Assembly: GCA_001899715.1 (NCBI GenBank)
Contig: MKWI01000003.1
Location: 1-64,000, forward strand
DNA from: Sphingobium sp. 66-54
Lineage (GTDB): Bacteria; Pseudomonadota; Alphaproteobacteria; Sphingomonadales; Sphingomonadaceae
DNA length: 64,000 nt
Direction of reading: 5' to 3'
This document shows, piece after piece, positions 1 through 64,000 of this stretch. The translations under genes and the position numbers were made by a program. The notes under the pieces were generated by a model. The model had not been told where the DNA came from and ran no database searches. It saw nothing but the letters and a program-made list of their open reading frames with translations. Numbering within the stretch: the first letter of the stretch is position 1; each line of letters opens with the position of its first letter.

Positions 1-75
1 CTTACCCCCAAGCAGGCATCCTACATCGGCGTCCCCGTCGAAGGACCCTTCAAGCCCGACCACTATCGCTATTGA
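1..75 (+). CDS. ahcY: Adenosylhomocysteinase, C-terminal end (partial)
   Basis: Only the last 24 codons are in the window. They read through KPDHYRY and a TGA stop. The PFKPDHYRY tail is the highly conserved C-terminus of S-adenosylhomocysteine hydrolase, whose terminal Lys and Tyr reach the NAD site of the neighbouring subunit. The enzyme splits S-adenosylhomocysteine into homocysteine and adenosine. The next gene downstream is an adenosine kinase, which would remove the adenosine product, so the pair makes sense together. The start of the gene lies outside the window. Confidence 0.93.
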   Translation, partial: LTPKQASYIGVPVEGPFKPDHYRY

Positions 76-199
76 GGGGGGCCTTTCGTCGCCGGGCGGC
101 AAGTTCAGCGTGACGAGAGGGGCCGATCTGGGCCATAGGCGACGCACCGATCATGGGCCTCCGCCCCATGCCTGAACAACGATGCACGAAAGAGGTACG

Positions 200-1177
200 A
201 TGAGCGAAGCAATCCATGATGTGCTGGGCGTCGGCAACGCCATTGTCGACATCATCGCCCAGGCCGACGACGCCTTTCTGGAAGCGCACGGTATGGCCAA
301 GGGCGGCATGGCGTTGATCGACGAGGCACGGGCGCACGCGCTTTATGCGACCATGGGATCGGCCATCGAAGCTTCCGGCGGATCGGCAGCCAACACCATT
401 GCGGGCGTCGCCTCGTTCGGCGGGCGGGCGGCGTTTATCGGCAAGGTGCGTGACGACGAGTTCGGCCAGATCTTCGGCCACGACCTGACTTCGCTCGGCG
501 TCCGCTTCACCACGCCTGCGGCTACAAACGGTGCGGCCACTGCGCGTTGTCTGGTGCTGGTAACGCCGGACGCGCAGCGCACCATGAACACTCATCTGGG
601 CGCCTGTGTCGACCTCACTCCGGCCGATATCGACGCCGATCTCGTCGCGGCTTCGGCCATCACCTATCTGGAGGGCTATCTGTTCGATCCGCCCGCCGCC
701 AAGGACGCCTTCCGCAAGGCCGCGACCATCGCGCGCGGGGCCGGCCGCAAGGTTGCCCTCACCTTGTCGGACAGCTTCTGCGTGCACCGCTATAAGGACG
801 AGTTCAAGCAGCTCATCGCCGAGCATATCGACATATTGTTCGCCAACGAGGCCGAGATCGAGGCGCTCTACGGCAGCCGCGACATCGCCGCCGCGGCGGA
901 CGACCTCGCCGGGCAGGTCAGCATCGCCGCGATCACCCGCAGCGAGAAGGGATCACTGCTGGTCAGCGGCAGCGAACGCGTCGCCGTTCCCGCCGCGCCG
1001 ATCGAGGAGCTGGTCGACACCACCGGCGCGGGCGACCTCTATGCGGCCGGGGTACTCTACGGCCTCAGCCGCCAACTCTCGCTCGCCGAATGCGGCCGGC
1101 TGGGCAGCCTCGCCGCCGCCGAAGTGATCCAGCACTACGGCGCGCGGCCATTGCAGCCGCTGGGGGAGTTGGCCTGA
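200..1177 (+). CDS. PfkB-family adenosine kinase
   Basis: A 325-residue ribokinase/PfkB-fold sugar kinase. It has the N-terminal GVGNAIVDI strand, the GGSAANT substrate-binding turn near residue 65, and the C-terminal DTTGAGDLYAAG signature, whose Asp is the catalytic base. The position right after ahcY and the sequence type point to adenosine kinase (adenosine plus ATP to AMP), closing the salvage arm of the methyl cycle. I chose the ATG at 200 rather than the in-frame ATG at 182 because a GAGG ribosome site sits just upstream of 200 and the protein then begins directly at the conserved strand. A different nucleoside or sugar substrate cannot be excluded. Confidence 0.88.
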   Translation: MSEAIHDVLGVGNAIVDIIAQADDAFLEAHGMAKGGMALIDEARAHALYATMGSAIEASGGSAANTIAGVASFGGRAAFIGKVRDDEFGQIFGHDLTSLGVRFTTPAATNGAATARCLVLVTPDAQRTMNTHLGACVDLTPADIDADLVAASAITYLEGYLFDPPAAKDAFRKAATIARGAGRKVALTLSDSFCVHRYKDEFKQLIAEHIDILFANEAEIEALYGSRDIAAAADDLAGQVSIAAITRSEKGSLLVSGSERVAVPAAPIEELVDTTGAGDLYAAGVLYGLSRQLSLAECGRLGSLAAAEVIQHYGARPLQPLGELA

Positions 1178-1277
1178 GGCGAGCGGGCCGTTGATCGGGG
1201 ATTGAGAAGCGGGCGAGCACCGGGCACTGTGTGCCTACTTCCCTGTTCGCAGCTAGATCCGCGCCTCCCATCCCAAG

Positions 1278-1358
1278 CATGTGCTCCTGCGTAGACAGGG
1301 CCCGGAGCGACAGGGCGCTGCGGCTGGGCTTGGGTTCCTGCCTTCGCAGGAACACATG
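1278..1358. repeat. Dispersed palindromic intergenic repeat, copy 1
   Basis: An 81-bp imperfect palindrome whose ends are CATGTGCTCCTGCG and CGCAGGAACACATG. It belongs to the same family as the elements near 5106, 9012 and 11809. It lies between two convergent genes and could fold into a long hairpin in either transcript. Confidence 0.8.
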
Positions 1359-1386
1359 TCGCTTCCGGCACCGGATTGCCTTCACC

Positions 1387-2769
1387 CTATCCCGCCCGCC
1401 CCAATTCCGCCGGGCGCGAGACGATGTAGCTCTCATTATTGAACCACAGCCCCCGCTGCGCTTGCAGAACGGCGCGGGTGGCGTCCACATACAGGTTGCG
1501 GTTGAGCACCGAGGAAAGGCGCGCGTCTTCGATCTGGGCGACATAGCTCGCCGCGTTCCACGCCGCAAGCAGGGTGGACATGCCAATCTCGCCGTCCGGC
1601 GCAATCTCCGTCGGCAAAGTGCGGATCGAGAAGCGAAACAGCGCTTCCGCGTCGCCGTGGTTATGGAATTGGTAGCTGCGCGCCTCGCCGCCCAGTTCGG
1701 CCTTCACCTCCGCCATCAGCGCCGCGCGGCCGGTGGCGAAGGGGCTCTCGCCCGGCCACACAGCACGGATAATCTCCAGTCCAGGATCGTGGCCGTGACT
1801 ATGCACACCCATCAGCCGTCCGCCGGGCCGCAGCGCGCGCACCAGCGGCGCCACGATCCGCCGAGCCTTGAAGGCGAGCGGCGCCCGCGCACGATAGGGC
1901 TGGGAGAGCAGCACGAAATCGAAATCCGCGCGCGCCAGCCCCCGGCGCGGGATGATCGAATCGAGCACGAACTGCTGATCCTTGCGGTAGATGACCAGCA
2001 CGGCGGGCGTCTGATGGACCGGATGGCCGCTCGCCTGGCTGACCTTCACCTGCCAGTCCCGGTCCAGCACCGGCTGGAGCGCGGCGATCGCTTCCTCGAA
2101 ATCGCCCGCCGTCGCGCCCTCCAGCGCTACCTCGTGCCACACCATCGCGCTGGCGGCGACGGGCGAGGCCGGCTTGAGCCACGGCGCGTCGCCATAATTG
2201 AGGTTGGTGACGACCAGCACCGTGGCCGGATGCTCCTGGAAGCGGTCCGGCATCTTCTCCAGCATCAGCCGGACATTCTCGATGCTGATCTCCTTGGCGA
2301 CCACGTAGAAGGGCAGCCACGGATAGCGGCGGTGGGCGCCGCGCAGCAGCCGGGTGAGCGCAGTGCCGTCCCCCGCTCCGCCATCGAACAGGCGGACGGC
2401 GGGCGGCGCGGGCTGGACGTGCGCGAGCTGCTCCAGCGCGCGGTCGACGATCACCTGCTTCTCCGATGTCGTGTTGACGAACATCAGATATTTCTGGCGG
2501 TTATCGTAGAAGCGGAAGCCGTGGACCGGGTCCAGCGCCCGGTCGATCCCGGTGATTGCCGAACGCAGCAGACCCGCCGAGGGGCCGCCCTTCTCGGCGA
2601 TGAAGCGGTGGACGCGGTTGACCGTCTCCAGCGTCACGCGGCCGCCCTGTTGCAAGCGCGTGACCAGCTTACCGTCATTGACCGCCTGCCGCCCAAAGGT
2701 GGTCTGCGCGATTTTCAGGCGACGGCAGGCCTCGTCGATCTGGGCAAGCAGAACCTCCGCGTCCGTCAT
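1387..2769 (-). CDS. HTH-fused SAM-dependent methyltransferase-like protein
   Basis: A 460-residue protein with no family I can name with certainty. Residues 8-60 (TTFGRQAVNDGKLVTRL and the following helix) look like a small helix-turn-helix. Around residue 145 the segment LFDGGAGDGTALTRLL has the glycine-rich motif I of class I SAM-dependent methyltransferases, followed by VVAKEIS in the place of motif II and VLVVTNLNYGD near the motif III/IV region. A role as a small-molecule methyltransferase is an inference. It lies 128 bases downstream of, and on the same strand as, a CmcJ/NvfI-like oxidase, so the two may be co-transcribed tailoring enzymes. The HTH could equally be a structural cap rather than a DNA-binding domain. 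Confidence 0.6.
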   Translation of the reverse strand: MTDAEVLLAQIDEACRRLKIAQTTFGRQAVNDGKLVTRLQQGGRVTLETVNRVHRFIAEKGGPSAGLLRSAITGIDRALDPVHGFRFYDNRQKYLMFVNTTSEKQVIVDRALEQLAHVQPAPPAVRLFDGGAGDGTALTRLLRGAHRRYPWLPFYVVAKEISIENVRLMLEKMPDRFQEHPATVLVVTNLNYGDAPWLKPASPVAASAMVWHEVALEGATAGDFEEAIAALQPVLDRDWQVKVSQASGHPVHQTPAVLVIYRKDQQFVLDSIIPRRGLARADFDFVLLSQPYRARAPLAFKARRIVAPLVRALRPGGRLMGVHSHGHDPGLEIIRAVWPGESPFATGRAALMAEVKAELGGEARSYQFHNHGDAEALFRFSIRTLPTEIAPDGEIGMSTLLAAWNAASYVAQIEDARLSSVLNRNLYVDATRAVLQAQRGLWFNNESYIVSRPAELGRAG

Positions 2770-2897
2770 CGGCCAATCGTCCCTCGATCGTTCCGCTCCG
2801 GCTCCCCGCGCCGGACCGGCCCTCTCCCCGGCGCCTGCACCGCCGTGCCCAGCCTACGCCGTTGGGGCCGCGCCGCAAGCCAAATGGCACCGCGCCC

Positions 2898-3692
2898 TCA
2901 TGCCATGAAGGCGATGGTGCGGATCTCGATGCTCTGGCGGGGCGGCGAATCGGGCGTCGAAGCCGGGTCGTCGAAGGCACTGTGGCCAGTCCACTGCACT
3001 GCCTCCGGATCGGAATCGAACAGGCGGAAGACGAATGCCTCGTCCGGCTGCATGCGCGGCGCGTAATACCAGCGGTGGTCCGGATTGTAGGCGAGGTTGA
3101 AGCCCCAGAGCGAGCGGCGTCCTGCGTCGCCCAGGCCACCGCGCACCTCGCTGGGAAAGAGGTCACTCGCCGCAACGCTGCTCGCATCGCACAGGGCCAG
3201 CGGGGAGCGTTCCACAGGGCGCAGAGGTCGCCAGATATTGATGAGCATGTGCCGCCCGGCCAGTCGCCGCTCGGCCTCCTCCGCCGGAAGCAGGTCGAAG
3301 GTGAAATCGCGTACCGTGCGCGCACCATAATCGACATGCGCGCCGAACGCCGGGAGATTGCCGTCGCCCGCTTCCTTCGCATCGGTGCGCAGCATCGGGC
3401 CAAAGCTGATGACCTTGGCGGCGCCGGTCAGCCAGGTGACGAGCGCCACCGCCTCCTGCGCATGGAGGCGCTTCATCTCCGCCTCGTCGGCTGCGCCCGG
3501 CACGGCCGATTCGCCCTTCACCAACACGAACCCGTTGCGGTCGAGCGAGAGGCTGCCGGCGATGGGCCGCACATCATGGATGGGAACGACATGCTCCTCG
3601 ATTGGCCAATAGCTTTCGGCGCGGTTGGCGGCGTTGAACACCGCGCTCTCGCCGCGCACCACATAATTCATCTTGACCCTGATCGGCTCCAC
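2898..3692 (-). CDS. CmcJ/NvfI-family oxidoreductase-like protein
   Basis: A 264-residue protein resembling the CmcJ/NvfI (gibberellin desaturase-like) family of non-heme iron proteins. Seen are an early NYVVRGESAVF strand, a mid-protein RTVRDFTFDLLP, the LINIWRPLRPVERSPLALCD block with the N-x-W-R-P signature, and a closing HRWYYAPRMQPDEAFVF in which the final His is probably a metal ligand. The GTG at 3692 is preferred because GGAGAGGAG lies nine bases upstream; an in-frame GTG at 3731 would add 13 residues. It is divergent from an MFS carrier and followed by a methyltransferase-like gene, as expected for modification of a small organic acid or secondary metabolite. The substrate is unknown. 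Confidence 0.65.
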   Translation of the reverse strand: MEPIRVKMNYVVRGESAVFNAANRAESYWPIEEHVVPIHDVRPIAGSLSLDRNGFVLVKGESAVPGAADEAEMKRLHAQEAVALVTWLTGAAKVISFGPMLRTDAKEAGDGNLPAFGAHVDYGARTVRDFTFDLLPAEEAERRLAGRHMLINIWRPLRPVERSPLALCDASSVAASDLFPSEVRGGLGDAGRRSLWGFNLAYNPDHRWYYAPRMQPDEAFVFRLFDSDPEAVQWTGHSAFDDPASTPDSPPRQSIEIRTIAFMA

Positions 3693-3793
3693 GACCCGTC
3701 GCTCCTCTCCATGCCCGCCCTGCCGGACCACATCGCCATTGCGTTCCTTCCACCGGACCCATAGCCTGCCGGCAAAACAGGGCGAGGGGCAGG

Positions 3794-5095
3794 ATGGCAG
3801 GCGACTATGATCCGCGCAAGGCGCTCGGCGCGCGCCCGATGCTGCTTGTCCAATGGCTCATCATCCTCATCCCGGTCTCCATCAACATGGTGGACGGCTA
3901 CGACATATTGGCGCTGGCGCAGGCCGCGCCGGTGCTGGCGCGGGAGTGGCAGCTCGGGCCGGACGAACTGGGTGAGCTGCTGAGCTTCAGCCTCGCCGGC
4001 ATGGCGCTGGGCGCGCTCGGCGTCTCGCCGGTGGCGGACACCAAGGGGCGGCGGCCCGCCATCCTCTTTTGCCTGTTCCTGATGAGCGGAGGCATGTTCG
4101 GCGCGGCGCTCTCGCACGGTTACTGGGGCATGGCGCTCTCCCGGCTTGTCACCGGCATCGGCATTGGCGGCATGACCAGCACGGCGGGCACGCTGGCGAT
4201 GGAATATGCCTCGGACAAGCGCCGCGAGTTCGCGCCCAGCTTCGTCGCCTCGGCCTATCCCATCGGCACCATCGTCGGCGGCGTGGTGGCGATCAGCGTG
4301 CTCGACACGTTCGGCTGGCGCGGCATCTTCTGGGTGGGCGGCATGCTCTCGGCCATCATCATCCCGATAAGCTGGTTCTGGCTGCCCGAATCGCTCGATT
4401 TCCTGCTCGCCCGCCAGCCGCGCGGCGCGCTCGCCAAAACCAACCGCGTGCTCGACCGGCTGCGCTTGCCCCGGCTCGACGACCTGCCGCCGATGCCACC
4501 CGCCGCAAGGGACAGCGACGCGGTGCGCGAGATCGTGGCCAAGGAGCATCGCTTCGAGATCTTCCGCCTGTGCACCGCGCACGCGCTCAACATGTTCTCC
4601 TTCTATTTCATCATCAACTGGGCGGTGAAATGGGTGACGGAGCTGGGCCTCTCCACGGCGGCCGGCATCTCCTATTCGATCTATGTGTCGGTCGGCGGGA
4701 TCGCGGGCGGACTGATTGCGGGCTGGATCGCCGGGCGCGTCGGCGTCAAGCGGCTGACCTTCATCACCCTGTTCGGCGTGGCGGCAATGATCATCCTGTT
4801 CGGTCTGCTGCCGCCCAACCTGCCGCTGCTGGTCGGCAATGCCCTGCTGCTCGGCGGCATGTTGTTCGGCTCCGCCTGCGGGTGCTGGTTGACCATCGTC
4901 TATGCCTTCCCGGCGCAACTGCGCGCCACCGGCCTTGGCATCGCCACCACGGTCGGTCGCATCGGCTCGATCTTCGGCCCGCTCACCGCGGGCTATCTGC
5001 TCGCCGCCGGCATGGGCAAGCCGCTCATCTGCATCCTGCTCGCCATCCCCGCGATGCTGGCGGCGCTGATCTTCTCGACCGCGCGGCGGGCATAA
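3794..5095 (+). CDS. MFS transporter, aromatic-acid:proton symporter type
   Basis: A 433-residue protein with about twelve hydrophobic segments. It carries the MVDGYDILALAQAAP stretch in helix 1, equivalent to the DGxD motif of the AAHS branch (PcaK/BenK type), and PVADTKGRRP in loop 2-3, equivalent to the MFS motif A. It probably imports an organic or aromatic acid with protons at the inner membrane. Its start has GAGGGGCAGG just upstream. It is divergently arranged with the CmcJ-like gene, about 100 bases away, so the two units may share a control region. Confidence 0.82.
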   Translation: MAGDYDPRKALGARPMLLVQWLIILIPVSINMVDGYDILALAQAAPVLAREWQLGPDELGELLSFSLAGMALGALGVSPVADTKGRRPAILFCLFLMSGGMFGAALSHGYWGMALSRLVTGIGIGGMTSTAGTLAMEYASDKRREFAPSFVASAYPIGTIVGGVVAISVLDTFGWRGIFWVGGMLSAIIIPISWFWLPESLDFLLARQPRGALAKTNRVLDRLRLPRLDDLPPMPPAARDSDAVREIVAKEHRFEIFRLCTAHALNMFSFYFIINWAVKWVTELGLSTAAGISYSIYVSVGGIAGGLIAGWIAGRVGVKRLTFITLFGVAAMIILFGLLPPNLPLLVGNALLLGGMLFGSACGCWLTIVYAFPAQLRATGLGIATTVGRIGSIFGPLTAGYLLAAGMGKPLICILLAIPAMLAALIFSTARRA

Positions 5096-5105
5096 AGCGC
5101 AAAGC

Positions 5106-5187
5106 CAGTGCTTCTGCGCAGGCAGGAGCCCAGGTCGATAAGGAGCCGCTGCCGGGCTCTGGGCTCCTGCCTGCGCAGGAGAACAGG
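5106..5187. repeat. Dispersed palindromic intergenic repeat, copy 2
   Basis: A palindrome of about 82 bp with arms CTTCTGCGCAGGCAGGAGCC and GGCTCCTGCCTGCGCAGGAG around a short variable centre. It starts 11 bases after the MFS stop codon and ends 45 bases before the next gene. Confidence 0.82.
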
Positions 5188-5231
5188 CATCCCAAACGCA
5201 ACGCTTCCCTCGCACCCCCACAGTCTCTAAG

Positions 5232-6509
5232 ATGGCCTCCATGGCAGGTCTCTCCATGCCAGAGCAGCAACTCCTCGCAGCTCTCCGGGGCAGGCAGGCG
5301 GCCATGGCTGCAACCCTCGTCGAGTGGGCGGAGATAAACTCCGGCAGCCGCAATCTCGATGGCCTGACCGAAATGCGTGCGCGGATCGCGGACCGGCTGG
5401 AGCCGCTGGCCGACACCGTCAGCGCCCACGCGCCCGATCCCGTCACCACGCTGGACGATACCGGCACCGAGATCGCGGTGTCGCACGGCGCCAATTTGCT
5501 CGCGCGCAAGCGGCCGGAGCGTAACCGCCGTCTCATCCTCACCGGCCATATGGACACGGTGTTCGCGACCGATCACCCTTTCCAGCAGTGCCGCCGGATC
5601 GACGCCAACACGCTCGGCGGCCCCGGCGCGGCGGACATGAAGGGCGGCCTCATCGTGATGATAGAGGCGCTCGCCGCGCTGGAAGCTGTGGGCGCCATCG
5701 ACGGCATCGGCTGGGACGTGGTGGTCAATGCCGACGAGGAAGTGGGATCGCTCGGCTCGGCCTCGCTGCTGCGCGAGACGGCGCGGCGCTGCCAGATCGG
5801 CCTCACCTTCGAGCCCGCCGTCACGCCGGAAGGCCGCCTCGCCAGCGCCCGGCGCGGCAGCGGCAATTTCGTTGCGACCCTCGCCGGCCGTACCGCTCAT
5901 GCCGGACGCAATCCGCAGGACGGGCGCAACGCGGTGGTCGCCGCCGCCGACCTTGCCGTGCGGCTCGACGGGTTGAAGCACGCCATCCCCGGCCTCTCGG
6001 TCAATGTCGCCCGCGTGACCGGCGGCGGCGCCAACAATGTCGTGCCGGACGCGGCGGCGCTGAGCTGGAACATGCGCCCCATCGACGCCGAGGCGCAGCA
6101 GCGCGCCGAGCAGGCGATGGCGGCGGCGCTGGACGATGTGCGGCGCACGCACGAGGTCGCGATCCGCCTCGCCGGTGGCTTCGCCCGCCCGCCCAAGCCA
6201 TTCGATGCGCGCCACGCGCTGCTGTTCGGCCTGGTGCGCGATGCCGGCGCCGACCTTGGCCTCGCCATCGACTGGCAGCCGAGCGGCGGCGTTTGCGACG
6301 GCAACAACATCGCCGCCGAGAATGTCGTGGTGGTCGACACCATGGGCGTGCGCGGCGGCGCCATCCACACGGACGGCGAATATGTGCTGCTCGATAGCCT
6401 GAGCGAGCGCGCCGCGCTGGCGGCCATCACCATCGCGCGGATCGCGCAGGGGCGGCTCGACGGTATCATCGGGCAACCACAGGCAAGGGAGGACGGCACA
6501 TATGGCTGA
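5232..6509 (+). CDS. M20-family metallopeptidase/amidohydrolase (AST-linked hydrolase)
   Basis: A 425-residue M20 (glutamate carboxypeptidase-like) zinc hydrolase. Metal-ligand motifs are visible in order: GHMDTVF (His, Asp) near residue 100, the bridging Asp in GAADMKGGL near 137, the catalytic Glu pair in DEEVGS near 172, FEPA, and a C-terminal GAIHTDGEY His. It overlaps astA by eight bases and heads the arginine succinyltransferase cluster. No AstE is seen here, so it may carry out the last step, removing succinate from N-succinylglutamate. That is inferred from position; AstE itself belongs to the unrelated M14 family. ATG codons at 5232 and 5241 are both possible starts. Confidence 0.78.
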   Translation: MASMAGLSMPEQQLLAALRGRQAAMAATLVEWAEINSGSRNLDGLTEMRARIADRLEPLADTVSAHAPDPVTTLDDTGTEIAVSHGANLLARKRPERNRRLILTGHMDTVFATDHPFQQCRRIDANTLGGPGAADMKGGLIVMIEALAALEAVGAIDGIGWDVVVNADEEVGSLGSASLLRETARRCQIGLTFEPAVTPEGRLASARRGSGNFVATLAGRTAHAGRNPQDGRNAVVAAADLAVRLDGLKHAIPGLSVNVARVTGGGANNVVPDAAALSWNMRPIDAEAQQRAEQAMAAALDDVRRTHEVAIRLAGGFARPPKPFDARHALLFGLVRDAGADLGLAIDWQPSGGVCDGNNIAAENVVVVDTMGVRGGAIHTDGEYVLLDSLSERAALAAITIARIAQGRLDGIIGQPQAREDGTYG

Positions 6510-7545
6510 TCGCGAGGGCTGGTTCGTCCGCCCTGCCACGCTCGACGATCTCGACGCGGTCCATGCCTTGGCCGGCCAGACCGGCCCCGGCTTCACCAAC
6601 CTGCCCAACGACCGCGATGCGCTTAAACAGCGGCTGGAGCGCAGCGCACGCAGCTTCGCGGCCGACCCCACCGCGCCGGACGACGGGCTCTACCTGTTCG
6701 CGCTGGAGCAGCAAGGCACCGGCCGGATCGGCGGCACGGCGCTGATCTTCGCCAGCGTCGGCACCAAAAAGCCCTTCTATTCCTACAAGCTCACCCGCCT
6801 CTCCCAATATTCGCGCCAGCTCGACCGGATCGTGACGACCAACGTGCTCAACCTGGTCAACGATTTCGCGGGGGCGAGCGAGGTGGGCGGGTTGTTCCTG
6901 ATCCCCGAGTTGCGCCATGGCGGCCTCGGCGCACTGCTCGCGCGCAGCCGCTATCTGTTCATGGCGCTGCACCGCGAGCGGTTCGGCACGCAGGTGCTCA
7001 CCGAGTTGCGCGGCTATCAGGAGCCGGAGGGGGTTTCGCCGTTCTGGGAAGGGCTTACGCGGCGTTTCTTCGATCTGGAGTTCGCCGAAGCAGATCGCTT
7101 CCATGCGCTCAACGGCAACCAGTTCATTGCCGATCTAATGCCCAAGCACCCGATCTACACCATCCTGCTCCCACAGGACGCGCAGGACGCCATCGGCAAG
7201 CCACACGCGCAAGGCGCGGCCGCGATGAAGCTGCTGGAGGCGGAGGGATTCACCTATCAGGGCTATGTCGACCTGTTCGACGCCGGGCCGACGATGCAGG
7301 CCGAAATCGCCAATCTACGCACCGTGCGCGAGGCAATGCGCGCCACCGCGCGGCAGGACACCGCCTCGCCGGGCGGCCCCCGCACGCCCTCGTTGATCGC
7401 GACCGGCCGGCTCGGCGCTTTCCGCGCGTGGCTGGCCGAGGGGCGCGTTGCGGATGAGGGCGCGACGCTCCATCTCGACACGGCAGGTATGGCGCTCGGC
7501 CAACTCGCCGATGGCGACTCCATCCTCCATGTTCCTCTGCGCTGA
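6502..7545 (+). CDS. astA: Arginine N-succinyltransferase
   Basis: A 347-residue AstA-family acyltransferase (GNAT-like fold). Recognisable landmarks are the N-terminal VRPATLDDLDAVHALA, KKPFYSYKLTRLSQYS in the middle, the GGLFLIPELRHGGLGALLA CoA-binding region, the FADADR-like EFAEADRF and MPKHPIYTILLP. It transfers succinyl from succinyl-CoA to the alpha-amino group of arginine, the first step of the ammonia-producing AST route. The start overlaps the M20 gene (ATGGCTGA), with GGGAGG upstream, which suggests translational coupling. The length matches the family. Confidence 0.93.
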   Translation: MADREGWFVRPATLDDLDAVHALAGQTGPGFTNLPNDRDALKQRLERSARSFAADPTAPDDGLYLFALEQQGTGRIGGTALIFASVGTKKPFYSYKLTRLSQYSRQLDRIVTTNVLNLVNDFAGASEVGGLFLIPELRHGGLGALLARSRYLFMALHRERFGTQVLTELRGYQEPEGVSPFWEGLTRRFFDLEFAEADRFHALNGNQFIADLMPKHPIYTILLPQDAQDAIGKPHAQGAAAMKLLEAEGFTYQGYVDLFDAGPTMQAEIANLRTVREAMRATARQDTASPGGPRTPSLIATGRLGAFRAWLAEGRVADEGATLHLDTAGMALGQLADGDSILHVPLR

Positions 7546-7556
7546 AAGCTCGAACC

Positions 7557-8978
7557 ATGCGCGATCTCATCTCCACCGACCCATGCACTGGCGAAACCAT
7601 CTGGCGCGGCCCGGTGAGCGACGCCCGCGTCGTCGACAGCGCCGTGGCACGCGCCAGCACCGCCCAGCCGGGTTGGGAAGCAACCCCGCTCACCCGCCGC
7701 ATCGCCACATTGGAAGCCTATGCTGCCCGCGTGACCGCCCGCGCCGACGAGATCGCCCACCTCATCTCCCGCGAGACCGGCAAACCTTATTGGGAGACGA
7801 AAACGGAGGCCGCCAGCGTCGCTGCCAAGGTCGCCATCTCCATCCGCGCACTGGCCGAGCGGGCGGGCGAGCATCTCTCCGACGCGGGCGGTATCACGCA
7901 GGCGCTGCGCCATCGCCCGCACGGCGTTCTGGCCGTGCTCGGCCCCTATAATTTCCCGGCACACCTACCAAACGGGCACATCGTCCCCGCGCTACTCGCC
8001 GGCAACACGGTGGTGTTCAAGCCGAGCGAGTTGGCTCCCGCCACCGCCGAGTTGATGGGCATCCTCTGGGACGAGGCCGGGCTGCCCGCCGGCGTACTGG
8101 AGATTGTGCAGGGCGATGGCGAAACCGGCCGCGCACTGGCCGCCCATGACGGCACGGACGGGCTGCTGTTCACCGGCAGCTCAACGACTGGCAAGCTGCT
8201 CGCCCGCCAGTTCGCCGAGACGCCGGGGCGCATCCTCGCGCTGGAGATGGGCGGCAACAATCCGCTGCTGGTATGGAACATGGCACCGGAGGATCTGGAC
8301 GCGGCGGTCGCGCTCATCCTCCAGTCGGCCTATCTCTCCGCCGGCCAGCGCTGCACCTGCGCGCGCCGGCTGATCCTGTCCGACACGCTGGCGGACGCAC
8401 TGCTTCCCCGCCTGCTCACCGCTATCGACCGGCTGATGATCGGCGCGCCGTTCGACGAGCCCCAGCCCTTCATGGGCCCGGTGGTGGATAATCGCGCCGC
8501 CGACACGGTTCAGAGCCAGGTCGCGGGCCTGCTGGCGCTGGGCGGCCGCCCGCTCCGGCCGCTCCACCGGCCGGACCCGCGCATCCCCTTCCTCACCCCC
8601 GCGCTCATCGACATGACCGGCCTCCCCAAAGCACCGGACGAGGAGATTTTCGGCCCGGTGCTGCAACTGTGGCGCGAGCGGGACCTCGGCGCCGCCATCG
8701 CCCGCGCGAACGCCACGCGCTTTGGCCTTTCCGCCGCCATGCTCGGCGGCACGGCCGAGCAGTTCGCGCGTTTCCGCGCCGGCATCCGCGCCGGTGTGGT
8801 CAACTGGAACCGCCCGACCAACGGCGCCAGCTCCGCCCTGCCCTTCGGCGGCCTCGGCGACAGCGGTAATTTGCGCCCCAGCGCCTATTACGCCGCCGAT
8901 TATTGCGCCCACCCGGTCGGCGGCATGGAAGTGCCAACGCTGGCGGGCGAAATCGCCATCGGGATGAAGCCAGCATGA
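7557..8978 (+). CDS. astD: N-succinylglutamate 5-semialdehyde dehydrogenase
   Basis: A 473-residue member of the aldehyde dehydrogenase superfamily of the AstD type. It opens with STDPCTGETIWRG, has the GPYNFPAHLPNGHI block typical of AstD, the FTGSSTTGK nucleotide-binding turn, the ALEMGGNNPL catalytic Glu region and the SAGQRCTCARRL catalytic Cys near residue 265. It oxidises succinylglutamic semialdehyde to succinylglutamate using NAD. It begins 11 bases after astA in the same operon. Confidence 0.94.
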   Translation: MRDLISTDPCTGETIWRGPVSDARVVDSAVARASTAQPGWEATPLTRRIATLEAYAARVTARADEIAHLISRETGKPYWETKTEAASVAAKVAISIRALAERAGEHLSDAGGITQALRHRPHGVLAVLGPYNFPAHLPNGHIVPALLAGNTVVFKPSELAPATAELMGILWDEAGLPAGVLEIVQGDGETGRALAAHDGTDGLLFTGSSTTGKLLARQFAETPGRILALEMGGNNPLLVWNMAPEDLDAAVALILQSAYLSAGQRCTCARRLILSDTLADALLPRLLTAIDRLMIGAPFDEPQPFMGPVVDNRAADTVQSQVAGLLALGGRPLRPLHRPDPRIPFLTPALIDMTGLPKAPDEEIFGPVLQLWRERDLGAAIARANATRFGLSAAMLGGTAEQFARFRAGIRAGVVNWNRPTNGASSALPFGGLGDSGNLRPSAYYAADYCAHPVGGMEVPTLAGEIAIGMKPA

Positions 8979-9011
8979 GCGCGCGAGGCGTGTCCGGCCC
9001 GAAAGGCCCAC

Positions 9012-9092
9012 CAGTGCTCCTGCGAAGGCAGGAGCCCAGGGCCCAACCGACGTGCCTCGCCGCCTTGGGCTCCCGCCTTCGCATGAGCACTG
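9012..9092. repeat. Dispersed palindromic intergenic repeat, copy 3
   Basis: The best-preserved copy. CAGTGCTCCTGCGAAGGCAG at the left is mirrored by CTTCGCATGAGCACTG at the right, with inner arms GAGCCCAGGGC and GCCTTGGGCTC. It sits between astD and astB inside the operon, so any folding would occur in the operon mRNA. Confidence 0.87.
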
Positions 9093-9147
9093 TCCCCTCC
9101 CGGCTCGCCCACCTCCTCCCGCCAACCATCGCACGGAGCGCCGCCCC

Positions 9148-10446
9148 ATGACCGCCGCCCCGCTACTCGCCATGCGCGAGGTCAACTTCGACGGCATCAT
9201 CGGCCCCACGCACAATTTCGCCGGGCTGAGCCAGGGCAACCTCGCCGCCACGCTGCACGCGGGCGAACCATCCAACCCACGCCGCGCCGCGTTGCAGGGG
9301 CTGGCCAAGATGCGGCTGATGCTTTCGCTCGGGCTCGGGCAAGGTTTCTTCCTCCCGCAAGTGCGCCCCGATGTCGGCTGGCTGCGGCGCTTCGGCTTCG
9401 ACGGCACGCCCGCGCAGGTCTGCGCCCGCGCCTGGGCGGAGGAGCCGCTGCTGTTCGTGCAGGCGTTCAGCGCCTCGGCGATGTGGGCGGCCAACGCCGC
9501 CACCGTCTCCCCCGCGCCGGACACGGCGGACGGGCGCATCCACATCACCCCCGCCAACCTCGCTACCATGACCCATCGCAGCCACGAATGGCCCGAGACG
9601 CTGGCCCAGCTTCGCCGCATCTTCCCGGACGAACGCTATATCGCCATCCACGAGCCGATACCCGGCCGTTTCGGCGACGAGGGCGCGGCCAATTTTATGC
9701 GCGTCGCCGACCCCATCGGCGACCCCGGCGTCGAGATCATGGTCTATGGCGAGAGCGGCGGCCCCTACCCCGCGCGCCAGTCGGCGGAGGCATGCCGCGC
9801 GATCTTCCGCAACCACGGCATCGAGGATGGCCTCATCATCCAGCAATCGCCCGCCGCCCTCGCCGCCGGCGCTTTCCACAACGATGTGGTCGCCGTCGCG
9901 CATGAGAGCATCCTGTTCGCGCATGAGCAGGCGTTTGCGCACAAGGCGCCTTTCTACAGGACGCTGATCGAGCGTTGCCCGGATCTCGTCATCCTCGAAG
10001 TGCCGGCGAACGAAGTGAGTCTGGAGGACGCCATCGCCTCCTATCTGTTCAACTCGCAGCTCGTCACCCTGCCGGACGGCAGCCGCGCGCTCATCCTGCC
10101 GATGGAATGCGCCGAGACGCCTCCGGTCAAGGCGTGGTTGGACCGCACTATCGGCGCCAACGGCCCGATCCACGCCGCCCATTTCATCGACGTGCGGGAA
10201 TCCATGCACAATGGCGGCGGCCCCGCCTGCCTGCGGCTGCGCGTGCTGATGTCGGCCGAGGCGGAGCGTAGCGTCAATCCCGCACATCTGCTCGATGAGC
10301 GCACGGCTGACAGGCTGGAGGCACTGATCGCCGCCCACTGGCCCGAGCGGCTGACCCCGGCGGATATCGGCCTGCCGCAGACGTGGGAGGCGGTGTGGGA
10401 GGCCCGCACGCGCCTCGTCACTCTTGTTGAGGAAGATTTGGCATGA
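9148..10446 (+). CDS. astB: N-succinylarginine dihydrolase
   Basis: A 432-residue AstB of the pentein (amidinotransferase) fold. Landmarks are VNFDGIIGPTHNFAGLS at the N-terminus, TPANLATMTHRSHEW, EPIPGRFGDEGAANFMR with the pentein acidic and amide residues, VYGESGG, and the C-terminal MHNGGGPACLRLRV, which holds the active-site Cys. It hydrolyses succinylarginine to succinylornithine, CO2 and two ammonia. The ATG at 9148 has GGAG about ten bases upstream; the next in-frame ATG is at 9172. It overlaps the following gene by four bases (ATGA). Confidence 0.94.
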   Translation: MTAAPLLAMREVNFDGIIGPTHNFAGLSQGNLAATLHAGEPSNPRRAALQGLAKMRLMLSLGLGQGFFLPQVRPDVGWLRRFGFDGTPAQVCARAWAEEPLLFVQAFSASAMWAANAATVSPAPDTADGRIHITPANLATMTHRSHEWPETLAQLRRIFPDERYIAIHEPIPGRFGDEGAANFMRVADPIGDPGVEIMVYGESGGPYPARQSAEACRAIFRNHGIEDGLIIQQSPAALAAGAFHNDVVAVAHESILFAHEQAFAHKAPFYRTLIERCPDLVILEVPANEVSLEDAIASYLFNSQLVTLPDGSRALILPMECAETPPVKAWLDRTIGANGPIHAAHFIDVRESMHNGGGPACLRLRVLMSAEAERSVNPAHLLDERTADRLEALIAAHWPERLTPADIGLPQTWEAVWEARTRLVTLVEEDLA

Positions 10447-11798
10447 GCGCCGATATCATCGCGCCGGACGCCATCCGCCTCGCCTTCTCGGATGCCATGT
10501 CCGCCATGTATCGCACCGAGGTGCCGCTCTACGGCGATCTGCTGCGGATCGTCGCGCAAAGCAACGCGGCGGTGCTGGAAGCCGATCCGGTCCTGCGCGC
10601 GCGGCTGGCGGCCGCGGGCGAGCTGGAGCGGCTGGATGCCGAGCGGCACGGCGCCATCCGTGTGGGCACGGCGGAGGAACTGCGCCTCATGCGCCGCCTG
10701 TTCGCGGTGATGGGGATGCGGCCGGTCGGCTATTACGACCTCGCGGCGGCCGGCCTGCCGGTCCACTCCACCGCCTTCCGCCCGGTGACGGGCGCGGCGC
10801 TCTCCGCCTGTGCCTTCCGTATCTTCTGCTCGCTGCTGCGGCTCGACCTGATCGCCGATGAGGCGCTGCGGGCGCAAGCCGCCACCATCCTCGCCCGTCG
10901 CCGCATCGTCAGCGAGGGCGCGCTGGAACAGATCGAACGGTTCGAGCGCGACGGGTATCTCACAGCCGAACATGCCGAGAGCTTCGTGCTGGAGGCGCTG
11001 GAGACCTTCCGCTGGCACCGCGAGGCGCTGGTCGACCGGGCGACCTATGCGGCGCTCAAGGCCGCGCATCCGCTGGTGGCGGACATCGTCTGCTTCCGGG
11101 GGCCGCATATCAACCACCTCACGCCACGCGCGCTGGATATCGACGCCGTGCAGGCCGCGATGATCGCGCACGGCATGCAGGCCAAAGCGGTGATCGAAGG
11201 GCCGCCCCGCCGCGCGGTGCCAGTGCTGCTCCGCCAGACCAGCTTCCAGGCGCTGGAGGAGGCCATCCTGTTCCGCGAGGGCAAGACAATCGTTCCCGGC
11301 GCCCACACCGCCCGCTTCGGCGAGGTCGAGCAGCGCGGCGTCGCCCTCACTCCGCGCGGCCGGGCGCTCTACGATACCATCCTCGCCCGCGTGCCCGCCG
11401 GCCCGGATTATCCGGCGCGTCTCGCTGAAGCTTTTGCCAGGATGCCGGACGATCTCGACCGGCTGCGCCGCGACGGCCTCGCTTATGTCCGCTATCGCCC
11501 CACGGCGCAGGGTGCGCAGGCGCTGGTCAAGGGCAGCCTGCAGGACGGCGCACCCGAGGACCTCATCGCCGCCGGTCTGCTGACCGCCGAGCCGATCACC
11601 TACGAGGATTTCCTGCCGGTGAGCGCAGCCGGCATCTTCCGCTCCAACCTGCGCGACGAGGCGGAAGGCCCGTTGGCGGCACAATCATCACAAGCCGCCT
11701 TCGAGGCCGCGCTGGGCACCCCTTGTCTCGATCCCTTCGGTCTCTATCTCGCGCAGGAGGAAGAGTCGCTGGAGCGGCTGAGAGGCAGCTTGTTCTGA
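10443..11798 (+). CDS. hglS: DUF1338/YdcJ family 2-oxoadipate dioxygenase/decarboxylase-like protein
   Basis: A 451-residue DUF1338 (YdcJ) protein. The family includes Pseudomonas HglS, an Fe(II) enzyme that turns 2-oxoadipate into 2-hydroxyglutarate in lysine breakdown. Family hallmarks here are the opening MSAMYRTEVPLYGDLL, GTAEELRLMRRLFAVMGM, FRGPHINHLTPRALDID (probable metal His), the VPVLLRQTSFQALEE block and GALTARFGE-like HTARFGEVEQRGVALTPRG with a conserved Glu. It starts inside the astB stop (ATGA overlap). In this operon the substrate could be an arginine-derived or lysine-derived 2-oxo acid; the function is by family only. Confidence 0.8.
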   Translation: MSADIIAPDAIRLAFSDAMSAMYRTEVPLYGDLLRIVAQSNAAVLEADPVLRARLAAAGELERLDAERHGAIRVGTAEELRLMRRLFAVMGMRPVGYYDLAAAGLPVHSTAFRPVTGAALSACAFRIFCSLLRLDLIADEALRAQAATILARRRIVSEGALEQIERFERDGYLTAEHAESFVLEALETFRWHREALVDRATYAALKAAHPLVADIVCFRGPHINHLTPRALDIDAVQAAMIAHGMQAKAVIEGPPRRAVPVLLRQTSFQALEEAILFREGKTIVPGAHTARFGEVEQRGVALTPRGRALYDTILARVPAGPDYPARLAEAFARMPDDLDRLRRDGLAYVRYRPTAQGAQALVKGSLQDGAPEDLIAAGLLTAEPITYEDFLPVSAAGIFRSNLRDEAEGPLAAQSSQAAFEAALGTPCLDPFGLYLAQEEESLERLRGSLF

Positions 11799-11808
11799 AA
11801 GCGCTTCT

Positions 11809-11884
11809 CGTGTCCCTGCGAAAGCAGGAACCCAGGGCCCAACTGCAATGTCCTATCGCCCAGAGTCCTGCCTGCGCAGTGTTC
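11809..11884. repeat. Dispersed palindromic intergenic repeat, copy 4
   Basis: A degenerate copy. CGTGTCCCTGCGAAAGCAGG at the left and CAGAGTCCTGCCTGCGCAG at the right flank a variable centre. It lies between the end of the ast operon and the convergent VOC gene, where it could work as a bidirectional terminator-like hairpin. Confidence 0.7.
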
Positions 11885-11894
11885 CGCGCACCCG

Positions 11895-12272
11895 TCACCC
11901 GAACTGGCACAATTCGATCTCATGCCCCTCCGGGTCGTCCAGCAGCGCGACCTTGATGCCGCCCTCCACCACAAGCACCGGCCCCTTGGCGGAGGCGCCG
12001 GCCGCCACGCAAACGGCATGGGCGATCTCGATATCGTCGGTCGCGAAGCCGGTCGGTCCATGCACCCGCGCGTCGGGGAGCGGCCGCCCGTCCGTGTAGC
12101 AGAGCAGCATCAGCGTCACATCGACCCCGTCTTGCCCCAGGATCACCTCGTCGAAGGCGGCCGTCTCGAACCGGCCCCGCTCCGTGAAGCCGAAAGCCTG
12201 CTCGTAGAAGCGCTGCTCGCCCGCCAGATCGCCGACGATCAGCTTGATGAACGCGAATTTGGCCTGCACCAT
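11895..12272 (-). CDS. VOC-superfamily (glyoxalase/bleomycin-resistance-like) protein
   Basis: A 125-residue protein with the two beta-alpha-beta-beta-beta modules of the vicinal oxygen chelate fold. It opens with FAFIKLIVGDLAGEQRFYEQ, has FDEVILG and VHGPTGFATDDIE, and ends with DDPEGHEIELCQFG, where the final Glu is the usual metal ligand. I start it at 12272 (MVQAKF), just after GAGGGGAGAGC; longer frames upstream run into the neighbouring gene. It follows an SDR and an NTF2-like gene on the same strand. No specific reaction can be assigned. Confidence 0.8.
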   Translation of the reverse strand: MVQAKFAFIKLIVGDLAGEQRFYEQAFGFTERGRFETAAFDEVILGQDGVDVTLMLLCYTDGRPLPDARVHGPTGFATDDIEIAHAVCVAAGASAKGPVLVVEGGIKVALLDDPEGHEIELCQFG

Positions 12273-12286
12273 GCCCCGCTCTCCCC

Positions 12287-12976
12287 TCAAATCCCCTCGG
12301 CCATCGGCTTGCCCGTCGCCGGGTGCGGATAATGGAACGGCATGAAAGCCGCCCGCGGCCATTGCGCCGGCTGCTCCCGCAGTTCATCCGGCCCGTTCGG
12401 CACAGCGGGATAAGTGCCCCGCCACGGCGCAATCATGATCGGCTCGTCCGGCGAACGCGCCCAGCCGCCTGCATACGGTGCCTGAAAGGTCAGCCGGTAA
12501 TTGAACAGCGCGATCTTCCACACGCCGTTCTCCAATACATATTCATTCTCATGCACGCCGCCCTCCCAGAAGCAGTCGCGGAAGGCGGGCGGGAAATCCT
12601 CCCGATAGCGCTCGTGCGTTCCCATCTGGAGGAAAGCGCGGAACCGCCCCCATGCCCGGCTCCGATCCGGCGCGACATGGACGATATCCTGCGCGATGAC
12701 ATGCTCGGAGAGCATCCCGTCGCGTGGACCGTAAGCGCCCTCGGTCCAGCTATAGAGCCGCCGCGCCCCCGCCTTGCCGCGCCAGATGCCATTCAGGAAC
12801 CGCAGCTCGCATTCCTCCGCGAACAGATCGACGATCTCCTTGAACAGCCATTTGTCCATGCAATAGCCGTAGGTGTGATGCAGCGTGCGGATCGCCTGCA
12901 CGTCGCGCAGCAGCGTCACCTCCTGCGTTAGCGCGGCAAGCTGGGTTTCGAGTTGGGCGATGCGGGGATCGGTCAT
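12287..12976 (-). CDS. SnoaL/NTF2-like fold protein
   Basis: A 229-residue protein. The first 30 residues form a heptad-like helix (IAQLETQLAALTQEVTLLRD), followed by the DVQAIRTLHHTYGYCMDK opening of a SnoaL-like NTF2 cone, GIWRGKAGARRLY, HVIAQDIVHVAPDRSRAWGR and a strand ending in WEGGVHENEYVLENG. Such proteins act as small hydratases, decarboxylases or cyclases, or have no known activity. The ATG at 12976 overlaps the SDR stop by four bases, so the two are co-translated. At least six other NTF2-like genes occur in the window. Confidence 0.78.
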   Translation of the reverse strand: MTDPRIAQLETQLAALTQEVTLLRDVQAIRTLHHTYGYCMDKWLFKEIVDLFAEECELRFLNGIWRGKAGARRLYSWTEGAYGPRDGMLSEHVIAQDIVHVAPDRSRAWGRFRAFLQMGTHERYREDFPPAFRDCFWEGGVHENEYVLENGVWKIALFNYRLTFQAPYAGGWARSPDEPIMIAPWRGTYPAVPNGPDELREQPAQWPRAAFMPFHYPHPATGKPMAEGI

Positions 12977-13800
12977 CGGGCGGTCTCCTTCTCGGCAGCA
13001 TCTTCCTCTGCCATGCGCTTCCACTCGTCGATCGGGTCGGGTAGCTCCATGTAGCGGCCAGTGAGAATGTCGTAATCGCCCGCCGCCAGCACCGCGCAAC
13101 GCTTGGCGGTGCGGTGAAGGTCGGCATCGCCATTCTCACGCCCGCGCCCCTCGTCGAGATAGCTCAGCATGTGCGGCATCCATTTGCGCGCATCCGGATC
13201 GTGATAGGTATCCTCGGCAAGCTGGGTGATGACGAAACCCGGTTCTACCGCAAAGACCTGCACATTGTGCGGCCGCGCCTCCTCCGCCGCCATTTCGACC
13301 AGCTTGTTGAGTGCCGCCTTGCCGACACTGTAGGCGGAGAGAAAGGGCAGCGTCAGCTTGGTCGCAATGGCCGAGATGCAGATTACCCGCCCGCGCCGCG
13401 CGGCGATCATGTCCGGCATCAACTCGTGCATGAACAGATAAGGCGCGCGGATATGCACCGCCTCCGCCTGCCACCATCTGTCGATATCCGTCTCCCACAC
13501 GGGACCGAACGGCCAAGGCACGCCGGCATTGCTGACGAGGATCGAGGGCGCCCCATGCGCCGCCCGCGCCGCGTCGCACGCCGCCTTCACCTGCGCGGGG
13601 TCAGTCACGTCCGCCGGCGCGGCGATGGCCCGGCCGCCCGCCGCACGGATCTCATCCGCCACGCCCTCAAGCTGATCCCGACTGCGCGCGACCAGCGTCA
13701 CCGCTGCGCCATCCGCCGCCAGCCGCAGCGCGATCGACCGGCCAAAACCGCGCCCCGCGCCCGTCACCAGCGCCGATTGCCCCGCCAGCCGTCCCGTCAT
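12973..13800 (-). CDS. Short-chain dehydrogenase/reductase
   Basis: A 275-residue classical SDR. It has the TGAGRGFGRSIA Rossmann glycine motif near residue 14, VSNAGVPW (NAG motif), CISAIATK with the catalytic Ser region, and the YSVGK Tyr-x3-Lys pair near residue 165. It is probably an NAD(P)-dependent alcohol or ketone oxidoreductase in the cytoplasm. It heads a three-gene unit (SDR, NTF2-like, VOC) and is divergent from an MFS carrier, an arrangement typical of a small catabolic cassette. The substrate is unknown. Confidence 0.86.
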   Translation of the reverse strand: MTGRLAGQSALVTGAGRGFGRSIALRLAADGAAVTLVARSRDQLEGVADEIRAAGGRAIAAPADVTDPAQVKAACDAARAAHGAPSILVSNAGVPWPFGPVWETDIDRWWQAEAVHIRAPYLFMHELMPDMIAARRGRVICISAIATKLTLPFLSAYSVGKAALNKLVEMAAEEARPHNVQVFAVEPGFVITQLAEDTYHDPDARKWMPHMLSYLDEGRGRENGDADLHRTAKRCAVLAAGDYDILTGRYMELPDPIDEWKRMAEEDAAEKETAR

Positions 13801-13954
13801 GCACTCTCTCCTTCCCCCACACCGCAGCGCGGGGCCGTCTCTTTTGCGGGCGGACAGTAAGCCTAGCCACCCGCGCGCCGCAAGGTCGCTTGCGCCGTGC
13901 CGTCAGTTGCTTATGGTCGCTGCAAAACAAGTGCCGGGGGAGAGGATCGGCCAC

Positions 13955-15196
13955 ATGCCAACGCACCACAAGGCGGGCTACGAGCTGCGCGTCGTCCTGC
14001 TGCTCGGCCTTGCCTACGGCTTCGCCTTCTACGACCGGATGACCATGTCCTTCCTCTCGCCCTTCGTGGTGGAGGATTTCGGGCTTAACAACACGCAGGT
14101 CGGCGCACTCGGCTCGGGCCTGTCGCTCACCTGGGCGCTAGGCGCCTATGTGTTCGGCCGCTGGTCGGACAAGACCGGCAAGCGCAAGCCCTTCCTGCTC
14201 GCCGCCATGCTGGTCTTTTCCGCCTGCTCGATCCTCTCGGGCCTCTCGACCGGCTTCTGGACGCTGCTCGCCTCGCGCATCATCATGGGCGCGGCGGAAG
14301 GCCCTTTCTTGCCGATCTGCCTCGCCATCATCGCGGCCGCTTCCGTGCCCCGGCGGCGCGGCCTCAATAGCGGCATCGTGCAGAACGGCTTCGGCTCGCT
14401 GCTCGGCAATGCGCTGGCGCCGCTGCTGGTGGTCGCCATCGCCGGGTGGTGGGGCTGGCGCGCGAGCTTCTTCACCGCCGGCCTGCCCGGCTTGATCCTC
14501 TGCTTCCTGATCTGGCGCTTCATCGACGAGCCGCCCGCCGTCCCCGCCGACCAGCAGCCGCTGGAGGATGGCGCCCAGCCGGCGGACGGTTTCCTCGCCA
14601 TGTTGCGCCACCGCAACATCGCGCTCTGCTCGGTGATAAGCTGCCTCGCGGTCGGCTCGATCGTGCTCGGCTCGATCTTCCTGCCGCTGTTCCTGACGCA
14701 GATGCGCGGCTACACGCCCGCGACCATGGCCAACGTGATGGCCATTCTCGGCCTCTGCCCAGCGATCGGCGGCGTGCTCGTCACCTGGCTGTCGGACCGG
14801 ATCGGCCGCCGCCCGCCGATGATCCTGTTCGGCTTCCTAATGGCGCTCTGCCCGCTCGCCGCGCTCGCCATCGACGACAACATCGTGCTGATGACCGGCC
14901 TCATGTTCATCGGGTGGATCGGCATCGGCATCTTCCCGCTGTTCATGGGCGTCATCCCCGGCGAGACACTGGCCTACCGCAACACGGCGGCGGCCATGGG
15001 CATCGTCGTGGCCATCGGCGAGATCGTCGGCGGCGTCGGCGCGCCGATCCTCGCCGGCTGGATCGCCGACCAGAGCAGCCTCGTCCTGCCGCTCGCCATC
15101 CAGGCCGGCATGGCCATCGGCACCGGCATCTTCGCGCTGGCACTGCGGGAGACGAACCCGGCAGTGATCGCGCGGCGGGAAGCGGTGGCGGTTTAG
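13955..15196 (+). CDS. MFS transporter
   Basis: A 413-residue protein with twelve predicted membrane helices. It shows FAFYDRMTMSFLSPFVVEDF in helix 1, GRWSDKTGKRKP as motif A between helices 2 and 3, and SDRIGRRPP as its repeat in the second half. The ATG at 13955 follows GGGGGAGAGG. It resembles the ACS (anion:cation symporter) branch that carries organic acids. It is divergent from the SDR unit, so import of that pathway's substrate is a reasonable guess. Confidence 0.83.
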   Translation: MPTHHKAGYELRVVLLLGLAYGFAFYDRMTMSFLSPFVVEDFGLNNTQVGALGSGLSLTWALGAYVFGRWSDKTGKRKPFLLAAMLVFSACSILSGLSTGFWTLLASRIIMGAAEGPFLPICLAIIAAASVPRRRGLNSGIVQNGFGSLLGNALAPLLVVAIAGWWGWRASFFTAGLPGLILCFLIWRFIDEPPAVPADQQPLEDGAQPADGFLAMLRHRNIALCSVISCLAVGSIVLGSIFLPLFLTQMRGYTPATMANVMAILGLCPAIGGVLVTWLSDRIGRRPPMILFGFLMALCPLAALAIDDNIVLMTGLMFIGWIGIGIFPLFMGVIPGETLAYRNTAAAMGIVVAIGEIVGGVGAPILAGWIADQSSLVLPLAIQAGMAIGTGIFALALRETNPAVIARREAVAV

Positions 15197-15534
15197 TTGC
15201 CTCGCCCATTATCCTGGACTCGTTTCAGAGCCATCTATCATCGTTGACCACAGGGGCAGGCTGGATGCTGAAACAAGGTCTGCACAATATTGGAAAGTCA
15301 ATTCACGAGCCCAGTGCGCGCCGTTCGCCGCGGCTAGCTTCCTTCCTGATAGCAGATGCGATTGATGCTTCGTGAAAGATGTGAGACATTGAATGTGATG
15401 ACAAGTTCTGCCCTAAATACGAGCTATCGTCGCTTCATGTAGAAGCGGCACCGTCATCATATGACCATCGCCGCCGTACTGGCGCGATGATTTCCTGAGC
15501 GACAGCGGCGGCGGCTCCAGAACGGAGTATGAAA
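15197..15534. other. Intergenic stretch with a shared repeat and lower GC
   Basis: 338 bases without a convincing gene. It contains a 20-bp sequence (15265-15284) that recurs inverted near 26689, then AT-richer DNA leading to the acetyltransferase gene. A promoter for that gene must lie here, but I see no strong -35/-10 pair. Confidence 0.6.
15262..15285 (+). repeat. Short dispersed repeat shared with 26689
   Basis: ATGCTGAAACAAGGTCTGCA at 15265-15284 is identical to the reverse complement of 26689-26708, and the match continues by a few bases (GG on the left). It looks like one arm of a sphingomonad intergenic repeat of the type GGATGCTGAAACAAG. Confidence 0.75.
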
Positions 15535-16020
15535 ATGTCGCTACGGATTATCCGAGCCCGAGCTGTCGATTTACCGGATATAATGCGCTTGCACGGTATG
15601 GTGCAGGGCCTTCACGCTCAAATAGTCCCCGACATCTTTCGGCCTGATTGGCAACCCTCGGCCTTAAGAGATTTCTGGCTTGAAAAATTAGCTGATCGAA
15701 GCAGCATTGTGGCTATCGCCATGCTGAACCGAAAGACTGTGGGCTATATTTGGTTTCAGGTTCAGAAGCGAGCACAGGACGATCTTCATCAGGCTAGAAA
15801 GCGTATATACATCCATCACATTGGAGTTGATGAGTGCGCAAGGCGTAGAGGAATAGGTAAAGGGTTACTAAAATACGTTGAAGCAGACGCGAGGCGGCTT
15901 AACATATCCACTATCGCACTCGATACTTGGGCGCCGAACTCTGCCGCACAGGTATTCTTCACGTCGCGCGGCTACGATACGATGAATATCACGCGTGCCA
16001 AGGTGTTGAAGGCCCCTTGA
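15535..16020 (+). CDS. GNAT-family N-acetyltransferase (low-GC, possibly acquired)
   Basis: A 161-residue GNAT acetyltransferase. The acetyl-CoA signature is IHHIGVDECARRRGIGKGLL (motif A, R/Q-x-x-G-x-G/A) near residues 92-111, followed by the IALDTWAPNSAAQVFFTSRG motif B segment. I start at 15535 because the GGAG at 15524 is seven bases away, whereas it almost touches the ATG at 15529. Codon use is clearly less GC-rich at third positions (GATTTACCG, TTACTAAAATAC) than in its neighbours, which suggests recent transfer. The acceptor substrate is unknown. Confidence 0.84.
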   Translation: MSLRIIRARAVDLPDIMRLHGMVQGLHAQIVPDIFRPDWQPSALRDFWLEKLADRSSIVAIAMLNRKTVGYIWFQVQKRAQDDLHQARKRIYIHHIGVDECARRRGIGKGLLKYVEADARRLNISTIALDTWAPNSAAQVFFTSRGYDTMNITRAKVLKAP

Positions 16021-16080
16021 TTGTGAATGTCGGTTCCCGACGCGGTCAAGCCAAGGACGACATTCTGCAACTCACCCCCC

Positions 16081-16473
16081 TCAAAACACCCCATTCCCAT
16101 GCGGCAACGTCTCGGGAATCTCCTGCACCACCTCCCAATGCTCCTGCACCCTGCCATCCTCGGCATGGCGGAAGATATCGACGATGTTCATGCCGGGATC
16201 GCCGGGGTGGCGGATGGTGTGGACGTGGAAAATCGTGCGGTCGCCGTCCGCGTAGCTGGCCTTGAGGCGTATATCGATCTCCGGGAAACCCGCGCGGCGA
16301 TCGTCGAGGAAGGCACGCAGCCCCTCGCGCCCTTCGCTGGCGGCGGTGCTGTGCTGGATATAGCCCTCGGCAATGTAGGTATCGACATGCCGCGAATCGA
16401 ACTTCATCAGCATCTCGTGATACATCGCCTTGGCCATCGCCAGGTTGCGCATCTCCGTCTCGCTATGGGCCAT
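16081..16473 (-). CDS. SnoaL-like/NTF2-fold protein
   Basis: A 130-residue protein of the SnoaL-like polyketide-cyclase family. It has YIQHSTAASEGREGLRAFL, with the typical His and the G-R-E-G-L loop, then YADGDRTIFHVHTIRHPG and IVDIFRHAEDGRVQEHWEV, the classic D-x-F-R-x-x-x-G-R-I-x-E-H-W-D end strand. It follows the exported-protein gene by 20 bases on the same strand. These proteins are often annotated as steroid delta-isomerase-like or cyclase-like, but the activity here is unknown. Confidence 0.84.
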   Translation of the reverse strand: MAHSETEMRNLAMAKAMYHEMLMKFDSRHVDTYIAEGYIQHSTAASEGREGLRAFLDDRRAGFPEIDIRLKASYADGDRTIFHVHTIRHPGDPGMNIVDIFRHAEDGRVQEHWEVVQEIPETLPHGNGVF

Positions 16474-16493
16474 CGCCGCGCGGACCTCCCCGC

Positions 16494-17252
16494 TTATTTG
16501 CTGATATCCATCGACGGGCGCCCCTGATCGTCGGCGGCGTCACGATTATTTTCCTCGCAGACATATTCGCGGATCTGCCAATCGCGCTTGCGGATATAGT
16601 TGGTCTTGAGATTGTAGGTGCCGACGAACAGCGCCGGGTCGGTGATCTCCGTATCGACCGTCATCAGGTCCGGCTCAGTGAGGTGAAAGCGCTCCTTGAT
16701 GCGCGTGTTTTCGGTGGGGTGCAGGCCCTCCATCAGCGTCGTCTGCGGGTTGAGACCGATGGTGTCGACCACCAGCGTATCACCCTCCCAATGGCCGACC
16801 GACCAGCCGTTGAACGCCGGATCGGGATCCTCGGGTAGCGGGCGGCCGTCCGTGTAGATGCGCCGCACCTGACTATAGGTCTCATGCAGCAGCGTCACCC
16901 GGTCGGGCGAGTAGATGAACTCGATCGGATAGGGCTGCCGCATGATCTGGGGCATGCCGGACGGGATGCAATTCGCCGCGCGGCTTTGCAGATTCTCGCC
17001 GCGCTCCTTACCGGCGTTGAAATCGTCGACGGTCTTTTTGGCCGCCGGCGTCAGCGTCGGCCCCTTGGGCGCATTAGGCCCGAACAGGCCGGACCAGTCC
17101 GGCTGCCACACGCCGCCCCAATCCGGCAGCTTCTCCAGCGCGGCATAGCCCTTGTCCTGCGCAACGGCGGAAACGGGCACGAGCGCGGCCGCAGGGACCA
17201 GTCCCACCGCGAGCGCGATCAGCGATCGGAATGCAAGGTTCATTCGGTTCAT
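16494..17252 (-). CDS. Exported protein of unknown function (pairs with DUF6152)
   Basis: A protein of about 252 residues with a clear Sec signal (NLAFRSLIALAVGLVPAAAL, cut near AVAQDK). The mature part has WGGVWQPDWSGLFG, an ANCIPSGMPQIMRQPYPIEF block with one Cys, SQVRRIYTDGRP, FNGWSVGHWEGDTLVVDTIG and KERFHLTEPD. The same blocks recur in uncharacterised proteins of sphingomonads and related degraders; I know no function. ATG codons at 17252 and 17243 both fit, and the GGAGAGG spacing favours 17243. It is divergent from the DUF6152 gene across a 263-base region holding two clean inverted repeats. Confidence 0.72.
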   Translation of the reverse strand: MNRMNLAFRSLIALAVGLVPAAALVPVSAVAQDKGYAALEKLPDWGGVWQPDWSGLFGPNAPKGPTLTPAAKKTVDDFNAGKERGENLQSRAANCIPSGMPQIMRQPYPIEFIYSPDRVTLLHETYSQVRRIYTDGRPLPEDPDPAFNGWSVGHWEGDTLVVDTIGLNPQTTLMEGLHPTENTRIKERFHLTEPDLMTVDTEITDPALFVGTYNLKTNYIRKRDWQIREYVCEENNRDAADDQGRPSMDISK

Positions 17253-17330
17253 CCTCTCCAGCCATCTCGGCCCATCATGTGATCGCGCGTCCGGCTTCGT
17301 TCGGCCGGCCTCCCTCGATCCGGGGGACAT

Positions 17331-17347
17331 AGTGGATTCAGTCCACT
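17331..17347. promoter_or_regulatory. Candidate operator AGTGGA-N5-TCCACT
   Basis: A perfect inverted repeat with 6-bp arms and a 5-bp centre (AGTGGATTCAGTCCACT), 79 bases upstream of the exported-protein start. It resembles a TetR- or MarR-type binding site. The regulator is unknown. Confidence 0.5.
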
Positions 17348-17442
17348 TCGAGTCAAGCGCAATATCGGCGTGCCCAGCCATGCGCCGTTCAGCTTCTGTA
17401 ACGTATCAGTTCAGGTTACATTTTGTGCCGGATAGGTATCTT

Positions 17443-17457
17443 GTTGATCTTGTCAAC
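17443..17457. promoter_or_regulatory. Candidate operator GTTGA-N5-TCAAC, site 1
   Basis: A perfect inverted repeat GTTGATCTTGTCAAC, 59 bases upstream of the DUF6152 start codon. Similar sites occur at 21132, 22211 (half) and 26576. The nearest regulator gene is the double MarR protein at 18517-19527. Confidence 0.5.
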
Positions 17458-17515
17458 CGGTAGCCAATCGTGCGATGGAAGCGCAGATTCGACACAAAAG
17501 CCGGTTATGGAGTGG

Positions 17516-17944
17516 ATGATGGCCCTGAAGACGATTTTGAGCCGCCGCATGGGCGCCGCGCTTCTCGGCAGCGCGGGGTTTGCGCTGCTGGCGCTCCCGG
17601 CACCGGCGCATCATTCGACGGCGATGTTCAACTGGGGCAAGGAAGTGCCGATGAAGGGCGCGACCGTGGAGCGCTGGGATTGGACCAACCCGCACACCTT
17701 CCTCTACATCACCGTGCCCGGCAAGAACGGCGCGGCGGAACATTGGGCGTTCGAGGGCATGAGCCCCAACCACCTCGGCCGCACCGGCTGGAGCAAGCGC
17801 ACGCTCAAGCCCGGCGACAAGATCGACCTCACTTATTATTCGCTGAAAGATGGCCGCAAAGGCGGCTTCAACGTCTCGGTGACGTTGCCGGACGGCAAGG
17901 TCATTCGCCAGCTCGAAAGCCCGACGACGCGACCGGATCGCTAA
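17516..17944 (+). CDS. DUF6152-family exported protein
   Basis: A 142-residue secreted protein. A signal peptide (SRRMGAALLGSAGFALLAL) ends at PAPAHHS, so the mature N-terminus is His-His. Family features are AHHSTAMFNW, the VERWDWTNPHTFLYI strand with its W-x-N-P-H, WAFEGMSPNHLGRTGW and LKPGDKIDLTYYSLKDGR. The exposed HH and NPH make metal binding possible, but that is inference. GGAG at 17509 supports the ATG at 17516 or 17519. It sits divergent from another exported protein and near two small membrane proteins, a grouping seen in several sphingomonads whose role is undescribed. Confidence 0.8.
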   Translation: MMALKTILSRRMGAALLGSAGFALLALPAPAHHSTAMFNWGKEVPMKGATVERWDWTNPHTFLYITVPGKNGAAEHWAFEGMSPNHLGRTGWSKRTLKPGDKIDLTYYSLKDGRKGGFNVSVTLPDGKVIRQLESPTTRPDR

Positions 17945-18516
17945 AGCCCACGCTCCCCTGAGCGGAGCCTCAGGTCATACCCTCACCGTCAAGCCTTAAG
18001 CCCGGGCCACGGCCCTGCGTTGCCGCTCGGTCCTTGTCTCCGAACCGCTCCCCTCACGGGGCCGTATGCGATTGCGACAAGGCTTGCATGACGCCACAGT
18101 GCAAACGATCCACTCCATCCATCCAGTGCTCCCGCGAAAGCAGGAGACCAGGGCGAAGTGAGAGAAAAATACACCCGTTCGCCCCGAGTTACCGGAGGCT
18201 ATTCTTCGCATTTGGTGGGTCCAAGAAAACACAGCGCCCTTCGACTGCTTGCCCACCCACGCAGGGCACGTCCTTCGACAATCTCAGGACAAAATCCCGC
18301 GCGTTCACAATCCGCTTTAGGGTCGCCTCAAGATGGAAAGGGAACCGCTCATGCGACCTTGGACTTCCATCTTCGCGGAAGCGCCGGGGCCCAAAACAAG
18401 GCGCCTATTTGGCCCGCATAATACCAACATCTCGCAGTCATAACCGATGCGGACGATGACCTCGGCCCGCCTGCCCCAGCCACCGTCACAGCATCAGGCA
18501 CGACAGCCAGCCCGCT
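17945..18516. other. Gene-free stretch with repeat remnants
   Basis: 572 bases between two convergent genes with no credible coding frame. It contains a half copy of the palindromic repeat (18124-18155) and, near 18270-18290, TCCTTCGACAATCTCAGGAC, a fragment of a second repeat class also seen at 54767. It looks like a landing place for decayed repeats. Confidence 0.65.
18124..18155. repeat. Half copy of dispersed palindromic repeat, copy 5
   Basis: CAGTGCTCCCGCGAAAGCAG followed by GAGACCAGGGCG matches the left arm of the copy at 9012. The right arm is missing. Confidence 0.7.
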
Positions 18517-19527
18517 TCAGCCGAGGGCACCCTCACTCTCCAGCATCTGGCGGGCATTGTCGGTAAGGATAGCGATCAGTGCGAGATAGGCTTCCCGTTC
18601 CTCGGCGGTGAAACCGCTCAACAGACCTTCCTCGCGCTCAAGCCCCACCTCATACATGGCGCGGAACACTTCCATGCCACGCGGTGTCGGCTCCAGCACG
18701 ATATCGCGGCGGCGCGTCGGGCGCGTGCGCTCGACCAGTCCCGCCGCTTCCAGATAGCCGACCGTCCGCCCGACCTGACTCTTGTCGCGCCTGACGGCTA
18801 TAATGAGCTTTGCCAGCGGCATCGGCCGGGCGATGCAAATGCGCGAGAGCACTTGCCACTGGAAATGCGAGAGGCCCTCGCAGCGCTGATAGACCAGCAT
18901 CGCGCTGCGGTTGAGATAGGCGGCCAGGCTGATGAGCTTGGGCGTGATGAGATGCCCCGGCGGCGGCTTGACGCGGCGCCCCTCCGGCCACGACGGCAGG
19001 TCGAGACTGCTCGCGCTGGGGTTGATGATGCCGGCCTCGGCACTGCGCCGCCGCTCCTCGGCATACATATGCGCCGCAGCCACGGTCAGCCGGTCGGTCA
19101 TCGCCGCGAAGCGCTTGAGCCGGTCCGGCTCGATGCCCGCGGTCAGCATCGCGTCGCGCTCGCGGCCCATGGCGAGCAGGCGGTTATACATGGTGCGCCC
19201 CTTGGAACACAGGGTCAGCTTGGCACGCAGCCGGGGCCGGGCGATCAGCTTCGCCTCCTCCAGCGGCTTGATGGCGCGGCTCACCTGTGCCTTCTCATGG
19301 CCGGTCAGCGTCACGATCTCGTGCGAGCTGAGCCCGCCGAACATGCCGATCATGATGATGAGCTGGCGCTGGATCTCCTTGTAGCCGGCCTCACGCTCGT
19401 AGCCGGGCACATGGCTTTCCCGGATCATCCGCAGCAGGCGGGCCAGCCGCACGCCCAGCAATACCGGATGGAGCGTCTCCTCGCGCGGCGCATCCGGTCG
19501 TTGCTCACGCTGCCCTATTGATGTCAC
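18517..19527 (-). CDS. Double MarR-family transcriptional regulator (two winged helices in one chain)
   Basis: A 336-residue protein, about twice the usual MarR length. The first MarR-like unit (residues 25-165) has LTGHEKAQVSRAIKPLEEAK as its recognition helix and IARPRLRAKLTLCSKGR as its wing. The second (200-330) has AVRRDKSQVGRTVGYLEAAG and VERTRPTRRRDIVLEPTPRG. A fused pseudo-dimer could bind an asymmetric site. The GTG start at 19527 follows AGGAGG very closely, so the true start is uncertain. It sits between the DUF6152 gene and two membrane-protein genes and is the best candidate reader of the GTTGA-N5-TCAAC elements. Confidence 0.82.
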   Translation of the reverse strand: MTSIGQREQRPDAPREETLHPVLLGVRLARLLRMIRESHVPGYEREAGYKEIQRQLIIMIGMFGGLSSHEIVTLTGHEKAQVSRAIKPLEEAKLIARPRLRAKLTLCSKGRTMYNRLLAMGRERDAMLTAGIEPDRLKRFAAMTDRLTVAAAHMYAEERRRSAEAGIINPSASSLDLPSWPEGRRVKPPPGHLITPKLISLAAYLNRSAMLVYQRCEGLSHFQWQVLSRICIARPMPLAKLIIAVRRDKSQVGRTVGYLEAAGLVERTRPTRRRDIVLEPTPRGMEVFRAMYEVGLEREEGLLSGFTAEEREAYLALIAILTDNARQMLESEGALG

Positions 19528-19557
19528 GCCTCCTTTGCCTTCCTCACTGTCGGGCGG

Positions 19558-20055
19558 TCAGAACGGCGCCATGGTAAAGCCGATCCAGCGCCCGCAAGCA
19601 ATCACCGCAAGCCAGAGCGATACGGAGAGCAGTCCGGCCACGCGGGCACCCACCGGCAGCGGCCCCGGTCCGTCATTCACCCGCCCACCCCGCATCGTCA
19701 ACAGATGGAAGACGAGCATGTTGAGCCCCGCCAGCACCAACAGCAGCATTTTCGCACGAAACGCCGTGTTTTCGAAGTAGCCATAGGGGTTGGACGTGAA
19801 CAGCAACGCGCCGGTGATCGCGGCACAGACGAATGCCGTCCAGGTGATCGGCAGGATGGTGCGGCTAAGCGCAAGCGGTGGATAATCGCGCCCGGCAACC
19901 CCCATCAGCCGCAGGTCGACCAGCAGGATCGAGCCGAACACCACGACGATGGAGAGCACATGCGCCACCTCGATCCACGGGAACGCCACGGCGTTCTCGG
20001 CGATGAACGTGCCGACGGCGCTCTGGCCGATGGCATCCAGCAGCGTTTCAATCAT
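19558..20055 (-). CDS. Small four-helix membrane protein (DUF6644-like)
   Basis: A 165-residue integral membrane protein with four hydrophobic helices: IEVAHVLSIVVVFGSILLVDL, PITWTAFVCAAITGALLF, AKMLLLVLAGLNMLVFHL and LLSVSLWLAVIACGRW. The conserved-looking features are W-x-E-V-A-H in helix 1, NPYGYFENTAFRAKM between helices 2 and 3, and the terminal GRWIGF. It is paralogous to the gene at 20097, with the same helix 1 His, R-x-K-M-L and GRW-I. His in membrane helices could bind heme, but this is speculation. It lies 41 bases after that gene and shares its strand. Confidence 0.74.
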   Translation of the reverse strand: MIETLLDAIGQSAVGTFIAENAVAFPWIEVAHVLSIVVVFGSILLVDLRLMGVAGRDYPPLALSRTILPITWTAFVCAAITGALLFTSNPYGYFENTAFRAKMLLLVLAGLNMLVFHLLTMRGGRVNDGPGPLPVGARVAGLLSVSLWLAVIACGRWIGFTMAPF

Positions 20056-20096
20056 GGCCCGATGCCCCCTTTTTCCTCACGTTCATGTCCGCGCCG

Positions 20097-20582
20097 TCAG
20101 CCGGCGTAAGCGATCCATCGGCCCGCCATCGCCACGCCGATCCACAGCAGCACCACCAGCAGCGCGACAAGCCGCACACCGCCTCCGGCCGGCCGGTCCG
20201 CTCCCCTTTGGCGCAACCGCCGCCCCAGCGCGATCGTAATGAGCAGCGTGACGACCACCAGCAGCATCTTGGTGCGGAAAATCCAGTTCATCAGCTCGCG
20301 CTCAGGCTCGGCGACGATCATGACGAGGCCGGTAGCGAGCAGCACCCACAAGGCCGCCATCGTGGAGCCGTGGAAGTAGCGGGACCAGCGCGCCAGGCTC
20401 CAGTGTCCGCCGGCCAGTTCCAGCCCGCGCAGCGCCACGATCAGCGCGCCGGTAAACACCAGCGCCACGCAGGCGATGTGGATGCTCTGCACCGCCGGCA
20501 CCACCCACCCCGCGTCGCGGATGGTCGCATGCACCGATAATGTGTCGATCCAGTTGACGACGCCCTGTAGCAACTCGTCCAC
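20097..20582 (-). CDS. Small four-helix membrane protein (DUF6644-like paralogue)
   Basis: A 161-residue membrane protein paralogous to the gene at 19558. It has VVPAVQSIHIACVALVFTGA in helix 1 (S-I-H-I-A), a HGSTMAALWVLLATGLVMIV helix 2, NWIFRTKMLLVVVTLLITIA helix 3 and a final WIGVAMAGRWIAY. The GTG start at 20582 follows AGAGGGG by nine bases. The two paralogues may form a heterodimer in the inner membrane. Upstream lies a TTGTCCATGGTCAA palindrome (about 20650) that could be a regulator site. Function unknown. Confidence 0.74.
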   Translation of the reverse strand: MDELLQGVVNWIDTLSVHATIRDAGWVVPAVQSIHIACVALVFTGALIVALRGLELAGGHWSLARWSRYFHGSTMAALWVLLATGLVMIVAEPERELMNWIFRTKMLLVVVTLLITIALGRRLRQRGADRPAGGGVRLVALLVVLLWIGVAMAGRWIAYAG

Positions 20583-20686
20583 GCGCGAATCCCCTCTCTA
20601 TTGCCCGCAGTGACCGGGTCGGCCCCGCACCTTAGGGCGCGCGGTCGGCTTGTCCATGGTCAAGTCCCGTTCGATCGCCCGGCGTT

Positions 20687-21041
20687 TCACGCAATGCGAT
20701 GCCGGCCCCTCATTCCCTCGCCGGGCAATACCTTCCCACGCATCCGACCAGGTGCGAACGGGCGACATGAACCGGCCGTATCCACCCCTTTGCCGCGTCC
20801 GATGGCGATGACGATCCGGATCGAACCCTTGATCCCGCCGAGCGGCAGCGGGGCGATATCCCCAATGATGGTCATGTCCGGCACCCGTTCGGGCGGATCG
20901 ATCAAGCGGACACCGCCGCGATCGAGGGAGAACAGGTTCGGCCGCAGAATTGTCCACCGGCCACGCAAAGACCGCCGCCGTTCCAGCCGGCAGCGCGATC
21001 GCCGACACGGCTGCCACTGCACGGCGCGCGCGTCCCGCCAT
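20687..21041 (-). pseudogene. Possible frameshifted small exported protein
   Basis: From an ATG at 21041, after a GGGGAAGG ribosome site, one frame encodes a signal-peptide-like start (MAGRARRAVAAVSAIALPAG). Near 20945-20980 this frame loses its coding look, while another frame carries plausible sequence with strong GC third positions (NLFSLDRGGVRLIDPPERV, then MTIIGDIAPLPLGGIKGS). Joining them needs one frameshift. It lies upstream of, and on the same strand as, the two membrane-protein genes, behind a GTTGA-N5-TCAAT element. It could be a decayed gene or a sequencing error; I do not recognise the product. Confidence 0.28.
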
Positions 21042-21131
21042 CCCCATCCTTCCCCTGTTGCCGACCTGCCGGCCCATGCGGCGGCCATGCCGGTCCCTTT
21101 GCGGGCCCGGCGCTAGCATCATGCGCGCCCG

Positions 21132-21146
21132 GTTGACAAAGTCAAT
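21132..21146. promoter_or_regulatory. Candidate operator GTTGA-N5-TCAAT, site 2
   Basis: GTTGACAAAGTCAAT contains the perfect inverted repeat TTGAC-AAA-GTCAA. It lies between the decayed minus-strand gene and the DUF3817 gene, 115 bases before the latter. Confidence 0.45.
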
Positions 21147-21260
21147 GTCATTTCGGCGAGGAAACTTGATCGGCACGCCCGGCACCGAGCCACACCGCAA
21201 GCTGGCGCGAGATCGTGGGCTCCGCTATGGCGGCGGGCCGCGCCATCAACGGAGTGCATC

Positions 21261-21566
21261 GTGCTGAAGCTGTTTCGCTACATCGCCCTGGTCGAAGGGA
21301 TCACGACCATCGCCCTGTTCCTGATCGCCATGCCGCTGAAATATGGCTTCGACAACCCGATGCTGGTGCCGCCGGTAGGTTTGACGCACGGCCTCGCCTT
21401 CCTCGCCTACGTCGCAGCGATGCTGGTAGCGCTGCCGGGCAAGGGGTTCGGGCTTGCCGGCTGGCTGCGCACCCTCCTCGCCGCGTTCGTACCGTTCGGC
21501 ACCTTTCTCAATGATGGCTTCATCAAGCGCCACGAAGCGCGCCGCGCCGCCCTCGCCCGCTCCTGA
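21261..21566 (+). CDS. DUF3817-family small membrane protein
   Basis: A 101-residue membrane protein of the DUF3817 family. It has FRYIALVEGITTIALFLIAM with the conserved E-G, PLKYGFDNPMLV, VGLTHGLAFLAYVAAMLVAL with the conserved H-G, and a last segment ending in GTFLNDGFIKRHE. The family is widespread and its role is unknown; some members lie next to transport or stress genes. It is convergent with the DUF1097 gene, and a strong hairpin separates them. Confidence 0.82.
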   Translation: MLKLFRYIALVEGITTIALFLIAMPLKYGFDNPMLVPPVGLTHGLAFLAYVAAMLVALPGKGFGLAGWLRTLLAAFVPFGTFLNDGFIKRHEARRAALARS

Positions 21567-21587
21567 CCGGCCCGCACGCGGCTTGCA

Positions 21588-21625
21588 TAAAAAAGGCCAC
21601 GGGCGTGTGGGATGCGCCCGTGGCC
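21588..21625 (-). terminator. Rho-independent terminator for the DUF1097 gene
   Basis: A perfect 11-bp stem GGCCACGGGCG / CGCCCGTGGCC with a 9-base loop (21595-21625). On the minus strand it is followed directly by a run of six T (from AAAAAA at 21589). This is one of the few textbook terminators in the window. Confidence 0.85.
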
Positions 21626-21650
21626 AAAGGTCGTTCGCCCTCCCCGGGCT

Positions 21651-22145
21651 TCAGGCGTCCTGCCGGGTGAGTGCGTTGGAAACAACTTCCGACACATAGC
21701 CGAAGATCGCGCCGATGATGACCGACAATATGGTCGGGATCAGCGCCGCTTCCGGTGCCACGCCATCCCCGAGCAGGATGAGGCCGGCGATGGCGGCAAA
21801 GCCGTAGACGCTGGCAGGGATCGCCGCGAGCAGCGCCAGGCTGGACGCCAGCACGATCACCGTCGCGCCGAGGCCGACCGCGACCGGCGCGGCCAGCGAT
21901 CCGAGCCCGCCGAGCTGACTGGCCAGCATGACGGCAACCATGCCGACCAGCGCACCGAAGCTCATGCAGACCACCGTATTGCGGCTGCCGAGATTGCCGC
22001 CGCCGGCATGGAAATGACACCCCCACGCGATGAAGGCCTGCCACACCTGCAACTTGGCGGAAACCAAGGGATCAAGGCCGAAAATCCAGGTCGCGACGAC
22101 CGCGAGCACACCAACGGTAACAGCAAGCGCAATAAGCCTGGGCAT
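21651..22145 (-). CDS. DUF1097-family membrane protein
   Basis: A 164-residue inner-membrane protein of the DUF1097 (YcdZ-like) family with about five helices. It has LQVWQAFIAWGCHFHAGGG, where a W-x-x-F-I-x-W motif starts the family block, GSRNTVVCMSFGALVGMVAV, and a C-terminal PTILSVIIGAIFGYVSE. Family members are uncharacterised small-molecule carriers or channels. A GTTGA half-site element lies 66-80 bases upstream of the start and a strong terminator follows the stop. Confidence 0.83.
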   Translation of the reverse strand: MPRLIALAVTVGVLAVVATWIFGLDPLVSAKLQVWQAFIAWGCHFHAGGGNLGSRNTVVCMSFGALVGMVAVMLASQLGGLGSLAAPVAVGLGATVIVLASSLALLAAIPASVYGFAAIAGLILLGDGVAPEAALIPTILSVIIGAIFGYVSEVVSNALTRQDA

Positions 22146-22210
22146 GGAAATCCTCCCCCGTTCATGTCCGGGCGCCCGGTCTCCGCCCGCGCCCCACCGG
22201 GATGCTACGT

Positions 22211-22225
22211 GAGGACTTTGTCAAC
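22211..22225. promoter_or_regulatory. Candidate operator half-site GTTGACAAAGTC, site 3
   Basis: Read on the minus strand this is GTTGACAAAGTCCTC. It shares 12 bases with the site at 21132 but lacks the second arm. It lies just upstream of the DUF1097 gene. Confidence 0.35.
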
Positions 22226-22344
22226 GTCCAGAGCCAATTAGCACTGCCGCAGAGATGGAGCTGGAAGCATGGGGTTCTGCAATGGACTCGCGCACACGTG
22301 ACCGCCGGGGCGCGGCATTCACCCCCCTTGCCCGCCGGATGGCT

Positions 22345-22366
22345 ATAGGGTAGGGTCCCATCCTAT
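22345..22366. promoter_or_regulatory. Candidate DmeR operator overlapping the dmeR start codon
   Basis: ATAGGGTAGGG followed by TCCCATCCTAT forms a near-perfect palindrome of two G/C tracts with AT-rich ends, the known layout of RcnR/CsoR-family operators. Its right end includes the AT of the dmeR start codon at 22365, so the repressor would block both initiation and translation of the dmeR-dmeF unit. Confidence 0.65.
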
Positions 22367-22640
22367 GGGACACACGAAATCGAACCGGGATCAACTCGTG
22401 CTCCGGGTCCGGCGCATCGCCGGCCAGATCGGGGCGGTGGAAAAGGCCATTGCGCAGGATGCGCCGTGCGAAACGATCCTGCATCAGGTCGCCGGTGTTC
22501 GCGGCGCCGTGCTGGGATTGATGGACGAACTTGTCGAAGAACATGTGCGCGAGCATGTCGCCCGCCCCGGCCTCACGGACGCGCAACGTGCGCAGGGCGC
22601 GGACGAACTTGTCGCCGCCATTCGCCGCTACAGCAAATAA
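22365..22640 (+). CDS. dmeR: Ni/Co-responsive RcnR/CsoR-family repressor
   Basis: A 91-residue all-helical metal-sensing repressor. It has His3, Cys35, His60 and His64, the four ligand positions that RcnR uses for Ni(II)/Co(II). Formaldehyde sensors of the FrmR type lack His3 and His64, so despite the formaldehyde genes downstream this is a metal sensor. The start codon lies in a G-tract palindrome and no clear ribosome site precedes it, so translation may be leaderless. It is followed after nine bases by the efflux gene dmeF. Confidence 0.86.
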   Translation: MGHTKSNRDQLVLRVRRIAGQIGAVEKAIAQDAPCETILHQVAGVRGAVLGLMDELVEEHVREHVARPGLTDAQRAQGADELVAAIRRYSK

Positions 22641-22649
22641 GGGGGTTCC

Positions 22650-23561
22650 GTGACCTTCGATGACGATATCTCGGCACTGACGCACGACCATGTCTTCCTT
22701 GGCGCGCGGCATGACGAGAACGCGCGCCGCACGCTCTGGGTGGTGGCACTGACGGCGGTCATGATGATCGGCGAGATCGTCGCCGGCACGCTGTTCAACT
22801 CCATGGCACTGCTCGCCGACGGCTTCCATATGGCGACCCATGCCGGCGCACTCGGCATCGCCGCGCTGGCCTATGCCTACGCCCGGCGTCATGCCCATGG
22901 CCGCCGCTACAGCTTCGGCACCGGCAAGGTGGGCGATCTCGCCGGTTTCGCCTCAGCGCTGGTGCTCGGCCTCGTCGCGCTCGGCATCGCCTATGAATCC
23001 GTGACGCGCCTGCTCGATCCACGCCCGGTCGCCTTTACCGAGGCGACCATCGTCGCGGTGTTGGGCTTGCTGGTGAATATCGCCAGCATGCTGCTGCTCG
23101 GCGGCCATGGCCATCATCACGATCATGACCACCATCATCATCACGACCATGAGCATGGTCACGACAATAACCTGCGCTCCGCTTACATACATGTCCTCGC
23201 GGATGCGCTGACCTCGGTGCTGGCCATCGCCGCGCTGCTCGGTGGGCGCTATCTCGGCTGGGTGTGGCTGGATCCGGTCATGGGCCTCGTCGGCGCTACC
23301 GTTATCTCCATTTGGTCATGGTCGTTGATGCGCGCCACCGCCGCCGTGCTGCTCGACGCGTCGGACCCCGCCCTGGAAGCCGAGATCCGGCAGCAGATCG
23401 AAGGCCCCGGCGATGCTCGCATCACCGATCTTCATGTGTGGCGCATCGGCCCCGGCGCCCATGCCGCTATTGTCAGCGCCGTCGGCACGGATCACGCCAG
23501 CATCCGCCAGCGCCTCCTGCCGGTTCACGAAATCGAGCATCTCACAATCGAGGTGCGATAG
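22650..23561 (+). CDS. dmeF: CDF-family Co(II)/Ni(II) efflux transporter
   Basis: A 303-residue cation diffusion facilitator with six membrane helices. It starts MTFDDDIS from GTG at 22650 behind AAGGGGG. The metal site is seen as H-x-x-x-D in LLADGFHMATHAG (helix 2) and HVLADALTSVLAI (helix 5). The loop between helices 4 and 5 (residues about 151-172) is almost pure His and Asp, as in DmeF proteins. The cytoplasmic C-terminal domain follows (ITDLHVWRIGPG). It exports Co and Ni in exchange for protons and is controlled by dmeR just upstream. Confidence 0.92.
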   Translation: MTFDDDISALTHDHVFLGARHDENARRTLWVVALTAVMMIGEIVAGTLFNSMALLADGFHMATHAGALGIAALAYAYARRHAHGRRYSFGTGKVGDLAGFASALVLGLVALGIAYESVTRLLDPRPVAFTEATIVAVLGLLVNIASMLLLGGHGHHHDHDHHHHHDHEHGHDNNLRSAYIHVLADALTSVLAIAALLGGRYLGWVWLDPVMGLVGATVISIWSWSLMRATAAVLLDASDPALEAEIRQQIEGPGDARITDLHVWRIGPGAHAAIVSAVGTDHASIRQRLLPVHEIEHLTIEVR

Positions 23562-23629
23562 ACGCCGGGCGGCGGCATGATGCCCGGCAGGACAGTCCGA
23601 ATGAGCGGGCGACGCCGCGCGCCCCGCCG

Positions 23630-24472
23630 CTACCTGAGCCGTGCGGCGTGCCAGCGGACATGCTCGGCCATGAAGGTCGAGATGAAATAATAGCTATGGT
23701 CATAGCCCGGCTGCATGCGGATGGTCGCGCTTTGGCCGGCCGCCGCGCAGGCCGCCTCCAGCAGGCCCGTCCTGAGCTGCTCGGCGAGGAAATTGTCCGC
23801 GTCGCCCTGATCGACCAGCAGCGCCGGCAACCGCGCGCCACGCTCGATCAGCGCCACCGCGTCATAGTCCACCCAGGCCGCCTTGTCGGCGCCGAGATAG
23901 CCGCCCAGCGCCTTCTCTCCCCACGGCACCCGGCTCGGCGCGACGATCGGCGAGAAGGCCGAGACCGAGCGGAACCGCATCGGATTGCGCAGGCCGATGG
24001 TCAGCGCGCCATGGCCGCCCATGCTGTGGCCCATGATCGCCTGCCGGCCCATGTCCGCCGGGAAATGCTCGGCCAGCAGCGCCGGCAGCTCCGTCTCGAT
24101 GTAGCTGCGCATCCGGTAATGGGTCGCGAACGGCGCCTGCATCGCATCGACGTAGAAGCCCGCGCCCAGCCCGAAATCATAGGCGCCCTCGGGATCGTCC
24201 GGCACGCCGTCTCCGCGCGGGCTGGTATCCGGCGCTACGAAAATGATCTTCTCCGCCGCACAGGCCGCGCGATACTCGCCCTTTTCCATCACATTGGCAT
24301 GGGTGCAGGTGAGGCCGGAGAGATACCAGAGCACGGACAATATCTCACCCGGCTCGTGCGGGGGGACGAAGACGGCGAAGGTCATCGCCGTCCCCGTCTC
24401 CCGCGAATCATGCCGGTAGACGCCCTGCACGCCGCCATGGGCCTTATTGGTCGAGAGCGTCTCCAGCGTCAT
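23630..24472 (-). CDS. fghA: S-formylglutathione hydrolase
   Basis: A 280-residue alpha/beta hydrolase of the esterase D family. The nucleophile is the Ser in GHSMGGHGAL near residue 147, the Asp is in LLVDQGDADNF and the His in GYDHSYYF. WYLSGLTCTHANVMEKGEY is the usual oxyanion-hole block. It hydrolyses S-formylglutathione to formate and glutathione, the second step of formaldehyde detoxification. It ends the operon that begins with the class III alcohol dehydrogenase, three bases after a VOC gene. Confidence 0.94.
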   Translation of the reverse strand: MTLETLSTNKAHGGVQGVYRHDSRETGTAMTFAVFVPPHEPGEILSVLWYLSGLTCTHANVMEKGEYRAACAAEKIIFVAPDTSPRGDGVPDDPEGAYDFGLGAGFYVDAMQAPFATHYRMRSYIETELPALLAEHFPADMGRQAIMGHSMGGHGALTIGLRNPMRFRSVSAFSPIVAPSRVPWGEKALGGYLGADKAAWVDYDAVALIERGARLPALLVDQGDADNFLAEQLRTGLLEAACAAAGQSATIRMQPGYDHSYYFISTFMAEHVRWHAARLR

Positions 24473-24475
24473 GGC

Positions 24476-24862
24476 TCAGGCGCCCTCGGGCAACTGGCAG
24501 AAGGCGCAGATCTTGTTACCGATCGGGTCGCGCAGATAGGCGCCATAGGCATTGCCCGGCGCCTGCGGGCGCTTGCCCGGATCGCCGGCCGTGCTACCGC
24601 CATTGGCGAGACCAGCGGCGTGCCACGCGTCAACCTGCTCCTTGCCGGCGGCAGCGAAGCCGATGGTGCCGCCGTTGGCACGGCTCGCTTCGTTGCCGTC
24701 CGCCGGCAGGCCGACGCCGAACATGCCGCCGTTATGCGCGTAGAAGACGACGCCGGGGCGGAACTCCTGCCCCTCGCCGCCGCCGATCGCGGCGAAGACC
24801 GCGTCGTAAAATGCCTTGCTCTGGGCCAGATCCTTGGCGCCGACCATGACGTGCGTGAACAT
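24476..24862 (-). CDS. VOC-family protein in the formaldehyde operon (a)
   Basis: A 128-residue VOC-fold protein. It opens MFTHVMVGAKDLAQSKAFYD, has GGTIGFAAAGKEQVDAWHAA and ends with YGAYLRDPIGNKICAF, where the D-P-x-G-N-K strand replaces the usual Glu-containing metal strand. It is paralogous to the next upstream gene (same D-P-x-G-N-K-x-C end). Its position between adhC and fghA suggests a link to glutathione thioester or aldehyde chemistry. The reaction is unknown. Confidence 0.84.
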   Translation of the reverse strand: MFTHVMVGAKDLAQSKAFYDAVFAAIGGGEGQEFRPGVVFYAHNGGMFGVGLPADGNEASRANGGTIGFAAAGKEQVDAWHAAGLANGGSTAGDPGKRPQAPGNAYGAYLRDPIGNKICAFCQLPEGA

Positions 24863-24913
24863 CGTAATTCCCTCCTTGTTGTTTGGTTGGGTTAAAGCCG
24901 CGTCCGTCGCGGA

Positions 24914-25315
24914 TCAGTTGCCATCCGTGAAGGTATAGGCACAGACCTTGTTGCCCGCCGGATCGCGCAGATAGGCGGCATAGGCGCCGGGCAAGTGGCC
25001 GCGCGGGCCGGCCGCGCCTTCATCCGTGCCCCCCGCGGCGAGGCCGGCGGCATGGAAGGCGTCCACATCGGCCGGGCTGGTGGCGGCAAAGCCAACGGTC
25101 ACGCCGTTGCTGGACGGGGCGCCGCCGTTGCCGGGACGCAGCACGAGAAAGGCGGGCTTGTCCTTGCCATACAGGACACAGTTCTCGCCGAACGGCCCGA
25201 GGTTCTTCACGCCCAGCGGCGCCAGCGCCGCATCGTAGAATTTGGTCGAAGCGGCGAGGTCGCTCGCCCCCAGACAAGTGTGGGAAAAAACGCCGTCCCC
25301 CGAAATCACAGCCAT
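24914..25315 (-). CDS. VOC-family protein in the formaldehyde operon (b)
   Basis: A 133-residue paralogue of the gene at 24476, with FSHTCLGASDLAASTKFYDA at the start, NGVTVGFAATSPADVDAFHA in the middle and AYLRDPAGNKVCAYTF at the end. The ATG at 25315 is preferred, with GAGGAGAG six bases upstream, over a GTG two codons earlier. The doubling of this VOC gene within one operon suggests a heteromeric enzyme or a tandem duplication. The conserved C-terminal Cys is unusual for the fold. Confidence 0.84.
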   Translation of the reverse strand: MAVISGDGVFSHTCLGASDLAASTKFYDAALAPLGVKNLGPFGENCVLYGKDKPAFLVLRPGNGGAPSSNGVTVGFAATSPADVDAFHAAGLAAGGTDEGAAGPRGHLPGAYAAYLRDPAGNKVCAYTFTDGN

Positions 25316-25352
25316 GGTCACTCTCCTCTCAACAATAAACGCATCGAACGCA

Positions 25353-26465
25353 TCAATAGACGACGACGGAGCGAATGCTCTCGCCGGCGTGCATGAGGTC
25401 GAAGCCCTTGTTGATCTCCTCCAGGCTGAGGATGTGGGTGATCATGGGGTCGATCTCGATCTTGCCGTTCATGTACCAGTCGACGATCTTGGGAACGTCC
25501 GTGCGGCCCTTGGCGCCCCCGAACGCCGTGCCTTTCCACACCCGCCCGGTGACGAGCTGGAACGGCCGCGTGCTGATCTCCTTGCCCGCTTCCGCCACGC
25601 CGATGATGATGCTCTCGCCCCAGCCGCGATGGCAGCATTCGAGCGCGGTGCGCATCACTTCGGTGTTGCCGGTGCAGTCGAAGCTGTAGTCCGCGCCGCC
25701 ATCGGTCAGCGCGAGGATCTCGGCGATGGTCGCCGCGCGGTCCTTGCCCTTGCCGTTGATGAAGTGGGTCATGCCGAACTTCCGGCCCCACTCCTCACGG
25801 TCGGAATTGATGTCCACGCCCACGATCATGCCCGCGCCGGCCAGCCGCGCGCCCTGGATGACGTTCAGACCGATGCCGCCCAGGCCGAACACCACGACAT
25901 TGTCGCCCGGCTTCACCTTGGCGGTGTTGACCACCGCGCCGACGCCGGTGGTCACGCCGCAGCCGATGTAGCAGCTCGTGTTGAACGGCGCGTCCTCGCG
26001 GATCTTGGCGACCGCGATCTCCGGCAGCACGGTGAAGTTGGAGAAGGTCGAGCAGCCCATATAATGGAAGATCCGCTGGCCCTTGTAGGAGAAGCGCGTC
26101 GTGCCGTCCGGCATCAGGCCCTGCCCCTGCGTCGCGCGGATCGCGGTGCACAGGTTGGTCTTGCCCGAGAGGCAGCTTTTGCACTGCCGGCATTCCGGCG
26201 TGTAGAGCGGGATCACATGGTCGCCCGGCTTCACACTGGTCACGCCCGCGCCCACCTCGCGCACGATGCCGGCGCCCTCGTGGCCGAGCACGCTGGGGAA
26301 GATGCCCTCGCTGTCGAACCCGTCGAGCGTATAGGCATCGGTATGGCAGATGCCGGTCGCCATGATCTCGACCAGAACCTCGCCCGCCTTCGGCCCTTCA
26401 AGGTCCAGTTCGACGATCTCCAGAGGCTTCTTCGCCTCAAAAGCTACAGCGGCGCGCGTCTTCAT
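25353..26465 (-). CDS. adhC: S-(hydroxymethyl)glutathione dehydrogenase (class III alcohol dehydrogenase)
   Basis: A 370-residue zinc alcohol dehydrogenase of class III. Catalytic zinc ligands are Cys in [12 protein letters not shown], His in LGHEGAGIV and Cys in [10 protein letters not shown]; the structural zinc set is [17 protein letters not shown]. The [18 protein letters not shown] Rossmann motif follows. It oxidises the spontaneous adduct of formaldehyde and glutathione to S-formylglutathione with NAD. It is first in a four-gene operon ending in fghA. The upstream region contains a GTTGA-N5-TCAAC palindrome and repeats. Confidence 0.95.
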
Positions 26466-26575
26466 CCCTCATCCTCCCGAATTGCTCTAGAATCGAGGCG
26501 CACTGCACGCGCCGGTCCGAGCGCTTGTTGCGACCTCCCACCGATTCGGGCAACCCCCAAGCTGCATCAGTAATG

Positions 26576-26590
26576 GTTGATTCGATCAAC
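26576..26590. promoter_or_regulatory. Candidate operator GTTGA-N5-TCAAC, site 4
   Basis: GTTGATTCGATCAAC is a perfect inverted repeat of the same layout as the site at 17443. It lies 111 bases upstream of the adhC start. An FNR box would need four bases between TTGAT and ATCAA; here there are three. Confidence 0.45.
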
Positions 26591-26688
26591 TTTTTACCGG
26601 GGTATTGCATTCCGGGAATCCATGATCCTCCCGCCGAGGCCAGCGAAGCCGAGACTCGACCCCGCATATCCGGTTCCCCTTTTCGTCA

Positions 26689-26713
26689 TGCAGACCTTGT
26701 TTCAGCATCCATG
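26689..26713 (-). repeat. Short dispersed repeat shared with 15262
   Basis: TGCAGACCTTGTTTCAGCAT is the exact reverse complement of 15265-15284, followed by CCATG. It is one arm of an intergenic repeat; a partner arm is not obvious nearby. Confidence 0.75.
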
Positions 26714-26836
26714 CGGCTGGCGGCACCAGGGAGATCATGCGCACGACGGATCCAGAAATAAATTCAGGGTGACGGATATGGGGACAATCCAGCGGAAACG
26801 CCGCTGACCGCAATCCCAGCCGTACTGAAAACCGCC

Positions 26837-27535
26837 CTAACCGTTCCCCGCCTCAGCCTCCATCGCCGCGCGATCGAGGATGACGACGGCGCGGCGGTCG
26901 GGCAGGTCGATGATGCCGGCCTGACGCAGGCGGGTGAGCTGGCGGCTCACCGTCTCGATGGTGAGGCCGAGCAGGTCGGCCATCTGCTGGCGAGTGAGCG
27001 GCAGGTCGAACCGCTCGTGCAGATCGGCGCCGCTGCAACTCGTCTCGGCCAGCCGCCGTGCCATGTCGAGCAGGAAGGTGGCAACGCGCTCGCTGGCGCT
27101 CTTGCGGCCGAGCAGCAGCATCCAGCCCCGCGCGCGGTCCAGTTCGGTGAGGGTGCGCTCCAGCAGCTTGTGCTGCAATTGCGGATATTCGCGCGCGAAG
27201 CTGTCGAACGAGGGCCGGGTGAACAGGCAGAGCTGCGCGTCCGATAGGGCGGTCACGCTATGCTGGGTGGTGTCGCCGAAGGGGCGGCCGATGAAATCCG
27301 ACGGATAGACCACGCCCACGATCTGCTCGCGCCCGTCCGCCGTAGAGGTGGAAAGCTTGAGCACGCCCTCGATCACATTGGCAACCAGCGCGCTCTCGTC
27401 GCCCTCCCAGATCAGCGTCTCGCCGCGTCCGATGGCGATGCGCCGCCCCATCCGGTTCAGCGCGTCGAGTTCGGCGTCGCTGAGCGCGGAGCAAATGGCG
27501 CGGTTGCGCACCACACAAGTCTGGCAGCTACTCAT
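26837..27535 (-). CDS. fnrL: Crp/Fnr-family oxygen-sensing regulator
   Basis: A 232-residue FNR-type regulator. The N-terminus MSSCQTCVVRNRAIC has the C-x2-C-x7-C cluster of FnrL proteins, and a fourth Cys lies in DAQLCLFTRP. These would hold an oxygen-labile [4Fe-4S] cluster. The effector domain is followed by a dimer helix and a helix-turn-helix with LTIETVSRQLTRL, where E-x-x-S-R is the FNR DNA-contact motif for TTGAT half-sites. I start at 27535 because the extra twelve residues upstream would need a TTG start. It stands alone with its own promoter. Confidence 0.88.
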   Translation of the reverse strand: MSSCQTCVVRNRAICSALSDAELDALNRMGRRIAIGRGETLIWEGDESALVANVIEGVLKLSTSTADGREQIVGVVYPSDFIGRPFGDTTQHSVTALSDAQLCLFTRPSFDSFAREYPQLQHKLLERTLTELDRARGWMLLLGRKSASERVATFLLDMARRLAETSCSGADLHERFDLPLTRQQMADLLGLTIETVSRQLTRLRQAGIIDLPDRRAVVILDRAAMEAEAGNG

Positions 27536-27772
27536 TGATGAGCAGATAGTCGTTTCCCGCCGATATTCCAATCATCATGCGGCGGGATCACGCCCCATCC
27601 ACCGCCCGGCGCGAATCCATCGCGCCGGTGGTGCAGGTGCGCATCACCTCCGCTACCCCGTCCGTGCCGGACAGGAGGGCAAGACTACCGTCATGCAGCT
27701 TCGGCATGAAGAGACTGCGCAAACGGAAAGGGCCGGCCCACCCCGATGCCGGGTCGGTCCGCCCCCGTTCCC

Positions 27773-28381
27773 TCAGTACCCCACGGTAAAGCGCTTGTTC
27801 TCGTGCCTAGGCGTCTCGATCTCGTCGATCATCGCGATGGCGAAGTCCTCGTAGCTGATCGAGCTTTTGCCATCGGGAGCGGTCAGCAGCGTGTCCGCGC
27901 CGAGGCGGAAGCTGCCGGTCCGCTCGCCGGGGCCGAAGAACATGGCAGGCGAGAGGAAGGTCCAGTTGAAATCGGCCTCCGCCTTCAGCCGGTTGAGGAA
28001 GTCGCGCGCCGGGGTCGCCTCCACCTTGATGAAGTCGGGGAAACCCGGCGTGTCGAGCAGCACCACACCCTCCTCATTCTTGAGCGAGGCCGCGCCGCCC
28101 ACCACCAGCAGCCGCGTGCCGCCCTTGCGCGCCACACCGAAGACATTGTCCACGTTGAGGCCGTTGAACGGCATGGAGAGGATCGCGGCATCATGCCCGG
28201 CGATCGTGCCGGCCATGGCATCGACATCGTTGATGTCCGCCTTCACCCAGCTCACACCGCCGCGCGCTGCCTGTGTATCCGCATGGCGCGAGATGCCCGT
28301 CACCTGATGGCCCCGGCTGGTGGCCTCGTTGACGAGCCGCTGGCCGGCATTACCCGTGGCGCCCATGATCGCGATCTTCAT
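27773..28381 (-). CDS. NmrA/SDR-like NAD(P)-binding protein
   Basis: A 202-residue atypical short-chain dehydrogenase with KIAIMGATGNAGQRLVNEA as the G-A-x-G-x-x-G dinucleotide motif, DINDVDAMAGTIAGHDAAIL and a late FNWTFLSPAMFFGPGERTG block. This matches the NAD(P)H-binding family related to YwnB/NmrA (Rossmann fold without the Tyr-x3-Lys pair). The ATG at 28381 follows AGAGGGAGAAGG. Such proteins are often stress or quinone reductases, or redox sensors. It is divergent from the exported metallo-hydrolase. Confidence 0.83.
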   Translation of the reverse strand: MKIAIMGATGNAGQRLVNEATSRGHQVTGISRHADTQAARGGVSWVKADINDVDAMAGTIAGHDAAILSMPFNGLNVDNVFGVARKGGTRLLVVGGAASLKNEEGVVLLDTPGFPDFIKVEATPARDFLNRLKAEADFNWTFLSPAMFFGPGERTGSFRLGADTLLTAPDGKSSISYEDFAIAMIDEIETPRHENKRFTVGY

Positions 28382-28599
28382 GATGATCCTTCTCCCTCTC
28401 CACGTGGCGCGCGTCCACAGCCGGACGCGCGGTTCGCACGCAATCGCGTAGACTTTAGGAACCAAACGGCACGAAACACAAGAGTGCCCCGCACCATCGC
28501 GGTTCACCGGAGCGCCAACGCTATCCCGATTGCCGAAATGGGCAAAGTCAACTAGAGCATCCCCTCGGAAGATCAAAACCCCTGGGGGAGAGTCCTGCA

Positions 28600-29601
28600 A
28601 TGAAGCCGATGACCCTGTTGACCGCGCTGGCGTTTGGCGCGTTTGCTGCCGCGCCGACCCTGGCCCAGCGCTCGCCGCTGCCGCCGCCCGAGCCGATCCA
28701 GCACATCACCGGGAACGTCTACAAGATCTTCGGCGGCGGCGGCAACACGCTGGTATTGGTGCAGAAAGCGGGCGTCGTCCTCATCGACACCAAGATGCCG
28801 GGCAACGGGCAGGCCATTCTCGATCAGGTCAGGACGGTGACGGACAAGCCGATCACCACCATCATCAACACCCACAGCCACCCCGACCACATCGGCAGCA
28901 CGGATTTCATCCGCGAGAAATACCCCAACGTGCAGGTAATCTCGTCGGAGAACACCAAGACCGAGATCGCCGGCAACCCCATGTACAAGGCCGGTGTGCT
29001 GCCTAACGTCACCTACAAGGACCGGATGACGCTGGGCAAAGGCAAGGAGCGGATCGAGCTTTATTATTTCGGCCCGGCGCACACGACCGGCGACACGTTC
29101 GTCGTCGTACCCTCCGCGCATCTGCTATTCATGGGCGATGTAATGGCGTGGGACATGGCGCCCTTCCTGCCGAGCGGCGGCGCCAGCGTGCTGCCCGTCG
29201 CGCTTGAGAAACTGGTCTCCACCGTGAAAGGCGTCGACATCGTCGTCGAAGGCCACGGCCATGTGAACAACTGGAAGGGCCTTGAGCGCTTCACCCGCTT
29301 CAACCGCGCCCTTCTTACCGCCGCCCGCGCCGCCTACGACCGGGGCGACGCGCCCGGCACCGCCGTGGCCGAGTTGCAGAAGAATCCCGAATTCGCGCCC
29401 CTGCTCGATACCAAGATCAAGAAGGGCCTCGAATATGGCAACACCCCGCTGGCGCGCGCGCACATGAACGTGAACGTCGCCTTCCAGGAGTTCGCCGGCG
29501 AACGCGTCACCACCGCCAACGGCGCTCCGCTGCCCGCTACGGACAAGCACAAGGGCTCCGACCCCAAGGACACCGCCCCGCCCCCGCCGCCGGCTGCCTG
29601 A
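28600..29601 (+). CDS. Exported MBL-fold metallo-hydrolase
   Basis: A 333-residue secreted protein: a signal peptide (MTLLTALAFGAFAAAPTLAQ) then a metallo-beta-lactamase fold. Zinc ligands are in NTHSHPDHIGS (H-x-H-x-D-H) near residue 92, GPAHTTGD, FMGDVMAW and VEGHGHV. The C-terminal 40 residues are a Pro/Ala-rich tail ending in PPPPPAA. Candidate activities are hydrolysis of an ester, lactone or beta-lactam in the periplasm; the sequence does not decide. It is divergent from an NmrA-like gene. Confidence 0.86.
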   Translation: MKPMTLLTALAFGAFAAAPTLAQRSPLPPPEPIQHITGNVYKIFGGGGNTLVLVQKAGVVLIDTKMPGNGQAILDQVRTVTDKPITTIINTHSHPDHIGSTDFIREKYPNVQVISSENTKTEIAGNPMYKAGVLPNVTYKDRMTLGKGKERIELYYFGPAHTTGDTFVVVPSAHLLFMGDVMAWDMAPFLPSGGASVLPVALEKLVSTVKGVDIVVEGHGHVNNWKGLERFTRFNRALLTAARAAYDRGDAPGTAVAELQKNPEFAPLLDTKIKKGLEYGNTPLARAHMNVNVAFQEFAGERVTTANGAPLPATDKHKGSDPKDTAPPPPPAA

Positions 29602-29821
29602 TCGGGCGATCCTGCCGCATTGACGCCGCTGCTCTCCAGAGGAGGGAGCGGCGGCGATGGTGGTGCTTTCAACGGGCAGACTGTCCCCCTGCGATTTACC
29701 CCACGGGGCCTGATCTTGCGGGCACGATGGACGCCGAAACTAAGGCCCACGCCACGGCGCCATCGAAGCGATCGGCATGAAGTAAGCGTCGCCAGCAAGC
29801 GGCAAACTGCCGAACAGTCTT

Positions 29822-30445
29822 TCAGCGCTCCATCGCGCCCTTGCCCGCGATGATCCTGTCGCGAAACCGCGCGATGCGCGTTACCCGCGTCTCGGATTGC
29901 TTCGCGGCATTGAGATTGATGACATAGCTCTTTTGCCGACCCGGTGTCAGGGCGTGGAACGCTTCCGCAAGCTCCGGATCGGCGTCCAGGGCGTCGGCCA
30001 GTTCAGGCGGCAGATCGGGCTGCATGTCGTCCTTGGGAGGCTTCACGCCCTGTGCGGCATAGGCCATCGCCTCGCCCAGATAAGAGCGGATGACGGGTTC
30101 CATCTTCTCGACATCATCATTGGAGGCAAAGCGAATCATATCCGGGTGCCGGGTGTTCGGCCCCTGCCGCTCAAGCACACCGTGCGGGTCCTTCAGCAGG
30201 GCTGCATTCATAAAGCTCAGCCGGAAGTCGTTACGGAACGCACCCATGATCGCGATATTGCGGCCCGCGTGCATGTAGCAGGGATGCGCCCATTTCACCG
30301 TCTCCCTGAGGCCCGCACTGCGGCAAATCTCCCGCAGTTCCCGGAGGCCCCGCTCCCAGCGCCGTGTCGAGCAGTCAGGCATTTCGAACCGCTCGCACCG
30401 CCCGCAGCCCTTGGTGAAATAATCCTCGATATCCGTAATCATCAT
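29822..30445 (-). CDS. YdeI/OmpD-associated family protein (DUF1801 plus OmdA)
   Basis: A 207-residue cytoplasmic protein of the YdeI family. It has WERGLRELREICRSAGLRET, VKWAHPCYMHAGRNIAIMGA (the W-x-x-P-x-Y block of DUF1801), KDPHGVLERQGPN and the C-terminal PELAEAFHALTPGRQKSYV and QSETRVTRIARFRDRIIAG, which are the OmdA signature. An N-terminal pair CGRCERF with a later Cys is present. Homologues are linked to antimicrobial-peptide or envelope stress but have no proven activity. Confidence 0.86.
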   Translation of the reverse strand: MMITDIEDYFTKGCGRCERFEMPDCSTRRWERGLRELREICRSAGLRETVKWAHPCYMHAGRNIAIMGAFRNDFRLSFMNAALLKDPHGVLERQGPNTRHPDMIRFASNDDVEKMEPVIRSYLGEAMAYAAQGVKPPKDDMQPDLPPELADALDADPELAEAFHALTPGRQKSYVINLNAAKQSETRVTRIARFRDRIIAGKGAMER

Positions 30446-31073
30446 GACCAGAATCTCGCGCCGAACTGCCCATTAGAGCGCAATCCGATCATAGTTTTCA
30501 CACGTGGAGACGAAAGAGCAAGAATATCGTTTTGAGAAACAAAGATAAATCTGCCACGAACGAACCGGTCATTGCCTCTCCGCACGGTTGCGCCGTGCAG
30601 TAACTTCGGAGCGCGCCATCCCGGAATGGCGCTTGCGCTCGAAGATCGGAATGATGGTTGCCTGCGCTTTGCCATCAAGCTCGAGGAACGAGATTTGGCT
30701 CCAGCCGTTGGCGTCCCACGGCTTCATGAAGGCGCAGACCTCCCCATGGACGATCAGCGGCACGTCGGCCAGCGCGTCAAAATGCACACGGGTAATCAAG
30801 TTCTCGATAGGGATCAGGTACCAGTTCCCATCCATGCGAGAAGATCGGATGCGGATAGGCTCCCAGCCGTCGCGCCGCCACGCGGGACGCGATCTCGGCG
30901 GCGCGCTGTCCGGCGTCAACCGGCTGACGGGCAATCGCGGGTTATCGGTGCAGTCGTGCTTGGGCCAAGGTGGGCCAAGCTCGTTGAAGAACACCCTGCC
31001 TCCGGTCGGTGATTGATAGAAGAATACGCTAGCACCGCAGACCGGACAGGTCGCGTTGGGGATGGTAAAACTA

Positions 31074-31915
31074 GGGTTAAAACCCAATCAGCCTCTTGAG
31101 ACGGAGCCGGCTTCCTGATTCACGGCACGCGTGATGAAGGGAGCGGTTGATGGCGTTGTTCTGGTTATCCAACGAAGCGTGGGCGTCGATCGAGCCGCAT
31201 CTACCAAAGAACCAGCCTGGGGCGCGGCGGGTTGATGATCGGCGGGTGATCTCTGGCATTCTGCACGTGCTGAAAGTGGGCTGTCGCTGGTGCGATTGCC
31301 CGGCGGCTTATGGCCCCTCGACGACGATCTATAACCGCTTCAATCGCTGGTCGCGGCGGAGGTTCTGGTTGAAGCTGCTCGCCGCGCTGGTCGAGGCAGG
31401 CGTGGTGACGAAGAGCGCGGCGATCGACAGCACCTATATCAAAATCCAGCGGGCGGCGTTCGGCGCAAAAGGGGGCCCTCGGCGCAAGCAATCGGGCGTT
31501 CGCGTGGCGGCTGGACCACGAAGATCCATGCGCTCACCGACGTCATCGGCCGCCCCTATGCGCTCATGTTGACGCCGGGCAATGTCAGCGACGTGAAGGC
31601 CGCGCCCGCTCTCCTCGAGAGGGCCGGACGCATGCAATACCTACTCGGCGACAAGGGCTATGACGCCGACAGCCTGCGCCGTGCCCTACGCGCTGCAGGC
31701 ACCACACCGGTCATCCCGGGACGACGAAATCGAAAACGAGCTGTCCAGTATGACCAGCAGCGATACCGCGCTCGACACCTCATTGAGAATGCCTTCTGCC
31801 GCCTCAAGGACTTCCGCCGTATCGCCACTCGCTACGACAAGCTCGCCGACAACTTCCTGTCCGCCGTCGCGCTCGCAACCGCCGCCGCATTCTGGCTGTG
31901 AACGAGTCTGGGCCC
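31074..31915 (+). mobile_element. IS5-family insertion sequence (IS427-like), 842 bp
   Basis: The element is flanked by TA on both sides (31072-31073 and 31916-31917). The inward-facing ends GGGTTAAAACCCAATCA and GGGCCCAGACTCGTTCA match at 11 of 17 positions, acceptable terminal inverted repeats for this group. It encodes one transposase in two overlapping frames. The exact ends are supported independently because clean removal restores the host reading frame. Confidence 0.85.
31150..31901 (+). CDS. IS5-family transposase, made by -1 frameshift
   Basis: The first frame (31150-31572) has the N-terminal ALFWLSNEAWASIEPHLP and RVDDRRVISGILHVLKVG, plus the first catalytic Asp in AAIDSTYIK. The second frame (open from about 31470 to 31901) carries QAIGRSRGGWTTKIHALTD, YLLGDKGYDAD with the second Asp, and RARHLIENAFCRLKDFRRI with the catalytic Glu (Y-R-x-R-x-x-I-E). 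The switch would occur by -1 slippage at AAAAGGGGG (31467-31475). Both halves look intact, so the element may still be active. Confidence 0.85.
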
Positions 31916-32066
31916 TAACATATGAAGTGAAGCTCTGTGTCCGCGCTTCAGACCAATAAAGGGGCTTCGATCTTTTGCCGCTGCCGTATTTGAGGCACCA
32001 GCCGCAGGGACAATCGGCATAATGGTTGTGTCCGGGCATTTATGCCACTCCCCCGTTTGAGTGTGT

Positions 32067-32092
32067 GCAACATGGGCGTTCCGACATGTTGC
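32067..32092. promoter_or_regulatory. Inverted repeat upstream of the broken zinc-ribbon gene
   Basis: GCAACATG and CATGTTGC form perfect 8-bp arms around a 10-bp centre, 28 bases before the gene's ATG. A 12-bp perfect palindrome GTATGGCCATAC follows at 32102. Either could be an operator. Confidence 0.4.
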
Positions 32093-32136
32093 CCGCAACC
32101 TGTATGGCCATACGGGTAAATATTCAGCATACTGTT

Positions 32137-33036
32137 TTAAGTCTCGCCGCTCTTCATCAGCGCCCGCCGCAATTGCCCCACAATCGGCATCTCCGCGATC
32201 TGCGCCGGCTCGCTATGGTCGGCGAACAGGAAGCCAATCCGCCGCGTGAGATCGAACCCCGCAAGACGCGGCCAGCCGATGGCGCCCTCGCCAGCCGCCG
32301 CACAATTCCGGTAGCTCTCCGGCATCAGCGTGAGGCCGAGCCCCGCCGCCACCATCGCCAGCACGCGCTCGTCATTGGTGGAGCGCATCGCGAAGAAGGG
32401 CCGCACGCCGCGCTCGGTGAAGTGCCGGCTGGTCGCCGCCAGCGCTTCGCAATGGCGCCGCGCGATCATCGTCTCACCACCCAGCGCCTCAGCCGCGACC
32501 GTCTCCGCGCGCGCGAGCCGGTGATCGCCCGGCAGCGCGAGCCGATAGCCCTCCCCGCCCAGCGCCTCCTCGGCAAAGCGCGTGCCGCCCGGCCGGATCA
32601 GCGACACCGCCAGATCGACCCGTCCGCGCGCCAGATGGGCGTGCAATTCCCGCTCGTTGCCCTCGACGATCTCCACCTGCGTCTGCCCGCCTGCCGCGCG
32701 CTCGGCCCGCAGAGCCGCGGCGAACCGATCCGCCGGGATGCTCGCCAGCCAGCCGATGCGCAGCCGCCGCGGCGCCTCCGCCGTCGCCAGCGCCCGCTCG
32801 GCGAGAGCGAACTCGGTCTCGATCCGCCGGGCATGGACGAGCAGCCGCGCGCCCGCCGCCGTCAACTCCACACGCTGGCTGGAGCGCAGAAACAATGGCG
32901 CCCCCACCGTCCGCTCCAGCTTGGCGATCCCGACCGAGAGCGTGGGCTGCGCGACGTTGCACAACGCCGCCGCGCGCGAGAAATTTCCCTGGTCCACCAC
33001 GGCGAGGAAATAGCGCAGCAGATAGCGGTCGATCAT
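32137..33036 (-). CDS. LysR-family transcriptional regulator
   Basis: A 299-residue LysR regulator. Residues 4-62 form the winged helix (LRYFLAVVDQGNFSRAAALC and VAQPTLSVGIAKLERTVGAP), followed by a linker helix and a two-lobed effector domain (LRIGWLASIPADRF, VDLAVSLIRPGGTRF). It is divergent from liuA with about 100 bases between them, and its own start codon overlaps a perfect ATAGA-N5-TCTAT repeat. It probably controls the leucine/isovalerate genes, a task done by a MerR-type LiuR in many other proteobacteria. The co-inducer is unknown. Confidence 0.88.
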   Translation of the reverse strand: MIDRYLLRYFLAVVDQGNFSRAAALCNVAQPTLSVGIAKLERTVGAPLFLRSSQRVELTAAGARLLVHARRIETEFALAERALATAEAPRRLRIGWLASIPADRFAAALRAERAAGGQTQVEIVEGNERELHAHLARGRVDLAVSLIRPGGTRFAEEALGGEGYRLALPGDHRLARAETVAAEALGGETMIARRHCEALAATSRHFTERGVRPFFAMRSTNDERVLAMVAAGLGLTLMPESYRNCAAAGEGAIGWPRLAGFDLTRRIGFLFADHSEPAQIAEMPIVGQLRRALMKSGET

Positions 33037-33049
33037 AGATATTCTCTAT
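33035..33049. promoter_or_regulatory. Candidate LysR-type operator ATAGA-N5-TCTAT
   Basis: ATAGATATTCTCTAT is a perfect inverted repeat with the T-N11-A layout of LysR boxes. It overlaps the start codon of the LysR gene and lies 91 bases before liuA, so it suits autoregulation and activation of the liu genes. Confidence 0.6.
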
Positions 33050-33139
33050 GCTCTTATCCCCGATATTTCAATTTTTCCAATAGATGAGCCTGCGCTAGTA
33101 TCGGCGCAGCTCGACAAGCCGGCCAAAAGGAGAGGCCCG

Positions 33140-34297
33140 ATGGACCAGCTCGATTTCGCGCTCGGCGAGACAGCGGATATGGTGCGCGAGACCGCCCGCC
33201 GCTTCGCCGCCGACCGCATCGCTCCCATCGCCACGAAGATCGACCGCGAAGGCTGGTTCCCCGTCGACCTCTGGCCGGAAATGGGCGCTCTCGGTCTGCA
33301 CGGCATCACCGTGGCGGAGGCGGACGGCGGCCTCGGCCTGGGCTATCTGGAGCATGTCATAGCCTGCGAGGAGATAGCCCGCGCTTCCGCCTCCGTGGCC
33401 CTGAGCTATGGCGCACACAGCAACCTGTGCATCAACCAGATCGCTCGCTGGGCCACGCCCGAGCAGAAGGCACGCTACCTCCCCGGCCTCATCTCCGGCG
33501 CCCACATCGGCAGCCTCGCCATGTCGGAGGCAGGCGCAGGCTCGGACGTGATCTCCATGAAGCTGCGCGCCGATCCCGCACCCGGCGGCTACACGCTCAA
33601 CGGCACCAAATTCTGGATTACCAACGCCCCCTACGCGCAGACCTTGGTCGTCTATGCCCGCACCGATCCGAGCGGTGGCTCCAAAGGCATCACCGCCTTC
33701 CTTATCGAGAAGGACATGCCCGGCTTCACCATCGGCCAGACGATCGAGAAGATGGGCATGCGCGGCTCCCCTACGGCTGAGCTTGTGTTCAGCGATTGCC
33801 ATGTTCCGGCGGAAAATGTGCTCGGCCCCGTCGGCGGCGGCGCTCAGGTGCTGATGTCCGGCCTCGATTACGAGCGCGTCGTGCTCTCCGGCATTCAACT
33901 CGGCATCATGCAGGCGTGCCTCGATACCGTGCTGCCCTATGTCCGCGAGCGCAGGCAGTTCGGCAAACCCATCGGCGCCTTCCAGCTTATGCAGGCCAAG
34001 GTGGCGGACATGTATGTCGCGCTCAACAGCGCGCGGGCCTATGCCTATGCGGTCGCGCGCGCCTGCGACGCCGGGCTCACAACCCGCTTCGATGCCGCCG
34101 GCGCGATCCTGCTCGCCAGCGAGAATGCCGTGAAGGTCGCGCTGGAAGCGGTGCAGGCACTCGGCGGCGCGGGCTACACCACGGACTGGCCGGTCGAGCG
34201 CTATCTGCGCGACGCCAAGCTGCTCGACATCGGCGCCGGCACCAACGAGATCCGCCGCATGCTCATCGGGCGCGAGCTTGTGGGGGCGCAGGCATGA
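33140..34297 (+). CDS. liuA: Isovaleryl-CoA dehydrogenase
   Basis: A 385-residue acyl-CoA dehydrogenase. It has MSEAGAGSDVISMKLRA and FWITNAPYAQTLVVYART for FAD and substrate binding. The Glu in GLDYERVVLSGIQLGIMQ corresponds to the unusual catalytic base of isovaleryl-CoA dehydrogenases, rather than the C-terminal Glu of medium-chain enzymes. The end signature is DIGAGTNEIRRMLIGREL. It oxidises isovaleryl-CoA to 3-methylcrotonyl-CoA in leucine breakdown. It is first in the liu operon with GGAGAGG upstream of the ATG. Confidence 0.94.
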   Translation: MDQLDFALGETADMVRETARRFAADRIAPIATKIDREGWFPVDLWPEMGALGLHGITVAEADGGLGLGYLEHVIACEEIARASASVALSYGAHSNLCINQIARWATPEQKARYLPGLISGAHIGSLAMSEAGAGSDVISMKLRADPAPGGYTLNGTKFWITNAPYAQTLVVYARTDPSGGSKGITAFLIEKDMPGFTIGQTIEKMGMRGSPTAELVFSDCHVPAENVLGPVGGGAQVLMSGLDYERVVLSGIQLGIMQACLDTVLPYVRERRQFGKPIGAFQLMQAKVADMYVALNSARAYAYAVARACDAGLTTRFDAAGAILLASENAVKVALEAVQALGGAGYTTDWPVERYLRDAKLLDIGAGTNEIRRMLIGRELVGAQA

Positions 34298-34315
34298 GGG
34301 CTCTCAAGATTCTCC

Positions 34316-34437
34316 CTGATCTCGCTTTGGGGAGGGAAACTGTCGGCGGGACGGTGGCAGAGTGGAGGCGCAGTAGCGGAAATACCCCCTCCGCCAGCTT
34401 CGTTGCTCTCCCTCCCCAAGTCAGCTTGGGAAGAGTC
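34316..34437. repeat. Imperfect palindromic repeat between liuA and liuB
   Basis: The left part contains CTTTGGGGAGGGAAA and the right part CTCTCCCTCCCCAAG, forming a long imperfect inverted repeat in the 142-base gap. It is a different family from the repeats at 1278-11884 and recurs in part at 36064. Confidence 0.65.
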
Positions 34438-34439
34438 GG

Positions 34440-36041
34440 ATGACCGCCCCCGTTCTTCCCACTGCCATCGACTCGGCGGACGCGGATTTCCTCTCCCGCG
34501 CCGCCCGGAACCGCGCGCTGCGCGACCGCCTGCGTGCCGATGTCGCCGCCGCTTCCCTTGGCGGCAGCGCGCGCGCACGCGAGCGGCACGCAGCGCGCGG
34601 CAAGCTTCTGCCCCGCGAACGCATCGCGCATCTACTCGATCCCGGCAGTCCGTTTCTGGAGATCGGCCAACTCGCCGCGCACAATGTCTATGACAAGCCG
34701 ATCCCCGGCGCCGGGCTTATCGCGGGCATCGGCCGCGTGTCCGGCCGGCAGGTGATGATCGCCTGCAACGACGCCACGGTGAAGGGCGGCACTTATTATC
34801 CGCTCTCGGTCAAGAAGCATCTGCGCGCGCAGGAAATCGCGCAGGAGAACCGCCTGCCCTGCATCTATCTGGTCGACAGCGGCGGCGCCAACCTGCCCCA
34901 TCAGGCGGAGGTGTTCCCGGATCGCGATCATTTCGGCCGCATCTTCTTCAACCAGGCCACCATGTCCGCGATGGGCATCGCCCAGATCGCCTGCGTCATG
35001 GGCATGTGCACCGCCGGCGGCGCCTATGTGCCGGCGATGGCGGACGAAAGCGTCATCGTGCGCGGGCAAGGCACCATCTTCCTCGCCGGCCCGCCGCTGG
35101 TGAAGGCCGCCACCGGAGAGGAGATCAGCGCCGAGGATCTTGGCGGCGGCGATCTCCATGCGCGCAAGTCCGGCGTGGCGGATCATCTCGCCGAAAATGA
35201 CGCCCACGCCCTCACTATCGTCCGCGATATCGTCAGCCAGCTTCCCGCCGACCCCGCGCCGGACATCCCGCTCATCTCCCCGCGCCTGCCCCAATACGAC
35301 CCGGAAGAGCTATACGGCATCATCCCGCAGGATGTCCGCGCGCCCTATGAGGTGCGCGAGGTCATCGCCCGCCTCGTCGATGGCAGCGAATTTCACGAGT
35401 TCAAGGCGCTCTACGGCAGCACCCTCGTCTGCGGCTTCGCGCATATCTGGGGCATGCCCGTCGCCATCCTCGCCAACAATGGCGTGCTGTTCAGCGAGAG
35501 CGCGCTCAAGGGCGCCCATTTCATCGAGCTGGCCTGCCAGCGTCGCACGCCCTTGCTGTTCCTCCAGAACATCAGCGGCTTCATGGTCGGTGGAAAGTAT
35601 GAGGCGGAGGGCATTGCAAAACATGGTGCAAAGCTCGTCACCGCTGTCGCCACCGCGCAGGTGCCCAAGATCACCGTGCTGATCGGCGGCAGCTTCGGCG
35701 CCGGCAATTACGGCATGGCCGGGCGCGGCTACTCCCCGCGCTTCCTGTTCAGTTGGCCCAACAGCCGCATCGGTGTGATGGGCGGCGAGCAAGCCGCCAG
35801 CGTCCTCGCCACCGTAAACCGCGAGGCCGCTAGCTGGACGCCCGAGCAGGCCGAGGCCTTCAAGGCTCCGATCCGCATCCGCTTCGAGGAAGAAGGCGAC
35901 CCCTGGTATGCCACCGCCCGCCTGTGGGACGACGGCATTATCGACCCTGCACAGACCCGCGACGTGCTGGGGCTGGCCCTCGCCGCCACCCTCAACGCGC
36001 CGATCCCGGAGAGGGCAGCCTTCGGGCTGTTCAGGATGTGA
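34440..36041 (+). CDS. liuB: 3-methylcrotonyl-CoA carboxylase, carboxyltransferase (beta) subunit
   Basis: A 533-residue carboxyltransferase of the acyl-CoA carboxylase family. It has the two crotonase-fold halves: [20 protein letters not shown] with [15 protein letters not shown] in the first, and [20 protein letters not shown] with [20 protein letters not shown] in the second, the latter typical of methylcrotonyl-CoA carboxylases. It moves CO2 from carboxybiotin on LiuD to the gamma carbon of 3-methylcrotonyl-CoA. It follows liuA and precedes the biotin subunit. Confidence 0.94.
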
Positions 36042-36063
36042 GAGGGAGGACGGGCCTAAAGTC

Positions 36064-36088
36064 CCTCTCCGAGTTCGTCTCGGGGAGG
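36064..36088. repeat. Hairpin repeat between liuB and liuD
   Basis: CCTCTCCGAG and CTCGGGGAGG pair with one mismatch around TTCGT. It resembles the repeat between liuA and liuB and lies in the 73-base gap before liuD. Confidence 0.6.
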
Positions 36089-36114
36089 AATAATCCGGTG
36101 GTGGAGGGAGGCTG

Positions 36115-37997
<1,883 letters not shown>

Positions 37998-38001
<4 letters not shown>

Positions 38002-38453
38002 CCGCACCTTATTTCGATGCGCTGGCCATCGGCGATCATATCGTCCACCCCGTCCGCCGCACCGTTACAGAGACCGACAACCTGCTCTGGACGGCGATGA
38101 CGCATAATCCCCAGCCCCTCCATCTCGATATCGAGGCGGCGCGCGCGACGGAATTCGGCCAAATCCTCGTCAATTCCACCTTCACGCTGAGCCTCATGGT
38201 CGGCCTCTCGGTGGAAGGGACGACGCTGGGGCCACTCATCGCCAATCTCGGCTTCGACAAGGTGGTGCTGCCCAAGCCGGTGTTCATCGGCGACACGCTG
38301 CGCTGCGAAAGCACCGTCACTGCGCTGCGCGAGAGCAAATCGCGCCCCAACGCCGGTATCGTCACCTGGGAGCACCGGCTGCTCAACCAGCGCGACGAGA
38401 TCGTCTGTCAGGGTCTGCGCACCGCCATGCTCAAGCGGCAACCGGATACATGA
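37998..38453 (+). CDS. MaoC-like hydratase in the leucine operon
   Basis: A 151-residue single hot-dog protein of the MaoC/(R)-hydratase family. The hydratase-2 motif is [19 protein letters not shown], with Asp and His as the catalytic pair, followed by [20 protein letters not shown]. No liuC-type 3-methylglutaconyl-CoA hydratase (crotonase family) is seen in this operon, so this MaoC protein may hydrate 3-methylglutaconyl-CoA or a related CoA ester. That is inferred from position. It overlaps both neighbours by four bases, showing tight coupling. Confidence 0.84.
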
Positions 38454-39298
38454 AGGCGCTGCGCTCGCTGCTGTTCGTCCCCGGCGATCGGCCGGAGCGC
38501 TTCGCCAAGGCAGCGGCGAGCGGCGCGGATGCGGTGATCCTCGATCTGGAGGATGCGGTCGCCCCCGCCCGCAAGGCGCAGGCTCGCGCGGCCGTGGTAG
38601 AGTGGCTGGCGGCGGAGCGCGCGGTGCCCGCCATCGTCCGCATCAACCCACTCGGCAGCCCGCACCTCGCCGAGGACATCGCCGCCCTGCGCAACGCCGC
38701 GCCGGATGCGCTGATGCTCCCCAAGGCGGAGGGCGCCGCCTCCATCGCCGCGCTCGATGGTCTGCTCGGCACCTTCGATCCGCCGATCATCCCCATCGCC
38801 ACCGAGACGCCGGCCGCCATCTTCGAGCTGGGCAGCTACCGCGCCTGTGCGGACCGGCTCGCCGGCCTCACATGGGGCGCCGAGGACCTGCCCGCCGCCA
38901 TCGGCGCCACCGCCGCGCGCACCGAGGACGGCCGCTACACCCCTCCCTACGAGACCGTCCGCGCCCTTGCCTTGTTCGCCGCCCATGCCGCCGGCGTCCC
39001 CGCCATCGACACAGTGTTCCCGGCCATAAAAGACGAAGCCGGCCTCTCAGCCCATGTCGCCCGAGCCCGGCGCGATGGCTTCACTGCCATGCTCGCCCTC
39101 CACCCCGCGCAGGTGCCCACCATCAATGCCGGCTTCACGCCGCGCGCGGCCGAGATCGCCCATGCCCGCGCCATCGTCGACTCCTTTAGGGCCAGCCCCG
39201 ATGCTGGCGCGCTGATGCTCGACGGCCGCATGATCGACCGGCCGCATCTGGTGCAGGCCCAGCGCATCCTCATGTTGGCGGAGGAAATTCGACGATAG
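38450..39298 (+). CDS. HpcH/HpaI-family CoA ester lyase (CitE-like)
   Basis: A 282-residue TIM-barrel lyase of the CitE/malyl-CoA lyase family. It opens with [20 protein letters not shown] and has [20 protein letters not shown], where the acidic residues hold Mg, [11 protein letters not shown] with the catalytic Arg, and [17 protein letters not shown] with a metal Glu. It is translationally coupled to the MaoC gene. A standard liuE-type HMG-CoA lyase is not seen in this locus, so cleavage of a 3-hydroxy-acyl-CoA of this pathway, or of methylmalyl/malyl-CoA, is possible. The substrate is unproven. Confidence 0.86.
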
Positions 39299-39369
39299 CG
39301 GCCCGCCCGTTGCAGCCAGCACCCGCACGCCGCATTCCCCGAGCCAGGCGAGTGCCGGCCTCCATCTCC

Positions 39370-39400
39370 CATGCTCCCGCAAGGCAGGAGCCAAGGCCCA
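39370..39400. repeat. Half copy of dispersed palindromic repeat, copy 6
   Basis: CATGCTCCCGCAAGGCAGGA followed by GCCAAGGCCC matches the left arm of the 9012 element with a small deletion. It lies between the two convergent branched-chain operons. Confidence 0.65.
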
Positions 39401-39419
39401 GCCGCTCCGCTGCGGCAGC

Positions 39420-39562
39420 CTACGGCAACGCCACCACCGGGCGTGGTCGCCCTGCCTCATCGACCGCCACGAAGGTGATGACCGCGTCCGTCACCTTCGC
39501 CACCGCTTCGCCGTTACGCGGATGGCCGGCTGCTCATCCGGCAAGACCGCCGCGTCACACAT
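39420..39562 (-). pseudogene. Remnant of a YciA-type acyl-CoA thioesterase (internal deletion)
   Basis: An ATG at 39562, overlapping the E3 stop codon, starts MCDAAVLPDEQPAIRVTA. EPAIRVTA is a common start of YciA-type hot-dog thioesterases in sphingomonads. The next bases, read in another frame, encode RNGEAVAKVTDAVITFVAVD and EAGRPRPVVALP with a stop at 39420, which is the typical C-terminal strand of the same family (KVTEA-x-F-x-F-V-A-x-D). About 90 middle codons are missing and the frame is broken. An intact gene once ended the bkd operon, translationally coupled to E3. Confidence 0.72.
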
Positions 39563-40943
39563 GGATGGCATGCCCCAGCGCCTTGAGCGCGCTCTCGTGC
39601 ACCATCTCGCCCAGAGTCGGATGCGCGTGGATAATACCGGCGACATCCTCCAGCGTGGCTCCCATCTCCACCAGCGCCGCGAACTCCCCGGCCAACTCGG
39701 AGATATGCCGCCCCACCGCCTGAATGCCGACGATCCGCCCGCTCGCCTTCTCGGCAATGGTCCGCACGAAGCCGCCCGTATCGCCCGCATCCATGCTGAG
39801 CGCACGCCCGTTGGCGGCGAAAGGCACCTGCCCCACGGCATGCCGCTCGTCCGCTCGCGCCAGCCCGACCGAGACGATCTCCGGCTCGGTAAAGCAGATA
39901 GCCGGGATCGCCACCGGATCGAACCGCCGCCGCTGCCCGGCGATAATCTCCGCCACCACCACGCCCTGCGCTGAGGCACGGTGGGCCAGCATCGGCTCGC
40001 CGGTCACGTCGCCGATCGCCCAGACGTTGCGGGTGGAAGTGGCGCAGCGCTCATCCACGCGGATGAAGCGCCCGTCCATCTCGATCCCCATCGTCTCCAG
40101 CCCCCAGCCTTCCGTATTGGGCATGCGGCCGACCGTGACGAGCATCGCCTCCGCCGGGATGGTGAAGCGGTCGGTCCGTTCGGTTTCGATGGCCAGCCCG
40201 CGCGCCGCCTTGCCCTGCGCCCGCGCGTTGAGATGCAGCTCCACGTCATGCGCATGCAGCCAGTCCGCCACCGGCCGGGTCAGCGCCGCGTCATACTGCG
40301 GCAGGATGCGCTCGGCGGCCTCGACCAGCGCCACCCGAACGCCCAGCTTGGCGAAGGCAATGCCCAGCTCCAGCCCGATATAGCCCGCGCCGACCACCGC
40401 GAGGCTCTTGGGCAACGCGGTCAACGCCAGCGCCTCGGTGGAGGAGAGAACATGGCCGCCGAACGGCAGCGAGGGCAGTTCGACCGGCACCGATCCGGTG
40501 GCGAGCACGACATGCTCGGGCTCGATCTTCACCGGCCCCTCCGGCGTCTCCACCGTGCAGGTCTTGGCGTCGGCAAAGCGGGCCCAACCCTGCACCACGG
40601 TGACGCGCGCGCGGCGCAACAGGCCAGCGACGCCACCGCTCAGCCGCTCAATTACCCCGTCCTTCCACGCCATAGTGGCGGCGACGTCGATCCGCGGCGG
40701 CGCATCGAGCCGGATGCCGAGATGCCCCGCCTCGCTGCTCGCCCGCGCCATCTCCTCATAGAGCCCGGCCGCATGGATCAGCGCCTTGCTGGGGATGCAG
40801 CCGCGCGTCAGGCAGGTGCCGCCGAGCCGCCCGACCTCGACCAGCACCGTCTCCACGCCCAGTTGCCCGGCCCGGATCGCGGCAACATAGCCGCCCGGCC
40901 CGCCGCCGACGACGAGCAGCTTGGGCCGCAGCACCTTGCTCAT
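39555..40943 (-). CDS. lpdA: Dihydrolipoyl dehydrogenase (E3 of the branched-chain complex)
   Basis: A 462-residue flavoprotein disulfide reductase. It has LLVVGGGPGGYVAAIRAGQL (FAD), the redox disulfide in GGTCLTRGCIPSKALIH near residues 45-50, AVVGAGYIGLELG (NAD), and a C-terminal HAHPTLGEMVHESALKALGH with the active-site His-Glu pair. It reoxidises the lipoyl arm of E2 with NAD. It starts within the E2 stop codon (ATGA overlap). The C-terminus overlaps the start of a thioesterase remnant. Confidence 0.94.
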   Translation of the reverse strand: MSKVLRPKLLVVGGGPGGYVAAIRAGQLGVETVLVEVGRLGGTCLTRGCIPSKALIHAAGLYEEMARASSEAGHLGIRLDAPPRIDVAATMAWKDGVIERLSGGVAGLLRRARVTVVQGWARFADAKTCTVETPEGPVKIEPEHVVLATGSVPVELPSLPFGGHVLSSTEALALTALPKSLAVVGAGYIGLELGIAFAKLGVRVALVEAAERILPQYDAALTRPVADWLHAHDVELHLNARAQGKAARGLAIETERTDRFTIPAEAMLVTVGRMPNTEGWGLETMGIEMDGRFIRVDERCATSTRNVWAIGDVTGEPMLAHRASAQGVVVAEIIAGQRRRFDPVAIPAICFTEPEIVSVGLARADERHAVGQVPFAANGRALSMDAGDTGGFVRTIAEKASGRIVGIQAVGRHISELAGEFAALVEMGATLEDVAGIIHAHPTLGEMVHESALKALGHAIHV

Positions 40944-42181
40944 GCGCCCTCTCCCATGAAGATCAGCGCCGGATGCTCCAAACACCGCTTGAGCGCCTGT
41001 ATGAACAGGGCGGCGTCATAGCCATCGACAATGCGGTGATCGAAGGAGGAGGAGATGTTCATCAGCTTGCGCACGCTGATGAACTGCCCGGCGACAACCG
41101 GCCGCTCGACGATGCGGTTGGGTCCGATAATCGCCACTTCCGGGCGGTTGATAACCGGCGTGGTCGCAATGCCGCCCAACGGCCCGAGCGAGGTGATGGT
41201 GATCGTCGATCCGCTCAGTTCCTCCCGGGTCGCGCTACCATCCCGCGCGGCTTGGGCGAGGCGCGTAATCTCACGAGCGACCCCCCATGCATCCAGCGCC
41301 TCGGCATGGCGCAGCACCGGCACCATCAGCCCGCCCGGCGTCTGCGTCGCGATGCCGACATGCAGGCCCTCATGCATGTGGAGCACGTCCGCCTCGTCGT
41401 CATAAAGCGCGTTGACCTGCGGGAACTCCGGCAGCACCCGCACCAACGCGCGGATCAGGAAGGGCAGCAGCGTCAGCTTGGGCTGCCCCTCGCGGCGACC
41501 CTCGTTCACCGCCGCCCGCAGCGCCTCCAGCTCGGTCACATCGACTTCCTCGACATAGCTGATATGCGGGATCCGCCGCTTGGCCTCCTGCATCCGCTCG
41601 GCGATCTTGCGGCGCAGGCCGATGATCGGTTTGTCCGTCACGCCCGTGCGCCGCCCGGTGCCGCCCGGCGCGCGCGCCACGCCCCCCGCCGCGATGAACG
41701 CATCGAGATCGGCCGGAAGGATGCGCCCGCCCGGACCCGTGCCCGGCACGAACTGGAGCGGGATGCCCAGCTCATAGGCCCGCCTGCGGGTGGCCGGCGC
41801 CGCAAACGGCGGGCTTCCCGATGTATCCGGTATCGGCTCATCCCGCCGCACTTCCGGCTTGGGCTTGGGTGCCGGCGGTTCCGCAGCCGGCTCAGCTTCA
41901 GGCACCCGCTTCTCCGCTACCTCACCGGCATTGCCCTCGCCCTCGACCTCCAGTTCGACCAGCACCGATCCTACCGGCGCCATCGCGCCGACCTCGCCGT
42001 TGACCGCGATCACCGTGCCGTCGACCGGCGAGGTCATCTCCACGGTCGCCTTGTCAGTCATCACATCGGCGAGATTGTCGTCCTCGCGCACGCGGTCGCC
42101 GGCCTTTACATGCCAGGCGACGATCTCCGCCTCGGTCACGCCCTCGCCGACATCGGGCAGGCGAAAGAGATAGCGGCCCAT
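40940..42181 (-). CDS. bkdB: Branched-chain alpha-keto acid dehydrogenase E2 (dihydrolipoyl acyltransferase)
   Basis: A 413-residue E2. The single lipoyl domain (residues 3-78) carries the lipoylated Lys in VMTDKATVEM. A Pro/Glu/Ala linker follows, then the E3/E1-binding domain (ATRRRAYELGIPLQ, TGPGGRILPADLDAF), then the acyltransferase core ending with SSFDHRIVDGYDAALFI, which has the catalytic His and Asp. It transfers branched acyl groups to CoA. It is third in the operon E1 alpha, E1 beta, E2, E3, with gaps of three to four bases or overlaps. Confidence 0.93.
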   Translation of the reverse strand: MGRYLFRLPDVGEGVTEAEIVAWHVKAGDRVREDDNLADVMTDKATVEMTSPVDGTVIAVNGEVGAMAPVGSVLVELEVEGEGNAGEVAEKRVPEAEPAAEPPAPKPKPEVRRDEPIPDTSGSPPFAAPATRRRAYELGIPLQFVPGTGPGGRILPADLDAFIAAGGVARAPGGTGRRTGVTDKPIIGLRRKIAERMQEAKRRIPHISYVEEVDVTELEALRAAVNEGRREGQPKLTLLPFLIRALVRVLPEFPQVNALYDDEADVLHMHEGLHVGIATQTPGGLMVPVLRHAEALDAWGVAREITRLAQAARDGSATREELSGSTITITSLGPLGGIATTPVINRPEVAIIGPNRIVERPVVAGQFISVRKLMNISSSFDHRIVDGYDAALFIQALKRCLEHPALIFMGEGA

Positions 42182-42185
42182 CGGC

Positions 42186-43211
42186 TCAATCCTCCATCAC
42201 GCGGGCAAGCGCCGCCGCGAGCCGGCCCGGCCCCGGCAGATAATCCATCTCGAACGCATGGGGATAAGGCGTGTCCCAACCCGCCACCCGCGCGATTGGC
42301 GCCTTGAGCGCCCAGAAGCAGCGCTCCTGCACCAGCGCCGACAATTCGCCGCCGAATCCCGCAAAGCGCGTCGCTTCGTGCAGAATGACACAGCGCCCGG
42401 TCTTGGCGACGGAGGCCGTGATTGCCTCGATATCCAGCGGCACGATAGAGCGCAGGTCGATCAACTCCGCATCGACGCCGCTCTCCTCGATGCCGGCCAT
42501 GGCGACATGCACCATCGTGCCATAGGCCAGCACCGTTGCGTCCTTGCCCGCACGCACGATGACCGCCTTGCCGAGCGGCACGGTATAATGCCCCTCCGGC
42601 ACCTGCGCCGTCGGCTCGCCGGCCCAGTTGCGCAGTTGCTCGCCGTGCCGGCCGTTGAACGGCCCGTTGTAGATGCGCTTGGGCTCCATGAAGATGACCG
42701 GATCGTAATCCTCGATGGAGGCGATCAGCAGCCCCTTGGCGTCATAGGGGTTGGACGGGATGATCGTCTTGAGGCCGGTCACATGCGCAAACAGCGCCTC
42801 GGGCGACTGGCTGTGCGTCTGCCCGCCGAAGATGCCGCCGCCATAAGGCGAGCGCACCGTGATCGGCGCGGAAAACTCGCCGCCCGAGCGGTAGCGCAGC
42901 CGCGCCGCCTCGGAAACGAGCTGGTCATAGGCCGGCAGGATATAGTCGACGAACTGAATCTCCGCGACCGGCCGCAACCCATAGGCGCCCATGCCGATCG
43001 CGCAGCCGATGATGCCGCCCTCGGCAATCGGCGTATCGAAGCAGCGGGTGAGGCCGTGCTTCGCCTGCAAGCCCTCGGTCGCGCGGAAAACGCCGCCGAA
43101 ATAGCCGACATCCTCGCCGAACACGAGCACGTCCGGGTCCCGCGCCAGCATCACGTCGAGCGCGCTGTTGATCGCCTGGATCATGGTCATGCTGCGCGTC
43201 TCGCCCGCCAT
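42186..43211 (-). CDS. bkdA2: Branched-chain alpha-keto acid dehydrogenase E1 beta subunit
   Basis: A 341-residue transketolase-like subunit. Landmarks are SMTMIQAINSALDVMLARDP, VFGEDVGYFGGVFRATEGLQ (the branched-chain type, where pyruvate enzymes have V-x-x-Y-x-GAYKV), DTPIAEGGIIGCAIGMGAYG, and RSPYGGGIFGGQTHSQSPEA with the His near the active site. It completes the thiamine diphosphate site with E1 alpha. It starts three bases after E1 alpha ends. Confidence 0.93.
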   Translation of the reverse strand: MAGETRSMTMIQAINSALDVMLARDPDVLVFGEDVGYFGGVFRATEGLQAKHGLTRCFDTPIAEGGIIGCAIGMGAYGLRPVAEIQFVDYILPAYDQLVSEAARLRYRSGGEFSAPITVRSPYGGGIFGGQTHSQSPEALFAHVTGLKTIIPSNPYDAKGLLIASIEDYDPVIFMEPKRIYNGPFNGRHGEQLRNWAGEPTAQVPEGHYTVPLGKAVIVRAGKDATVLAYGTMVHVAMAGIEESGVDAELIDLRSIVPLDIEAITASVAKTGRCVILHEATRFAGFGGELSALVQERCFWALKAPIARVAGWDTPYPHAFEMDYLPGPGRLAAALARVMED

Positions 43212-43214
43212 GGC

Positions 43215-44444
43215 CTAAACCCCCAGTTCGCGGCGCTGCTCGATGAGCCGCCAGTCGGGCGTGGCGAACACATGCTCGAACATCTCGCGTACCGGCGGCT
43301 TGGACTCGCCGAGCGTCCCCACCGCCTCGCCCTGCTTCACCGCCGCGCGCACCGCCTGATCCAGCTCCTCGGTCAGCGCCGCATGCCGGGCCTCATCCCA
43401 TACGCCCAGCGCGATCAGATGCTGCTTGAGCCGTTCGACAGGATCGCCAAGCGGGAAATGGTTCGCTTCGTCGCCCGGCCGGTATTTGGTGGGGTCGTCC
43501 GAGGTCGAGTGACCCGCCACCCGATAGGTCACGAACTCGATCAGCGTCGGCCCCAGATTGGCCCGCGCCCGCTCCACCGCCCATTGCGTCGCGGCCCAGA
43601 CGGCGAGGAAGTCGTTGCCGTCCACCCGCAGCCCCGGCAGGCCGAAACCGATGGCGCGCGAGGCCAGCGGCGCCTCCTGCGCACCCGCAAAGCCGGAGAA
43701 GCTGGAGATCGCCCACTGGTTGTTGGTGATGCAGAGCAGTACCGGCGCGCGATAGACACTGGCGAAGGTCAGCGCCTCGTGGAAGTCCCCTTCCGCCGTG
43801 GTGCCGTCCCCCACATAGGCCAGCGCCAGGCTGTCATCACCCTTGTAGGCCGATGCCATCGCCCAGCCCACCGCGTGGCTCATGCGGCTGCCGAGATTGC
43901 CCGAGAGCGAGTAGAAACCGTAATCCCGCGCCGAATAGAGAATGGGGAGCTGGCGGCCGCGCAGCGGATCGGCCTCGTTGGAGAAGATCTGGTTGACGAG
44001 GTCGATCAGCGGATAATTTCGCGCCATCAGCCAACCGAGCACGCGGTAGGTAGGGAAGCACATGTCACGCGCGCCCAGCAGCAGCGATTGCGCGACGGGG
44101 ATCGCCTCCTCACCGGTCGATTTCATGTAGAAGCTGGTCTTGCCCTGCCGGTGCGCGCGGAACAGCCGATCGTCGAAGATGCGGGTGAGCATCATCGCCC
44201 GCAGACCGCGCAGCAGCATGTCCGGCTCAATACGCGGCGCCCACGGGCCGACCGCTTCATGCGCCTCGTCCAGCACGCGGATGAAGCGATAGGGCATGTC
44301 GCGCATCTCCAGCCCCGGCGTCTCCGCCACCGGGCGCCGCGCCGCGCCGGCCGGTTCGAGGTGGAGGTGGGAGAAATCAGGCGTCCCGCCCGGCCGCGCG
44401 GACGGCTCAGGAATATGCAGCGAAAAGGATCGGTCGTTGCGCAT
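43215..44444 (-). CDS. bkdA1: Branched-chain alpha-keto acid dehydrogenase E1 alpha subunit
   Basis: A 409-residue E1 alpha. The thiamine diphosphate motif is YVGDGTTAEGDFHEALTFAS (G-D-G-x-x-x-E-x-D-x-x-x-A). The early RQGKTSFYMKSTGEEAIPVA and FPTYRVLGWLMARNYPL, and the phosphorylation-loop-like YRVAGHSTSDDPTKY, are those of branched-chain enzymes. The complex oxidatively decarboxylates the keto acids of leucine, isoleucine and valine. I start at 44444 (MRNDRSF) with GGAGAGG-like sequence upstream. It is first in its operon and divergent from an Lrp-type regulator. Confidence 0.93.
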   Translation of the reverse strand: MRNDRSFSLHIPEPSARPGGTPDFSHLHLEPAGAARRPVAETPGLEMRDMPYRFIRVLDEAHEAVGPWAPRIEPDMLLRGLRAMMLTRIFDDRLFRAHRQGKTSFYMKSTGEEAIPVAQSLLLGARDMCFPTYRVLGWLMARNYPLIDLVNQIFSNEADPLRGRQLPILYSARDYGFYSLSGNLGSRMSHAVGWAMASAYKGDDSLALAYVGDGTTAEGDFHEALTFASVYRAPVLLCITNNQWAISSFSGFAGAQEAPLASRAIGFGLPGLRVDGNDFLAVWAATQWAVERARANLGPTLIEFVTYRVAGHSTSDDPTKYRPGDEANHFPLGDPVERLKQHLIALGVWDEARHAALTEELDQAVRAAVKQGEAVGTLGESKPPVREMFEHVFATPDWRLIEQRRELGV

Positions 44445-44468
44445 CGGGCCACCTCTCCGAAGTGGGTC

Positions 44469-44505
44469 TTGTTTCCCCGATTGTCTCACGGAGACCGCGA
44501 AACAA
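44469..44505. promoter_or_regulatory. Nested inverted repeats: candidate BkdR operator
   Basis: Outer arms TTGTTTC and GAAACAA are perfect and frame an inner perfect repeat GTCTC-ACG-GAGAC at 44483-44495. The site lies in the 124-base gap between bkdA1 and the Lrp-type gene and is the natural target of that regulator. Confidence 0.6.
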
Positions 44506-44568
44506 TATTGCTTTCTCTCCTCGTCAAACCGATACTCATGGAAGATCGTTCCCCGGAGACGCCGGATC

Positions 44569-45045
44569 GTGGAACACCGTTCCCTCGACTCGTTCGACCG
44601 CAAGATATTGGCCGCGATGCAAGCCGACCCGGCGCTGACCGTCGGCGCGCTGGCCGAGCGGGTCGGCCTCTCGCAAACACCCTGCTGGCGCCGGCTCAAA
44701 GCGCTGGAGCAAGAGGGCTATATCGCGCGCCGTGCGGTGGTGCTGGACGCGCACAAGCTCGGCTTCACCGTGGATGTGTTCGCCCATGTCCGCCTCGCCC
44801 GGCACGACGAGGAGACGCTGAACGCCTTCGAGGAACAGGTGCGCGGCCACCCACAGGTGGTCGAATGCTTCTCGATGACGGGGGAAAGCGACTATCTGAT
44901 GCGTATCGTCGGCCGCACCATCGAGGATTATGAGCAGTTCCTCAAGAAGGTGCTGCTCCACCTGCCCGGCGTCGCGGCGGTCAACTCAAGCTTCTCGCTC
45001 AAGACGGTGAAGATGACGACCGACCTGCCGATTGACCCGGCATAG
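44569..45045 (+). CDS. bkdR: Lrp/AsnC-family regulator of the branched-chain dehydrogenase operon
   Basis: A 158-residue Lrp-family protein. The helix-turn-helix is SFDRKILAAMQADPALTVGA and AERVGLSQTPCWRRLKALEQ; the effector-binding RAM domain begins near residue 70 (VDVFAHVRLARHDEETL) and includes ECFSMTGESDYLMRIVG. It starts with GTG at 44569; no in-frame ATG fits. By analogy with Pseudomonas BkdR it should activate the divergent bkd genes in response to branched-chain amino acids. Confidence 0.87.
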   Translation: MEHRSLDSFDRKILAAMQADPALTVGALAERVGLSQTPCWRRLKALEQEGYIARRAVVLDAHKLGFTVDVFAHVRLARHDEETLNAFEEQVRGHPQVVECFSMTGESDYLMRIVGRTIEDYEQFLKKVLLHLPGVAAVNSSFSLKTVKMTTDLPIDPA

Positions 45046-45053
45046 GCTTGGCG

Positions 45054-45097
45054 CCGCCCCGACCGTTGCAGAGGCCGGGGCGGACGCGGGATTTTTA
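45054..45097 (+). terminator. Possible terminator after bkdR
   Basis: CCGCCCCG and CGGGGCGG form a perfect 8-bp stem (45054-45083). A TTTTT run begins nine bases later, further than in a classic terminator. It lies between two convergent genes. Confidence 0.45.
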
Positions 45098-47500
45098 CCA
45101 GGTCACGTTGAGGCGCCCGTAGAGATAGCGCCCGTTGAACCCGAACGGCGAGTAATAAGGGAAAGCCACCGTGCCGGTGCTGTTGTTGGCGATGGACAGC
45201 GGATCGGGATAGATGTCGAACAGATTGTTCGCGCCGACCGCCAGGCCGATATTCTGTGTCACCTGATAGCGGCCTTCAAGATCGACGACCGTCTTCTTGC
45301 CGGTGTGCGTATCGCCCGCCACGGTCGAGCCGGGCTGCGTCACGTCGCCATAATAGCTCGCGCGGACCGTCGCGCCGACACCGCCGAGCTTCCAGTCGAT
45401 CGCACCGACCAGCTTGGTGCGCGGCGTACCTTCCTCAATGCTGACGATCCGCTGGCGGGAAACCAGCGTCGGTGTCGGATCGAGGTCGACCGCCGTGGAG
45501 GTCGGCACGCTGTTGACCTTGAGGTCGTTGAAATTGCCGGCCGCCGTGAGGTCGAAGATACCGGCCGCGCCGCTGTCCCAGCGATAATGCGCCACCACGT
45601 CGATGCCCTTGGTGGTCGTGCGGACGCCGTTCACGAAGAAGCGGGCGGCAGACACGCCATAGGGCGCCAGCAACGCCGCAACCTGCGGGCTGAAGCTGTT
45701 GGCGATGTTCTCCGAGAGACCGATGCCATCCCGCACGCGGATCCAGTAGCCGTCGACCGTCAGGTTGAACCCGCCAGCCCGGATGACGGTGCCCAGCGAG
45801 ACGTTGGTCGACTTCTCCGGTCGCAGCGGCAGGCCGCCCAAAGCCGCCGCAATCGGGCTGACCGATGGGAAGGTGCCGGTTTCCACGATATCCGGCGCGA
45901 CGAACACCGATGCGGTCGACGTATAATATTGCTGCTGGAGCGCCGGAGCGCGGAAGCCGGTCGAAGCCGTGCCACGGATCGCGATCCACGGCGTCAGATC
46001 GAAGCGTGCCGAAGCCTTGCCCGTCACCACGTCGCCGAAGTCCGAATAATGCTCACCGCGCACAGCCGCGCCGAGAGTCAGCCCTTCGCTGGGCTGGGCT
46101 TCAAGATCGAGATAGAGCGCGGCATTTTCGCGCGCCCGGTTGATCTCGTTGGAGGGCTGGAAGCCGGGGAAACCCTGCGCGCCGCTGCCGAGGTTAGTGT
46201 CGGTGCCCAGCGGGCCGCGGTCATAGGAGGCCGGCTCGCCCGCCTCGATCCTGTAGCGCTCGCGGCGGAACTCCCAGCCCCACGCCACGTTCAGCGTGCC
46301 GTCGCCAAGCGCATATTCCTTGGCCATGTCCATCCCGCCGAGAAACTGGTCATAGACCAAAGCGCCATCGTAGAAGGAGGTCGGCGAGGCCGCGCCATAG
46401 GTGCCGTTGACCGAATCCCTGGTGCGGAAATCCAGCCGGTTGCGGCCGTAGGAGAGCTTCACGGTGGTTGCCCAGTCGCCGACATCGCCGCGCAGGCCGC
46501 CCGTCACCGTCAGATCCTTCGAGCGCACGTTGATGAGCGGCAGGAAGCCGTCGGGATAGAGCGGCTGCGTCGCGACGACATTGGCATTGCTCGGCACGCG
46601 CGGAAATGCCGCGCTGGTGCTGTCGCGATACTGATAGCCGCCGAAGCCGAAGATTTCCCAGCCATCCGCCACCGGATGCGCGGCGTTCAGATAGACGGTG
46701 CCCTGCTCCACCTCGGGATCGCCGAAGCGCGAGCGCACGATGGCAGGCGTGGCACGCGGGTCGATATCGCCCCGGCTCGTCGCCTTGCGGTTCAGATATT
46801 CGCCGCTGATCGTCAGGAAGCCATCTTCGCCCAGGCCGAAGCCCTGCCATGCCGACGCCGTGACCGTCTCGCCGTCATGCGCATTGCGCGATGAGCGTGC
46901 CGCGTTGATCTCCGTCTCATACTGGCCGTATGTCACCGAGGCGCCGCCTCCACTGCGCGCTTCGCGCAGACGCAGGTTGACCACGCCGGCAATCGCGTCC
47001 GAGCCATATTGCGCGGATGCGCCGTCGCGCAACACCTCGATGCTCTCCAGCGCCACGCTGGGGACGGTGTTGAGATCGAACGCGGCCGAGCCACGCCCCA
47101 CCGATCCGTTCACGTTCAGCAATGCGGAGGTATGGCCACGCACGCCGTTGACCAGCACCAGCGTCTGGTCGGGCGAGAGGCCGCGCAGCGTCGCGGGGCG
47201 GATCGAGTCGGTGCCATCCACCGCAGCATTGCGAGGAAAGTCGATCGACGGCGCGACGGTCGCAAGGGCAGCGCCGATCTCGGTCGTGCCCTGCTGGCGC
47301 AGACTGTTGGCGGAGAGCACGTCGATCGGCGCGACGGAATCGAGCCGGGTGCGGCCCTGCGCGCGTGTACCGGTGACGATGATCTCCTGCGCGCCGTCCG
47401 TATCGTCGGCCCCGGTTTGCTGCTGTGCAACAGCCGGCATTGCCAGCGACCAGGTAGCCAGACTGGCGGTCAGCAAGAGGGTCTTGCGAAGATGCTGCAT
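45095..47500 (-). CDS. TonB-dependent outer-membrane receptor
   Basis: An 801-residue receptor. It has a signal peptide (KTLLLTASLATWSLAMPAVA), a TonB box-like EIIVTGTRA, a plug domain (RGLSPDQTLVLVNGVRGHTS, IEVLRDGASAQYGSDAIAGV) and a 22-strand barrel with a C-terminal GRYLYGRLNVTW ending in the outer-membrane Trp. The start at 47500 follows AAGGGG. The ligand is unknown; neighbours do not point to iron, and receptors of this type in sphingomonads often import sugars, peptides or aromatic compounds. A perfect inverted repeat lies 34 bases upstream. Confidence 0.93.
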   Translation of the reverse strand: MQHLRKTLLLTASLATWSLAMPAVAQQQTGADDTDGAQEIIVTGTRAQGRTRLDSVAPIDVLSANSLRQQGTTEIGAALATVAPSIDFPRNAAVDGTDSIRPATLRGLSPDQTLVLVNGVRGHTSALLNVNGSVGRGSAAFDLNTVPSVALESIEVLRDGASAQYGSDAIAGVVNLRLREARSGGGASVTYGQYETEINAARSSRNAHDGETVTASAWQGFGLGEDGFLTISGEYLNRKATSRGDIDPRATPAIVRSRFGDPEVEQGTVYLNAAHPVADGWEIFGFGGYQYRDSTSAAFPRVPSNANVVATQPLYPDGFLPLINVRSKDLTVTGGLRGDVGDWATTVKLSYGRNRLDFRTRDSVNGTYGAASPTSFYDGALVYDQFLGGMDMAKEYALGDGTLNVAWGWEFRRERYRIEAGEPASYDRGPLGTDTNLGSGAQGFPGFQPSNEINRARENAALYLDLEAQPSEGLTLGAAVRGEHYSDFGDVVTGKASARFDLTPWIAIRGTASTGFRAPALQQQYYTSTASVFVAPDIVETGTFPSVSPIAAALGGLPLRPEKSTNVSLGTVIRAGGFNLTVDGYWIRVRDGIGLSENIANSFSPQVAALLAPYGVSAARFFVNGVRTTTKGIDVVAHYRWDSGAAGIFDLTAAGNFNDLKVNSVPTSTAVDLDPTPTLVSRQRIVSIEEGTPRTKLVGAIDWKLGGVGATVRASYYGDVTQPGSTVAGDTHTGKKTVVDLEGRYQVTQNIGLAVGANNLFDIYPDPLSIANNSTGTVAFPYYSPFGFNGRYLYGRLNVTW

Positions 47501-47533
47501 GGGAAATACCCCTTTTCTGCTGTGGAAACTGCT

Positions 47534-47550
47534 ATTCAGCGCTGCTGAAT
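47534..47550. promoter_or_regulatory. Perfect inverted repeat upstream of the TonB receptor
   Basis: ATTCAGC-GCT-GCTGAAT has perfect 7-bp arms and lies 34 bases before the receptor start. A second palindrome, CTACT-ATTTA-AGTAG, is at 47568-47582 in AT-rich, promoter-like DNA. Both are candidate operators. Confidence 0.5.
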
Positions 47551-47774
47551 CCCCACCCTCATAGATACTACTATTTAAGTAGACAATATATTTTGCTGCA
47601 ACCGCGAAAGACCCATGCCGGAATGATGCAATTCCGTCACAGGTCGCTCGCGCCTTTGGAAAACGCAGAAAAGGCAAAAAGGTGCCGCAGCGTTGCCGCA
47701 CGGCATTGGGCTTATCCCGGAGTGCCGGTTCTGCCTCACCTCCCTCATTCGCGACCGATTACAGCCACGATCCG

Positions 47775-47954
47775 TCAAACATGCTCCGGCTTGCCCTTGC
47801 GCTTGCTGTGGGCCAGTTCTTCAAGCTGTTCCTCGCTCATCGAGTCATACATATCGCGCGAGGCGCCTTTGAGAGCGCCCTTCTTCGTCTCGCCGCGCTT
47901 GGCCGACAGGGCGGCCCCGGCCGCCTTCTGCTGCGCCTTGGACTTGGCTGGCAT
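47775..47954 (-). CDS. DUF3008-family small basic protein
   Basis: A 59-residue Lys/Ala-rich protein: MPAKSKAQQKAAGAALSAKR, then GETKKGALKGASRDMYDSMS, then EEQLEELAHSKRKGKPEHV. This is the DUF3008 family, common in alphaproteobacteria and often described as stress- or nucleoid-related, with no firm role. The ATG at 47954 has GGAG at suitable distance; one codon earlier is also an ATG. It lies downstream of the PRC-barrel gene on the same strand. Confidence 0.88.
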   Translation of the reverse strand: MPAKSKAQQKAAGAALSAKRGETKKGALKGASRDMYDSMSEEQLEELAHSKRKGKPEHV

Positions 47955-48022
47955 CATCGTTCTCCGAGCGGTCGGAGCCGGCAGGGCGGAGCGTATCCGC
48001 CCGCCGGTCATGCCGCATACCG

Positions 48023-48394
48023 TTAGATAAACGGAGCGGGCACGCCCCAATAGCCGGAGACCTGGCGGCCATAAAGGTCGTCATAGTTCTGATCCTGCTC
48101 GGTGGCGTAACGCGGCGCCTGCTCCAGCCGCTCCTTGTCGATATCGACGACATAGCCGCCCTGGTCGACGTCATAAGCCAGCATCTCCCAGGGAATGGGA
48201 TAATAATCGCTGCCGATGCCGAACAGGCCGCCGAATTGCAGCACGGCATATTCCGCCTTGCCGCTGCGCTTGTCGACCATGAAGCTTTTCACCGATCCGA
48301 GCCGTTCGCCATCGCGGCTGTACACCACGGTGCCGTCGACCTTGTCGGACGAGATCAGCCGGTTGCTTTCTTCCGTTATGAGTCGCTCGGCCAT
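48023..48394 (-). CDS. PRC-barrel domain protein
   Basis: A 123-residue cytoplasmic protein with a PRC-barrel fold: ISSDKVDGTVVYSRDGERLG, SVKSFMVDKRSGKAEYAVLQ, FGGLFGIGSDYYPIPWEMLA and YVVDIDKERLEQAPRY. The domain is found in RimM and photosynthetic reaction centre H subunits; stand-alone versions are linked to stress responses without a known activity. The ATG at 48394 has GAGAGGAGAAGG directly upstream. It is followed by the small DUF3008 gene. Confidence 0.88.
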   Translation of the reverse strand: MAERLITEESNRLISSDKVDGTVVYSRDGERLGSVKSFMVDKRSGKAEYAVLQFGGLFGIGSDYYPIPWEMLAYDVDQGGYVVDIDKERLEQAPRYATEQDQNYDDLYGRQVSGYWGVPAPFI

Positions 48395-48569
48395 TGCCTT
48401 CTCCTCTCTCCATGAGTGGCGGTGCACCCCACGCCTGGCTTTAAACCCGGCGGTAGGCCCACCATCGCTTCCTGTTGGGAGAAACGATTGGAGAGAGAGG
48501 GCGTTCCGGCCCTCGTCATGGCTGGTCGCGACCTCGCCACGCCGCGCCGCAACTAGCGGCCCGGCCGTC

Positions 48570-49955
48570 TCAGACCATATCGGCCGGCCGCACCACCCGA
48601 TCGAACGTCGCCTCGTCGACCAGCCCCAGTGCCAGCCCCGCCTGCTTCAGCGTCAGCCCCTCGGCGTGGGCGTATTTGGCGATCTTCGCGGCGTTATCAT
48701 AGCCGATATGCGGTGCCAGCGCCGTCACCAGCATCAGCGAACGGTCGACCAGCTCGGCGATCCGCCCTTCATTGGCCGCTAGTCCGGCGACGCACCGTTC
48801 GCCAAAACTGTCCATGCCGACCGCCAGAAGATGGATAGACCGCAGCACCGCCGCGCCGATCATCGGCTTGAACACGTTCAGCTCCAGATGCCCCTGCAAG
48901 CCGCCGACCATCACCGCCTGATGATTGCCGATCACCTGCGCGGCGACCATGGTCAGCATCTCGCACTGGGTCGGGTTGACCTTGCCCGGCATGATCGAGC
49001 TGCCCGGCTCGTTGGCCGGCAGGTCCAGCTCGCCGAGGCCGGAGCGCGGCCCGCTGCCGAGCAGGCGGATATCGTTGGCGATCTTGGTGAGCGCCACCGC
49101 CAGCGTCGCCAGCGTGGCGGAGACCTGCACCAGCGGATCGTTGGAACCGAGCGCCTCGAACTTGTTGGGGGCGCTGTGGAACGGCAGGCCGGTGAGCCCC
49201 GCGATCTCCGCAGCCACGGCCTCGGCGAATCCCGCCGGCGCATTCAGCCCTGTGCCAACCGCCGTGCCGCCCTGCGCGAGCGGCATCATCTCCTGCGTCA
49301 CCGTGTTGGCGATCCGCACACGGGCATTGGCAAGCTGCTGCGCATAGCCGGAAAATTCCTGCCCCAGCGTCAGCGGCGTCGCATCCTGCAAATGGGTGCG
49401 GCCGATCTTGACGATCCCCGCCCAGTCCCGCGCCTTGCCGTCCAGCAGCGCGTGCAGGCCGTCCAGTGCCGGCAGCAGTGCCCCGGTCGCAGCGCGGGCG
49501 ACGGCGATGTGCAGCGCGGTGGGGAAGCTGTCGTTGGAGGATTGGCTCTTGTTGACATGGTCGTTGGGATGCACCGGGCTCTTGCCGCCCCGCGCACCGG
49601 CCAGCATCTCGTTGGCGCGGCCGGCAATCACCTCGTTGACGTTCATATTGCTCTGGGTGCCGCTCCCCGTCTGCCAGACGACCAGCGGGAACTGGTCGTC
49701 GAGCCGGCCGGCCGCCACCTCGCCTGCCGCTTCCTCGATCGCGTCGGCCAGCCGCGTATCGAGCCCGTGCGCCCGGTTGACCCGCGCCGCCGCGCGCTTG
49801 ACGATCGCCAGTGCGTGGACAATGCCGATCGGCATCCGCTCCATCGCGCCGAACGGGAAATTCTCCAGGCTGCGCTGGGTTTGCGCGCCCCAATAGGCTT
49901 CCGCCGGCACCGCGATGCTACCGATGCTGTCGCTCTCGCTGCGGGTTGCGCTCAT
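48570..49955 (-). CDS. fumC: Fumarate hydratase, class II
   Basis: A 461-residue class II (iron-free) fumarase. It has [74 protein letters not shown] with the catalytic His, and the superfamily signature [16 protein letters not shown] with the mobile-loop Ser. It interconverts fumarate and malate in the citric acid cycle. The start at 49955 is favoured over an ATG five codons earlier because of ribosome-site spacing. Confidence 0.95.
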
Positions 49956-50065
49956 GCCGTCTGTCCTCATCGCCACCAATGGGTCAAAGGTGGGCGGAAT
50001 CACCCATCAGCGCAAGGCGCTTGGTGCTTCGATCACTGGGATAACCGGAGCCGGAGGTCCCGCGC

Positions 50066-50875
50066 TCAATCCACTCGCACCCGCTCCGCCTCCCCGGCGC
50101 GTGCGACGTCGATGGTGCGGATCTGCCCGTGGTGCAGCCCGTAGATCACGAACACCCGCACCGCCACGGCTTCGCCCTTCTTCAGCGGCGTCACCGCGAA
50201 ATCCGGCGCATCCGCCTGCGCGACGAAGGTGCTGGTGCAATCCACCGCAATGCCGTGGTCGTCGATCATCAGCGCGTGAACGGTGAGATGCTCGCGCACG
50301 GACCGGAACATGCCCTCATAGAAGGACTGGATCGCCGCGCGCCCCCGCATCGGCGGCACGGAGGGGAGCCGCAGCGTGCAATCCTCAGTATAATAGCGCG
50401 CCGCCCGCGCGATATCGCCGGCGCTGAACGCCGCCGCATAGGCATGATAGGCCGCGCGCCCGCCGGCATGGCCGGAGAGCATCGGCGCCTTGATGACGCC
50501 CTGTTCAGCCGGCCAGGTCATCGAGCACAGCTCGCGGATCAGCCCCTGCTCGTCGAGTTCGTAGGTGACGAAGAAGCGGACGGTGAGGATGTCGCTCGGC
50601 ATCAGCGCGCCGAAAGGAAAGTCGGGCCGGGGCGCATGGCAGATGAAGTCCATATCGACATCCACGAACAGCCGGTTCTCCTGCTGCATTACCCGGCGCG
50701 GACGCACAATCTCGCGTACACCGTCATGCGCCCAGTCGAGGAAGGCGAGCAGTTCGTCCTGTCCCCGGCTGGTCCGGGTGGCGCCATACATGACGCAGTC
50801 CGGCGCGAACCAGCGCTCGACGAGGGCGGCGTCATCTCCCTCGTTAAACGCCTCGACATAGGCTTCGTAATCCAT
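50066..50875 (-). CDS. Fused double NTF2-like protein
   Basis: A 269-residue protein made of two NTF2-like cones. The first (residues 1-125) begins MDYEAYVEAFNEGDDAALVE and includes YGATRTSRGQDELLAFL. The second (about 135-265) begins AYHAYAAAFSAGDIARAARY, with MRGRAAIQSFYEGMFRSVRE, ADAPDFAVTPLKKGEAVAVR and LHHGQIRTIDVARAG. The second half shares its pattern (A-F-x-x-G-D, G-R-x-x-I-x-x-F-Y-x-G, x-P-D-F, F-x-x-Y, G-x-I/F-T-x-I-x-x-A-R) with the stand-alone proteins at 54917 and 58937. It follows the MarR gene by 16 bases. A decarboxylase or cyclase role is inferred from the family. Confidence 0.78.
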   Translation of the reverse strand: MDYEAYVEAFNEGDDAALVERWFAPDCVMYGATRTSRGQDELLAFLDWAHDGVREIVRPRRVMQQENRLFVDVDMDFICHAPRPDFPFGALMPSDILTVRFFVTYELDEQGLIRELCSMTWPAEQGVIKAPMLSGHAGGRAAYHAYAAAFSAGDIARAARYYTEDCTLRLPSVPPMRGRAAIQSFYEGMFRSVREHLTVHALMIDDHGIAVDCTSTFVAQADAPDFAVTPLKKGEAVAVRVFVIYGLHHGQIRTIDVARAGEAERVRVD

Positions 50876-50891
50876 CCCCGTCTCGTCTCCG

Positions 50892-51428
50892 TCAAGTTCC
50901 GCCAGCACGCTCGCTCGCGATCCGGTCGGCGTTGCGCGCCATGGTAAGCAGCAGCCGGTCGAGCGTCGCCACCTCCTCGGGCGTCAAGCCCGTCATCAGC
51001 GCGTCGAAAAAGGCGCGCCGATGCAGGTGCACCTGGTCGAACACCGTCTTACCGGCCGGGGTAAGGGTGAGCAGGCTGCTCTTGCGGTTGCGGGGATTAT
51101 TGGCGCGGCTCAAATAACCGCCCGCCTCCAGCGAGCGCACGGCGCGGCTCACCTCGGCTCGGTCCACCAGCGCGGCGCCGGACACTTCGCTCGCGCTTTT
51201 CGAGCCCATCACCGCGATATGGGCCAGCACCCGCCACTCGGCGAGCGACATGCCGGCGCGGTCTCGCACCTGCTGCACGGAGAGTCGATCGAGCATCTTG
51301 CCGAGCATCAGCACGCGGTAAGGCAAATGCCGCGCGTCGAAGATGCGCCACGCTTCCTCCAGCGGCCCGCGTTCCTGCCCCGTGTCCTCCCGTGTCACCG
51401 CCCCGTGCGGGCTCTCATCCCTTGCCAT
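50892..51428 (-). CDS. MarR-family transcriptional regulator
   Basis: A 178-residue MarR repressor. The dimer helices flank the winged helix with MSLAEWRVLAHIAVMGSKSA, the recognition helix ALVDRAEVSRAVRSLEAGG and the wing RANNPRNRKSSLLTLTPAGK. It lies between an aldehyde dehydrogenase and the fused NTF2-like gene on one strand, close to divergent GMC oxidoreductase genes, and probably represses this catabolic island until an aromatic ligand appears. Confidence 0.88.
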   Translation of the reverse strand: MARDESPHGAVTREDTGQERGPLEEAWRIFDARHLPYRVLMLGKMLDRLSVQQVRDRAGMSLAEWRVLAHIAVMGSKSASEVSGAALVDRAEVSRAVRSLEAGGYLSRANNPRNRKSSLLTLTPAGKTVFDQVHLHRRAFFDALMTGLTPEEVATLDRLLLTMARNADRIASERAGGT

Positions 51429-51456
51429 AGCCCTCTCCCCCTTTCGGTGCGGCGCC

Positions 51457-52968
51457 TCACAGAGCGACGCTGACCGCCTTCAATTCGGTATAGGCTTCGA
51501 TACCCGCCTTGCCGTTCTCGCGGCCCCAGCCCGACGCCTTGAAGCCGCCGAGCGGCAACGCCGGATCGACCCCGCCGGAGCCGTTGATGCGGATCGTCCC
51601 CGCCTTCAGGCGCCGCGCCAATTTGTGCGCGGTGCTGATATTGGAGGTGTAGATGGACGCGGAGAGGCCGAACTCCGTCTCATTGCCGCGCCCGGCGAGC
51701 GCGTCGATATCGGCATCGTCACCGAACCGCATGGCGCAGAGCACGGGACCGAAAATCTCCTCCTTACGCACCCGCATGTCGGGCTTGGTGTCGAGCAATA
51801 CCGTCGGCTGCACGAAATAACCGCCGTCATAACCCTCGCCGCTCAGCGCCTCGCCGCCGACCAGCACGCTCGCGCCCTGCGCGCGGCCGGAGGCGATATA
51901 GCCGGTCACGCGCTCGCGCTGCACGGCGCTCACCAGCGGGCCGATCATGGTGCTGGCATCGAGCGTCTGGCCGACCTTCATGCCCTTCGCCATGGCGACC
52001 ACGCCCTCCAGCACCGCATCAGCCACCGCCTCGTGCACAAACAGCCGCGAGCCGGCGGCGCAGACCTGCCCGGCGTTGAAGAAGATGCCCATCGCCGCCG
52101 CGGGAATCGCCTTGGAGAGATCGGCGTCGGCGAAGATGTAGGTCGGCGATTTGCCGCCCAGCTCAAGCTGCACGCGCTTGAAGTTGGTCTTGCTGGCCTC
52201 GATGATCGCCTTGCCAGTCACTGTCGATCCGGTGAAGGCGACCTTGTCGACATCGCGATGCGCCGCCAGTGCCGCGCCCGCCGTGCGGCCAAGGCCGGTC
52301 ACGATGTTCACCACGCCCTCGGGGAAACCGGCTTCCATCACCAGCTCGCCCAGCCGCAGCGTGCTGAGCGGCGTCTGCTCGGCGGGCTTGAGCACCACGG
52401 TGCAGCCCGCCGCCAGCGCCGGCGCCAGCTTGCCGACCGCCATCACCAGCGGGAAATTCCAAGGCACGATCTGCGCACACACGCCGATCGGCTCGCGCAG
52501 CACATAGCTGAGCCACTCGCCCGGCGCGCTGATCTCGGCCGTCTCGCCCATGATCTTGCTCGCCCAGCCGGCATTGTAGCGCAACTGGCTGACGGCGCCC
52601 TGCACGTCGAGCATGCGAGAGAACTGGATCGGCCGGCCCACGTCCAGCGTCTCCAGCAGCGCCAGCTCTTCGCCGTTCGCTTCGATCAACTCGGCCAGCT
52701 TGAGCAGCAGCCGTGTGCGCTCGTCCGGTTTCACCTTGGCCCACGGTCCCTCGAACGCCGCGCGCGCCGCCGCCACCGCGCGGTCGATATCCGTCTCGCC
52801 CGCGCTGGCGACATGGCCGATCAGCTTGCCGGTTGATGGATTGATCGTCTCGAACGTCTCGCCAGACGCCGCCTCCATCCATTCGCCGCCGATCAGCATC
52901 TTCGCGGTGCCGCCCGCATAGCGCAGTTGCAATTGGTCGAGCAGCCCCGGATTATAGGGAGCGTTCAT
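51457..52968 (-). CDS. NAD-dependent aldehyde dehydrogenase
   Basis: A 503-residue ALDH. It has WNFPLVMAVGKLAPALAAGC, FTGSTVTGKAIIEASKTNFK, the Glu in ELGGKSPTYIF and the catalytic Cys in FNAGQVCAAGSRLF near residue 305. GSGGVDPALPLGGFKASGWG precedes the C-terminal oligomer strand. This is the class that oxidises aromatic and betaine-type aldehydes. It is divergent from the first GMC oxidoreductase across 135 bases, as if it oxidises the aldehyde that enzyme makes. Confidence 0.92.
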   Translation of the reverse strand: MNAPYNPGLLDQLQLRYAGGTAKMLIGGEWMEAASGETFETINPSTGKLIGHVASAGETDIDRAVAAARAAFEGPWAKVKPDERTRLLLKLAELIEANGEELALLETLDVGRPIQFSRMLDVQGAVSQLRYNAGWASKIMGETAEISAPGEWLSYVLREPIGVCAQIVPWNFPLVMAVGKLAPALAAGCTVVLKPAEQTPLSTLRLGELVMEAGFPEGVVNIVTGLGRTAGAALAAHRDVDKVAFTGSTVTGKAIIEASKTNFKRVQLELGGKSPTYIFADADLSKAIPAAAMGIFFNAGQVCAAGSRLFVHEAVADAVLEGVVAMAKGMKVGQTLDASTMIGPLVSAVQRERVTGYIASGRAQGASVLVGGEALSGEGYDGGYFVQPTVLLDTKPDMRVRKEEIFGPVLCAMRFGDDADIDALAGRGNETEFGLSASIYTSNISTAHKLARRLKAGTIRINGSGGVDPALPLGGFKASGWGRENGKAGIEAYTELKAVSVAL

Positions 52969-53103
52969 GGCGGGGGCGTCCTTTCCTAGAGCCGAACCGT
53001 CCGCACGGCGCGGAGAGTTGTTGAATCATCACGATGTCCCCAATAACAGCAGGAAGGGACTCCCGCCAGCCGGGGGACGCGTGCAGCCATTGGGAGAGGA
53101 TCA

Positions 53104-54753
53104 CTGTCCAGCGCAACCTATGATTATGTGATCGTCGGCGCCGGTTCGGCAGGCGCCGTGCTGGCCGCGCGGCTGACCGAGGACCCGGCGACGCGCGTGC
53201 TGCTGCTCGAAGCGGGCGGCGGGGCGGACAGTTGGCTCATCCGCATGCCGCTCGGCTTCCTCAAGGCCTTGTTCCAGCCCAAATATACCTGGCCCTACTG
53301 GACCGAGCCCGAGCCGCACATGAACAACCGCAAGCTGATCCTGCCACGCGGCCGGCTGCTCGGCGGCTCCAGCTCGATCAACGGCATGGTGTTCATGCGC
53401 GGCCATAGCTCGGATTTCGACCGCTGGGCGCAGATGGGCTGCACGGGGTGGAGCTATGCCGATGTGCTCCCCTATTTCCGTAAGATGGAGAATAGCTGGC
53501 GCGGCGCATCCGCTCTGCACGGCGGCGACGGCCCGCTGAGCGTCAGTCCCAACGCCACCAAATGGCTGCTGCACGATGAATTGATGGCCGCCGCCAAGGC
53601 CGCCGGCTATCCGCTCACCGACGATATCCATGACGGCACCGAGGAAGGCGTCGGCAAGGTCGAGCTGACCATCGACCGCAACGGGCGGCGCGCCTCCACC
53701 TATGAGGCCTATCTCAAGCCGGCGATGGGCCGGCCCAACCTCACCGTCGTCATCAACGCCCTCACCCAGCGCGTGCTGACGGAGGGCAAGCGCGCCACCA
53801 GCGTCGAGTATCGCCATGAGGGCCAGCTCGTCACCGCGACCGCCAGCCGTGAAGTCATCCTCTCCGGAGGCACCTACAATTCGCCGCAACTGCTCATGCT
53901 CTCCGGCATCGGCCCGGCCGAGCATCTGCGCGAGATGGGCATCGACGTGGTGCACGACCTGCCCGGTGTCGGCCAGAACCTCTCCGAGCATCCCCGCGTG
54001 CCGGTGCTGTTCGAGGCGTCCAAACCCGTCACGTTCGTCAACGAACTTCGCTTCGACCGCGCGACCAAAAGCGTCATCCAATGGTATCTGTTCGGCACCG
54101 GCCCCTTCGCGCGGCAGGTGAACAGTGCCAACCCCGTGCTGCGCACCGATCCGCGCCTTGCCCAGCCGGATATCCAGCTCTGGTGCAACCCGGTGACGCT
54201 GGACGCGCACCTCTGGTTCCCCGGTATCAAGAAAGCGCCGCCGCACAAATTCACCGCGGACGTCATCCTGCTCCACCCGGAGAGCCGCGGGAAGGTGTTC
54301 CTCAAGTCGCCCCGCGCCGAGGACCATGTCGGCATCTTCCTCAACCTGTTCAGCGCGCCGGCGGATTTCGCCACCGCCCGCGCCGGTATTCGCATCGCAC
54401 GGACGATCTACCGGACACCACCGCAAGCCGACATCACCGGCGCGGAACTGTCCCCCGGCGAGCAGGCGCAGAGCGATGCGGCGCTGGACGAGCATGTCCG
54501 CGCCACCGCCGGCACGACCCAGCACCCGCTCGGCACCTGCCGCATGGGCGCAGGGCCGATGGCCGTGGTCGACCCGCAACTGCGCGTCATCGGCATGGAG
54601 GGGCTACGCGTCATCGACGCGTCGGTGATGCCGGATGAGACCGGCGGCAACATCAACGCCCCCACCATCATGATCGCCGAGCGCGCGGCGGATATCATCC
54701 GGGGCCGTGTCCTACCTGCAGATGACCTGCCAGCAAGGGATCATGCCGCGTGA
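53104..54753 (+). CDS. GMC-family FAD oxidoreductase (1), probable CTG start
   Basis: A protein of about 549 residues in the glucose-methanol-choline family. The FAD motif YVIVGAGSAGAVLAARLTED begins only seven residues into the frame, GRLLGGSSSINGMVFMRGH and GGTYNSPQLLMLSGIG are the two GMC signatures, and the C-terminal TQHPLGTCRMG carries the catalytic His. No ATG precedes the motif in frame; a CTG at 53104 sits four bases after GGGAGAGG, so CTG is the likeliest start. It is paralogous to the gene at 55301. It probably oxidises a primary alcohol on an aromatic compound. Confidence 0.88.
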   Translation: MSSATYDYVIVGAGSAGAVLAARLTEDPATRVLLLEAGGGADSWLIRMPLGFLKALFQPKYTWPYWTEPEPHMNNRKLILPRGRLLGGSSSINGMVFMRGHSSDFDRWAQMGCTGWSYADVLPYFRKMENSWRGASALHGGDGPLSVSPNATKWLLHDELMAAAKAAGYPLTDDIHDGTEEGVGKVELTIDRNGRRASTYEAYLKPAMGRPNLTVVINALTQRVLTEGKRATSVEYRHEGQLVTATASREVILSGGTYNSPQLLMLSGIGPAEHLREMGIDVVHDLPGVGQNLSEHPRVPVLFEASKPVTFVNELRFDRATKSVIQWYLFGTGPFARQVNSANPVLRTDPRLAQPDIQLWCNPVTLDAHLWFPGIKKAPPHKFTADVILLHPESRGKVFLKSPRAEDHVGIFLNLFSAPADFATARAGIRIARTIYRTPPQADITGAELSPGEQAQSDAALDEHVRATAGTTQHPLGTCRMGAGPMAVVDPQLRVIGMEGLRVIDASVMPDETGGNINAPTIMIAERAADIIRGRVLPADDLPARDHAA

Positions 54754-54766
54754 CCCACCCGTCCCC

Positions 54767-54866
54767 ACCGTTCGTCCTGAGTTTGTCGCAGGGGCGCGCT
54801 GAGCGAGACCGAAGCCATTCTCGCTCCGCTCCAACTCGGGCGTCGCCTTTGCTCAGCCCGAACGGG
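54767..54866. repeat. Inverted repeat of a second dispersed class
   Basis: ACCGTTCGTCCTGAG at the left and GCTCAGCCCGAACGGG at the right face each other across about 100 bases. The motif TTCGTCCTGAG-x-x-TGTCG is widespread in sphingomonad intergenic DNA. It separates the first GMC gene from the NTF2-like gene. Confidence 0.7.
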
Positions 54867-54916
54867 ATGAGAGGCTGCGAGCCTCCAAAAAGCACCGCCA
54901 ACCAGGAGAAAGCCGC

Positions 54917-55297
54917 ATGACCCGCGAGGATTTCGAGCGCTATATCGACGCCTTCAACCGCGACGATTTCGACGGCTTCTCAAGCTTCTACGCCGACAAC
55001 GTGGATTTCAACCTGGGCGACCGCAAACGCATCGTCGGGCGGCAGGGCATCGTCGATTTCTATCGCGGCGTGAAGGCGCATATCCACGAGGAGTTGCGGA
55101 TCATCGACCTGATCCTCGGCCCCACCGGCGCGGGCCTGCACGTCTATACCAAGTTCACCACGGTCGAGGATTGGCCGGATTTCGAGCTGTGGCCCACCAA
55201 GGCCGGCGATGTGCGCGAGATCGAGAGCATCATCCTCTACACCATCGCCAACGGCAAGTTCACTCACATCAAATCCGCCCGTTTCAAGGAACTCTGA
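54917..55297 (+). CDS. NTF2-like protein (PhcF/PhcG-like decarboxylase candidate, 1)
   Basis: A 126-residue single NTF2-like cone. Visible pattern: DFERYIDAFNRDDFDGFSSF, YADNVDFNLGDRKRIVGRQG, IVDFYRGVKAHIHEE, TTVEDWPDFELWPTKAGD and FTHIKSARFKEL. It is clearly paralogous to the protein at 58937. It ends four bases before the second GMC gene, so they are co-translated. In Sphingobium SYK-6, NTF2-fold proteins PhcF and PhcG decarboxylate phenylcoumaran acids made by GMC oxidases; this gene is in the matching place. The function is inferred. Confidence 0.82.
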   Translation: MTREDFERYIDAFNRDDFDGFSSFYADNVDFNLGDRKRIVGRQGIVDFYRGVKAHIHEELRIIDLILGPTGAGLHVYTKFTTVEDWPDFELWPTKAGDVREIESIILYTIANGKFTHIKSARFKEL

Positions 55298-55300
55298 CCC

Positions 55301-56932
55301 GTGCCAGCCGCCAGCGCCAATCCGGACTTCATCATTATCGGCTCCGGCTCGTCGGGCGGCGTCATCGCCGCGCGTCTCTCCGAAGATCCGAACGCCAAGA
55401 TACTGGTGCTGGAGGCCGGTCGGCGCGAGCGCAGCCTCCGCCTCGCCATGCCGATCCTCTTTCCGTTCGTCATGGCCGATCCCAAGTTCAACTGGGGCTA
55501 CATGGGTGAGCCGGAGCCGTTCGCCAACGGCCGGCAGATCCGCCAGCCGCGCGGCAAGGCGATCGGCGGCTCCTCCATGATTAACGGCATGCTCTACGCG
55601 CGCGGTCACCCACGCGACTATGACGAGTGGCGCCAGCTCGGCAATGAAGGCTGGAGCTACGATGATGTGCTCCCCTACTTCAAGAAATCGGAGAACCACT
55701 GGGGCGCGGCCGATCAGTGGCACGGCAAGGGCGGTCCGCTCAGTATCAAGCAGCAGCCCAAGGACAGCGACCTTTACCGGCGCTTCATCGCGGCGGTGGA
55801 AAAGCTCGGCTATCCCGAGCGCGACAGCTTTCACCGCGCCGAGCAGGAAGGCTGGGGGCCGCCACCGCTCTGCATCCATGAGGGCACGCGCGCCAGCACG
55901 GCGGCGCGCTTCCTCATCCCCGCGATGAGCCGCCCCAATCTCACCGTTGAGACCGGCGCGCTCGTCACCCGCATCGAGGTGGAGAACGGCCGCGCCGTCG
56001 CCGTCCATTATCGCGACCATGCCGGGCAGGACCGGCGCGTCACCGCCAACAACGAGATCATCGTCTCCGGCGGCGCCTATAATTCACCGCAGCTCCTGCA
56101 CCTCTCCGGCATCGGCCCGGCGGACGAACTGCGCGCGCTCGGGATCGAGCCGGTTCACGACCTCCCCGGTGTCGGCGCGAACCTGCAAGATCACCCCTCG
56201 GTCGCGATGGTGCTGCACGCCCTGCGCAACGTGACGCTCACCAACGCCCTGCGGCTGGACCGCGCCGCCCTCTCCGCGCTGCACTGGCTGCTCAATCGCG
56301 GCGGCATGATCGCCGACATGCCGGTGACGGCCAACGGCTTCATCAAGACCCGCCCCGAGCTGGAACGGCCGGACGCGCAATGCCTGTTCCAGCCAACCAT
56401 GATCGGCGCTCAGCTCTGGGCGCCCGGCTGGCGCAAGCCCAAGCCGGACGTGGTCGCCATGGCCTGCGTGCTGCTGCGGCCGGAGGGGCGTGGCTGGGTC
56501 AAGCTGCAGTCGGCCGATCCCGGGGATAAACCGCGCATCCTCTCCAACGTGCTCTCGACGGAGAACGACCGGGCCTTCTTCCGCCGCCTCATCCCGCAAC
56601 TGCGCGAGATCTTCGCCACCTCGCCGCTCGCTGATGTGCTTGGCGCGGAGGTGATGCCCGGCGCGGATGTGCGGACGCCGGACGAGATCGACGCATGGGT
56701 GCGCACCGCCTGCAACACGGCGCTGCACCCGGTCGGCACCTGCGCGATGGGCAAGGATGCGATGGCGGTGGTCGACGCGCGCCTGCGCGTCCACGGCCTG
56801 ACCGGCCTGCGCGTGGCCGATGCCTCCATCATGCCCCGCATCTGCGGCGGCAACACTAATGCCGCCTGCATCATGATCGGCGAGAAAGCGGCAGATATGG
56901 TGAAGCAGGACAACGGGCTGGCGATGGCTTAA
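55301..56932 (+). CDS. GMC-family FAD oxidoreductase (2)
   Basis: A 543-residue GMC oxidoreductase starting with GTG at 55301, four bases after the NTF2-like stop. It shows FIIIGSGSSGGVIAARLSED, GKAIGGSSMINGMLYARGH, GGAYNSPQLLHLSGIG and the catalytic LHPVGTCAMG, followed by DASIMPRICGGNTNAACIMI. It is paralogous along its whole length to the gene at 53104. Two GMC enzymes beside two NTF2-like proteins suggest that each pair serves one enantiomer of a chiral dimer. Confidence 0.92.
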   Translation: MPAASANPDFIIIGSGSSGGVIAARLSEDPNAKILVLEAGRRERSLRLAMPILFPFVMADPKFNWGYMGEPEPFANGRQIRQPRGKAIGGSSMINGMLYARGHPRDYDEWRQLGNEGWSYDDVLPYFKKSENHWGAADQWHGKGGPLSIKQQPKDSDLYRRFIAAVEKLGYPERDSFHRAEQEGWGPPPLCIHEGTRASTAARFLIPAMSRPNLTVETGALVTRIEVENGRAVAVHYRDHAGQDRRVTANNEIIVSGGAYNSPQLLHLSGIGPADELRALGIEPVHDLPGVGANLQDHPSVAMVLHALRNVTLTNALRLDRAALSALHWLLNRGGMIADMPVTANGFIKTRPELERPDAQCLFQPTMIGAQLWAPGWRKPKPDVVAMACVLLRPEGRGWVKLQSADPGDKPRILSNVLSTENDRAFFRRLIPQLREIFATSPLADVLGAEVMPGADVRTPDEIDAWVRTACNTALHPVGTCAMGKDAMAVVDARLRVHGLTGLRVADASIMPRICGGNTNAACIMIGEKAADMVKQDNGLAMA

Positions 56933-56960
56933 AGGGTCATCCCAACTCAAATACCCTCAC

Positions 56961-56985
56961 TGTGCTCCTGCGAAGGCACGAATAC
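56961..56985. repeat. Half copy of dispersed palindromic repeat, copy 7
   Basis: GTGCTCCTGCGAAGGCACGA matches the left arm of the element at 9012. It lies between the convergent GMC and gdx genes. Confidence 0.65.
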
Positions 56986-57036
56986 GGTTTTGCTTGGAAG
57001 GGGCGAGCCGATCGTCCTACTTCCCCATTCGCATCC

Positions 57037-57357
57037 CTATCCCGGCGACGCCTGCTTCATCAGCACCAGCCCCGCCACGATCAGCACCGCCGCCGCGATC
57101 CGCATCGCGCTTATCTGTTCGCCCAGCACCAGCCAGCCGACCAGAAACGCACCCACCGCGCCGATGCCGGTCCACACCATGTAGGCGGTGCCGAGCGGCA
57201 GGGTTTTCATCGCCAGTGTCAGCAGCCAGAAGCTGCCGATCATCGCAACGATCATGACGGAGGTAGGCCCAAACCGCGTGAACCCCTCGGACTGTTTCAT
57301 CGCGAAGGCCCAGACGACCTCCAGCAATCCCGCGACACCCAACATGATCCAGGCCAT
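57037..57357 (-). CDS. gdx: Guanidinium exporter (SMR family)
   Basis: A 106-residue small multidrug resistance protein with four membrane helices: MAWIMLGVAGLLEVVWAFAM, SVMIVAMIGSFWLLTLAMKT, AYMVWTGIGAVGAFLVGWLV and AAAVLIVAGLVLMKQ. The Glu in GLLEVVW (residue 13) is the proton/substrate residue, and the EVVWA plus K-x-x-x-GF/T pattern is that of SugE/Gdx proteins rather than EmrE-type drug pumps. It exports guanidinium in exchange for protons. It is preceded by a guanidine-II riboswitch; AAGGAGG lies six bases before the ATG. Confidence 0.92.
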   Translation of the reverse strand: MAWIMLGVAGLLEVVWAFAMKQSEGFTRFGPTSVMIVAMIGSFWLLTLAMKTLPLGTAYMVWTGIGAVGAFLVGWLVLGEQISAMRIAAAVLIVAGLVLMKQASPG

Positions 57358-57379
57358 GGCGGCCCTCCTTTCGAAAGAG

Positions 57380-57426
57380 CCGGGCCGTCCCGGATACATT
57401 GCCCACAGGGGTCGAGGTCGTCCTCG
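57380..57426 (-). promoter_or_regulatory. Guanidine-II (mini-ykkC) riboswitch
   Basis: Read on the minus strand there are two perfect hairpins: CGAGG-ACGA-CCTCG (57426-57413) and CCGGG-ACGG-CCCGG (57393-57380), joined by 19 bases. Two short G/C stems with ACGR tetraloops are the whole consensus of the guanidine-II riboswitch; the two loops dock on each other and each binds one guanidinium. The second hairpin ends nine bases before the AAGGAGG ribosome site of gdx. The CCTC of the first stem can pair with that site, which would explain translational control (inference). Confidence 0.9.
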
Positions 57427-57576
57427 CCGTCCCAGATAAGCGCCCGGCGCGGCCAGTCAATGCAGGGGTTCGTCCGCCACGCGCATATCCTTGTTGATTC
57501 CCCATCATCGCCATGATTGAGTAGCGCGAGAACCAGCCCCGGCCGTACCGGGTGCATCGCCGGGGGGATGCCGCTC

Positions 57577-58932
57577 ATGAACCAATTCGACGTCGAAGCC
57601 TTCATCGACCGCACACGCCTGGGCCGCACGCAGGTGATGGCGCTGTTCGTCTGCATCCTCATCTGCTTCATCGACGGGTTCGACATCTTCATGATAGGCA
57701 AGATCGCGCCGGCCATCGCGGAAGACTTCGGCGAGCCGACGCTGGCGATGACCTCCGTGTTCGTCGCCCAGCAGATCGGCCTCGCGGTCGGCGCCTTCAC
57801 CATCTCGCCGCTAGCGGATCGCTTCGGGCGGCGCACCATGCTGATCTTCTCCTGCTTCACCTTCGGCGTCATCACGCTGGCGAGCATCTACGTGCATAAT
57901 CTCACCCAGCTTGCGATCATGCGCGGCATCGCCGGCGTGTTCATGGCCGCCGGCCTGCCGATGGCGATGGCGCTCATCTCCGAGATCACGCCGCGCCACC
58001 GCCGCTCGACCATGGTGGCGATCGCGCTGGCCGGCTACTCGACCGGCAGTGCCGCCAGTGGCGCGGTGGCTGCCTGGCTGCTCGACATCTACGGATGGGA
58101 GAGCGGCTTCTGGATCGGCGGCATGGTGCCGCTCGTCTGCGTGCCGCTGCTTATCCTGTTCGTGCCCGAATCGCTCAAGTTCCGCGCCGAGCGCGACCCG
58201 GCCGACCCACGTATCGCCCGCACCGTCCGAAGGCTCGACCGCACGATAGAGCTGCGCGGCGACGAGTTGTTCGTGCTCAACGCAGCACAGGCAAAGGGCC
58301 GCAAGGCCAAGCTGCTCGACGTATTTTCGGAGGGGCGCGCATGGATGACGGGGCTGATCTGGGCCGCCTGCGCGCTCAGCATGACCAACATCGCGCTGAT
58401 GGGTTCATGGCTGCCCAGCTTCTTCCAGGAGATGGCCGGCATCCCCATCCAGGAGTTCGCCATCGTCGCGATGATCGGCTATCTCGGCGGCGTCGCCGGC
58501 ACGCTCTGCATCGGCTGGTTGATGGACCGTTTCCGCCCCGCGCTGCTTCTGGCCTTGTTCTATGTGCTGCTTGCCGTCGCGCTGGCCGCGCTGGCCTGGG
58601 TGCCGTTCCACACCGTCGGCTTCATCGTTGTCGCTATCCTCTGGAGCTTCTTCCAGACCGGCGGGCAAGGCGGCCTCAATACCATGATTACGCTCGTCTA
58701 TCCGCCGCGCATGCGCAGCACCGCACTGGGCTGGGCGGGCGGCGCGGGCCGTGTCGGCGGGATCATCGCGCCCACGGCGGGCACCTTCGCGCTGGCGCAG
58801 CATTTTTCGCTCCACCTGACGCTGGCGTTGGCCGCCATCCTGCCGCTGCTGGTCGCGGTGCTGATGCTCGTCTTTGCAGCCGGCAAGCACGACCTGAAGC
58901 TCTCCGCCGCCTCGCAGAACGGCGGCGGCTGA
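57577..58932 (+). CDS. MFS transporter, aromatic-acid:proton symporter type
   Basis: A 451-residue MFS carrier of the AAHS branch. Helix 1 reads FVCILICFIDGFDIFMIGKI, with the DGFD motif of PcaK-like aromatic-acid carriers; PLADRFGRRTM is motif A. A 50-residue central loop follows helix 6. I start at 57577, since the GGGGGG ribosome site abuts the ATG at 57568. It lies between the GMC genes and the second NTF2-like gene and probably imports the aromatic compound broken down by this island. Confidence 0.87.
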   Translation: MNQFDVEAFIDRTRLGRTQVMALFVCILICFIDGFDIFMIGKIAPAIAEDFGEPTLAMTSVFVAQQIGLAVGAFTISPLADRFGRRTMLIFSCFTFGVITLASIYVHNLTQLAIMRGIAGVFMAAGLPMAMALISEITPRHRRSTMVAIALAGYSTGSAASGAVAAWLLDIYGWESGFWIGGMVPLVCVPLLILFVPESLKFRAERDPADPRIARTVRRLDRTIELRGDELFVLNAAQAKGRKAKLLDVFSEGRAWMTGLIWAACALSMTNIALMGSWLPSFFQEMAGIPIQEFAIVAMIGYLGGVAGTLCIGWLMDRFRPALLLALFYVLLAVALAALAWVPFHTVGFIVVAILWSFFQTGGQGGLNTMITLVYPPRMRSTALGWAGGAGRVGGIIAPTAGTFALAQHFSLHLTLALAAILPLLVAVLMLVFAAGKHDLKLSAASQNGGG

Positions 58933-58936
58933 CCGC

Positions 58937-59329
58937 ATGGCGGCCATCTGCGACCGCCAATGGTTCGAGACCTATCTCGACGCCTTCAATCGCGGCGATT
59001 TCGATGGGTTCGGCGCTTATTATGCGGATGATGTCGCCTTCCACGGGCAGGCTGCCACCCTCCACGGCCGCGCGGCGGTGCTGGCTTTCTATCGCGGCGT
59101 CAGGACGCGGATCGGCGAGCGCGTCGATCTGCTGAGCTTCATCGGCAGTGAGGCCGCCGTTGCCGCCGAAATCCGCACCACCCTCATGCCGCTGGAGGAT
59201 TGGCCGGATTTCCCCACCGGCGCGCTCATCAAGGGCCAGCAACGGCAGAGCATCAACTTCGCCTTTTACGACATAGTGGACGGCCGTTTCACCCGCATCC
59301 GCTCCGCTCGCTTCCGGCGGATCATGTAG
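58937..59329 (+). CDS. NTF2-like protein (PhcF/PhcG-like decarboxylase candidate, 2)
   Basis: A 130-residue NTF2-like protein, paralogue of the one at 54917. Shared features are WFETYLDAFNRGDFDGFGAY, YADDVAFHGQAATLHGRAAV, LAFYRGVRTRIGERVD, MPLEDWPDFPTGALIKGQ and FTRIRSARFRRIM. It begins four bases after the MFS stop, so the two are one unit. Differences in the central residues (His and Gln in place of Asn and Leu) could give a different stereochemical preference. The reaction is inferred only from context. Confidence 0.82.
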   Translation: MAAICDRQWFETYLDAFNRGDFDGFGAYYADDVAFHGQAATLHGRAAVLAFYRGVRTRIGERVDLLSFIGSEAAVAAEIRTTLMPLEDWPDFPTGALIKGQQRQSINFAFYDIVDGRFTRIRSARFRRIM

Positions 59330-59424
59330 GCAACAAAAATGAGGAGGCCAGCGCTTGATAGCAGCCGGCACTCCCCCAGATCAGCCCCGCGACGCTCCCT
59401 CCGCGATCGCGAGACATCCCCCCA

Positions 59425-60879
59425 TCAGGCCGCTGCCCCCAGCGACACGCGATATTGCCCGCTTTGCAGCGTCTCCTCCGGCACCCACGTTCCATGGAAG
59501 GTCGCGCGCACGCGGATCGGCAGCTTGAGCAGCGCCACCGGCCCGGCCGCAACATTCTGCGCGTCGAGGATCGCCAGATCGCTGCGCATCTGCGAGACAC
59601 GCGAGACGGGCACCAGCAGCCAGCCATCGCCCTCCGGCGCATCGGGTCGGCGCGGAATGAACTGCGGCTCCTGCACGCCGTCGCCGGGGCCGGGGTTCCA
59701 GAGTTCAAGCGCGCCGGTCTGGTGATCGAACCGCCCGATCCCGCCCGAGCCATCCAGCCCGCGTGCGATCACATAGCCATAGCGATAAGGCCGGCCCAGA
59801 TAGCGGTCGTCCGTCCGCGGCATCTCGCACGGCATGCCGAGAAGCCGCTTCGTCTCGAACCCGTCCTCATTGCTCGCAAGATCGAAGGTCATGCGGGTCA
59901 GGAACGGCGGCACCGGCGCCGTTTCCTCGCCCTGCGGCGTGGTGAAGAAGGGGAAGCAATTGCCGTCATAATAACACACATCGAGGTGGATCTTGCTGCC
60001 CTCGCGATGCGCATTCATCATGTGCCCCGCGCTGCCCGCCGGCCCCTTGAACCAGCGGATATCCTCGGCCTTACCGTAGCGCGGTACCAACGCGACGTGG
60101 ACATTCTCCTCCGGATGCCACTGATAATAAGGCCCGCCCGCCTTCACCACATCGAGGTCGGTGATGAGCGGGAAGAACGGCACCACGATCCATTCGTCCG
60201 CAATCGCGAAATCGTGGACGCAAGCCGCATAGGGCATCTTGAACCACACCTCGTTGACGAGCTGCCGGTCCGGCCCGAACACGTAGAAGGCGAAGTCGAG
60301 GCTGGCGTCGCCCTTGGCCTGATAGGCAAAGGCGAGCAGTTCGTTGGTGATCGGGTCCACCTTGGGGTGCGCGGTGAAGGTCTCGGCCTTGATGAGCCCG
60401 TCGAAATCCACCCGCCCCAGCGTTTCCAGCGTATCGGGATCGACCTCATAGGGCAGGTCGTCCTCCTTGAGCGCGTAGAGATGCCCGGCGTGGAACATCG
60501 CCGTGGTGTTGGCCGTACCCAGATGCACGTCCTTCACGCTCGGGTCGACCGTGTAGCGGTTGCGATAGCGGCCGAACAGGCCGCGCCGCGCCGCCTTCTG
60601 GTGCTTGTAGCGATCGGTCTCCACCCACTTCACGACATAATCCACCTGGTTGTCCTTGAAGCGGAACATGTGGATCTGCCCCTCGCCGTCGATGAAGATA
60701 TCGTCGGTGCGGCCGGACGCATATTGGCGGTCGGCGCCCACGCGGTAGAGCGCGCCCTCCAGCCCATCGGGGATGGCGCCGGAGATCAGCTCCAGCCCCC
60801 GGATTTCGCTCTCGGTACGCATCGGCTCGCCCCAGCCGGTGTAAAGCTCGATTTCGGGAAAACGGACGGGTTCAACCAT
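59425..60879 (-). CDS. Lignostilbene-dioxygenase-like carotenoid oxygenase
   Basis: A 484-residue seven-bladed propeller oxygenase of the RPE65/CCD superfamily. Four iron His are visible: H171 (FTAHPKVD), H222 (ACVHDFAI), H286 (SAGHMMNA) and H462 (TFHGTW). Y105 (FGRYRNRYT) and K138 (ALKEDDLP) stand 33 residues apart, as do Tyr101 and Lys134 that anchor the substrate phenol in Sphingomonas LsdA, with the same +4 offset as the first two His. This is strong support for a lignostilbene alpha,beta-dioxygenase, which cuts a 4-hydroxystilbene into two aldehydes. It is convergent with the NTF2-like gene and followed by an esterase. Confidence 0.88.
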   Translation of the reverse strand: MVEPVRFPEIELYTGWGEPMRTESEIRGLELISGAIPDGLEGALYRVGADRQYASGRTDDIFIDGEGQIHMFRFKDNQVDYVVKWVETDRYKHQKAARRGLFGRYRNRYTVDPSVKDVHLGTANTTAMFHAGHLYALKEDDLPYEVDPDTLETLGRVDFDGLIKAETFTAHPKVDPITNELLAFAYQAKGDASLDFAFYVFGPDRQLVNEVWFKMPYAACVHDFAIADEWIVVPFFPLITDLDVVKAGGPYYQWHPEENVHVALVPRYGKAEDIRWFKGPAGSAGHMMNAHREGSKIHLDVCYYDGNCFPFFTTPQGEETAPVPPFLTRMTFDLASNEDGFETKRLLGMPCEMPRTDDRYLGRPYRYGYVIARGLDGSGGIGRFDHQTGALELWNPGPGDGVQEPQFIPRRPDAPEGDGWLLVPVSRVSQMRSDLAILDAQNVAAGPVALLKLPIRVRATFHGTWVPEETLQSGQYRVSLGAAA

Positions 60880-60912
60880 GATTTCAGTCTCCGACGAAAA
60901 TGGCGCGGCGTC

Positions 60913-61761
60913 TCAGACGGCCGCGATGAAGTCCCGGATGTGGCGTTCGAGGTCGCTGCCCGCGGTGCCGATCTCCAGCACCGGCGAGAGGTGATTATGC
61001 CCCCCCAGCCAGTGCAGGCGCGGAAACGCCTTGTGGGCAGCCGCATATTGGGCAGCGAGCGTGGCAGCTTGCATCTGGAAATCGGGCGGATCGAATTCCG
61101 AGACGGCGACGAGCAGCGGCACGTCGGTCGCCACCAGCCCCGCCATCGTGGAGGTGGCGGGGTAAGCGGCCGGATCGGCGCCGTAATAAGCCTGCTGGAA
61201 CTGGTTCGGCTCCGCGCTCGCGACATCGTAAATGCCCGAGACGAGCAACGCGCCAGCCGGGGCGGCGGAGAAGCGCACGACAGCCTCCGCGACATGCACA
61301 GCACCGGCCGACTGGCCCATGACGAAAATCCGCGCAGGGTCGCCGCCAAAGCGCGCGACATTCTCGCGCAGCCACGCCACGGCGGCGGCAACATCCTCGC
61401 CCCCCGCCGGCCACGGATGCGCGGGAGCGAGACGATAGGTCATCGTCACGCCGACAAAGCCGCTCTCCACCGCGAAACCGCCGATATTGTCGTAGAAAGG
61501 CGAGCCTTCGCTGGTCTTGTCGCCCATCACGAACCCGCCGCCATGGATGAACAGCAGCACCGGCGCGCCCTTGATGCCGTCGCGGGTGAACAGGTCCAGC
61601 CGGTGGCGCTCGTCCGGCCCATAGCGCTCGTCACGCGTCACCCGCGCACCGGCCGGCAGACCGGGCTGGAGCGCACCGAAAATCGCCTGTGTGCCGCCCA
61701 TCATGCCGGGCGTCAGCTCGGCGCCGAAATCCTTGATCTTCGCGCGTATCTCGGGGGTCAT
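60913..61761 (-). CDS. Alpha/beta hydrolase, hormone-sensitive-lipase-type esterase
   Basis: A 282-residue esterase. The oxyanion motif LLFIHGGGFVMGD is near residue 90, the nucleophile elbow FVMGQSAGAVHVA near 150, the Asp in LVAVSEFDPPDFQ and the His in WLGGHNHLSP. It has no signal peptide and is cytoplasmic. It overlaps the alcohol dehydrogenase by four bases (ATGA) and ends 33 bases before the dioxygenase gene starts. It could release phenolic acids or alcohols from esters; the substrate is unknown. Confidence 0.88.
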   Translation of the reverse strand: MTPEIRAKIKDFGAELTPGMMGGTQAIFGALQPGLPAGARVTRDERYGPDERHRLDLFTRDGIKGAPVLLFIHGGGFVMGDKTSEGSPFYDNIGGFAVESGFVGVTMTYRLAPAHPWPAGGEDVAAAVAWLRENVARFGGDPARIFVMGQSAGAVHVAEAVVRFSAAPAGALLVSGIYDVASAEPNQFQQAYYGADPAAYPATSTMAGLVATDVPLLVAVSEFDPPDFQMQAATLAAQYAAAHKAFPRLHWLGGHNHLSPVLEIGTAGSDLERHIRDFIAAV

Positions 61762-62855
61762 AGGTCGCTCACTTTCAGAACGGGCTTGATGACGGTGCCG
61801 GCCTCGCAATCGCGGAAGGCCCTGCCGATCTCGTCGAACGTGTAGGGCGTGATGAGCCGGTCAAACGGGAAGCGCCCTTGCCGCCAGTAAGCGATCAGCA
61901 TCGGCAGGAAGGTGCGCGGATTGGCGTCGCCCCCTAATATACCGCGCAACTGCCGGCCACCGGCCAGCATCGGGAACATCGCCGGCGCCCACTCGCCGCG
62001 CGGGGCAGCAACGAAACCGGCCGTGCCGTTCATGGCAAGGCACTCAAGCGCCACGGTATGCACCGCCGGCACGGTGGTGGTGTTGAAGCTGAAGGTCACG
62101 CCCCGCCCCGTCACCGCGCGGATCGCTTGTGCGAGGTCTGGCGTGTCCGCCGCAATCGCCTCGGTCGCGCCCAGCTCCAGCGCCAGATCGAGCCGCGCGC
62201 GGTTCAAATCCACCGCGACGATATGCTTCGCGCCGACCAGCCGCGCCGCCATCACCGCCGAGAGGCCGACGCCGCCGACACCGAGCACCACGATGCTGTC
62301 CCCCGCCTTCACCTTGAGCGCCTCGATCACCGCGCCCGCGCCGGTGATGACGCCGCAGCCCAGGGGCGCGAGCAGTTCCAGCGGCACGTCCTTGTCCACC
62401 TTCACCGCGGTGCGCTCGGGCACGATGGCGTGGGTGGCGAAGGAGGACTGGCCGAAGAAATGCGAGTGGATGGCCCCATCATCGCAGGAAAGCGCCGTCG
62501 ATCCATCGAGCCGCTTGCCGCCGAAGCTCAGCGGCATGGCGAGGTCGCAATAGGTCGGCCGGCCGGCGAGGCAGCTTGGGCATGTCCCGCATGAGCTACC
62601 CGAGAGGATTACATGGTCACCCACCGCGAAACCGCGCACGCCCGCGCCCACCGCCTCAACTACGCCGGCACCCTCATGGCCGAGCACGATCGGCTGCGGC
62701 GAATGGCGGCCGGGATGCTCGTGCAGGTCGGTATGGCAGATGCCGACGGCGACGATCCGCACCCGCATCTCGCCCGCGCGCGGCTCCTCCTGCTCAAGCT
62801 GCTCAAGGCGCGGCTCGGGCAGGCCCGGCCAGCTGACGGCGGCGGTGATCCGCAT
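61758..62855 (-). CDS. Zinc-dependent alcohol dehydrogenase, aryl-alcohol type
   Basis: A 365-residue medium-chain dehydrogenase. The catalytic zinc ligands are Cys in AVGICHTDLHEH, His in LGHEGAGVV and Cys in APLGCGVITGAG; the structural zinc set is SSCGTCPSCLAGRPTYC. The NAD motif is LGVGGVGLSAVMAARLVGA. It resembles benzyl/aryl-alcohol dehydrogenases of the XylB type. It starts inside the stop of the upstream NTF2-like gene. In this island it would oxidise a phenolic benzylic or allylic alcohol. Confidence 0.9.
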   Translation of the reverse strand: MRITAAVSWPGLPEPRLEQLEQEEPRAGEMRVRIVAVGICHTDLHEHPGRHSPQPIVLGHEGAGVVEAVGAGVRGFAVGDHVILSGSSCGTCPSCLAGRPTYCDLAMPLSFGGKRLDGSTALSCDDGAIHSHFFGQSSFATHAIVPERTAVKVDKDVPLELLAPLGCGVITGAGAVIEALKVKAGDSIVVLGVGGVGLSAVMAARLVGAKHIVAVDLNRARLDLALELGATEAIAADTPDLAQAIRAVTGRGVTFSFNTTTVPAVHTVALECLAMNGTAGFVAAPRGEWAPAMFPMLAGGRQLRGILGGDANPRTFLPMLIAYWRQGRFPFDRLITPYTFDEIGRAFRDCEAGTVIKPVLKVSDL

Positions 62856-63361
62856 CAGGGCTTGCCCGCGACCGGCGGCGCGCTGTGCGAGGGCTTGACC
62901 GGCAGACGGATCTCGCTCTTCCACGGCACCTGATCGGCCGCCGTCCAGGCGTTCACCAGCAGCGACTGGAAGCGCCACGGCCCTTCCTTGTTGGTCACAT
63001 GGTCGATCCGCGTGCCGATGCCGAAAATGAAATTGGTGTGATAATCGGTCTGAAACTGGACGATCTGGAAGAAGCAGCGCACGTCCACTTCGCCCTCTTC
63101 CTCGCGCGGCTCCATGATGAAATGGTTCATCATGTGCTGGCGGCCGTACCACCAATATTGACGGTCGTTCCACAGCGACCGGAGATTTTCGAGGATCGCC
63201 TCATGGCCCTGCACGCGGCCCTGCCAGAGATGGTCGAACCAGCAATCCTGCGTGAAGGTAGACATGGCAAGGTCGGCGTCCGCCAGGTCGATGCCCCAGG
63301 CATAGCGCGAATACAGCTCCTGAATCTCCAACCGGTCGAGCGCGCTCAGTTGCCATGCCAT
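62855..63361 (-). CDS. SnoaL/NTF2-like protein
   Basis: A 168-residue SnoaL-like protein: LSALDRLEIQELYSRYAWGI at the start, FTQDCWFDHLWQGRVQGHEA, RQHMMNHFIMEPREEEGEVD and FQTDYHTNFIFGIGTRIDHV. It resembles the dioxygenase-beta-subunit-like group of NTF2 proteins, which lack the iron-binding partner, and is related more to the protein at 12287 than to those at 54917 and 58937. It starts three bases after the aldehyde dehydrogenase stop and overlaps the alcohol dehydrogenase, so it belongs to that operon. Confidence 0.84.
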   Translation of the reverse strand: MAWQLSALDRLEIQELYSRYAWGIDLADADLAMSTFTQDCWFDHLWQGRVQGHEAILENLRSLWNDRQYWWYGRQHMMNHFIMEPREEEGEVDVRCFFQIVQFQTDYHTNFIFGIGTRIDHVTNKEGPWRFQSLLVNAWTAADQVPWKSEIRLPVKPSHSAPPVAGKP

Positions 63362-63363
63362 AT

Positions 63364-64000
63364 TCAGTTTCCTCCCGGTTTGCCTAGATGATGGTCGTTC
63401 TGGATGTCGGCCACTGCGCCATGCTGGGTCAGCAGCGCCTTGCGGCGCACATAGCGCAGGATCGCTTCCGGCCCGGTGCGCGCCCCGCCGCCGACGCCCG
63501 AGGCGCCGAACGCGTTGGAGCCGACCGTGCGGTTCTTGGCGAAAGTGAGGAACGTATCCTGCACAAATACCGACCCGGCATTGACCTGCCGCGCGATCGC
63601 CAGCCCCTCCGCCTCATCCCCCGCGATTACCGATGCGGTGAGTCCGAACTCGGTATCGTTGGCGAGCGCGATTGCCTCCTCCACGGTGCGGAACGGCATC
63701 ACCGGCAGCATCGGGCCGAACGTCTCATCCCGCATGATCGTCATGGCGTGGTTGACGCCCGTCAGCACGGTCGGCCGCATGTAGAGGCCGCCGCCAATCT
63801 CCTCCACCTTGCCGCCGGTCAGCACCGTGGCGCCCTTCGCCACCGCGTCGGCGATGTGCGCCTCCACGATCTTCGCCTGCGGGGCGAAAGTGAATGGGTG
63901 GAGATGCCCGGCGCGCGGATCGTCGCTGTTGAGCCGTACCTTTTGCGCCTTCTCGACCAGCATCGCCACAAAGGCGTCGTGGATCGCCTCGGCGACATAG
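63364..64000 (-). CDS. Aldehyde dehydrogenase, C-terminal part (cut by window end)
   Basis: The last 211 codons of an ALDH; the frame is open to the window edge. It includes YMRPTVLTGVNHAMTIMRDE and TFGPMLPVMPF (the conserved E-x-F-G-P motif), ALANDTEFGLTASVIAGD, and ends in a C-terminal GAVADIQNDHHLGKPGGN. NAFGASGVGGGARTGPEA replaces the usual G-G-x-x-x-S-G-x-G-R. The catalytic Cys lies beyond the window. It resembles coniferyl/vanillin-type aldehyde dehydrogenases and is the first gene of the operon leading to the lignostilbene-type dioxygenase. Confidence 0.9.
   Translation of the reverse strand, partial: YVAEAIHDAFVAMLVEKAQKVRLNSDDPRAGHLHPFTFAPQAKIVEAHIADAVAKGATVLTGGKVEEIGGGLYMRPTVLTGVNHAMTIMRDETFGPMLPVMPFRTVEEAIALANDTEFGLTASVIAGDEAEGLAIARQVNAGSVFVQDTFLTFAKNRTVGSNAFGASGVGGGARTGPEAILRYVRRKALLTQHGAVADIQNDHHLGKPGGN

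What the first reader, a model, noticed from the sequence alone, without database searches (positions are those of the whole stretch)
50066..64000. A compact candidate phenylcoumaran (beta-5) lignin-dimer catabolic island
Within 14 kb there are two paralogous GMC oxidoreductases (53104, 55301), two paralogous small NTF2-like proteins (54917, 58937) plus a fused double one (50066), a lignostilbene-dioxygenase-like enzyme (59425), two aldehyde dehydrogenases, an aryl-alcohol-type dehydrogenase, an aromatic-acid MFS carrier and a MarR regulator. In Sphingobium SYK-6 the dehydrodiconiferyl alcohol route uses paired GMC enzymes (PhcC, PhcD), paired enantiospecific NTF2-fold decarboxylases (PhcF, PhcG) and a lignostilbene dioxygenase. 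Having these functions together in one island, with the GMC and NTF2 genes duplicated in step, fits one pair per enantiomer. The substrate is inferred; another chiral aryl dimer is possible.
Basis: partly seen in the sequence, partly recalled or inferred. Interest (0 to 1): 0.85.

Follow-up and report, generated by a model that had tools for sequence, protein, structure and literature searches.

The report
Known lignin-dimer gene cluster, new species
This stretch is another species' copy of a gene cluster already known from a related lignin-eating bacterium that breaks down one kind of lignin dimer; the guess about the pathway is right, but the small proteins taken for the decarboxylases are something else whose job is not established.

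Summary
The genes are real. The island is the orthologue of the phc (dehydrodiconiferyl alcohol) cluster of Sphingobium sp. SYK-6: 17 of 18 genes in the same order, 67-88% identical. GMC1 is 88% identical to PhcD, GMC2 84% to PhcC, the dioxygenase 82% to LsdB/LSD7. PhcF/PhcG are DUF3237 proteins, not NTF2-fold proteins. Their orthologues (88%, 87%) lie 2.6-3.6 kb beyond the window. The island's dioxygenase is of the type that prefers lignostilbene in SYK-6. The likelier cleaver of the beta-5 stilbene, LsdD (89%), lies on another contig near the FerD and LigW2 orthologues. What stays open is the NTF2-like paralogues. One lies within 300 bp of 17 of 26 PhcD-like genes and 14 of 31 PhcG-like copies, but of 0 of 33 more distant GMC genes. 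Among 397 family genomes, 28 of 31 with PhcD or PhcG have one, against 7 of 366 without. They are not LdpA-like by BLASTP and lack the isomerase base; I found no assigned role. New member of a known kind.

The parts
50066..50908 (-). fused double NTF2/SnoaL-like protein, orthologue of the SYK-6 gene counted as SLG_09530 (78% id)
   Evidence: Pfam SnoaL_2, 2 stretches; synteny
50892..51428 (-). MarR regulator (70% id to SYK-6)
51457..52968 (-). aldehyde dehydrogenase (86% id to SYK-6), divergent from phcD
53104..54753 (+). PhcD orthologue, GMC oxidoreductase, 88% id to SLG_09500; probable CTG start at 53104
54917..55297 (+). NTF2a: small NTF2-like companion between phcD and phcC, 74% id to the SYK-6 gene counted as SLG_09490; function unknown
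55301..56932 (+). PhcC orthologue, GMC oxidoreductase, 84% id to SLG_09480; starts 3 bp after NTF2a
57517..58932 (+). MFS transporter (73% id to SYK-6); the ORF opens with TTG at 57517, in-frame ATG codons lie at 57568 and 57577
58937..59329 (+). NTF2b: small NTF2-like protein, 80% id to the SYK-6 gene counted as SLG_09450; 4 bp after the MFS gene
59425..60879 (-). LsdB/LSD7-type lignostilbene dioxygenase, 82% id to SLG_09440; 4 His, Tyr101 and Lys134 kept, Phe59 to Ile, Ser283 to Gly
60913..61809 (-). alpha/beta hydrolase (75% id to SYK-6)
61758..62867 (-). zinc alcohol dehydrogenase (80% id to SYK-6)
62855..63361 (-). SnoaL_4-type NTF2-superfamily protein (84% id to SYK-6)
63364..64000 (-). 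aldehyde dehydrogenase (82% id to SYK-6), continues to C3:64869 outside the window. Beyond it: fused double MarR C3:64960-66027, NTF2c C3:66140-66541, PhcG C3:66566-67057, PhcF C3:67138-67626

Best explanation
[quoted passage not shown] Steps, taken from the SYK-6 literature: the side chain of DCA is oxidised to DCA-C by promiscuous dehydrogenases. PhcD (53104) and PhcC (55301) stereoselectively oxidise the gamma-alcohol to aldehyde and acid (DCA-CC), perhaps helped by the adjacent aldehyde dehydrogenases (my inference). PhcG and PhcF (DUF3237 proteins at C3:66566-67626, outside the window) decarboxylate and open the ring to give the stilbene DCA-S. LsdD (another contig) cleaves it to vanillin and 5-formylferulate, and FerD and LigW2 lead to ferulate. 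Shown here: orthology, synteny and presence of these genes. Inferred: activities and stereochemistry. The NTF2-like companions are most likely small acid-base enzymes or binding proteins acting on the reactive aldehyde/acid intermediates of the steps they sit beside; this is inference only.
For: Same gene order as SYK-6 for 17 of the 18 genes from the double SnoaL gene to phcF, 67-88% identity; the 18th, the small transporter gene SMR, had no match at E<=1e-8 in the 40 kb compared. Two numbering anchors agree: phcF to lsdB is nine genes (SLG_09360-09440), and phcC/phcD fall on 09480/09500. G144 identified as SYK-6: its LSD4 is identical to PDB 6XM6 over 488 residues, it has 8 dioxygenases as published, and its chromosome is 4,199,332 bases. 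Cross-paralogue identity is only 46-47% for GMC1/GMC2, so C and D are told apart. DUFa/DUFb are DUF3237, the family named for PinX, which is 42/38% identical to PhcG/PhcF. Downstream: LsdD 89%, and genes 89% and 82% identical to those at the SYK-6 ferD and ligW2 positions, with the expected aldehyde dehydrogenase and amidohydrolase domains.
Against: No activity or stereospecificity was or could be tested. The island's own dioxygenase is the LSD7 type, whose SYK-6 orthologue prefers lignostilbene and has relatively poor DCA-S activity. The accounts of the pathway that I read give no role to the alpha/beta hydrolase, zinc ADH, SnoaL4, double SnoaL, NTF2a or NTF2b genes, so the cluster may serve more than DCA, or other dimers too.
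Confidence: 0.9

Rival explanations
1. One reading: the NTF2-like proteins at 54917 and 58937 are the PhcF/PhcG decarboxylases, one GMC/NTF2 pair per enantiomer.
For: They are paralogues (40% id), lie beside the GMC genes and are kept in the cluster. PhcH is reported to take some part in the decarboxylation and may be NTF2c (inferred from numbering only).
Against: The SYK-6 phcF/phcG positions (SLG_09360/09370) hold DUF3237 genes. In the self-BLAST the DUF3237 proteins matched only each other at E<=1e-3, not the NTF2-like ones. The orthologues of 54917 and 58937 are counted as SLG_09490 and 09450, not 09360/09370.
Confidence: 0.04
2. The island has the phc core but serves another chiral aryl dimer (for instance a beta-beta or beta-1 compound), with DCA a side substrate.
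For: LSD7-type dioxygenase prefers lignostilbene; several extra conserved genes without a role in the published DCA route; PinY/PinX show the same GMC plus DUF3237 chemistry on lariciresinol.
Against: 84-88% identity to PhcC, PhcD, PhcF and PhcG with kept synteny; LsdD, FerD and LigW2 orthologues present.
Confidence: 0.1
3. The NTF2-like genes are gamma-formaldehyde lyases of the LdpA/PcfL kind giving a parallel, deformylating route to the stilbene.
For: LdpA and PcfL are NTF2-family stilbene-forming enzymes, and the genes sit at the right place.
Against: No BLASTP match at E<=1 between NTF2a, b or c and the SYK-6 protein taken as LdpA; the PDB search with the NTF2a/b profile finds polyketide-cyclase-like and ketosteroid isomerase chains at E<=0.01, not the four chains that this LdpA matches. 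PcfL itself was not compared.
Confidence: 0.1

Closest known systems
phc gene cluster of Sphingobium (Parasphingobium) lignivorans SYK-6 (phcC, phcD, phcF, phcG, lsdB)
   Same: gene content, order and orientation for 17 of 18 genes; 67-88% protein identity
   Different: a small multidrug-resistance-type transporter gene in place of a DUF305 gene between phcC and the MFS gene
Pinoresinol pathway of Novosphingobium rhizosphaerae LY (PinY, PinX, PinU)
   Same: GMC oxidase, then DUF3237 decarboxylase, then stilbene-type dioxygenase
   Different: substrate is a beta-beta lignan; PinY is 39% identical to PhcC as published; PinVW were not sought here
PcfL route of Novosphingobium aromaticivorans
   Same: beta-5 dimer to the same stilbene, then LsdD, FerD and LigW
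   Different: one deformylating NTF2-family enzyme replaces PhcC, D, F and G

Membership tests
SYK-6 type PhcC/PhcD | GMC oxidoreductase, orthologous to SLG_09480/SLG_09500 | tested here: met
   84% and 88% identity, synteny
SYK-6 type PhcC/PhcD | enantioselective oxidation of DCA-C, coupled to respiration | not testable with these tools
   needs enzyme assay
PhcF/PhcG decarboxylases (NTF2-like genes at 54917, 58937) | DUF3237 domain, orthology to SLG_09360/09370 | tested here: not met
   Pfam hits are SnoaL/NTF2/DUF4440 only; map to other SYK-6 genes
PhcF/PhcG decarboxylases (C3:66566-67626) | DUF3237 domain, orthology to SLG_09360/09370 | tested here: met
   PF11578 in both; 87% and 88% identity
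PhcF/PhcG decarboxylases (C3:66566-67626) | stereospecific decarboxylation of DCA-CC | not testable with these tools
   needs enzyme assay
Lignostilbene dioxygenase | four histidines shared by all six sequences aligned, Tyr101, Lys134 | tested here: met
   all kept; Phe59, named with them in PMC8191317, is Ile here and in LSD7
LSD1-LSD4 clade (includes LsdD, the DCA-S cleaver) | at least 57% identity within the clade (PMC8191317) | tested here: not met
   41% to LSD4, 82% to LSD7
LdpA/PcfL gamma-formaldehyde lyase (NTF2a/b/c) | sequence similarity to LdpA | tested here: not met
   no BLASTP match to the SYK-6 protein taken as LdpA at E<=1; PcfL not tested
Ketosteroid isomerase (NTF2a/b) | oxyanion Tyr14 and general base Asp38 (roles and numbering recalled) | tested here: inconclusive
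   invariant Tyr9 aligns with chain residue 14; by ungapped extension residue 38 falls on Leu33, so the base seems missing; NTF2b has a gap near there

The most novel reading that the evidence does not exclude
The small NTF2-like proteins are unrecognised working parts of the phc pathway: NTF2a acts with the PhcC/PhcD oxidation step and NTF2b/NTF2c with the PhcF/PhcG decarboxylation step, for example as stereochemical editing or ring-opening acid-base enzymes on the gamma-aldehyde or acid, using the shared Tyr9 and DWPDF motif. An NTF2-like gene stays within 12 bp of phcD even in genomes where phcG lies on another contig or over 1 Mb away (G306, G199, G147, G102).
Probability: 0.35. Interest if true: 0.55.

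Novelty: new member of a known kind. Interest (0 to 1): 0.3.

Why it matters
It adds a complete phc cluster from another species of the SYK-6 genus and corrects which proteins are the decarboxylases. More useful, it shows that the published four-enzyme step (PhcC, D, F, G) tends to travel with small NTF2-like proteins for which I found no role in the papers held, beside the right subfamily of oxidases and not beside more distant relatives. That makes a simple gene-deletion question for lignin-dimer catabolism and for building this route in a production host.

Tried and rejected
Rejected: NTF2-like proteins as PhcF/PhcG; NTF2a/b/c as LdpA relatives by BLASTP; the island dioxygenase as the main cleaver of the beta-5 stilbene.

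Led nowhere: structure prediction of the NTF2 family (switched off); fetching the two primary SYK-6 papers on PhcC/D and PhcF/G and the LsdD paper (not held); a literature search for SLG_09490, 09450, 09380, 09530, 09410 and 09510 (no paper); searches that might name the family of PhcH (no answer). The plasmid collection held only DUF3237 relatives up to 65% and one NTF2a relative at 42%. NCBIfam gave no match over its cut-off for the proteins sent (10 of the island's proteins).

Limits of the counts: each searched 397 genomes; the handles shown agree, but most of the genomes without a match are not listed, so that the sets are the same is an assumption. The NTF2 hits rest on one query (NTF2c) at E<=1e-14; the GMC search scored only three candidates per genome; contig ends can hide neighbours; genomes are related, so the Fisher values are inflated. 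Against the companion reading: 9 of 26 PhcD-like genes and 17 of 31 PhcG-like copies have no NTF2 hit within 300 bp. In one search, 11 of 32 regions showed no NTF2-like gene. Ten of these hold a PhcG-like copy under 73% identity; the eleventh (G117, 83%) is on a 17-kb contig of which 12.4 kb was fetched. One of the ten (G318, contig C24) does have NTF2 hits 7.4 kb away, outside the stretch fetched.

Full report
What is there. The window is bases 1-64000 of contig C3 of a 4.0 Mb sphingomonad genome. The right-hand aldehyde dehydrogenase is cut by the window edge. I fetched the following bases. The island goes on: a fused double MarR regulator (C3:64960-66027), a third small NTF2-like protein (NTF2c, C3:66140-66541) and two DUF3237 genes (C3:66566-67057 and 67138-67626), before a TonB-dependent receptor.

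What the decarboxylases are. A 2025 paper on pinoresinol catabolism (PMC12607616; abstract and sections 7 and 8 read) says that PinX contains a DUF3237 domain and is 42% and 38% identical to PhcG and PhcF. A 2026 review (PMC12997858; abstract and sections 3, 5, 6 and 8 read) gives locus tags: phcF SLG_09360, phcG SLG_09370, lsdB SLG_09440, phcC SLG_09480, phcD SLG_09500. The own genome has five DUF3237 matches; two of them form the tandem just outside the window.

Finding the reference cluster. A DUF3237 search of 397 family genomes hit 100 at E<=1e-10, the best beyond the own genome at 87-89% identity. One of these, G144, I identify as SYK-6: its chromosome contig is 4,199,332 bases (that this is the SYK-6 length is recalled), it has eight dioxygenases as published (PMC8191317, passages), and its LSD4 protein is identical to PDB 6XM6 over all 488 residues aligned (the paper names 6XMA, listed there with the same sequence, as SYK-6 LSD4). 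In G144 the island is present with the same order: 17 of 18 genes, 67-88% identical; the transporter gene at 57037 had no match at E<=1e-8. Counting genes from phcF reaches the dioxygenase at 09440 and the two GMC genes at 09480 and 09500, with an extra DUF305 gene as 09470. Both anchors agree with the published tags. So DUFb = PhcF (88%), DUFa = PhcG (87%), GMC2 = PhcC (84%), GMC1 = PhcD (88%), dioxygenase = LsdB/LSD7 (82%). NTF2a, b and c correspond to the genes counted as 09490, 09450 and 09380. That PhcH is 09380 is only inferred from its letter and from the statement that phcFGH lie within about 5 kb of lsd7.

How it most likely works. From the literature: DCA-C is oxidised stereoselectively by PhcC or PhcD, DCA-CC is decarboxylated by PhcG or PhcF to the stilbene, which a dioxygenase cleaves; FerD and LigW/LigW2 lead to ferulate. 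The island's dioxygenase keeps four histidines common to all six dioxygenases aligned, Tyr101 and Lys134, but has Ile for Phe59 and Gly for Ser283, like LSD7. It is 41% identical to LSD4, outside the LSD1-LSD4 clade (at least 57% within). LSD7 lysates prefer lignostilbene over DCA-S and the paper calls its DCA-S activity relatively poor. The LsdD orthologue (89%) is on contig C16, in the same order as in SYK-6 with genes 89% and 82% identical to those counted there as ferD (SLG_12800) and ligW2 (SLG_12810). Their Pfam domains are aldehyde dehydrogenase and amidohydrolase, as expected. A protein 88% identical to the one taken as LdpA (beside a short-chain dehydrogenase, SnoaL_4 domain) is present too. 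The genome thus encodes the SYK-6 DCA enzymes from PhcC/PhcD to LigW2. I tested no activity.

The NTF2-like companions. Three small paralogues (40-46% identical) and one fused double protein lie in the island. In 397 family genomes, counted by script: PhcD-like genes of at least 60% identity number 26, and 17 have an NTF2-like hit within 300 bp (18 within 5 kb). More distant GMC genes of 50-56% identity number 33, and 0 have one within 300 bp (3 within 5 kb, all three on a contig that also holds a PhcD-like gene within 12 kb). PhcG-like copies of at least 60% number 31 in 26 genomes, and 14 have one within 300 bp (17 within 5 kb). By genome, 28 of 31 with PhcD or PhcG have an NTF2 hit, against 7 of 366 without; relatedness of genomes inflates the p-value. 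In several loci the oxidase block (aldehyde dehydrogenase, phcD, NTF2a, phcC) stands without phcF/phcG in the 20 kb fetched (L014, L016, L017). In others NTF2b or NTF2c stands beside phcG without phcC/phcD in the stretch (L062, L066, L067). So each step appears to keep its own companion; not every genome shows this (see Tried and rejected). In 40 of the 41 NTF2a/b/c sequences (those at 48% identity or more to their window relative), Y9, N14, D17, E58, T78, D85, W86, F89 and Y108 are among the invariant positions; P87 and D88 are kept in 38 of 40. The one row left out is a 32% NTF2b relative; 14 rows of the double protein were not aligned. The profile of 15 sequences matches polyketide-cyclase-like and ketosteroid isomerase chains. 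Tyr9 aligns with isomerase residue 14, but residue 38, its base, falls on Leu33 (roles and numbering recalled). No BLASTP match to LdpA was seen at E<=1. Differences from SYK-6 by codon position are 27/15/42 for NTF2a, 11/6/39 for NTF2c and 14/9/44 for PhcG, so the proteins look constrained, NTF2a the least.

Known or new. The cluster is known from SYK-6. A 2024 paper (PMC11323797; [quoted passage not shown] This is a further member. I found no paper naming the NTF2-like loci (six tags searched), but the primary SYK-6 papers are not held, so I cannot say the companions are unreported. The review states that SYK-6 has 62 NTF2-superfamily homologues and expects further lignin-associated pathways to await characterisation.

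Noticed in passing
53104 (window); corresponding place in SYK-6 (G144), G391, L010, L011: phcD seems to start at a CTG codon: in the window no ATG/GTG/TTG lies between the upstream stop and an internal GTG at 53128, and four relatives also have CTG at the corresponding place, while L013 has TTG and G300 an ATG a little upstream. In SYK-6 and G391 an in-frame GTG also lies 15 codons upstream, so CTG is not proven there. Seven of 14 sources looked at held the search motif.
   Followed up: partly
C3:64960-66027 (beyond the window): A single polypeptide with two MarR domains lies divergent from NTF2c-phcG-phcF; it is kept in SYK-6 at 67% identity.
   Followed up: no
57037-57399: A small multidrug-resistance-type transporter gene lies opposite to and between phcC and the MFS gene; SYK-6 has a DUF305 gene in that interval instead.
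   Followed up: no
G000:C16:134784-135347: A further DUF3237 gene lies next to the LsdD orthologue, as in SYK-6 (82% identical), suggesting another decarboxylase tied to stilbene cleavage.
   Followed up: partly
C3:67935-70832 (L025:7935-10832): A TonB-dependent receptor beside phcF is 76% identical to one near phcF in SYK-6, and relatives (48-62%) lie in the stretches around phcG in some other genomes; a possible uptake receptor for the dimer.
   Followed up: no
C3:71189-72772 (L025:11189-12772): A protein of the animal haem peroxidase family is encoded just past the island.
   Followed up: no
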